From the IMG/VR virus record IMGVR_UViG_3300020213_000615, positions 1 to 28,678 of that record: a stretch of 28,678 nt of DNA; one strand, 5' to 3'. The translations under genes and the position numbers were made by a program. This document shows positions 1 to 28,678 of the stretch, one piece after another (the stretch's first letter is position 1; each line of letters begins with the position of its first letter). The stretch is from a virus. The notes under the pieces were generated by a model, which had not been told where the DNA came from, searched no databases, and saw only the letters and a list, made by a program, of their open reading frames with translations.

Positions 1-1
1 A

Positions 2-1171
2 AATATTATAATTCCATCAGGATTTACAATTGAAGTCCCATCGGCGGCACAAACTCTTATTTTTGAATTGTTTGCGGCGGATGCGGAAGACAATCCTGTT
101 TTTGATCAAAACATTTTGATAACTACTGGCGAAGTGACTAATACTTCAATCGTGGGGTTGGAAGGTCAGACGAGAGTTGATTCATTTGTGGCGAACGGGC
201 AGATCAATCAGATTGTTACGTTGAATTCTACTCCAGTGATATTTGATAGTGTTCGGGTTTCTGTAGATGGTCAGAGATGGAATCTTGTTGATTTCTTTAC
301 AGACAGTAAGAGCAGGAATGAATTTCGTCTTGAATATGACTCGACGTGGACAGGATTTGTGATTTTTGGTAATGGCAAAGCAGGAAGAACGCCTACTGTC
401 GGGTCAGAAATATCTGTTACGTACAGGGTTGGTGGAGGTGTTCGTGGGAATGTGATTACGGGAGCAGTTCAAGCACAGATGGGTTTTAATGTTCCAGGTT
501 TCAATTTCGCTCTTCCAGTGAGTTTCACAAATTATACAAGAGCAGATAATGGTTATAATGGCGACACTATTGAAGACATTAGAATAAAGTTACCAAGATA
601 TAATAAAGCGCAAGACAGGGCAGTTACGGGGGAAGATTACAAGACGCTTGCAGATCAGTTTGTATCGCCTTACAATGGGCAAATTGGCAAGTCTGTGGCA
701 GTTCTTCGTAATTACGGGTGTGCGGGTAATATTGTAGATTTGTATGTATTGGCGAGGGAAGGTAATGATTTTTTACAAGAAGCGTCAGAGAATCTCAAGT
801 CTGAACTTTATGACTTTATGAATAAGAAGAAGATGATTACGGATTTTCTTTGTATTAAAGATGGTGTAATTATTTTGACTGATGTAACGATAGACATTTC
901 TGTTGATAAGTTTTATCGTAAATTCAAAGAAGAATTGACTAGAAAGATTTCTCAGAGGATAGAAGGATTTTTTGCATTGCAGTATTGGGAGTATGGAAGA
1001 TCATTGAAGGATGTTGAGATGGTTCGTGTTCTTGCGGACATGAAGGAAATTAGAGACGTGTCTGTATCGTTTACGACAATTGATCCAGGTAATAGTGGAT
1101 CAACAGTATTGGCGAAGTATTTTGAGATTGTTCGTAAGGACAATTTGGCAATCAATCTGGTGTTTGAGTGA
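2..1171 (+). CDS. Baseplate J-like protein (5' partial)
   Basis: The reading frame is open from base 2, so the gene starts upstream of the window; the TTG at 68 is probably an internal codon. About 389 residues are visible. The N-terminal part reads as a beta-rich baseplate wedge segment (I-P-S-G-F-T-I-E-V-P-S followed by Q-T-L-I-F-E), similar to the P-x-G-T/S turn of Baseplate_J (P2 gpJ, Mu gp47) proteins. Next come a segment ending in F-G-N-G-K-A-G-R-T-P, typical of this family before the Y-R-V-G-G-G-x-x-G-N stretch, and a C-terminal half with I-R-I-K-L-P-R-Y and A-V-T-G-E-D-Y, which resembles the 'RAVT..DYE' region of the family. The family forms the baseplate wedge of contractile-tail phages. 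The stop overlaps the GTG of the next gene by four bases (GTGA), which suggests translational coupling. Family assignment is by motif reading only. Confidence 0.8.
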   Translation, partial: NIIIPSGFTIEVPSAAQTLIFELFAADAEDNPVFDQNILITTGEVTNTSIVGLEGQTRVDSFVANGQINQIVTLNSTPVIFDSVRVSVDGQRWNLVDFFTDSKSRNEFRLEYDSTWTGFVIFGNGKAGRTPTVGSEISVTYRVGGGVRGNVITGAVQAQMGFNVPGFNFALPVSFTNYTRADNGYNGDTIEDIRIKLPRYNKAQDRAVTGEDYKTLADQFVSPYNGQIGKSVAVLRNYGCAGNIVDLYVLAREGNDFLQEASENLKSELYDFMNKKKMITDFLCIKDGVIILTDVTIDISVDKFYRKFKEELTRKISQRIEGFFALQYWEYGRSLKDVEMVRVLADMKEIRDVSVSFTTIDPGNSGSTVLAKYFEIVRKDNLAINLVFE

Positions 1172-4074
1172 AAGTAAATTACAACGAAAATCCGACTTTG
1201 GCTGATGTGGTGGTATTTGATTTAATTACCACAGACATAGATGGATTTGTTATTGATGTTTATTCTGTTAATAAAGTTACGATTTATTTTATTGAACGTG
1301 GCGCAACGGCAGAAAATGTAAATCAATATACCAAGACTGTTTCGAATGAGATTTACACGGAATATTTCAAGGAAGCAATTCCTGTGGCAATATTTGGTAC
1401 GTCGGATTTTCCGGCGTGGATTGGTACGGACTTAGATAATGCGTTTTTGACGAAGGTAGATTATGATGAGTTTGGCATTCCGTTAACTGGAGTGTATCGT
1501 CTTGAATGGAATCAGGAGTTGATGAAGGAAGGCGATTACGTATTATGTTATGAATGGACTCCAATACCTGCTGCGGATCATTTGATACAGAATTTGGGGT
1601 TTTATCTATCTGCCAATTCAAGGAATACAACGAGTATTCCAAGTCATTTTACTGTTCCTGAGAAGTATGAAGTTTTGTTAGAGCGGTATTTGCCTGAAAT
1701 GTTTAAGATGATGTTGGCTGATGGCGATTTGACTCCAAGTGTATTAGACAAATTAAACAAAGCGATTGCCAAAGGTTTTACGTCGATTGAAGATCAGGTC
1801 AATCAAATTGTTGATTTAATTGATGCGAATTCAGTTAATGATTATTTGTTGCCTTATCTTGGTAATTATTTTGATCTTGATTTGAAGGATAAAGATACTG
1901 CGCTTTGGCGAAAGCAAATCAAGCGTGCGATTCCATTGTATAAGAAGAAGGGCACGCTTGATGGTTTGAAGGAGGCGTTAGCTAATTCGGATGTAAAGTT
2001 TAACAAGTTGACGAGATTGTGGCAAGTAGTTTCTCCGTTTACATGGCAAGATGGATTTGTTGTAACGCAAGAGCAGGTTGATGGAGGGATTATAGAGTTT
2101 GTCTTGTCCAAGTTGGCGATTCTTCCTGTTGATGTTTTGAATTTTGAGTTGTATTACCGTGAGTCAGGCGACTCTGATTATACACTTTTGACGGATGCGT
2201 ATGTCAGTTTGGCGAATTCGGGTGGAAAGACTACGGTTACTTGGATTGGTGATATGCTTTCGTCTGGAGCGATTGAGTTGTTTGCTGGTGATGTTATTAG
2301 GGTTGTTTACAAGATCAATCCGGTCACTAATCAGACAATAGAAGATTATATTCGTAGTCTTCCTCTGGCTGATCTTCGTGATGTTTTGTTGGTGACTGCA
2401 CCGCACAAGAACTGGAATGTTCGTGTGATTGGCGAAGATGATCCGTTGTTTGACATGATCATACCTTCGCGTCATCCATTTCAGTATCCTATTTCATACG
2501 GGAAAATCAGAACTGAGTTCCCGTACAGTGAAAACATCTATAATATGGATGAATATAACGGATCATCTAGAGATTCGCTTGATCCGTGTGATTTGGACAA
2601 GGATTTTATGGACAAGTGTTCTTCTTGTCAGGGAAGCAAGTTTACAATTGATGTAGAGATAGAAAATCTTTCAAATGATAGAATTGACGAGACTAATGAT
2701 ATAATCAAGGAATTTGTGCCATTTCATGCTGTTATTCACAGTGTTAATTACACTGGAAGTGTAAATGAGTTTATGTTATCTCCTGCGGAAGATATTGAGT
2801 ATTTGTGTACAATAATCCAGAATGACAATGTTGTTGCAACGCAGATGAATTTCAATCGATTGATTGAAGAGGGAAGTAGTAATGTTCTAGAGTTGAAACG
2901 TAATATGTTGGCATCTACTACATTGACGGCACATTCTGGAACAGGTGTTAATTTGGCTGTTTCGTTATTTAGTCCAGGCATTCAGTTTGGAACTTTGGGT
3001 GTTGACACAGATAGTGATACTTATTTAGAGATTTTGTCTGGAACAGACATGGGTGAGTATAAAGTTGGTACGGCGAATAAGTTTACGGTAGATATTATAC
3101 AAGGGCAACCAGATACAATCAATTGGTCGATTGATCCGAGTGGATTTCCATTTCGTTTATCGAATGAAATGTTTAATGGCACTGTGGATATAGACCAAAG
3201 TTATGAGTATACATTTAGCGATGTTAATATTGAGTTTATTGATTTTGGAACAGTAGAAAATTACAAGGTAGTTGTGACGAGTGGTCCATATGCTGGAACA
3301 TATAATGTGAATAGCATAAATCCTAACAATACGTTAACATTGGCAAGTTTTCCGACAACTGCTACTATTACTGGTTTGAATTATGAATTAAGAACTGCAT
3401 CTAATAATTTGAGGTATACAGGAACGACTGGGAGTGTGTCTTCGTTGGGTGTTGGTAAAGTGACGATGGATGTAAATGCGTTTGATTATGGGATTAGGTC
3501 TGGTGATTATGTTGAGTACAGTGGAACTCAGTATCAGGCGCGTGGCGTAGACGAGTTTATTTGGATTGATGGGTACACTGGTGGAAATGTTGGCGGTGCG
3601 TCGGTTAAAGTTTATCATCGTCTTGTTGAGCTTGCGACTGGTTATCTTGAGATAAAAGGTATGAAACTGACAGGTGTGGTTCCTGTGATTAGCAATGTGG
3701 CGGAAACCAATCAGTTTTTGGACAATTATTTGATATTGATTGGAAGTAACTATTATCAAATCAGCAGTATTAGTGGCAGTGACATGATTTTGAGTGGCAC
3801 TGTGTTATCTTGGGGATTGATTGGAACGCCTGTTAATTATTCAATAGTTCAGTTTATTAAGACTTCACCGATAATGACTCAGAGTATTGATAATCCTTTT
3901 GGTGGTCTTGAGTTTGATCGTTTGGATCGTAGAGGGAATGAGTCTGTTGAGATTATAACAGAAACAGTAATGCCGATGTTTTTGAGAGCATCAATGCTTA
4001 ATAATCAAGGCGAACAATTGGATGCAATGATCCAACAAGAACAAATTTGGTACAACATCGAATACAGGGAGTGA
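1168..4074 (+). CDS. Tail protein I-like baseplate protein with long C-terminal extension
   Basis: A 968-residue protein starting at a GTG that overlaps the previous stop (GTGA). Residues about 165-290 resemble P2 gpI tail protein (Tail_P2_I): L-E-R-Y-L-P-E-M, then Y-L-L-P-Y-L-G, W-R-K-Q-I-K-R-A-I-P-L-Y-K-K-K-G-T-L-D-G-L, the characteristic 'IPLYR.KGT' helix. gpI is usually under 250 residues, so this protein carries an N-terminal beta-rich domain of about 160 residues and a C-terminal extension of over 600. The extension has a small cysteine group (C-x6-ish-C-S-S-C near residue 490) and several repeated beta-sandwich-like segments. The final part overlaps the upstream region of the next gene. 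It probably builds the baseplate together with the J-like protein before it. The role of the extension is not clear from sequence. Confidence 0.7.
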   Translation: MKVNYNENPTLADVVVFDLITTDIDGFVIDVYSVNKVTIYFIERGATAENVNQYTKTVSNEIYTEYFKEAIPVAIFGTSDFPAWIGTDLDNAFLTKVDYDEFGIPLTGVYRLEWNQELMKEGDYVLCYEWTPIPAADHLIQNLGFYLSANSRNTTSIPSHFTVPEKYEVLLERYLPEMFKMMLADGDLTPSVLDKLNKAIAKGFTSIEDQVNQIVDLIDANSVNDYLLPYLGNYFDLDLKDKDTALWRKQIKRAIPLYKKKGTLDGLKEALANSDVKFNKLTRLWQVVSPFTWQDGFVVTQEQVDGGIIEFVLSKLAILPVDVLNFELYYRESGDSDYTLLTDAYVSLANSGGKTTVTWIGDMLSSGAIELFAGDVIRVVYKINPVTNQTIEDYIRSLPLADLRDVLLVTAPHKNWNVRVIGEDDPLFDMIIPSRHPFQYPISYGKIRTEFPYSENIYNMDEYNGSSRDSLDPCDLDKDFMDKCSSCQGSKFTIDVEIENLSNDRIDETNDIIKEFVPFHAVIHSVNYTGSVNEFMLSPAEDIEYLCTIIQNDNVVATQMNFNRLIEEGSSNVLELKRNMLASTTLTAHSGTGVNLAVSLFSPGIQFGTLGVDTDSDTYLEILSGTDMGEYKVGTANKFTVDIIQGQPDTINWSIDPSGFPFRLSNEMFNGTVDIDQSYEYTFSDVNIEFIDFGTVENYKVVVTSGPYAGTYNVNSINPNNTLTLASFPTTATITGLNYELRTASNNLRYTGTTGSVSSLGVGKVTMDVNAFDYGIRSGDYVEYSGTQYQARGVDEFIWIDGYTGGNVGGASVKVYHRLVELATGYLEIKGMKLTGVVPVISNVAETNQFLDNYLILIGSNYYQISSISGSDMILSGTVLSWGLIGTPVNYSIVQFIKTSPIMTQSIDNPFGGLEFDRLDRRGNESVEIITETVMPMFLRASMLNNQGEQLDAMIQQEQIWYNIEYRE

Positions 4075-4076
4075 TC

Positions 4077-4547
4077 GTGGAAGAAAATTTAGTACCGGCT
4101 GGTGTAGTGTATTTGGAAATCACTTGGGAAGATGGTCGTGTTGAATATCGAGAGATGAAGAACCGTATTTTGCTGAGTGGTCGCAAGAATTTTGCGAAAG
4201 CATTAGCGAATGATTTTGGTTCATCATTTGAGTATTTCATTACGGGAATTACATTCGGCAGTGGTGGAACGGTAGGTGGCGCTCCCAGGTTTGTTGATGA
4301 CACTCGTGAAGGGTTATTTGGTCCTACATTAACCACGAAGGGTGTAATTACCAGCATCAATCCTGATTTCCCGACTCAGGTGACATTTACTTCGGTTTTG
4401 ACATTTGATGATGTTGTTGGATCGATTATTAATGAGATGGCATTAAAGATGAGAAATGGCGATTATTTCAGCATGACTACCTTTGGAGATATTACAAAAA
4501 CTTCTTCAATGCAAATGACATTCAATTGGAGGGTCTCCATCGTCTAA
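4077..4547 (+). CDS. Hypothetical tail/baseplate-associated protein
   Basis: About 156 residues if started at the GTG at 4077, which has AGGGAG at 4066-4071 five bases upstream. An upstream TTG (4047) or GTG (4071) would overlap the previous gene and is less well placed for ribosome binding. The protein is beta-rich: E-I-T-W-E-D-G-R-V-E-Y near the N-terminus, then G-I-T-F-G-S-G-G-T. It ends in a strand-forming M-T-F-N-W-R-V-S-I-V, which looks like the closing strand of a jelly-roll or beta-sandwich. I recognise no named family with certainty. Its place between the baseplate gene and other tail genes makes a structural tail or fibre role likely. Confidence 0.75.
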   Translation: MEENLVPAGVVYLEITWEDGRVEYREMKNRILLSGRKNFAKALANDFGSSFEYFITGITFGSGGTVGGAPRFVDDTREGLFGPTLTTKGVITSINPDFPTQVTFTSVLTFDDVVGSIINEMALKMRNGDYFSMTTFGDITKTSSMQMTFNWRVSIV

Positions 4548-4550
4548 ATA
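4543..4550 (+). promoter_or_regulatory. TAAATA box, possible late promoter element
   Basis: TCTAAATA lies over the stop of the previous gene and 25 bases before the ATG at 4576. The AGGAG at 4550 is too far from that ATG to be its ribosome binding site. TATAAATA is the late promoter box of T4-like phages. The same hexamer sits 21-24 bases before the starts at 9648, 13740 and 25240. The motif is short and AT-rich, so chance occurrence is a serious alternative. Confidence 0.25.
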
Positions 4551-4575
4551 GGAGTCTTGCTATCTATATAATTAC

Positions 4576-5355
4576 ATGCCAGCAATAGAAACAGTAGCAG
4601 TTCCGAGGTATCAGCCTCTTGATCCGTACCATCACATTGTAGACAATTTGCCAATTGATGGTTTGGTTGAACGTGTCTTTTTAGTAAACAATCAAGTAGA
4701 TAATAACACAGCCATTCTTTCTGAGTCAATTGGGACGGCAGGAAGTTTGGCTAATCGTTTAAATCAAGCTCTTAATCCAGATGGAACGATAATTACTCAA
4801 GCGATTGACAATGCTTTGCATAGTATTGAGGATCACTTGGACAGTAATAATTTCGTCCGAATGACTTTGGATGAGCGAATCAAGCTGAGTTTCATTTCGC
4901 CAGGGGCAACAGCGCTACAAATCAATGTTGATGTAATTTCTGGTACAATTCCATTTATTGATGATACGTTGACTTTTGGTGCTTCTGATACGGTAACTTG
5001 GAATTATGTTAGTGGTAAGATTATTGCGGAGATTGATTTTCCGACATCAATACGTCACAACCATTATTATAATATAATTCCTGTGACATCGGACAATCAA
5101 AATTATACAACAACTGTGTTGAGTACGCCTTATAAAGAGGACAGTCTTCGTGTTCACGTCAATGGTGTGAAGTTGAATAATCTTAATTTGACTTATGTTC
5201 CGATTGGAATGCCGAGTGTTATAACGTGGACTCCTTTGTCGTTTAGTGAAGGATCAGCGATTAGCGGAACTGTGATTGGTGGTGATTTCTCTTTGAATGC
5301 TCCTATAGCATCGGCTGCAAGAGTGGTTATTGATTTTGACGTTTTGTATACGTAA
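4576..5355 (+). CDS. Hypothetical tail/fibre structural protein
   Basis: A 259-residue protein from the ATG at 4576. The N-terminal third is probably helical (Q-V-D-N-N-T-A-I-L, L-A-N-R-L-N-Q-A-L, A-I-D-N-A-L-H-S-I-E-D-H-L). The rest is beta-rich, with a V-N-G-V-K-L segment in S-L-R-V-H-V-N-G-V-K-L-N that resembles virion surface or fibre domains. It is separated from the previous gene by a 28-base gap holding a TAAATA box but no close ribosome binding site. No family is recognised. The helical N-terminus followed by beta domains, and its position in the tail cluster, fit a fibre or fibre-connector protein. Confidence 0.75.
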   Translation: MPAIETVAVPRYQPLDPYHHIVDNLPIDGLVERVFLVNNQVDNNTAILSESIGTAGSLANRLNQALNPDGTIITQAIDNALHSIEDHLDSNNFVRMTLDERIKLSFISPGATALQINVDVISGTIPFIDDTLTFGASDTVTWNYVSGKIIAEIDFPTSIRHNHYYNIIPVTSDNQNYTTTVLSTPYKEDSLRVHVNGVKLNNLNLTYVPIGMPSVITWTPLSFSEGSAISGTVIGGDFSLNAPIASAARVVIDFDVLYT

Positions 5356-5393
5356 TCACTGTATTATCTCAAGAATAACATTTTTAGGAATCC

Positions 5394-5921
5394 ATGGATT
5401 CTCTTTCTGATAAAGATTTAAATATTGCTGTAGTTTGCTCTGATTGTAACATTGGCAGTTTTAAGAACACAGCCAGTTCAATCAAGGGTGATTTCCCCAA
5501 AGTTTCTTATTTTGGTGTTGTGCCGAATAATTCTACTGCGTTAGAAATTTCTGACATGAGTCGTTATGGCAGGGTTATTAAGGGCGGGGATACGATTACG
5601 TCGTTGATGAGTAAGGGAATATGTGAATCAAAAGATTGGTGTCTTTTGGTGATGTGTGGGTCGTGGGTTAGGTATAATCTGGTGAAAAAATATCGTTATT
5701 TTCTGAAGTCCAAGAAAGACATTATTTATCCAGCAGTTGATCGTAAGTATTTATTTTATGAAGCTTCAATTAATGGCATTTTGATTCACAGGGATTCGTT
5801 TGAGGACATTGGCAATTTTGAAGATTTTGAGGACTTATCTGAATCAAAATTGAATTGGGCTGTGACTGCAATTGATAAAGGTTATTCTCTTAAATCCATC
5901 GTAGGAGCGCGTTTCATATGA
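5394..5921 (+). CDS. GT-A-fold-like hypothetical protein
   Basis: A 175-residue protein. The start at 5394 is supported by TTTTTAGGA six to eight bases upstream. The N-terminus N-I-A-V-V-C-S-D-C-N-I-G-S-F-K-N-T-A-S-S-I-K resembles the first strand and helix of family 2-type glycosyltransferases, and the C-terminal region (I-Y-P-A-V-D, I-L-I-H-R-D-S-F-E-D-I-G-N-F) is like the acceptor-side part of such folds. I do not see a clear D-x-D metal motif, so activity is uncertain and it may be an inactive relative. It sits among tail genes and overlaps the next gene by four bases (ATGA). A role in modifying tail or host sugars is inference only. Confidence 0.65.
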   Translation: MDSLSDKDLNIAVVCSDCNIGSFKNTASSIKGDFPKVSYFGVVPNNSTALEISDMSRYGRVIKGGDTITSLMSKGICESKDWCLLVMCGSWVRYNLVKKYRYFLKSKKDIIYPAVDRKYLFYEASINGILIHRDSFEDIGNFEDFEDLSESKLNWAVTAIDKGYSLKSIVGARFI

Positions 5922-6496
5922 CACTAAAAGAACAAGTTGATTCCATTTTGAAGTCTAATGTTCCAAACAGACACACAATTTTCCAGTTGAATTATTTTGT
6001 TATTGGTAAAGAGCCAACTCATCAAGCCAAGATGAAGCGTTGTGTAGAAGAGTTGAAATCAAGGAAATCTACTATTGAATCTCTTATTATGGAGATTGAT
6101 GACGTGATGGATCGCAATGAATTGATGAAATTAGAAAACGCTGATGACGAAATCAAGAAAAGAATGTTGAATCGTAGAATTATTCAAAATGAGATATCGA
6201 TTGAGAAATTAAAAGAGCAAGTTAAGAATACAGAAGAAGAGATGGTATTTTTTGTTGAGGCGTTCAATCAATTGAATGAAGTGGAAGCATTTAGGGATTG
6301 GGATGATATTGAGGTTCAGACTGAGTATTGGAATGCAAAAATGTTAGAAGAAGTTAATTATCGTATTATGATGAATATGCCAATTGATTTTGAGATTGTC
6401 AAGACGGTACTTTCGCTTCCGTCAGAGACTCCGGTCAAGAAAAAGATTGTTTCTCTTATCGGGAGAAACGTAGATAAGATGTTGTCGGGTAAATAA
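5918..6496 (+). CDS. Hypothetical coiled-coil protein
   Basis: A 192-residue protein whose ATG overlaps the previous stop (ATGA). Residues about 35-125 are dominated by E/K/L/I heptad-like sequence (K-R-C-V-E-E-L-K-S-R-K-S-T-I-E-S-L, I-S-I-E-K-L-K-E-Q-V-K-N-T-E-E-E), consistent with two antiparallel coiled-coil helices. The C-terminal 60 residues look like a small helical domain. No catalytic motif or known family is evident. Its place between the GT-A-like gene and the PKD adhesins suggests a tail assembly helper or chaperone, but nothing in the sequence proves it. Confidence 0.75.
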   Translation: MTLKEQVDSILKSNVPNRHTIFQLNYFVIGKEPTHQAKMKRCVEELKSRKSTIESLIMEIDDVMDRNELMKLENADDEIKKRMLNRRIIQNEISIEKLKEQVKNTEEEMVFFVEAFNQLNEVEAFRDWDDIEVQTEYWNAKMLEEVNYRIMMNMPIDFEIVKTVLSLPSETPVKKKIVSLIGRNVDKMLSGK

Positions 6497-6500
6497 TACT

Positions 6501-7475
6501 ATGGAAAGAGCATCTACATTAGACGTTGGTTATCAGACTGGTGGTCTTTCGAAGTATCCTGTATCTAAGGATGCTAGGTCTGATTTGTATGAAGTTCGCA
6601 ATAATGCGGAAACTATACTGACTCAAAGTTTGTCATATTCTGCTTTGTTTATTGTTGTTGAGGACACGTCTAAGTTCCCGCCACAGGGGATTATTCGGGT
6701 TGGCGAAGAGTTAGTTTATTATGGGACAAAGACTCAGAGTGTGTCTGGCAAGGGGTTATTTCAGAATCTCAAGAGGTCTTTTGCTGGTTCTCGGAAGAAT
6801 CAATGGCCAATCGGAACTAAAGTCACTAATCCAGTAGCGGCAGAAGTGCATAATGCGGTCAAAGATGCAGTAATTAAGATTGAGAGCAATGTCGGGTTAG
6901 AGACAGGTCCAGCGGGAGCGAGCCTGAATGGGATTCTGAAAGGTTTGGAGACGAGATTTTTGTCACCGAAGCCAATTTTTAGGGCGAGTCAGGTTCGTGG
7001 TGCGCCGCCATTGATGGTGAGGTTTCAGAACTTTTCTGGCGGCGAACCGATTAGGTATTTGTGGGATTTTGGTGATGGAGAGACTTCCATATCGTTGGCT
7101 CCTGTTCACACGTATTTGCAAGAAGGCATTTATACTGTGAAGTTGAATATGATTACGACTTTGGGTGCGCAAGGTATTGCAACCAAGACAGATTATATTA
7201 CTGTCGCTAATAATTTAGCTGAGGGGTTTTATTACACATCGCCTGTGGTTGGAACTACGTCGACCCAATTTGTGTTTGTAGACCAAACTCCTGGTGATGT
7301 TATAAGTCGTTACTGGATTTTTGATGATGGAGCGACGGACAAGCAATTAGACCCAGATATTCATACATCTACTCACACGTACAGTTCTCCGGGTACGTAC
7401 AATACTGCTTTGATAGTTGTATTTTCTGATGATAGATTAAGACGGTACGTAGCGGAACCTATTGTTGTAAGTTAA
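6501..7475 (+). CDS. PKD-domain tail/adhesin protein, short paralogue
   Basis: A 324-residue protein from the ATG at 6501. Residues 1-150 form a module shared with the next two large proteins: F-P-P-Q-G-I-I-R-V-G-E-E-L-V-Y-Y, then L-K-R-S-F-A-G-S, G-T-K-V, and E-V-H-N-A-V-K-D-A-V-I-K-I-E. Two PKD domains follow. The first (about 155-235) has the signature W-D-F-G-D-G-E and H-T-Y...G-I-Y-T-V-K-L. The second (about 240-324) has W-I-F-D-D-G and H-T-Y-S-S-P-G-T-Y. PKD domains are Ig-like folds used in surface display and adhesion. It lies four bases after the coiled-coil gene and five bases before the next paralogue. Likely a virion fibre or decoration protein. Confidence 0.8.
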   Translation: MERASTLDVGYQTGGLSKYPVSKDARSDLYEVRNNAETILTQSLSYSALFIVVEDTSKFPPQGIIRVGEELVYYGTKTQSVSGKGLFQNLKRSFAGSRKNQWPIGTKVTNPVAAEVHNAVKDAVIKIESNVGLETGPAGASLNGILKGLETRFLSPKPIFRASQVRGAPPLMVRFQNFSGGEPIRYLWDFGDGETSISLAPVHTYLQEGIYTVKLNMITTLGAQGIATKTDYITVANNLAEGFYYTSPVVGTTSTQFVFVDQTPGDVISRYWIFDDGATDKQLDPDIHTSTHTYSSPGTYNTALIVVFSDDRLRRYVAEPIVVS

Positions 7476-7479
7476 AATT

Positions 7480-9603
7480 ATGCCAAGTGTATATCCGATA
7501 AATTTTGATAATGATGCAAACCTGTATTTGGTTCATGACGAACTGAGAACAAGATTGGTAGAAGACTACAATCCAGGCGACACAGTTATTTACGTGGACG
7601 CCACAAGTGTTTTTGATAGGTTTCCGCCAACTGGGATTATTACATTAACTGAGCAATGTAGTGATATAGGTTTACGAGCAATTTCATTTGAGTATACAAC
7701 CAAAGGAACAGATTGGTCGTTTAGTGGGCTTACGTTGCTGCCTGGCTTTACTGATGTAGCAAAACCTAAGAGAATTACACACGTTACTCAGAATGTGATG
7801 GCAGCACATCACAATCAATTGAAAGATGCCTTGATTGCTATTGAGGAATTTGTTGGTGTTGAGGGTGTAGTGGCTCCAAATGCGTTGGTTGGCACGATGG
7901 AAGCGAGAATAAACTTTCTTCGTAACCTTGTTCTCGCTCCCAAAGCATGGTTCTCAGCAACCAAGAAAATTGGTATTGCTCCATTAACGGTAACGTTCAA
8001 GGATTTTAGTACAAGACAGCCTACGAAGTGGTCTTGGGATTTTGGTGACGCCAGTACAGATATTATAAATCGTACTGAGACAATTTTGACTGGAGAAACG
8101 ACTAAGACGTATTATACGCCAGGAATTTATGATGTAACTCTTACGGTAGAGAATGATTTTGGCACAGATACGATTGTTATTCCTGACATGGTAACGGTTC
8201 GTTATGAGGCACCTGACGAGGCTGTATTGGATTTCTTGCCAACAACATCACAGGCAGTAATTGGTGGCGTCCTACGATCTAGGTCAAATCAATTGATTAA
8301 AATGTTGATTTCTGATGATGGATCGCAGGTAGGCGATTCAATTGCATCATTTACTTGGGATATAACGGATGATTTGCAACATGCACAGTCGGCAAACACC
8401 AATGCGCAGTATAGCATTGGTGGAATTTATGATGTTAAGGTCAAGGCTGAGAGTCAACTTGGATCATATCGTATTACGACTTTTGAGGATGTGATTGATA
8501 TAGTTGAGAAGTTTAATATATGGCATTTTATATTTGATTCTTCTCAGAGTTTATCTGCAACAACCAAAACTTTATATGCTTATGAATTTGGTCTGTTGAG
8601 TGAAACGTACAAAGCAGCAAGTGTTTCTTCAGCATTGACGGTAACGAGAGATGCGGGATTTTTGACAGGTGTTCCATTAGAGCCTCAACAATATGCTGAG
8701 TTTAGGAAGAATTGTGGGTTTTCACCGAGGTCTTATGTATCGTCTGGAGATAAAGGGGCGGGGCTTTTGTATTGGGCAGAAGGCGCAACAACGCCATCAA
8801 CACAGCAAAAAATTCGATTTCGTGAATTTAACGGGTTTGACAATACTTGGTCTGTTCCTGTTTTGAGTAACAGTTCTGATAATGTTGATCGTCAATGGAA
8901 TTGGCTGGCTTTGTCATCACCATCAAATTTGTATTTCTTACTTGGTTCTCCTGGTCCTGGTAGTTTTATTGGGTCGCCTACCAATCAGTCTTTTAAATCT
9001 GTTGATTTGACGACTTATGGATTGGATGATATTGTTTTCACGTCATTGAATTATTTGAATGGCGCAAATGAGTTGATGACAAATGTTGGGGCAGGCAGTG
9101 GTGGAGATTTTAGTGTTTATAGAGGAACGTGGCAAGATTCTAGTGGATATTTTGTCAGGAACGATGGTACTGGGTTATTCTTTCGTTTGAAGAGTTTTTA
9201 TCGCACAGAAGGTACTCAATCGGCTCCTATAGGTACAATTAGGAAGTTGACAGATATGCCAGGTGCGACAAAGTTTGAGGGTCAGATGGTGTCATTGTCG
9301 CGTGGCGTGTATTTCTTCAACAACACGGGAGAAGCGACAGTATACAGTCCAGCGACGAATACGTGGGCATTGGTAGGTCCGGGGTCTAACAGTATAGAAT
9401 TTGCCAGACTACAGGATTCCACTGTTGCTGGTTACGATAGTGCAGCAAATAGATTGGTGGCAATTTCAGATGGAAGCAGCAAGGCATATTTGTTTTATGA
9501 TTATAGCACGAGGGCACAGTTAAAATTCAACGAAACAGATTTGACGTTTACCTCTTTGCCCGTTAGACCGAGCGGAGAACAATTTACGGCGGGATTGTAT
9601 TAA
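7480..9603 (+). CDS. PKD-domain tail protein with Kelch-like C-terminus
   Basis: A 707-residue protein. Residues 1-150 repeat the shared N-terminal module (L-Y-L-V-H-D-E-L, F-P-P-T-G-I-I-T-L, H-H-N-Q-L-K-D-A-L-I-A-I-E-E). A clear PKD domain occupies about 150-245 (W-S-W-D-F-G-D-A, Y-Y-T-P-G-I-Y-D-V-T-L-T-V), and a weaker one about 245-345 (F-T-W-D-I-T-D-D, G-G-I-Y-D-V-K-V-K-A). The C-terminal 350 residues carry blade-like repeats with W or Y at strand ends (A-T-V-Y-S-P-A-T-N-T-W-A-L-V, S-R-G-V-Y-F-F-N), resembling a Kelch-type beta-propeller. No strong ribosome binding site precedes the ATG at 7480. Likely a virion adhesin, with the propeller as the probable ligand-binding end. Confidence 0.8.
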   Translation: MPSVYPINFDNDANLYLVHDELRTRLVEDYNPGDTVIYVDATSVFDRFPPTGIITLTEQCSDIGLRAISFEYTTKGTDWSFSGLTLLPGFTDVAKPKRITHVTQNVMAAHHNQLKDALIAIEEFVGVEGVVAPNALVGTMEARINFLRNLVLAPKAWFSATKKIGIAPLTVTFKDFSTRQPTKWSWDFGDASTDIINRTETILTGETTKTYYTPGIYDVTLTVENDFGTDTIVIPDMVTVRYEAPDEAVLDFLPTTSQAVIGGVLRSRSNQLIKMLISDDGSQVGDSIASFTWDITDDLQHAQSANTNAQYSIGGIYDVKVKAESQLGSYRITTFEDVIDIVEKFNIWHFIFDSSQSLSATTKTLYAYEFGLLSETYKAASVSSALTVTRDAGFLTGVPLEPQQYAEFRKNCGFSPRSYVSSGDKGAGLLYWAEGATTPSTQQKIRFREFNGFDNTWSVPVLSNSSDNVDRQWNWLALSSPSNLYFLLGSPGPGSFIGSPTNQSFKSVDLTTYGLDDIVFTSLNYLNGANELMTNVGAGSGGDFSVYRGTWQDSSGYFVRNDGTGLFFRLKSFYRTEGTQSAPIGTIRKLTDMPGATKFEGQMVSLSRGVYFFNNTGEATVYSPATNTWALVGPGSNSIEFARLQDSTVAGYDSAANRLVAISDGSSKAYLFYDYSTRAQLKFNETDLTFTSLPVRPSGEQFTAGLY

Positions 9604-9607
9604 AGTC

Positions 9608-9625
9608 AGTATTTGTGTAAATACT
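9608..9625 (+). other. Intergenic hairpin containing a TAAATA box
   Basis: AGTATTT, loop GTGT, AAATACT: a 7-bp stem immediately after the stop of the PKD/Kelch gene. It has no T-run after it, so it is not a typical terminator. It contains TGTAAATA at 9616-9623, 24 bases before the next start, so the site may instead be a promoter element that happens to be palindromic. Confidence 0.35.
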
Positions 9626-9647
9626 AACAGAATAACAAGGAGTCATT

Positions 9648-12416
9648 TTGAGCGTAGGTTTTCCGCCAAATATCGAATATCCCACTGGGATCGATGGTGA
9701 TAGAACGCTTTACTTGGTGTATAACACCACAGAAAGTGTTCTTGCTGCTAATAATACGGCATTTGCTGAAGAGATATTGATTGCGCCTGTTGATGCTGAC
9801 GAGCCAGAGATTTGGGGAGAGAATGGGTTCGCCACTATTGAGGGTGAACTTTTGTATTATGATGCTGTAGAGAAAGATATAAATGGCAAGATATTCAAAT
9901 TAAAACGTTGTTTGCGTAATATCGGAGGACGTGACACACAATCAAATCAAGCTGGAACATGGATTCGTGGCTTTGTAATTGCAGAGCATCATAATCAAAT
10001 CGTATCTGCGGTTCTTAAAATTGAAGGATTTATTGGTGAGAATTTCACAACCGTTCAAGAAACGCTTGATTGGCGAATAAGAAATTTGTTTGATGAGCCT
10101 TTGATTTTTGATGATTTTGCTTGTCCTGACGTAGAATTTGATTTCAATGTTCTGTCGTCTGACCCAAGTACAGGAACTATTGCACAATACTTTGTTAATT
10201 TGCAAGGCAATTTCGGATCAGTTCTTGTTCAGTTTGGAGATGGGCAAAGTAGTACGTTGATTTCTGGAACTCACACTTATGCACCAAATGCATTGGTTGA
10301 TCCAGTTGTAACGGTTACGAATCAAAAATGTCAAATTATTCAGACTCCAATAGCAAGAGAAGAAGTAAATCAACCGCAATCGAATGTCCAGACAGTTCCA
10401 TTTACTGTGCCAACATTGCGATTCCCAGCGATTCCGCCATTTACGTTTCCTCCGACAATTATTCCGTCTGCGGATATTGTAATTCCACCGATTGTTTTCC
10501 CTTGTATTGACCTGAATCCAATATTGGCTATTATTCCGTCTCTGATAGACATAACATTTCCAAGTATTAGTTTTCCAAGTTTTATTGATTTCGGACCAAT
10601 TAGTATACCGTCAATAATTCTATTTACGCCATTACTTGACATTCCAAGTTTTATAACGTTTATAAATGTTCCGTCATTTGGTCCAATCGGATTTGGTCCA
10701 ATAAGCTTGCCTAGTTTGATTAGTTTTGGACCATTGAGTATTCCTAGCATTATTATGTTCGGACCAGTGAGTTTTCCAAGCATAGTTACTTTTGGACCAT
10801 TGAGCATCCCAAGTACAATTAATTTCGGACCTGTAAGTGTCCCTAGTATGGTTACTTTCGGTCCTGCTCCGTCATTCGGACCAATCGGATTCGGTCCTGC
10901 TCCATCGTTTGGACCAATCGGATTCGGTCCAGTGAGTATACCTGATACAATTATATTCGGTCCAGTGAGTATACCAATACTTATTAATTTTGGACCTGCG
11001 CCATCATTTGCACCAATTAGTTTCGGTCCAGTAAGTATTCCAAGTTTGATTGATTTTGGACCTGCGCCATCATTTGCACCAATTAGTTTCGGTCCAGTAA
11101 GTATTCCAAGTTTGATTAATTTTGGTCCAGCACCATCATTTGCACCAATTAGTTTCGGTCCAGTAAGTATTCCAAGTTTGATTAATTTTGGTCCAGCACC
11201 ATCATTTGCCCCAATTAGTTTCGGTCCAATAAGTGTCCCTAGTACAATTAATTTTGGTCCAGTAAGTGTACCAAGTACAATTAGTTTTGGTCCAGCACCG
11301 TCATTTGCAGCAATTAGTTTTGGTCCTGTTCCAACATTTGCAGCAATTAGTTTTGCTCCGACGCCAGTATTTGCAGCAATTAGTTTTGGTCCAGCACCGT
11401 CATTCGCGGTAATCAGTTTCGGACCTGTGCCAACGTTTGATCCAATTGAATTTGGTCCTGCACCGTCATTTGCATTGATTGATTTTGGACCAGCGCCTTC
11501 ATTTGCGCCAATTTCGTTTGGTCCTGTTGATATTCCAAGTTTGATTGAATTTGGTCCTGCACCGTCATTTGCATTGATTGATTTCGGTCCTGCGCCATCA
11601 TTTGAACTTATTGATTTTGGTCCTACACCGACATTTGAACCAATTGAATTTGGACCTGCACCAACATTTGAACCAATTAGTTTCGGACCCGCACCTTCAT
11701 TTGCACCAATTTCGTTTGCGACTCCACCAACGATTAGTGTTAATTGGGGAACTCCACCAACAGTAAATTGCTCGTGTTCGGTTACTTGTCCAAGTGCAGT
11801 TGCCTTTAATGCGAAACAGGCATCATTTGGGTTGGAAGAGATGCCCGATCCGAGTTTCGACAGTGTGGAATTGCAGTATGATATGGTTGGCTTTCCATCG
11901 GAGATCAAGATAGTTGCGCCTGAGATTCCACCAATTACGATAAGTCATACGATTCCGAGTGTGATAAATGTTATTATGCCAGAGTTCAAAGACATTCGTA
12001 TTATTGGTCCGGAAATTCCACTTCCTAATGAAATACGCATAGTAATGCCTGATCTGAACACTGTAATAAGTGTGATATCATTCAGTATGCCGGAATTCAT
12101 TGAGTTGAAGCTTGATACTTCAGCCATACCAAAGTCGATATCATTGTCATTCCCAGAAAAGATGCCAGTAATATCATTTGATACATCAGGAATTCCTGAA
12201 TCTATCAAGGTGGTTGGAATACCTGATACGATTGAAATTCTTCACACAATTCCAAGTGTAATTCGTGTTGAAATGCCAGATAACTTGAAAGTTCCTCTAG
12301 TATTTGAAGGACCACCTTTGTCTGGAGAGTTGAAAGTTAATTGGGGCTTTGAAAAGATTCTGGGCGAAGATGCAGAATCTCCTATGTGTTTTCAAATTCT
12401 CCCGTGCAAACGTTAA
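9648..12416 (+). CDS. Giant FGP-repeat tail adhesin
   Basis: A 922-residue protein starting at TTG, with AAGGAG seven bases upstream. Residues 1-165 are the third copy of the N-terminal module of the two preceding proteins (L-Y-L-V-Y-N, G-F-A-T-I-E-G-E-L-L-Y-Y, L-K-R-C-L-R, A-E-H-H-N-Q-I-V-S-A-V-L-K-I-E). A degenerate PKD-like segment follows (V-Q-F-G-D-G-Q-S-S, G-T-H-T-Y-A-P). Residues 315-689 are 34 consecutive units of 11 residues (one of 12) with two alternating forms, F-G-P-A-P-S-F-A-P-I-S and F-G-P-V-S-I-P-S-L-I-N. Residues about 700-715 hold a cysteine group (N-C-S-C-S-V-T-C). The last 200 residues are a looser series of I-P-x-x-I and M-P-E/D units. I do not recognise the repeat family. 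The strict period suggests an elongated solenoid or fibre shaft, probably a tail adhesin. Confidence 0.8.
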   Translation: MSVGFPPNIEYPTGIDGDRTLYLVYNTTESVLAANNTAFAEEILIAPVDADEPEIWGENGFATIEGELLYYDAVEKDINGKIFKLKRCLRNIGGRDTQSNQAGTWIRGFVIAEHHNQIVSAVLKIEGFIGENFTTVQETLDWRIRNLFDEPLIFDDFACPDVEFDFNVLSSDPSTGTIAQYFVNLQGNFGSVLVQFGDGQSSTLISGTHTYAPNALVDPVVTVTNQKCQIIQTPIAREEVNQPQSNVQTVPFTVPTLRFPAIPPFTFPPTIIPSADIVIPPIVFPCIDLNPILAIIPSLIDITFPSISFPSFIDFGPISIPSIILFTPLLDIPSFITFINVPSFGPIGFGPISLPSLISFGPLSIPSIIMFGPVSFPSIVTFGPLSIPSTINFGPVSVPSMVTFGPAPSFGPIGFGPAPSFGPIGFGPVSIPDTIIFGPVSIPILINFGPAPSFAPISFGPVSIPSLIDFGPAPSFAPISFGPVSIPSLINFGPAPSFAPISFGPVSIPSLINFGPAPSFAPISFGPISVPSTINFGPVSVPSTISFGPAPSFAAISFGPVPTFAAISFAPTPVFAAISFGPAPSFAVISFGPVPTFDPIEFGPAPSFALIDFGPAPSFAPISFGPVDIPSLIEFGPAPSFALIDFGPAPSFELIDFGPTPTFEPIEFGPAPTFEPISFGPAPSFAPISFATPPTISVNWGTPPTVNCSCSVTCPSAVAFNAKQASFGLEEMPDPSFDSVELQYDMVGFPSEIKIVAPEIPPITISHTIPSVINVIMPEFKDIRIIGPEIPLPNEIRIVMPDLNTVISVISFSMPEFIELKLDTSAIPKSISLSFPEKMPVISFDTSGIPESIKVVGIPDTIEILHTIPSVIRVEMPDNLKVPLVFEGPPLSGELKVNWGFEKILGEDAESPMCFQILPCKR
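10590..11714 (+). repeat. 34 tandem 33-bp repeats coding for 11-residue FGP units
   Basis: The DNA period is 33 bases. Within it, 10989-11186 holds three copies of a higher-order 66-bp unit (one A-type plus one B-type repeat) that are nearly identical at DNA level, with a partial fourth copy to about 11219. The near-identity indicates recent unequal recombination. The antisense strand is open across the repeat only because of its composition. Confidence 0.9.
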
Positions 12417-13297
12417 TCGAATCAATGATGGATGTAATTCAATCTGATAAGCCGATCATAAAACTTCACAGAAACCAGAATCGTTATTTTTTAACACGAT
12501 CTGGTATGTGGGTACGTGATTTCACTCGTCCATCCTCTTCTCCACAAGATATCAACAAACTTGTAAAGAGTTCTGATTACAACTTGTTTTATGATAATGA
12601 ATTAGCAATAACTGCAATGAATTTGGCTGGAATTGAGGCTGAATTAATATATGCGCCTAATGTGGTTATTATTTCGGATGGATTTGATTTTGATAAGAAG
12701 CAAGAATTTTTATCAAAGATTCCTAATGATGTTGTAGTGATTGGCACAAATCACAGTTTGGCTAAGTGGAAGCGATTGCGTCGTATGGATTGGTTTTTGG
12801 CTAATAATCCATATGAAGAATGTACATCGATGTTGCCAAAACATCCATATTATCCTAAGTGCATTGTATCATCACGTACTAATCCTTATTTTGTTCGTAA
12901 TTATCGATCTAGGTTAGGTGTAGTGTACAAGTATGCTCCGGTTGAAGACAAGTTTTTTTCATCCAGGCTTGCTGGAAGACCGTCATTTGTTGTGGATGAT
13001 TATCGAAATCCTATTTGCGCAGCGATTGCGATTGCGTACAAGTGGGGTGTTCAGAGATTGATGTTGTTGTGTTGTGATGATGCTTTTGAAGGGGAACGTG
13101 CAGGCGCAGATAAATTACCTAATGGACTATGGATGTATCCGCAACATAAAATTTCTCATTCTTTGATTGAGGGTATGTTGTTTTGGCTGATGGCACAAAA
13201 GTATAACAAAGTTATGATTGCCAATCACTCTTCGGGACCAGATTACAGAGGAGTTCCCTACATACAGGATGAAAGGGTAGCCAACTATTTTGGCTGA
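12386..13297 (+). CDS. Rossmann-like hypothetical protein (possible MAF/DUF115-type glycosyltransferase)
   Basis: 303 residues from a GTG at 12386, which overlaps the end of the repeat adhesin by 31 bases. GTG at 12404 and ATG at 12425 are alternatives, and no clear ribosome binding site decides. Alternating hydrophobic strands and turns suggest a nucleotide-binding fold: V-V-I-I-S-D-G-F-D-F-D, D-V-V-V-I-G-T-N-H-S-L, D-W-F-L-A-N-N-P, then a conserved-looking C-terminal half with A-Y-K-W-G-V-Q-R-L-M-L-L-C-C-D-D-A-F, M-Y-P-Q-H-K-I-S and I-A-N-H-S-S-G-P. This pattern resembles the MptE/MAF (DUF115) glycosyltransferase group, but the match is weak. With the GT-A-like gene at 5394 it brackets the adhesin genes. 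Confidence 0.65.
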   Translation: MFSNSPVQTLIESMMDVIQSDKPIIKLHRNQNRYFLTRSGMWVRDFTRPSSSPQDINKLVKSSDYNLFYDNELAITAMNLAGIEAELIYAPNVVIISDGFDFDKKQEFLSKIPNDVVVIGTNHSLAKWKRLRRMDWFLANNPYEECTSMLPKHPYYPKCIVSSRTNPYFVRNYRSRLGVVYKYAPVEDKFFSSRLAGRPSFVVDDYRNPICAAIAIAYKWGVQRLMLLCCDDAFEGERAGADKLPNGLWMYPQHKISHSLIEGMLFWLMAQKYNKVMIANHSSGPDYRGVPYIQDERVANYFG

Positions 13298-13309
13298 CAG
13301 GGAAGGGAT

Positions 13310-13531
13310 ATGGAAGATTTTTTCGCAGATTTACATGATGAGGAACCAGAAGGTGAAGAACCGTCGTTTTCTTTGCATGAGTTTAGAAAGTGGCTTTCTA
13401 AACAAAAACGAGACAAGCGTAACGATAAGCCTAGTGAATCTATACAACAAGACAAAAAAGAAGATTTGAAGGCTAAGTTCAAGGAACGAATCAAGGATAA
13501 AATGAATAAACGTAAAGAAGATAAAGATTAA
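13310..13531 (+). CDS. Small highly charged hypothetical protein
   Basis: 73 residues. A strong purine-rich site (AGGGAAGGG) lies just before the ATG at 13310. The N-terminus is acidic (D-L-H-D-E-E-P-E-G-E-E) and the C-terminal half strongly basic and probably helical (K-A-K-F-K-E-R-I-K-D-K-M-N-K-R-K). No family is recognised. Such acidic-then-basic small proteins are common in phage virion clusters as scaffold-like or connector factors, but nothing here shows the role. Its stop codon overlaps the stop codon of the minus-strand gene that follows. Confidence 0.65.
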   Translation: MEDFFADLHDEEPEGEEPSFSLHEFRKWLSKQKRDKRNDKPSESIQQDKKEDLKAKFKERIKDKMNKRKEDKD

Positions 13532-13689
13532 TCGTTTGGTTCGTTTTTTAGAAATCTCATTATTTCCTCAAGGACGATTTGTTTATACACATCGTTTTCT
13601 CCCAACGAGTCGAAGAATTGTTTAATTGTATCGATTCCAAGAATGATTTTTTCCTTTTCGGTGAGACAATCTGGATTTTTGTTTAGCAT
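13528..13689 (-). CDS. Small minus-strand hypothetical protein
   Basis: A 53-residue ORF on the minus strand, from ATG (CAT at 13687-13689) to TAA (TTA at 13528-13530). It fills the otherwise empty gap between two + strand genes. The peptide reads like real coding sequence: M-L-N-K-N-P-D-C-L-T-E-K-E-K-I-I, then T-I-K-Q-F-F-D-S-L-G, and a helical I-V-L-E-E-I-M-R-F-L-K end. A C-terminal amphipathic helix is likely. No good ribosome binding site is visible before the ATG, so the call rests on composition and fit. It converges with the gene at 13310 and shares stop-codon bases with it. Confidence 0.55.
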   Translation of the reverse strand: MLNKNPDCLTEKEKIILGIDTIKQFFDSLGENDVYKQIVLEEIMRFLKNEPND

Positions 13690-13710
13690 GGAATTATTTA
13701 GGTTGTGTTG

Positions 13711-13718
13711 GATAAATA
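13711..13718 (+). promoter_or_regulatory. TAAATA box, possible late promoter element
   Basis: GATAAATA ends 21 bases before the ATG at 13740, within the short gap between the divergent minus-strand gene and this gene. Same hexamer and similar spacing as at 4545, 9618 and 25211. Short and AT-rich, so weak evidence alone. Confidence 0.3.
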
Positions 13719-13739
13719 ATGTATATTCAAGGAGGGTAC

Positions 13740-13991
13740 ATGGCGACTATTACATTTCAGGTTAATTTATCTACGGTAAATGAGTTTTCGGATAAACCAC
13801 CATACAATCAGACTGATGGTGCAAATTTCAAACTAACACGTTTGACGTGGTTCCCTGATATTCTTAGGAATAATCGTGAATTGAAGCATGGATCACAGTT
13901 CACTCTTGATGGATTGAATGGCTTGTATCTGAAGAATAATTTTACAAGTGGCGCATTCAAGTTTCTTGATATTGTGTCTGAAGTACCGTAA
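13740..13991 (+). CDS. Small hypothetical phage protein
   Basis: 83 residues from the ATG at 13740, chosen over an in-frame ATG at 13719 because AAGGAGGG lies at 13729-13736 right before it. The protein is M-A-T-I-T-F-Q-V-N-L-S-T..., beta-rich, with N-G-L-Y-L-K-N-N in the C-terminal part. No family is recognised. It is followed after 11 bases by another small gene, so the two are probably co-transcribed. A virion-associated role is a guess from position. Confidence 0.7.
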   Translation: MATITFQVNLSTVNEFSDKPPYNQTDGANFKLTRLTWFPDILRNNRELKHGSQFTLDGLNGLYLKNNFTSGAFKFLDIVSEVP

Positions 13992-14002
13992 TTGGAGATG
14001 TT

Positions 14003-14335
14003 GTGGCGACTTTTCGTAAACTTTGTGAATTAGCAAATCAGCCTGGAAGAGATTTTTGGGATCATAAAAAGTCCGATAAATCTCATTTAGATGATCAAAG
14101 TATGTCTGTTATTCATCGTGGTCTGGAAATCCGTCCAGATCGCACAGAAGGAAATACGTTTTGGGATGATTTTGTTTCTGTGTTAGGAAACAATAGTGAA
14201 GGTGCATCAAAGCTTTTAGGCGTTAGCACTGATATAATCGCGGGTTGGTCATCCCGAATCAAAGAAGGATTGGCGAAAACTCGTGAAGACAACGAAGGTG
14301 AAAAAAAGCCAATGGTCAAAACTGGGGCAGATTAA
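14003..14335 (+). CDS. Hypothetical phage protein
   Basis: 110 residues starting at GTG, with GGAG seven bases upstream. The middle region (N-T-F-W-D-D-F-V-S-V-L-G-N-N-S-E-G-A-S-K-L-L-G-V-S) is a probable helix-turn-helix-like pair of helices, with G-A-S-K-L-L-G-V-S resembling the recognition part of a winged or HTH fold; this is not strong enough to call DNA binding. The C-terminus is charged and low in complexity. The 3' end overlaps the stop of the minus-strand gene that follows by 20 bases. Confidence 0.65.
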   Translation: MATFRKLCELANQPGRDFWDHKKSDKSHLDDQSMSVIHRGLEIRPDRTEGNTFWDDFVSVLGNNSEGASKLLGVSTDIIAGWSSRIKEGLAKTREDNEGEKKPMVKTGAD

Positions 14336-14888
14336 AGTTTAAAGCCATGTAGGACAGTTGCATTTTGTACCACAAGTCAACTACAAGCAATTCGTTAGAA
14401 GTTTCTGCGTATTTGAAACGAGCAAAGAATGGTGGGGCAGTCATGTGACTGCCCTTTTTGTATTTTCCGCACTCATCACCGACTTTTACGAAGGTGGCGT
14501 AGTCATTTGTTTTACATTCAGCACACAATCCAGTAACGATTTGTGGCGAGTCATCGTCACCGTACAGCAAGGTCACTGATCCATCGGGGCTTTGGCAGGA
14601 TGTTTTTTCTGGTCGGAAATCTCGAACGGCTAAAACATCATCATCGACAATGAGAAGTGGGCGATTTTTGATGGAATATACTTTTTTGACGTTTGCGCGT
14701 GTCGCCCACCCAAAACAGTAATTTATTTTGGGCGTATCGTTGGTTTTTTTGAGAAGAAGGACTATGTCGGCATCGGGAATCATTTTATGGATACTGTACC
14801 AACACGCAAATGCCATCCAATTTCGTTCATCTTCATATTTAGATGCGATGGCGATTGTTAGTCCATTTCCGGTTTCCGATATTGACAT
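14316..14888 (-). CDS. Minus-strand GT-A-like hypothetical protein
   Basis: 190 residues on the minus strand. AGAGGA lies about seven bases before the ATG (CAT at 14886-14888). The protein has an ordered alternating pattern: L-T-I-A-I-A-S-K-Y-E-D-E-R-N-W-M-A-F-A, I-P-D-A-D-I-V-L-L-L, then P-L-L-I-V-D-D-D-V-L-A-V-R-D-F. The D-D-D after a hydrophobic strand resembles the D-x-D metal site of GT-A glycosyltransferases, in the 'YLDaDvlvlrD' context of GT8-type enzymes. Cysteines follow (C-A-E-C). It converges with the gene at 14003. A + strand terminator hairpin and a + strand promoter both lie inside it. The glycosyltransferase-like fold is an inference; that it is a real gene is well supported. 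Confidence 0.7.
   Translation of the reverse strand: MSISETGNGLTIAIASKYEDERNWMAFACWYSIHKMIPDADIVLLLKKTNDTPKINYCFGWATRANVKKVYSIKNRPLLIVDDDVLAVRDFRPEKTSCQSPDGSVTLLYGDDDSPQIVTGLCAECKTNDYATFVKVGDECGKYKKGSHMTAPPFFARFKYAETSNELLVVDLWYKMQLSYMALNFNLPQF
14333..14341. promoter_or_regulatory. TAAAGTTTA box (copy 1)
   Basis: A nine-base near-palindrome overlapping the stop codon of the gene ending at 14335. It recurs at 16102, 18912, 21223, 21236 and 22569 in intergenic or gene-end positions. Function unknown. Confidence 0.4.
14435..14459 (+). terminator. Rho-independent terminator (+ strand) inside the minus-strand gene
   Basis: GGGCAGTC, loop ATGT, GACTGCCC, then five T. The T-run is on the + strand only, so it stops transcription coming from the genes ending at 14335. 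It lies within the opposite-strand gene 14316-14888, about 100 bases past the + strand stop codon. Confidence 0.75.
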
Positions 14889-14909
14889 AAAACGTCCTCT
14901 CGCTATATT
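14882..14909 (+). promoter_or_regulatory. Sigma-70-type promoter
   Basis: TTGACA (14882-14887), 16-base spacer, TATATT (14904-14909). The -35 is a perfect consensus. It points at the gene starting at 14944 and its -35 overlaps the start codon of the minus-strand gene 14316-14888, so the two genes may interfere with each other's expression. Confidence 0.65.
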
Positions 14910-14943
14910 ACAGAGCGATATGTCTCAAAAAGGAGAACTTATT

Positions 14944-15291
14944 TTGATTAATTCACTTAATGGATCAGTTCACTCTCAGGGAGTAAAAATTGATCACAAT
15001 TCTTGGTTGGACATGGGTTCAAAAGGCTGGCAGGATACTTCAGATGCACAAAAAGCAGCAGCATATCAAGCTGCCAAGGTTTGTGGCTGGACTGATGACG
15101 GGTTGAAGGCAATAATGATTAGCGAGTTTGGTCCAAGGATTGATGATTTCATGGCTGAACTCACTTTAGAAGCTCTGCGTGAATTTTCAGTAACGCACCC
15201 GATTGAAGTAGAGCAGGTTTACGTAGTAAAGAAGGAAACTCCTTCTTTCAAAGTTCAAGGTTCCGACGCAACGTTCAAACTTCCGGAATAA
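14944..15291 (+). CDS. Hypothetical phage protein
   Basis: 115 residues from TTG at 14944. AAGGAG lies eight bases upstream, the same layout as other TTG starts in this window. An in-frame ATG at 14920 lacks a site, and an ORF extended to 14728 would read through the antisense gene. The sequence has a helical middle (D-A-Q-K-A-A-A-Y-Q-A-A-K-V-C-G-W, D-D-F-M-A-E-L-T-L-E-A-L-R-E-F) and a beta C-terminus. No family is recognised. A strong promoter lies just upstream and the C26-type gene follows after 10 bases, so they may form one transcript. Confidence 0.7.
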   Translation: MINSLNGSVHSQGVKIDHNSWLDMGSKGWQDTSDAQKAAAYQAAKVCGWTDDGLKAIMISEFGPRIDDFMAELTLEALREFSVTHPIEVEQVYVVKKETPSFKVQGSDATFKLPE

Positions 15292-15301
15292 TGGAGGCAG
15301 C

Positions 15302-16093
15302 ATGCCTGCTAAAAGGAAATTGATTGGTCTGACAGGTCCGAGTTCATTTACTCAAGAGTGCATGGATGCAATTGAGGAGTTTTTTGACGCAAACTTCGTC
15401 TTGCTATATCACGGTCGCGATGCGAATGTGAATCATTGGCTTGGTGAAGTGGATGGAGTCATATTGGCGGGTGGGATTGATATTCACCCAACAGTGTATG
15501 GCGAAAGCGTTTGGTCGAACCATAATTTGAGCAAGTTCGACATTCGTCGGGACGGTCGCGAGTTAAACATTATTGACTATTGCATCGGCAAGGGGAAACC
15601 CATGCTTGGCATATGCAGAGGTCATCAGTTACTTGGAATTCGTCACGGCATGGGTTTCGTGATGGACATTTCTACGTCTGCGATTTGCCATCAACCTCAA
15701 CGGCAGCAAATTCAGCATACGACCAAAGAGCCGATGCACTCGATCAAAATCATCAATCCAAGCATCGTCTACGGAACTTATGGTATGCCGCAAGAACCAC
15801 CTGAGAGAAAGGTGATGCGGGATGTTTTGTCTGAGAAAACTCGTGATCGCATTTGGGTCAACAGTTTTCACCATCAGGCAGTTGCATTCAATCCAAAAGT
15901 CAAGTATGCAGAAGAAGGAATTGACATTCTTGGGCTTGCCAGAGTTGATCTTACGTGTTGTAAGGAAATTGTGGAATTGATGCAGGGCAAGCGTTGGTTG
16001 TCGTGCCAGTGGCATCCAGAATATGACTGGAAGGATAACACGGCATCAAGAGTAATTTTGGAACGGTTCAAGACTTTGTTGAACGAAGGATGA
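15302..16093 (+). CDS. Peptidase C26 / class I glutamine amidotransferase-like protein
   Basis: 263 residues, with GGAGG about seven bases before the ATG. The motifs are those of the gamma-glutamyl hydrolase group (PuuD, Peptidase_C26): G-V-I-L-A-G-G-I-D-I-H-P-T-V-Y-G-E (about 52-68), the nucleophile elbow L-G-I-C-R-G-H-Q (Cys105), and the His/Glu pair W-H-P-E-Y-D (His238, Glu240). The triad is complete, so it should be active. Members cut gamma-glutamyl bonds or transfer amide nitrogen from glutamine. Close to thyA and a DHFR gene, a folylpolyglutamate hydrolase role is possible, but the family also includes polyamine and other enzymes, so the substrate is open. Confidence 0.85.
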   Translation: MPAKRKLIGLTGPSSFTQECMDAIEEFFDANFVLLYHGRDANVNHWLGEVDGVILAGGIDIHPTVYGESVWSNHNLSKFDIRRDGRELNIIDYCIGKGKPMLGICRGHQLLGIRHGMGFVMDISTSAICHQPQRQQIQHTTKEPMHSIKIINPSIVYGTYGMPQEPPERKVMRDVLSEKTRDRIWVNSFHHQAVAFNPKVKYAEEGIDILGLARVDLTCCKEIVELMQGKRWLSCQWHPEYDWKDNTASRVILERFKTLLNEG

Positions 16094-16101
16094 ATCAAAG
16101 T

Positions 16102-16110
16102 TAAACTTTA
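16102..16110. promoter_or_regulatory. TAAAGTTTA box (copy 2, inverted as TAAACTTTA)
   Basis: Sits in the 41-base gap between the C26-type gene and the gene at 16135, within TTAAACTTTAAA. Same palindromic core as the copies around the PrkA-YeaH-SpoVR genes. Confidence 0.4.
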
Positions 16111-16134
16111 AACTGTTCCAACCTGGAGACAAAA

Positions 16135-16518
16135 ATGTCTGGATTCCAACGAATCATGGAAATTGAACAGATTTTCAACGGAAAGAAAATCTTGGTCAAA
16201 AGAGATGGGTCAATTACCGTTGAATCTATCGACGGTTCGCCTACACCGCCATTGTCTGAACTTGCTCTTCCTGCGGAATTTTGGAAGAATTTGTCTTCCA
16301 TGATTGCAAACATGAATGAACAAACTGACAAATACGTGGAGCATGTCAGGAATCTTAACGAAGTGATAATCAAATTTGACAAGAAGATCAAAGATTTGGA
16401 AGAGGTTCAGAAGCGGTATGTTCCGATTGGAGGTTCTATGAAAAAGAATCTCTTGTTGGCTGGAATGACAATGGGTAAAAGAATAGCAAATGGAGAAAAA
16501 AATAAGTGTATTTATTAA
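16135..16518 (+). CDS. Hypothetical coiled-coil protein
   Basis: 127 residues from ATG, with GGAG upstream. The N-terminus is beta-like (I-F-N-G-K-K-I-L-V-K-R-D-G-S-I-T-V-E). Residues about 50-100 are a long charged helix with a heptad-like pattern (A-N-M-N-E-Q-T-D-K-Y-V-E-H-V-R-N-L, K-F-D-K-K-I-K-D-L-E-E-V-Q-K-R-Y). No family is recognised. Its 3' end overlaps the thymidylate synthase start by 13 bases, so the two are probably translated together. Confidence 0.7.
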   Translation: MSGFQRIMEIEQIFNGKKILVKRDGSITVESIDGSPTPPLSELALPAEFWKNLSSMIANMNEQTDKYVEHVRNLNEVIIKFDKKIKDLEEVQKRYVPIGGSMKKNLLLAGMTMGKRIANGEKNKCIY

Positions 16519-17429
16519 GTCCTTATGATGACGCGCTGCGGTCTATTTTGAAAAATGGGCAACAAAGAAAGAATCGGACGGGGATCGATACTCTCAGCGT
16601 CTTTTCAATAAAATCGGTTTATGAAATAGATCGATTTTTCCCCTTAGTGACAAAAAGAAAACTATATCCAAAAGCAGTCTTTGCTGAATTGCTTTGGATG
16701 TTATCCGGATCAACAAATAACGAAGATTTAGTTAAACTTGGTGCTAATTTTTGGACACCTTGGGTTGATCCAAGTAATAAAGATAATCAAGAATTCTATG
16801 CAAGAACTGGCTACCCGCCAAATTATTTAGGTCCAGTTTACGGCTGGCAGATGAGACACTTCGGGGCTAGCTATAGCGACTGGATACTTGCTTTAAAACG
16901 TCAAGATCATAACTTTGAAGCATACATTGATGCCGATAAAGAAATTTTGAGTAAAGGTGTAGATCAAATCAGTTGGTTGGTAAATGAAATTAAAACCAAT
17001 CCAAGATCAAGACGTTTGATTGTTTCATTGTGGAATCCAATTGATCTTGGCAATATGAGATTGCCTCCATGTCACTATTGTTTTCACATTGATATTGATG
17101 ATGAAGGCAGGATGAGTATTTTGTTAAATCAGAGAAGTTCTGATTTTCCGGTAGGCGTTCCAGCAAATATTCAGTTTTACAGTGCTTTGTGTTACATGCT
17201 TGCGCAACAAACTGGATATACTCCATATCGGTTCATTCATCACACTGAAGATTCTCACATTTATGTTAATCAGATTGAACAGGTAGAAGAGTATTTGTCT
17301 AAGTCAGAAACGGATTCTCCGACGTTAAAGATTAAACAGGCTAAAGACATTTTTTCATATGATATGGATTGTTTTGAGTTGAGTGGTTATAATCCACATC
17401 CTCCAATTAAAGTCCCTATCGCCGTTTAG
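16506..17429 (+). CDS. thyA: Thymidylate synthase (ThyA type)
   Basis: 307 residues from GTG at 16506, with GGAG about nine bases upstream. It converts dUMP to dTMP with methylene-tetrahydrofolate. Visible family features: F-A-E-L-L-W-M-L-S-G (about 59-68), L-G-P-V-Y-G-W-Q-M-R, R-R-L-I-V-S-L-W-N-P, the catalytic Cys189 in L-P-P-C-H-Y, Q-R-S-S-D-F-P-V-G-V-P-A-N-I with Asn221, and the C-terminal P-I-A-V that closes on the substrate. Asn221 is at the position that selects uracil; dCMP hydroxymethylases have Asp there, so dUMP is the likely substrate. Length is slightly above the E. coli enzyme. It is followed within nine bases by a DHFR gene, the usual partner that regenerates tetrahydrofolate. 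Confidence 0.95.
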   Translation: MYLLSPYDDALRSILKNGQQRKNRTGIDTLSVFSIKSVYEIDRFFPLVTKRKLYPKAVFAELLWMLSGSTNNEDLVKLGANFWTPWVDPSNKDNQEFYARTGYPPNYLGPVYGWQMRHFGASYSDWILALKRQDHNFEAYIDADKEILSKGVDQISWLVNEIKTNPRSRRLIVSLWNPIDLGNMRLPPCHYCFHIDIDDEGRMSILLNQRSSDFPVGVPANIQFYSALCYMLAQQTGYTPYRFIHHTEDSHIYVNQIEQVEEYLSKSETDSPTLKIKQAKDIFSYDMDCFELSGYNPHPPIKVPIAV

Positions 17430-17437
17430 AGTCTAAA

Positions 17438-17950
17438 ATGGTTTCAATTATAGTCGCATGTGATCCCAATAGAATTATTGGCGCAAAAGGCAAGTTGCCC
17501 TGGCGAATGCCTGAAGACCTCCGCATCTTCAAGCAAAAGACTATGGGCTGTTCAGTAATTATGGGTAAAAACACGTGGAATAGCATACCCGATAAAAATA
17601 AGCCTTTGGAGGGACGTGCCAACATTGTCTTGTCAAAGACTTTGTGGTTCCCTGTAAGAACCAAAGATTATGGTCCGTTCTTCATGAGTGATATGGTGGG
17701 CGCTATATCATCCATTCGTACTGATGATAGATTTGAACAATTCCGCGACAAAGACATTTACATTATTGGCGGTGAAAATATTTATAAATCCGCTCTTGAA
17801 CTTGATGTAGTTGATCAGATAATCATGTCTAAGATTGTTAATGAATATGAGGGCGATGTTTATTTCCCTAAACTTGATTCTGATTGGGTAGTCACTGACA
17901 CAGAATTCAAAACAGGCTTTGATTTAGTTACACTGAAAAAAGTGAGATAA
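17438..17950 (+). CDS. folA: Dihydrofolate reductase
   Basis: 170 residues. Reduces dihydrofolate made by ThyA back to tetrahydrofolate with NADPH. The motifs are clear: S-I-I-V-A-C-D, I-I-G-A-K-G-K-L-P-W-R-M-P-E-D-L with the catalytic acid Asp27, F-K-Q-K-T-M, V-I-M-G-K-N-T-W, L-E-G-R-A-N-I-V-L-S, and the I-Y-I-I-G-G-E-N-I-Y nucleotide-binding turn. Length matches bacterial enzymes (about 160-170). It lies nine bases after thyA and shares its last base with the ATG of the next gene (TAATG), so the three are likely one translational unit. Confidence 0.95.
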   Translation: MVSIIVACDPNRIIGAKGKLPWRMPEDLRIFKQKTMGCSVIMGKNTWNSIPDKNKPLEGRANIVLSKTLWFPVRTKDYGPFFMSDMVGAISSIRTDDRFEQFRDKDIYIIGGENIYKSALELDVVDQIIMSKIVNEYEGDVYFPKLDSDWVVTDTEFKTGFDLVTLKKVR

Positions 17951-18492
17951 TGATGTCTGATTTGGCTGATGAACCTGTTGAAGATGTTGAAGTAGTCAAA
18001 CAACACACCCCAGTCCAATCAAAAATTGGAACAAAAGAGTTCAATGAAGTTCTTATTAAAGAATTCTCGGATGGGAAGATTTGGCGCAGCAGTAAGGCAA
18101 TTGCCGATAAAATGAACGTCGATGTTGTAGAACTCGATACATTTTTACGTTCTCAAGCAATTTTATGTTGTCGTCCATCAACCACTGAAGGGTTGATGTT
18201 GTATGCGTTGCTCAAACGTCTTGAGCAACAACAGCCAAAAGAAACGAAAGACCCAAAAGTAGAAGCGGCAGTAAGACCAGTTGTTTCTGAAGAAGATCGA
18301 TATGCAATTGCAACGCTTCATTCGGCATACGTTCTTTTAGAATCAGCGATGCAGAAATATGCGTTAAAGATTCATGAACGTAATCCAGAAGCGTTTACTA
18401 ATTTAGTACAAGGAAAGGACAAGGTTGAAGCTGGTATCGTGCTTTTAGCAACAAAGCTAAAAGCGGATTTTAGTAAATTGCCGAAAGTGTGA
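17950..18492 (+). CDS. Hypothetical protein
   Basis: 180 residues, ATG overlapping the DHFR stop by one base. The N-terminal 20 residues are acidic and disordered-looking. Residues 28-80 (F-N-E-V-L-I-K-E-F-S-D-G-K-I-W-R-S-S-K-A-I-A-D-K-M-N-V-D) could be a small helix-turn-helix-like domain: 'kiwrsskaIAdkmnvdvvELDtfL' reads like a winged-helix recognition segment. The C-terminal half is helical. No family is recognised. The context ties it to the nucleotide-metabolism genes only by position. Confidence 0.7.
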   Translation: MMSDLADEPVEDVEVVKQHTPVQSKIGTKEFNEVLIKEFSDGKIWRSSKAIADKMNVDVVELDTFLRSQAILCCRPSTTEGLMLYALLKRLEQQQPKETKDPKVEAAVRPVVSEEDRYAIATLHSAYVLLESAMQKYALKIHERNPEAFTNLVQGKDKVEAGIVLLATKLKADFSKLPKV

Positions 18493-18496
18493 AAAT

Positions 18497-18832
18497 ATGC
18501 CTAATTATAATTTTGTGTGTAAAAAGTGTAATGTGATGTTTGAGAGTCTTTGCAGTTTTGCAGAGTATGATAAGGGATTTCCGAGTGTAAGATGCCCAAC
18601 GTGTAATGGAAAAAAGTTAACAAAGAACGTATTGACTGGAGATGTTCCTGGGCTTATATTTGAAAATCCAAGAGAGAGCAGTAAGTGGAATAACTGGTCT
18701 TACAGACAAGGTAAGACTTGGGAAGAAGCAAAGGTTCAACGAGCCGCAGCAGAGAAAGCAAATAAAGGTTCATTGCCTTACAAGCCAATTGACGACACGA
18801 ATAATGGAAGACGAATGAATTTTATTGACTAA
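18497..18832 (+). CDS. FmdB-like zinc-ribbon protein
   Basis: 111 residues. The N-terminus carries a zinc ribbon of the FmdB/CxxC regulatory type: M-P-N-Y-N-F-V-C-K-K-C with Cys8 and Cys11, then V-R-C-P-T-C with Cys33 and Cys36, and the P-x-Y-x-F/Y-x-C start typical of the family. The remaining two thirds are charged and lack known motifs. FmdB-like proteins are often found in phages with no defined role; zinc binding is the only well-supported property. It is followed by a 259-base gap before the prkA gene. Confidence 0.75.
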   Translation: MPNYNFVCKKCNVMFESLCSFAEYDKGFPSVRCPTCNGKKLTKNVLTGDVPGLIFENPRESSKWNNWSYRQGKTWEEAKVQRAAAEKANKGSLPYKPIDDTNNGRRMNFID

Positions 18833-18886
18833 AAAAACTCGTATTGCAAAAGTGCTTCAAAGACGTAATAATAGACCAATCAATAA

Positions 18887-18914
18887 ATGACGCATGATAG
18901 ATGACGCATGATAA
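18887..18914 (+). repeat. Tandem 14-bp direct repeat in the prkA leader
   Basis: ATGACGCATGATAG followed directly by ATGACGCATGATAA, two copies with one mismatch at the last base. It runs into the TAAAGTTTA box at 18912. The position upstream of prkA suggests a protein-binding site, but this is inference. Confidence 0.6.
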
Positions 18915-18920
18915 AGTTTA
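18912..18920. promoter_or_regulatory. TAAAGTTTA box (copy 3)
   Basis: In ATAAAGTTTATAA, about 170 bases before the prkA ATG, directly after the tandem 14-bp repeat. No clear sigma-70 -35/-10 pair is visible between here and the gene. The rest of the 18833-19091 gap holds an imperfect inverted repeat at 18997-19024. Confidence 0.4.
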
Positions 18921-18996
18921 TAAAAAATGAGATGGTTGAGTCCGATGACAATATTATCTCATTCATTTCTTATATGATCCTAATTAAATGGCTTGA

Positions 18997-19024
18997 TTGA
19001 CTTGTTTCATTGGAAATAAGTCAA
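18997..19024. other. Inverted repeat in the prkA leader
   Basis: TTGACTT, 14-base loop, AAGTCAA. The arms extend imperfectly to TGATTGACTT and AAGTCAA plus AATCA. It could be an operator or an RNA hairpin in the 5' leader. It has no T-run, so it is not a terminator. Confidence 0.35.
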
Positions 19025-19091
19025 AATCATACTTGACCTGAGTGGGTTGAGTGGGTGGATTCTCTACTCTGTTTTTGGGAGATTGGCAAAG

Positions 19092-21173
19092 ATGGCTACA
19101 GCAACCGCAGAACGATCTGGATGGTTCAACGACTTGGCTCCGAAGTTCAATCGGAATCAGTTCAAGAAGTTGACGGAAACCCTGTCGTTCCCAGAGTATT
19201 TGGAACGGGTCAAGGAGCGTCCGCAACTCGCTTTCTCGGCCTATCAGCGTCTCTATAACCTCATTGTCGCTCCAGGTATGACGACACATGAGCGTTATCG
19301 AAGAACCGTGACACACTACAAGTTCTTCGATGACGATCAGATTCCGATTTGTGGGTTGGAAGATACCCTCGAACAACTCGTCAAGCACATCAAGGGTGCC
19401 GCTGACTGGTACGGTACGGAAAAGCGTATCCTTTTGCTGCACGGTCCAGTCGGTAGCAGCAAGTCCACGATTTGTCGTCGCATGAAGCGCGGCATGGAAG
19501 CGTATTCGCACACTGACGAAGGTGCGATTTACACTTACGATTGGGTCAACATCGGGGACTTCGACATCAAGCCAGAGTCGGCTTGCCCGATGAACGATGA
19601 TCCGATGAAGTTGATTCCGGTCGAGATGCGCGAGTCGGTTCTGCAATACTTGAACGGGAAGTTGGATCAGGATGCCGTTGAGTCTCAACGCCACCTCATT
19701 CACCCGATTCGCTTGACAGGCGAATTGAACCCACATTGCAAATACTTCATGGGTGCATTGCTCAAGAAGTACGACGGCGATTGGGCGAAGGTTGTGGAAA
19801 AGCACATCCGAGTGAAGCGGATTCTGCTGTCAGAAAGTGACCGCATCGGCATCGGAACATTCCAGCCAAAAGACCCGAAGAATCAGGACGCAACTGAACT
19901 GACGGGTGATATCAACTACATGAAGCTGGGTCACTACGGTGTGGACAGCGACCCTCGCGCCTTCTCGTTTGACGGCGAGTTTGAAGTTTCCAACCGTGGC
20001 ATGTTGGAAATGATCGAGATTCTGAAGCTCGAAAAAGAATTCCTGTACGACATGCTCGGCGTGTGTCAGGAACGGCAGTTCAAGCCGAAGAAGTTCCCTC
20101 AGATCGATGTGGACTTGGTTCTCATCGGGCACACGAACAATCCGGAGTTTGAGAAGCTGAAGGCTGATCAAACGATGGAAGCCCTTCGTGACCGAACGGT
20201 TCGTGTGGATGTTCCATACCTGTTGGAATGGAAGCAAGAACAACGAGTTCTTGAACACGATTACGGCAAGCACAAGGTTCGGCAGCACGTCGCTCCGCAC
20301 ACCATTGAGATCGCGGCTCTCTGGTCTATCCTGACTCGGCTCACGCCAGACAAGGATAACAAGATCAGTCTGGTCGAGAAGGCAAAGTTGTACGATGGTC
20401 GTTCCCTTCCGGGTTGGACCGAAGACTCCGTGAAGGAGTTGCGGGACAAGTACAGCAACGAAGGCATGTATCGCGGTGTGTCGGCACGATTCGTGCAGAA
20501 CGCCATCAGCAACGCGCTGGTTAGCAATCCTGGCTACATCAATCCGTTCATGGTGATGAACGAGTTGAAGGCGAAGTTGCGATTGCTGATGATCAACGAT
20601 GAGAACGACCGCACCTTCTACGACTCGTGCATCGAGTTGGCGAAGAAGGAACTGGACGAAATCCTCAAGAACGAGGTCCAACGAGCGTTGGTCGCTGACA
20701 ACAGCGCAATCGAACGGCTGTTCACCAACTACATTGACAATGTGGTTGCCCATGTCGAGAAGACGAAGGTTCGTAATCCGTACACTGGTGCGGAAGTTGA
20801 ACCCGACGAACGCCTGATGCGTTCCATTGAAGAGAAGGCGGATATTCCGGAGCAGATGGCAGACGATTTCCGTCGCCAGATCGCGCAGTTCATCGGCACC
20901 ATGCACTTCCGCAAGAAGGAAGTTCGTTGGGACAGCAACCCGAAGCTGGCGAAGGCTCTGGAAAAGAAGTTGTTTGAGGATACGAAGGACAGCATCAAGT
21001 TGTCCGCTCTGTCCAACGCTGCTGGCGTGATCGACAAGGACTTGGCAGAGAAGATCGACGCCATCAAGACCCGAATGATCAAGAACTTCGGGTACAACGA
21101 AGAGTCTGCGACCGATGTTCTGAACTATGTCGCAAGCATCTTCGCTCGCGGCGAACTCGCTTCTGACGACTAA
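19092..21173 (+). CDS. prkA: PrkA/YeaG family AAA+ serine kinase/protease homologue
   Basis: 693 residues from ATG at 19092, with GGGAG ten bases upstream; an extension to GTG 19047 lacks support. It is a full-length relative of E. coli YeaG and Bacillus PrkA (about 630-645 residues). It has a PrkA AAA domain with Walker A G-P-V-G-S-S-K-S (118-125). The strongly conserved segment R-I-G-I-G-T-F-Q-P-K-D-P-K-N-Q-D, then E-L-T-G-D-I-N-Y, D-P-R-A-F-S-F-D-G-E-F and N-R-G-M-L-E-M, is followed by I-G-H-T-N-N-P-E-F and A-L-R-D-R-T. The C-terminal helical PrkA domain is complete. PrkA proteins act in stationary-phase stress and sporulation and have been described both as protein kinases and as AAA+ proteases. 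GC is clearly higher than in neighbouring phage genes. It is the first gene of a PrkA-YeaH-SpoVR set. Confidence 0.95.
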   Translation: MATATAERSGWFNDLAPKFNRNQFKKLTETLSFPEYLERVKERPQLAFSAYQRLYNLIVAPGMTTHERYRRTVTHYKFFDDDQIPICGLEDTLEQLVKHIKGAADWYGTEKRILLLHGPVGSSKSTICRRMKRGMEAYSHTDEGAIYTYDWVNIGDFDIKPESACPMNDDPMKLIPVEMRESVLQYLNGKLDQDAVESQRHLIHPIRLTGELNPHCKYFMGALLKKYDGDWAKVVEKHIRVKRILLSESDRIGIGTFQPKDPKNQDATELTGDINYMKLGHYGVDSDPRAFSFDGEFEVSNRGMLEMIEILKLEKEFLYDMLGVCQERQFKPKKFPQIDVDLVLIGHTNNPEFEKLKADQTMEALRDRTVRVDVPYLLEWKQEQRVLEHDYGKHKVRQHVAPHTIEIAALWSILTRLTPDKDNKISLVEKAKLYDGRSLPGWTEDSVKELRDKYSNEGMYRGVSARFVQNAISNALVSNPGYINPFMVMNELKAKLRLLMINDENDRTFYDSCIELAKKELDEILKNEVQRALVADNSAIERLFTNYIDNVVAHVEKTKVRNPYTGAEVEPDERLMRSIEEKADIPEQMADDFRRQIAQFIGTMHFRKKEVRWDSNPKLAKALEKKLFEDTKDSIKLSALSNAAGVIDKDLAEKIDAIKTRMIKNFGYNEESATDVLNYVASIFARGELASDD

Positions 21174-21184
21174 TCGTGTCTCCT

Positions 21185-21220
21185 GTGGGGGATAACAATG
21201 TTATCCCCCACTTCTTTATT
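21185..21220 (+). terminator. Terminator after prkA
   Basis: GTGGGGGATAAC, loop AAT, GTTATCCCCCAC: a perfect 12-bp stem at 21185-21211 followed by TTCTTTATT. It begins 11 bases after the prkA stop, so prkA and yeaH are likely separate transcripts or only partly read through. Confidence 0.85.
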
Positions 21221-21222
21221 GA

Positions 21223-21244
21223 TAAAGTTTATATCTAAAGTTTA
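21223..21244. promoter_or_regulatory. Two TAAAGTTTA boxes in tandem (copies 4 and 5)
   Basis: TAAAGTTTA at 21223-21231 and again at 21236-21244, 13 bases apart, both in A/C-TAAAGTTTAT context. They lie just upstream of the sigma-70-like promoter at 21259, in the position of an upstream regulator-binding site. Confidence 0.5.
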
Positions 21245-21258
21245 TCATCTAAAACGTA

Positions 21259-21287
21259 TAGACAAATTATTAGCAATTCTGTACACT
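21259..21287 (+). promoter_or_regulatory. Sigma-70-like promoter of yeaH
   Basis: TAGACA (21259-21264), 17-base spacer, TACACT (21282-21287). It points at the ATG at 21333 and is directly preceded by two TAAAGTTTA boxes. GGGAGG lies about eight bases before the start codon. Confidence 0.5.
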
Positions 21288-21332
21288 AATGTGGTGTAGT
21301 TCAGGGAAAATTCCCAAAACGGGAGGTGTATA

Positions 21333-22571
21333 ATGGCTCAACGCATCATTGAAGACCATCAGGAATTCCGCAATATTATTAGCGGAAAACTTCGAGAAGA
21401 ACTTCAGAAACACATCAAGAACGGGTCAATCTTCCGTCAACGAGGGAAGAACGGCAAAATCAGCGTCACAATACCAAGAATTGATCTTCCCCACATTGTC
21501 TTCGGAAAGCCGAACGATGGTGTTGGGCGAGGTCCAGGTAAAAAGGGCGACGTGATTGGCAAAGACCCAGAAAAGGGCAAGAAAGGTCAACCCGGAACGG
21601 ACCCAGGCGACGGAATCACGGTGCAAGTGGATTTGGAAGAAGTTCTCAAGTTGCTCAAAGAAGAATTGCAACTTCCGGACATGAAGCCGAAACCAAACCA
21701 GACCTACGAAGACACCAAGATCGTGTACAACGGGATCAGCAAACTTGGTCCCAATTCGTTGCTCCACAAGGGGCGAACGATGAAGCAGTGCATGAAGCGT
21801 CTGTCTGCTCTCGGGAAATTGGACAAGAAGGTTTTGTTGCCTGGGTTTACGACTCCGGTTCCAATTCTCAGTCCAATCAACGATGACAAGAGATACCGCC
21901 AGTACAACGAAATTCGCATTCCGACAAGTAACGCTGTGATCTTTTTCATGCGTGACGGGTCAGGATCGATGGATCAGTACAAGTGCGATATCGTGTCGGA
22001 TATTTCGTGGTGGTTGGATTTGTACATCACGAAGTATTACAAGAAGACAGAACGAGTTCACATTTGGCACGACACAGAAGCCAAGGAAGTGTCCGCAAAG
22101 CACTTCTATGAACTCAGATATGGTGGTGGGACGTTTTGTTCATCAGCACTAAAACTGATGAACAAGATTATCAAGAATCGATATAACCCGATCAAGTGGA
22201 ACATTTACGGGTTTTACTTCGGAGACGGTGAGTCATTCGGAACGGACAATCAAGAGTTCACCAAGATGCTGAGAACTCATCTTGGTCCGAACACTGTGAA
22301 TATGTTCGGACAGGTGGAAATTCTCCACTATTCCGGATTTGGTGAAAGTTTGAAGGGTTACATCGATAAGCGACAACAAAAGGGTGAACTCCCGCATGTT
22401 CGCAATGCGAGCATTGATCGCCCAGAAAACTCATCTTGGCATGAAGTTTTCTCGGATGAAACGAAGAGAGATGAAGAAATCAAACGGGTCATCAAGTTGA
22501 TGTTGGGCAAAGACGCCAAAGCACAACAGGATGCAAAAAAGTCGGATGTCAAGATTGAAGAAGTTGTTTAA
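21333..22571 (+). CDS. yeaH: YeaH/YhbH (DUF444) family von Willebrand A-like protein
   Basis: 412 residues, with GGGAGG before the ATG. Length is near E. coli YeaH (about 427). The N-terminus is basic and contains a G/K/P-rich linker (about 60-95). The VWA domain has an intact MIDAS in F-F-M-R-D-G-S-G-S-M (Asp208, Ser210, Ser212), the family segment L-R-Y-G-G-G-T-F-C-S-S-A-L (E. coli has a GGT..SSAL stretch), and Y-F-G-D-G-E-S-F. DUF444 proteins are the invariant partners of PrkA and SpoVR, and work in the same stress pathway in E. coli; their biochemical role is poorly known. The gene is flanked by its own promoter and terminator. Confidence 0.95.
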   Translation: MAQRIIEDHQEFRNIISGKLREELQKHIKNGSIFRQRGKNGKISVTIPRIDLPHIVFGKPNDGVGRGPGKKGDVIGKDPEKGKKGQPGTDPGDGITVQVDLEEVLKLLKEELQLPDMKPKPNQTYEDTKIVYNGISKLGPNSLLHKGRTMKQCMKRLSALGKLDKKVLLPGFTTPVPILSPINDDKRYRQYNEIRIPTSNAVIFFMRDGSGSMDQYKCDIVSDISWWLDLYITKYYKKTERVHIWHDTEAKEVSAKHFYELRYGGGTFCSSALKLMNKIIKNRYNPIKWNIYGFYFGDGESFGTDNQEFTKMLRTHLGPNTVNMFGQVEILHYSGFGESLKGYIDKRQQKGELPHVRNASIDRPENSSWHEVFSDETKRDEEIKRVIKLMLGKDAKAQQDAKKSDVKIEEVV

Positions 22572-22577
22572 ACTTTA
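22569..22577. promoter_or_regulatory. TAAAGTTTA box (copy 6, inverted)
   Basis: TAAACTTTA overlapping the yeaH stop codon and immediately before the terminator stem, 59 bases upstream of the spoVR start. With copies 3-5 it places a box ahead of each of the three genes. Confidence 0.4.
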
Positions 22578-22606
22578 GCAGAGCATTTTGCTCTGCTTCC
22601 TTTTGA
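22578..22606 (+). terminator. Terminator after yeaH
   Basis: GCAGAGCA, loop TTT, TGCTCTGC (22578-22596), followed by TTCCTTTT. The same GCAGAGCA/TGCTCTGC core is found in the palindrome after spoVR at 24192. Confidence 0.75.
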
Positions 22607-22635
22607 CCCAAATAAACCTCTCTACGGAGATAACA

Positions 22636-24183
22636 ATGTCGCAGTTGATGCAATCCCCAACTCTGTTGATGGGCGATAATACGATTCCTGGGGTAAAGAT
22701 ACCGAAAGAAATTCTCGTCAAGATTCCAGGCATACTTCAAGCGTGCCGCGATTTTGGGTTGGATTTTTACGATACAATCGTGGAATTTCTGACCTATGAC
22801 GAGATCAGTGAAGTGGCGGCGTATGGTGGTTTCCCTGTCCGATACCCACACTGGCAGTTCGGAGAGCAGTACGAAGACCTGTCTAAAGGTTATCAACACG
22901 GGATGCACCGCATATACGAAATGGTGATTAACACCAGCCCGTGCTACATCTACTGTTTGGACAGTAACACGGTTGTTGACCATGTGACCGTTATCGCACA
23001 CGCGACCGGACACAATGACTTCTTCAAGAACAACGTGTTCTTCGGGCAAACCAGTCAGAACATGATGAATGAACTGGCGAATCATGGAAGCCGAATCCGA
23101 AGATACATGAGCGAGTGGGGCAAAGAGCCAGTTGGCAGGTTCATCGACAAGATTCTGTGTGTGGATACACTGATCGATCCAGCGGCAGCATGGACTAAGC
23201 GATCAGTGAGTGAGCCAGTGTATCGGACAAAACGTGAATATCACCACCCTCGCAGACTGCGGGTGGATCACGACTACATGGAAGATTGGATCAACACACC
23301 AGAGTGGTTGAAGACGGAACGCGAACGTATCCAAGAAGAAGATGTTCGCCGTCAAATCGGAATTTTTGAGAATCCGACGAAGGACATTTTGGGGTTCATG
23401 AAGGATCATGCGCCACTCAATTCGTGGCAAAGTGACGTCATCTCCATGTTGTATGAGGAGGCGATGTATTTCGCCCCTCAACGGCAGACGAAGATGATCA
23501 ACGAAGGATGGGCAAGCTACGTCGATAGTCAGATCATGGCAAGATTCGGTTTCGCGGAAGGAGCTGGAATCTTCGACTACGCTCATCACAAGGCAGGTGT
23601 TCTTGGTGGCAAGCGAAGTATGAATCCTTACAAGATGGGTTACATGCTATTCCTCTGGATTGAGGAATGCTACAACAAGGGCAAGTTTGGTCGAGAATAC
23701 GATGACTGCACGGATGCACGAGAACGTCAGTTGTGGGACAAGAAACTTGGTCTTGGTCACGAAAAAGTGTTTGAAGTGAGGCAGTTTGGCAACGATGTGA
23801 CGATGCTTGCAGAATACTTTGATCAAGAGTTCTGCGACAAGTACGAGTTCTTCATTTGGGAGAAATTCCCTGACGGAACGTACAAGATCATGGATCGGGA
23901 TGCGAATCGCATCAAGCAAAGTTTGTTGAAGAGCAAACTGAATGGCGGGTTGCCAGAAATCAAACTGGTTGACCCTAACCACAAGGGTAAGCGTATCTTC
24001 CTCATGGAACACACATGGGACCAACGGCTGCTTCACCCACAGCAGACGAAGGACAGTCTGAGGGCACTCAGCGCAATCTGGAAGGGACCAACGGCTGTGT
24101 TGAGTAAGGACAAAGACTCGCGAGAAATAATTTATTATTGCGAGGACGATAAAGTCGAAATCATAACGCCAGGAAAAGTTTGA
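22636..24183 (+). CDS. spoVR: SpoVR/YcgB family protein
   Basis: 515 residues from ATG at 22636, with ACGGAG eight bases upstream; the in-frame extension to 22588 runs into the terminator and is rejected. Length is close to E. coli YcgB (about 510) and greater than Bacillus SpoVR (about 468). Family hallmarks are present: V-I-A-H-A-T-G-H-N-D-F-F-K-N-N (His122, His126), and I-N-E-G-W-A-S-Y (288-295), matching the 'MNEGWA' segment, followed by H-H-K-A-G-V and N-P-Y-K-M-G-Y. SpoVR acts in spore cortex formation in Bacillus, and YcgB in the stationary-phase system with YeaG and YeaH. It completes the triad. Composition is GC-rich like the other two. Confidence 0.95.
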   Translation: MSQLMQSPTLLMGDNTIPGVKIPKEILVKIPGILQACRDFGLDFYDTIVEFLTYDEISEVAAYGGFPVRYPHWQFGEQYEDLSKGYQHGMHRIYEMVINTSPCYIYCLDSNTVVDHVTVIAHATGHNDFFKNNVFFGQTSQNMMNELANHGSRIRRYMSEWGKEPVGRFIDKILCVDTLIDPAAAWTKRSVSEPVYRTKREYHHPRRLRVDHDYMEDWINTPEWLKTERERIQEEDVRRQIGIFENPTKDILGFMKDHAPLNSWQSDVISMLYEEAMYFAPQRQTKMINEGWASYVDSQIMARFGFAEGAGIFDYAHHKAGVLGGKRSMNPYKMGYMLFLWIEECYNKGKFGREYDDCTDARERQLWDKKLGLGHEKVFEVRQFGNDVTMLAEYFDQEFCDKYEFFIWEKFPDGTYKIMDRDANRIKQSLLKSKLNGGLPEIKLVDPNHKGKRIFLMEHTWDQRLLHPQQTKDSLRALSAIWKGPTAVLSKDKDSREIIYYCEDDKVEIITPGKV

Positions 24184-24191
24184 TTTCACTA

Positions 24192-24225
24192 TACTATGAG
24201 CAGAGCAATTGCTCTGCTCATAGTA
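24192..24225. other. 34-base perfect palindrome after spoVR
   Basis: A perfect inverted repeat with AATT at its centre and the core GCAGAGCA / TGCTCTGC, flanked by arms of TACTATGA and TCATAGTA. It has no T-run after it, unlike the terminators, so it may be a bidirectional transcription stop, a regulator-binding site or a recombination site. The core is shared with the hairpin at 22578-22596. Confidence 0.8.
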
Positions 24226-24253
24226 AATTACTATTTAAAGGGAAAGAAAGTTA

Positions 24254-25165
24254 ATGTTTAAATTCTTATTGGGTTTTGCGGTTGTTATTGGGTTTGCTGG
24301 AACGGGGTTTGCTCAGAATAAATTCAAAGATGACGCAGACAAGGCAGCATATCTACAAGATATCAGTGTAACAATTCATGCAGGAGGCGCACAAGGATCA
24401 GGTGTCATCAAGACCGTTAAAGATACTAACTATGTATGGACGTGTGGACACGTAGTACAGCATTTGCGTAGCACTAGAACAGTAATTGATTCAAAGAGCG
24501 GATCAACCAAAACCATTGTTGAATTCGCTGACGCAAAGATTGTCAAGGAATTGATTGAAGATGGAAGAGCGGTTGGAAAGTTGGAAATGGATGCTGAAGT
24601 TCTTAGGTATAGTGACGCAGAGAATGGTGAAGACTTGTCATTACTTCGTGTTCGCAAGAAGAATTTCATCAAGACCAGTGTGAATTTCTATCTGGATTCC
24701 AAGATTCCACCAGTAGGTTCCAAATTGCTACACGTTGGCAGTTTGTTGGGTCAAATGGGTAGCAATAGTTTGACCAGTGGGGTTATGTCTCAGCACGGTC
24801 GTGTATATGCAACGAAAGTTTACGACCAAAGCACTTGCGCAGCATTTCCAGGTAGTAGTGGTGGTGGTGTTTACTTGGAAAGTGATGCAAAGTATGTAGG
24901 AATGATTGTTCGTGGCGCAGGAGAAACGTTCAATCTAATGGTTCCAGTTCGCCGTATGGAACTGTGGGCAAAACACGTCAAGATTGGGTTTACAATGGAT
25001 GATAGTGCAGTTCCAACTGAGGAAGAACTTCGCAAATCTCCAATTGAAGATTCTGGAGTTGTATTTCATGCTGATCCTGCCAAAATTGCACCTCCTCACG
25101 CAAGAGAGAAGGAATTTCCATTCCTTATTTATCTAAAGGATACGCAGATTCCGCTAATTAAGTAA
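24254..25165 (+). CDS. Exported trypsin-like serine protease
   Basis: 303 residues from ATG, with AAAGGGAAAG upstream. A signal peptide is clear: M-F-K-F-L-L-G-F-A-V-V-I-G-F-A-G-T-G-F-A with likely cleavage after residue 20. The trypsin/HtrA-like domain holds a full triad: His66 in W-T-C-G-H-V-V, Asp127 in G-E-D-L-S-L-L, and Ser202 in F-P-G-S-S-G-G-G. Residues 64 and about 195 are cysteines that could pair. No PDZ domain is visible; the C-terminal 60 residues are an unassigned tail. Sec export suggests it acts in the periplasm or outside the cell. A secreted protease is uncommon among phage genes. It sits between the spoVR palindrome and a strong terminator, so it is probably its own transcript. 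Confidence 0.9.
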   Translation: MFKFLLGFAVVIGFAGTGFAQNKFKDDADKAAYLQDISVTIHAGGAQGSGVIKTVKDTNYVWTCGHVVQHLRSTRTVIDSKSGSTKTIVEFADAKIVKELIEDGRAVGKLEMDAEVLRYSDAENGEDLSLLRVRKKNFIKTSVNFYLDSKIPPVGSKLLHVGSLLGQMGSNSLTSGVMSQHGRVYATKVYDQSTCAAFPGSSGGGVYLESDAKYVGMIVRGAGETFNLMVPVRRMELWAKHVKIGFTMDDSAVPTEEELRKSPIEDSGVVFHADPAKIAPPHAREKEFPFLIYLKDTQIPLIK

Positions 25166-25170
25166 TTTTG

Positions 25171-25199
25171 AAACTCCAGGCAATGCCTGGAGTTTTTTC
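25171..25199 (+). terminator. Terminator after the serine protease gene
   Basis: AAACTCCAGGC, loop AAT, GCCTGGAGTTT, then TTT: an 11-bp stem with a T-run, a typical intrinsic terminator. Confidence 0.9.
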
Positions 25200-25208
25200 T
25201 GAAAATTG

Positions 25209-25216
25209 ACTAAATA
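25209..25216 (+). promoter_or_regulatory. TAAATA box, possible late promoter element
   Basis: ACTAAATA ends 23 bases before the TTG start at 25240 and lies right after a terminator, where a new transcript should begin. This is the best-placed of the four TAAATA boxes. Confidence 0.35.
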
Positions 25217-25239
25217 ATATTCTTACTTGGGAGACTCAT

Positions 25240-25758
25240 TTGAAAACCAAACGTAAATCTAAAAAGATCAAGTCTAAAAAACCTAAATCTAGGATTATCA
25301 AGACACAACCTAGCAAGGTAGTCAAAGCACCATCGTTTGTTATCAATCCTGAGCCAAAAGAACGTCCTGTGTCAAAAGAACAAATAAATAAAGTTGAACC
25401 TCTTAAATTTGTTATTGATTCCAAGTCAAAAGTAGGATTGACAAAAGTAAAATCAGAGATTGAACAACAAGAGAAGTTACAATCGCTTGCTGAACTTACA
25501 CCACAAGATAAGCTGCAAATGTTTGTTGATTTGGCGTGTTATCGTCCGGTGGATGATTTGGGTTTTGTGTATATTGATGTAAGCAACGCAGAAAATCAGG
25601 CGAGGGCAGAAAAGTGGTTTAATGACAATCTCACGTTCTTGGGAAAGAGGGATGCTGAAGAACTTAGGCGCATTTGGAATTGCGCAATCGAAGACGGAGG
25701 TTGGACAAGAATGCTCTTCAACGCCATTATCTTGCTCAAAGATAAATACGCCTGTTAA
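25240..25758 (+). CDS. Hypothetical basic protein
   Basis: 172 residues from TTG at 25240, with GGGAG about eight bases upstream. The first 60 residues are very rich in lysine (K-T-K-R-K-S-K-K-I-K-S-K-K-P-K-S-R) and probably disordered, which suggests nucleic-acid binding. Residues about 85-172 look like a folded domain (P-Q-D-K-L-Q-M-F-V-D-L-A-C-Y, A-R-A-E-K-W-F-N-D-N-L, E-E-L-R-R-I-W-N-C-A). No family is recognised. Its last 107 bases overlap the next ORF in another frame; a +1 shift near 25744 would join it to that ORF. Confidence 0.7.
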   Translation: MKTKRKSKKIKSKKPKSRIIKTQPSKVVKAPSFVINPEPKERPVSKEQINKVEPLKFVIDSKSKVGLTKVKSEIEQQEKLQSLAELTPQDKLQMFVDLACYRPVDDLGFVYIDVSNAENQARAEKWFNDNLTFLGKRDAEELRRIWNCAIEDGGWTRMLFNAIILLKDKYAC

Positions 25759-26260
25759 TTGTGTAGTTACTCGTCCACCAACAAACGATCCAATGTTAGT
25801 CGCTGACACATTGGATCGTGTTCCGTTGCTTCCTGATGGCAACGTGTGGGTTTTAATGAGAGATGGACGAGATGTTGGCGGGTCAATGAGTCTTTTGCCT
25901 GAAGTGTTGATTGGAATGATGTTGGATCGCAGTTGGAAACTTGCAGATAAAGTTTATAGACGGTCACTTCCAGAACACACCAAATTCAAATCTGTAAAAA
26001 CCAATAGAAGGTATTTTGGTTGTATTGGGTACTGGTTAAGATTTACACGTCTTCCGCCAGAATTAGCTTGGTGTGATGAAGAAAAATTCAGTATGTCAGA
26101 ACCGATTTGGGATCGGACTGATGTAGAGGATTCTTCTTGGTATACAATGCCAATTTTATTGACGTGTCCAGAGGGCGGAACGGTTGTTGATCCGTTTAAA
26201 ACAACGAAATTCGTTGAAGAGGCAGCATCGAAATTAGGTAGAAAATTTGTCTTGATTTAG
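25652..26260 (+). CDS. Degenerate DNA N4/N6-methyltransferase-like protein
   Basis: About 202 residues if started at ATG 25652 (GGGAAAGAGGG just upstream); ATG 25622 is an alternative. Both overlap the previous gene, and the first 30 residues read less like the fold than what follows. The fold resembles beta-class methyltransferases: V-N-C-V-V-T-R-P-P-T (residues 35-44) stands where 'VDCVVTSPPY' is expected, then G-N-V-W-V-L-M-R-D, P-I-W-D, and near the end G-G-T-V-V-D-P-F-K-T-T-K-F...L-G-R-K-F-V-L-I, where active enzymes have 'DPFaGSGTT' and 'GRrfigiE'. The catalytic Tyr (DPPY) is Thr and the SAM-binding glycines are missing, so methylation is unlikely. A regulatory or anti-restriction role is speculation. 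Confidence 0.65.
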   Translation: MLKNLGAFGIAQSKTEVGQECSSTPLSCSKINTPVNCVVTRPPTNDPMLVADTLDRVPLLPDGNVWVLMRDGRDVGGSMSLLPEVLIGMMLDRSWKLADKVYRRSLPEHTKFKSVKTNRRYFGCIGYWLRFTRLPPELAWCDEEKFSMSEPIWDRTDVEDSSWYTMPILLTCPEGGTVVDPFKTTKFVEEAASKLGRKFVLI

Positions 26261-26280
26261 TGTTAAAACAGGAGTACGAT

Positions 26281-26442
26281 ATGAAAGATATTAATAAGCT
26301 TCGTGAAAAGATGAAAGCCTTGTCGAATCAAGGCACAGATTATATAAAGCACATTGGCAAGTATGTTGAATTGGCAAATGTTTTGCCTCAAGAAAATAAG
26401 GATATTAAAGATATGCCAATTGATAACAAGAAAAAAGATTAA
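26281..26442 (+). CDS. Small hypothetical protein
   Basis: 53 residues. AGGAG lies seven bases before the ATG at 26281; an in-frame TTG/ATG upstream at 26260 is less well placed. It is charged, with a helical first half (I-N-K-L-R-E-K-M-K-A-L, I-K-H-I-G-K-Y-V-E-L-A) and a lysine-rich tail. No family is recognised. It sits eight bases before the polymerase gene. Confidence 0.55.
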   Translation: MKDINKLREKMKALSNQGTDYIKHIGKYVELANVLPQENKDIKDMPIDNKKKD

Positions 26443-26450
26443 CATTATTT

Positions 26451-27842
26451 ATGAATTATATTGAAGACGAACGTGGATTTGAACATTTACATTTGCACAC
26501 TGATATGAGCCTTCTTGATGGTTTTGGAACGACAGTAGAGTATTCAGAACGCGCTCCCAAGATCAATCAGCAATTTTTGTGTGTTACCGATCATGGTATG
26601 ATGGCTGCAATCCCACAGCAAATTAGAGCCTGTGAAAAAAATAAAATTACTCCAATTTTCGGGTGTGAACTTTACCTTCAGGATAAACATCCATCAAAAG
26701 ATGACTTTGCTCAAATGACGAGCAAAGAAAAGGGCGAAATAAGAAAGTCTTATCATCTTCTTGCAATTGCTTATACGAATCAAGGATATAGCAATCTTGT
26801 CAAGTTATCATCATGGGCATGGATGAATGGATTCTATTATAAGCCTCGTGTAACGCATGAACAATTGCGTAAACACAAAGAAGGAATTATCTTTACGTCT
26901 TGTTGTTATAATGGCGAGGTAGGTCAAGCGTTTGATAAAGGTGGAGAAGATGCTGCTTACGCAATGATTGAAAAGTATCGTGATCAATTCGGAGAAAACT
27001 TCTATCTTGAATTGATGATGTTGGATTACAACAAGCAGAAACCTTTTGATGCTTTTTTGATCAAGGCACATGACAAGTACAAAATTCCACTCATACTAAC
27101 TCAAGACACTCATTATTGTGAAAAGGAAGACAGTAAATTTCAAAGATATATGTTGATGATTCAGAAGGATTCATCAATTAAAGAGATTGAAAATAAGTTA
27201 TCTGCTGATGATAAAGCCGACATTTTTGAGTTACAAGACACCAACTTGTGGATGAAAAGCGAACGAGAATTGAATGAGAAATGGCTGGCGATGTACCAAG
27301 ATGTCATTCCTTATGATTTGTATGTACAAGCAAAGATGAATACGGTAGCGATTTGTCAAAAGGCTAAAAATGTTCAAATCGACAGAAGTATGAAGTTACC
27401 AGAACTTCCTGATGCAAATGATCGTTTCAAAGAGGCTGTAATAGAAGGCGCAAAAAGTCGTGGTATTACTAACAATAGGAAATACAAGGACAGAATTAAA
27501 GAAGAATATGATTTGATTTGTCGTAAAGGATTTGCAAGTTATTTCCTGATTCAAAAACAGATGACCGATGAAGCACGTAGAATCTGTCCAAGTCTTCTAG
27601 GATGGGGAGATGGCAGTGAAGCCGTTGGACCAGGAAGAGGTTCGGTTTGCGGATCATTAGCATGTTATTGTTTGGGAATTACAGATGTTGACCCAATCAG
27701 ACACAAATTGTTGTTTAGTCGATTTTTGAGTGAAAGTCGTGGTGGTCGTTCTTACAGGTTAAAGTTTAGCGGAAAACCAATTACTAGAGCGGAGACATTA
27801 GTTGAAAACATATTGGCAGAATGTGATGAAGAAAACATCTGA
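26451..27842 (+). CDS. dnaE: DNA polymerase III alpha (DnaE-type), N-terminal half only
   Basis: 463 residues; DnaE proteins are usually over 1,000. Residues 1-225 are a PHP domain with apparently complete metal ligands: H-L-H-L-H (12-16), T-D-H-G (46-49), G-C-E (Glu73), S-Y-H (His102), S-C-C (Cys151/152) and D-T-H (Asp219, His221). E. coli DnaE has lost several of these; intact PHP domains can act as 3'-5' proofreading exonucleases. The start of the polymerase core follows (F-A-S-Y-F-L-I-Q, G-P-G-R-G-S at 393-398, G-I-T-D-V-D-P, L-L-F-S-R-F-L). It stops before the P-D-F-D-x-D-F catalytic aspartates, ending in R-G-G-R-S-Y-R-L-K-F... So the second half must be a separate gene, or the protein is not a polymerase. 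No ribosome binding site is obvious. Confidence 0.85.
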   Translation: MNYIEDERGFEHLHLHTDMSLLDGFGTTVEYSERAPKINQQFLCVTDHGMMAAIPQQIRACEKNKITPIFGCELYLQDKHPSKDDFAQMTSKEKGEIRKSYHLLAIAYTNQGYSNLVKLSSWAWMNGFYYKPRVTHEQLRKHKEGIIFTSCCYNGEVGQAFDKGGEDAAYAMIEKYRDQFGENFYLELMMLDYNKQKPFDAFLIKAHDKYKIPLILTQDTHYCEKEDSKFQRYMLMIQKDSSIKEIENKLSADDKADIFELQDTNLWMKSERELNEKWLAMYQDVIPYDLYVQAKMNTVAICQKAKNVQIDRSMKLPELPDANDRFKEAVIEGAKSRGITNNRKYKDRIKEEYDLICRKGFASYFLIQKQMTDEARRICPSLLGWGDGSEAVGPGRGSVCGSLACYCLGITDVDPIRHKLLFSRFLSESRGGRSYRLKFSGKPITRAETLVENILAECDEENI

Positions 27843-28002
27843 AGAACAACTTGATATAATAATCGAAGTTGCTCGTAATAAATTCAATGATGAAATTAAT
27901 AATCTTGCTAAAGCGAAGCGAGATTATGAAGCAGCGGAAGCAATGTATAAAATGACACAGAAGTTGAAAACTAACACTAAAAAAAGGGAAAATAATGTTT
28001 AA
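27826..28002 (+). CDS. Small hypothetical coiled-coil protein
   Basis: 58 residues from ATG at 27826, overlapping the dnaE fragment by 17 bases. It is a single charged helix (E-Q-L-D-I-I-I-E-V-A-R-N-K-F-N-D-E-I-N-N-L-A-K stretch, then A-A-E-A-M-Y-K-M). No family is recognised. It is followed directly by the start of a frame-shifted gene. Confidence 0.5.
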   Translation: MKKTSEEQLDIIIEVARNKFNDEINNLAKAKRDYEAAEAMYKMTQKLKTNTKKRENNV

Positions 28003-28160
28003 TGGAATCTATCGTTGTAAATGGCTTGGTGACGGGGCGAAATCATTAAGGCGAGATTGCTGACAGACTAGAAGCAGAGATTGTTTATCTGAGAGAAATG
28101 GAAGCTGCTGGTCTGAAAATGTCTGAAGAAATGAATGATGATTATGCATTCTTTACCAGT
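27995..28160 (+). pseudogene. Frameshifted and truncated phage gene interrupted by the TnpB element
   Basis: ATG at 27995 opens M-F-N-G-I-Y-R-C-K-W-L-G-D-G-A-K-S-L, then stops at TGA 28061. Dropping one G in AAGGCGAG at about 28050 would give S-E-I-A-D-R-L-E-A-E-I-V-Y-L-R-E-M-E-A-A-G-style reading in the other frame, which runs on as M-E-A-A-G-L-K-M-S-E-E-M-N-D-D-Y-A-F-F-T before it becomes a composition unlike coding sequence at about 28160. So the gene carries a +1 frameshift (or an assembly error) and is cut off at its 3' end. The break lies where the IS200/IS605-type left end begins. Confidence 0.6.
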
Positions 28161-28254
28161 CTTCGGAGCCGAAAGCCCCTACATCGTAGATGCTGGCAGG
28201 CAAAGCGACCGAGCGGAGCGAGGGAGACTGCTTGCCAGCCCTTTAGGGTAGGGG
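28161..28254 (+). other. Predicted structured RNA/DNA region at the element's left end
   Basis: An outer stem CCCCTAC (28176-28182) with GTAGGGG (28248-28254) encloses a 10-bp stem GCTGGCAGGC (28192-28201) with GCTTGCCAGC (28230-28239, one G-T pair). The loop contains a CGAGCGGAGCGAGG stretch. A small hairpin precedes it. It may be the single-strand hairpin end used in transposition or a functional RNA; sequence alone does not decide. Confidence 0.45.
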
Positions 28255-28397
28255 ATGAAGGCGATGCACTAAAAATTAACTCATTCTTGAAGCAAAATCA
28301 AGCAAGGTTAAAACAGGACAAACGCACCGTCCCCTGAAATTCGGATAAAAATCAGATGTCCTTGCTCAAAAATGTCGGGACAGGACTATATAAGTGT

Positions 28398-28547
28398 ATG
28401 GATAAGGAAAATGTAACAAAAGACGTAGTAGTACGAGTGCAACCAACACTCTTCGTACAGTTCCAAGCAAAGTGCAAAAACAACTACAAGACAATCTCCG
28501 AAGTTGTCCGTGAGTTGATGGTCAAATACATCAAGGAAGACAAGTGA
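28398..28547 (+). CDS. Ribbon-helix-helix protein upstream of tnpB
   Basis: 49 residues from ATG at 28398 (an upstream ATG at 28356 is possible). The sequence V-V-V-R-V-Q-P-T-L-F-V-Q-F-Q-A-K-C followed by T-I-S-E-V-V-R-E-L-M-V-K-Y-I-K fits the strand-helix-helix of CopG-like DNA-binding proteins. Its stop overlaps the GTG of tnpB (GTGA), so the two are likely coupled. It may repress tnpB or the element. TnpB elements with such a partner are not the classic layout. Confidence 0.6.
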   Translation: MDKENVTKDVVVRVQPTLFVQFQAKCKNNYKTISEVVRELMVKYIKEDK

Positions 28548-28678
28548 AATACCTGTATTCCTACAAACTGAGGTTGTCACCAACCACCACACAAGAAGTA
28601 TTGCTCGCCAAACACTTCGGTTGCAACAGGTTCGTGTTCAACCACTTCCTCGATAAAAGGATACAAGAATATAAAACC
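28544..28678 (+). CDS. tnpB: TnpB RNA-guided nuclease (3' partial)
   Basis: Starts at GTG 28544, with AAGGA upstream, and overlaps the RHH stop by four bases; 45 codons are visible before the window ends. The segment Y-S-Y-K-L-R-L-S-P-T-T-T-Q-E followed by L-L-A-K-H-F-G-C-N-R-F-V-F-N-H-F-L is the OrfB/TnpB N-terminal (HTH_OrfB_IS605) signature ('YkyRLyPt..Q...l...fg..R.vyN..L'). TnpB proteins are RuvC nucleases guided by an RNA from the element's 3' end. The RuvC domain lies beyond the window, so activity cannot be judged here. Confidence 0.85.
   Translation, partial: MKYLYSYKLRLSPTTTQEVLLAKHFGCNRFVFNHFLDKRIQEYKT

Follow-up and report, generated by a model that had tools for sequence, protein, structure and literature searches.

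A complete PrkA-YeaH-SpoVR gene set carried by a clade of huge phages

The stretch of viral DNA analysed here (28,678 nucleotides, positions 1 to 28,678 of IMG/VR record IMGVR_UViG_3300020213_000615; the window) contains a complete set of genes for PrkA, YeaH, and SpoVR, best explained as a vertically inherited, near-core phage counterpart of the PrkA-YeaH-SpoVR stress module of bacteria. The trio is probably used by these phages during infection; the role set out for it below is a proposal only. Its presence in phages was already known and is not new as such, while its apparent near-core status in a huge-phage clade is new here.

Results

The three genes and their products

An earlier note, made from the sequence alone, had claimed three adjacent, full-length PrkA, YeaH, and SpoVR genes with intact hallmark motifs. 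All three were found where it placed them, with Pfam domains over the cut-offs, and GPVGSSKS, DGSGS, AHATGHNDF, and NEGWAS are all present, with the key residues of YeaH and SpoVR invariant across relatives. All features described here lie on the plus strand.

The prkA gene (19092-21173) codes for a 693-aa AAA+ ATPase with the PrkA C-terminal domain. Its longest frame (19047-21173) opens with TTG, but the likely start is the ATG at 19092, which is preceded by GGGAG. Matches to Pfam AAA_PrkA (E=6e-77) and to the PrkA C-terminal domain (E=2e-71), with scores of 259.6 and 241.4 bits (cut-off 25 for both), place the protein in the family, and it also matches phrog_22605 (E=4e-98) and a solved homologue, 9xip (E=9e-204). 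The Walker A motif is intact, and its pattern was seen in PrkA of 89 out of 89 viral loci. The score against the PrkA/YeaG equivalog model (NCBIfam NF011999) was 202 bits, with a cut-off of 576; judged by its sequence, the window protein is thus a family member and not a YeaG equivalog. The PrkA profile also gave a weak match to RavA (E=5e-4).

The yeaH gene (21333-22571) codes for a 412-aa YeaH/YhbH protein with the DUF444 domain (E=5e-71; 240.5 bits versus a cut-off of 27). Its AlphaFold2 model (pLDDT 86.0) has a VWA fold, with VWA matches in Foldseek (E=7e-8). The MIDAS is complete (DxSxS, T, D): DGSGS, T267, and D298 are all present in the window copy, and D208, S210, S212, T267, and D298 are invariant in 64 YeaH sequences. 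Against the sporulation YhbH equivalog model, TIGR02877, the score was 195.7 bits, below the cut-off of 468.

SpoVR (22636-24183; 515 aa from ATG) carries both conserved motifs, AHATGHNDFF and NEGWAS, and matches its Pfam family with E=3e-103 (346 bits versus a cut-off of 27); the SpoVR/YcgB equivalog model, NF008737, gave 155 bits versus a cut-off of 679. The longest frame begins with TTG at 22588. The ATG at 22636 is the likely start, because position 22588 sits within a hairpin and relatives start at ATG.

That hairpin (22577-22597) is one of three terminator-like hairpins. The others, called by a consensus scan only, lie directly 3' of prkA (21185-21211, 12 pairs) and 3' of spoVR (24192-24225, 15 pairs). 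The hairpins following yeaH and spoVR have a common arm, AGCAGAGCA, which occurs in four exact copies where 0.15 are expected. Since such a hairpin follows every gene of the trio, co-transcription is only a possibility. Scanning the window for Rfam families and tRNAs gave no hits.

The trio belongs to a phage lineage

The flanks, which the earlier note had described as phage genes, are indeed of that kind. Upstream of the trio are genes for a baseplate wedge protein (68-1171; phrog_219, E=3e-20), a tail protein (1168-4074; phrog_48, E=2e-7), and, by both Pfam and PHROG, thymidylate synthase (16506-17429) and dihydrofolate reductase (DHFR, 17438-17950). An FmdB-like zinc-ribbon protein (18497-18832), a relative of which matches Zn_ribbon_8 slightly under the cut-off, is a conserved upstream neighbour in the phage clade; the family is found near the trio in 81 viral loci versus none of 80 bacterial loci. 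Downstream are a trypsin-like serine protease (24254-25165; Trypsin_2, E=1e-10), a neighbour shared only with the window's two closest relatives (L002 and L003) and with a hydrophobic N-terminus that, in sequence, resembles a signal peptide, and the N-terminal part of DNA polymerase III alpha (PHP plus NTPase; 26451-27842, by Pfam and PHROG), which is also near the trio in related loci. Most related loci have the trio adjoining nucleotide-metabolism and DNA polymerase genes.

The order PrkA-YeaH-SpoVR, with all three genes, was conserved at 84 out of 84 related IMG/VR loci with enough sequence to hold them. Both PrkA and SpoVR were found on five of five terminase-picked contigs over 340 kb. 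Five clade contigs of 299-595 kb have the trio together with terminase and baseplate genes, and independent records show the same arrangement as the window. A host join or contamination, and likewise broken motifs, which the earlier note had named as grounds for dropping its claim, are therefore excluded by the constant gene order, the conserved phage neighbours, the long contigs, and the intact motifs.

Trees, proposed in the earlier note as a check, were built for PrkA, YeaH, and SpoVR, and the window fell within one phage clade each time, next to bacterial operons of Myxococcota, Planctomycetota, and Bdellovibrionota. In a concatenated tree, the phages formed one clade with a support of 100. 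Pairwise distances of the three genes were correlated among phages (Spearman 0.70-0.85), so that the genes are co-inherited as well as adjacent. Median dN/dS values for the three genes were 0.036, 0.05, and 0.071. We conclude that purifying selection is strong, and that the phages therefore use all three proteins.

The module in bacteria and in other phages

Operons of PrkA-YhbH(YeaH)-SpoVR in Myxococcota, Planctomycetota, Bdellovibrionota, and other bacteria have the same families in the same order, and their PrkA is 48-53% identical to the phage query. Unlike them, the phage copies form a clade of their own, and FmdB-like, HldE-like, and other neighbours typical of the phage clade were seen at none of 80 bacterial loci.

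Whether other phages carry the set, which the earlier note could not say, was answered in the affirmative. The isolated Thermus phages phiYS40, TMA, MN1, phiLo, and Lalka8 have it complete, though in the order YeaH-SpoVR-PrkA, in smaller genomes, and with a PrkA about 30% identical to that of the window; forcing them and the window clade into one phage clade was marginally rejected (AU p=0.046). Three huge phages of 634-642 kb (LR756502, LR745206, and LR756504) have the same families, motifs, and set as E. coli YeaG-YeaH plus YcgB, although in LR756502 SpoVR is ca. 245 kb distant from PrkA. Their PrkA is 61-65% identical to Enterobacter YeaG versus about 26% to that of the window, which indicates a separate acquisition. 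A published isolate, the Ralstonia jumbo phage RsoM2USA, codes for SpoVR (ORF28) and PrkA (ORF30) (PMC8504454), and thus has at least two of the three genes; the gap between them is the size of YeaH, and its SpoVR is bacterial-like (56% to Vibrio). With complete sets also in the Thermus and E. coli-like huge phages, the module has been acquired by large phages and kept whole at least twice, and probably three times. Since it is held as one unit across the huge-phage clade and at least two other phage groups, it is probably used in infection. In an oxygen-minimum-zone virome, spoVR was an abundant viral gene, interpreted as sporulation control (PMC8940887); the main text of a huge-phage paper (PMC7162821) makes no mention of the trio.

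The AAA+/VWA pairs RavA-ViaA and MoxR-VWA, and the Rea1 MIDAS, likewise combine an AAA+ ring with a MIDAS-bearing VWA partner. The phage set differs from them in the PrkA C-terminal domain and in SpoVR as an additional, third partner.

The SpoVR His-His-Glu motif

In 78 SpoVR sequences, H122, H126, N289, E290, and G291 are invariant, and with them the His-His-Glu motif (His122, His126, Glu290). In relatives of the intein-free window copy, SpoVR is split by inteins at two conserved positions, of which one falls inside NEGWAS; this is new here, and no paper was found in a search of the literature on inteins in SpoVR. An E. coli population selected with iron(III) acquired ycgB H127Y (PMC10044975), and YcgB residue 127 aligns to window His126.

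The likeness of 'HATGH ... NEGWAS' to the M1 pattern 'HExxH ... NEGFA' had raised the idea of a zincin. An AlphaFold2 model of SpoVR (pLDDT 89.6) had no significant match among solved structures; several zincins were among the weak ones (best E 0.25, TM 0.13). A viral structure library yielded one significant match, unnamed and poorly superposed. None of 83 viral or 47 bacterial SpoVR sequences had HExxH, the motif there being H-A/V-x-G-H. With the catalytic Glu missing and no significant fold match, assignment of SpoVR to the zincin metallopeptidases (gluzincins) was rejected. We know of no activity for SpoVR.

Discussion

The domains and motifs are observed, and from them a mechanism may be proposed, to which we give about an even chance: PrkA-YeaH would activate SpoVR and so sustain the stressed host through a long infection. 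PrkA would form an ATP-driven ring and YeaH would act as an adaptor docking via its MIDAS, as in RavA-ViaA or Rea1. Together, they could remodel, activate, or metal-load SpoVR, whose place as their client is suggested by gene linkage. SpoVR would be an enzyme centred on His-His-Glu, and its reaction may help the envelope and metabolism of a starved or stressed infected cell stay workable. The benefit would come during the prolonged infections of very large phages, which might carry their own trio because the host copy is made only under starvation or stress. A bolder version, which we regard as possible but doubtful, has the trio as a near-core physiological module in which an AAA+/VWA activase drives SpoVR, a His-His-Glu metalloenzyme of a new type with no solved relative. 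The phage would use this module to keep starved or slow-growing hosts productive, and the inteins would mark the SpoVR active site. Control of host stress or dormancy, as the earlier note suggested, may be proposed by analogy with E. coli YeaG/YeaH (PMC4664914) and Bacillus PrkA (PMC13001217). Protein kinase activity is disputed in the PrkA family, and none was detected for B. anthracis PrkA (PMC13001217).

The earlier note's interpretation stands insofar as the set is complete, intact, phage-borne, and, from dN/dS, in use; the virion or lysis role that it also offered found no positive support. In such a role, PrkA-YeaH would be an AAA+/VWA chaperone for particle assembly or maturation, and SpoVR would process a structural protein. 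What might speak for it is the position of the trio in the Lalka phages, an exception: in Lalka8 it lies between the minor head protein and terminase genes. Many relatives also have a ClpP-fold gene after SpoVR, with head maturation proteases as best PHROG matches. We nevertheless consider it unlikely. In the window and its relatives, the trio neighbours genes for thymidylate synthase, DHFR, and DNA polymerase III, and long contigs place it 112-320 kb away from terminase. The proteins are unremarkable representatives of families that otherwise occur in cells, and neither ORF28 nor ORF30 is among the abundant virion bands of RsoM2USA (PMC8504454). The protease neighbours might instead point to phage proteolysis, in which PrkA unfolds host proteins for the downstream enzyme and YeaH and SpoVR serve as adaptors. 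The ClpP-like family occurs in 32 viral loci, the window, L002, and L003 have the trypsin-like gene at that position, and the PrkA profile gives weak hits to AAA+ domains of Lon. But the two proteases are unrelated, the ClpP-like family is not beside the trio in other phages or at any of 80 bacterial loci, the window protease looks secreted, and purified B. anthracis PrkA had no protease activity (PMC13001217), which makes this even less probable than a part in the particle.

No better placed than virion building is counter-defence, whereby the trio would block or outcompete a starvation, abortive-infection, or dormancy response of the host. E. coli YeaG does affect toxin-antitoxin expression and rpoS (PMC4664914), and yeaG E414K swept in one T7-selected E. 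coli population (PMC10044975). That sweep, however, was seen only once and was one of several mutations, PADLOC found no defence family and the trio matches no known defence model, and the retained motifs speak against a decoy. Least credible of all is that the genes are host passengers, or that a piece of host contig was fused with phage DNA: though the families originate from bacteria, and an Enterobacter phage record (LAU1) seems to end in host yeaG-yeaH, the deep, separate phage clade, its conserved phage neighbours, low dN/dS, and long trio contigs with terminase and baseplate genes refute this for the window clade.

Among bacteria, PrkA-YeaH-SpoVR is widespread as a stress module, to which, to our knowledge, no biochemical job has been assigned. 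Its repeated uptake by large phages, and its retention as a whole under strong selection in the clade, imply that it is important for infection. The Thermus phage isolates, which have all three genes, offer a direct genetic route to its function, and the SpoVR intein sites, together with E. coli YcgB H127Y, indicate the first residues to mutate.

Arrangement of the trio and its phage surroundings

Frame and domain analysis of the window, a 28,678-base virus fragment from IMG/VR, revealed that the PrkA, YeaH/DUF444 and SpoVR genes adjoin each other on the + strand, with likely ATG starts at 19092, 21333 and 22636, respectively; in wide alignments, the hallmark motifs of all three were intact and invariant. 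The earlier note had claimed such a motif-bearing trio among phage structural and replication genes, and both parts were borne out. Upstream lie genes for baseplate wedge, tail, thymidylate synthase, DHFR and FmdB-like zinc ribbon proteins; downstream lie genes for a trypsin-like protease and DNA polymerase III alpha. Since a terminator-like hairpin follows each trio gene (at 21185, 22577 and 24192), the three may be separate transcription units. The arm AGCAGAGCA is common to the hairpins after YeaH (22577-22597) and SpoVR (24192-24225).

The gene order from thymidylate synthase through DHFR, FmdB-like, PrkA, YeaH and SpoVR to the trypsin-like protease is identical in the window's closest relatives, L002 and L003. 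The neighbour families in viral loci were FmdB-like (81), two small proteins (77 and 69) and HldE-like (63); none was found in 80 bacterial loci. The trypsin-like protease (24254-25165) looks secreted and shows weak matches to two proteases of defence systems, LmuA and RT-Protease_XI; its place is often taken by a ClpP-like gene in related phages. Elsewhere in the window, a large protein without a family match (9648-12416) carries many 33-nt (11-aa) repeats of the FGPAPSFAPIS type, and two proteins with PKD-like WDFGDG motifs (6501-9603) are presumably virion surface proteins.

Distribution among viruses

Phage carriage of the trio is not new: it is present in deposited records (phiYS40 and others), and partial accounts have been published, on Ralstonia phage RsoM2USA (PMC8504454) and on viral spoVR (PMC8940887). 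The profile search suggested in the earlier note found PrkA relatives on 472 IMG/VR stretches, the best 80 of which were fetched. Among all viral loci fetched, which included others besides these, the order PrkA-YeaH-SpoVR was present in 84, a few sharing one contig; the remaining three end at a contig edge. Five long clade records (527, 511, 320, 299 and 595 kb) carry both terminase and baseplate wedge genes. When contigs were picked via terminase, and thus independently of the trio, PrkA and SpoVR were present on 5/5 of at least 341 kb and on 0/10 shorter ones. The trio therefore fits a near-core gene set of the huge-phage clade, 112-320 kb from terminase, of which no account was found in the searchable literature.

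On phage contig 3300028571_002266 (L005), Cas12i (PADLOC 1584 bits) and, after it, a 13-copy repeat array (together at 13956-18213) probably form a phage-borne CRISPR system adjoining the trio. The Enterobacter phage LAU1 record opens with yeaG-yeaH (L010, 1-3308), probably host DNA remaining at a prophage end.

Origins

The window fell within a single phage clade in the trees of all three proteins and in their concatenation (support 100), with bacterial operons of Myxococcota, Planctomycetota, Bdellovibrionota and others as sister. L007, a short, divergent contig, lay outside this clade in the PrkA tree. The trio of the 634-642 kb phages is, judged by sequence, a second acquisition, since their PrkA is 61-65% identical to Enterobacter YeaG. 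Thermus phages have a third, divergent version whose gene order differs from that of the window; its separate origin received marginal support (AU p=0.046). In the trio tree, L173, a MAG labelled Klebsiella pneumoniae, clusters with one from Acidobacteriota and is probably mislabelled.

Inteins in SpoVR

Regular-expression counts, which include near-identical contigs, gave SpoVR inteins in viral loci at NEGWA/S (17), at VN/T (residue 99/100; 13) and at both (8). No account of inteins in SpoVR was found in the searchable literature. Many huge phages have one or two, of ~400 aa each, with LAGLIDADG, at either site or, in some phages, both (L005, 9995-12799; L058, 11158-15291; L050, 10772-13711). 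Splicing and LAGLIDADG domains were confirmed in examples. SpoVR of the 636-kb phage LR756504 (L015, 15510-17420) has a ~130-aa insertion at NEG/C, two residues off NEGWA/S; it is an apparent mini-intein, in which Pfam detected no splicing domain. Two bacterial SpoVR genes, from Chloroflexota and Deltaproteobacteria MAGs, have a NEGWAS-site intein (L098, 10275-12611; L154, 10041-12881).

The ycgB mutation H127Y arose in an E. coli population under iron(III) selection (PMC10044975). It alters a conserved His of the SpoVR motif: residue 127 of E. coli YcgB (L178), the second His in HACYGH, is the counterpart of His126 in the window's SpoVR. The intein sites and this substitution are two clues to the SpoVR active site.

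Structure and proposed mechanism

The SpoVR model is confident (pLDDT 89.6), with HATGH within one helix (113-132), NEGWAS within a long helix (263-303) and a beta strand (95-98) preceding both. It had no significant match among solved structures; some weak hits were zincins. SpoVR as an HExxH zincin was rejected, the catalytic Glu being absent from every SpoVR examined.

Window PrkA is closely related to the solved bacterial PrkA 9xip, and the PrkA profile weakly matches RavA, an AAA+ protein with a VWA partner. YeaH adopts a VWA fold, and its MIDAS is complete. PrkA of B. anthracis, an AAA+ protein, is required for sporulation and osmotic stress; neither kinase nor protease activity was detected in it (PMC13001217). 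Median dN/dS between close phage pairs was 0.036 for PrkA, 0.05 for YeaH and 0.071 for SpoVR, which indicates that the phages use all three proteins. We propose that PrkA and YeaH would together form an AAA+/VWA activase working on a His-His-Glu enzyme, SpoVR, whose role as the client we infer from gene linkage.
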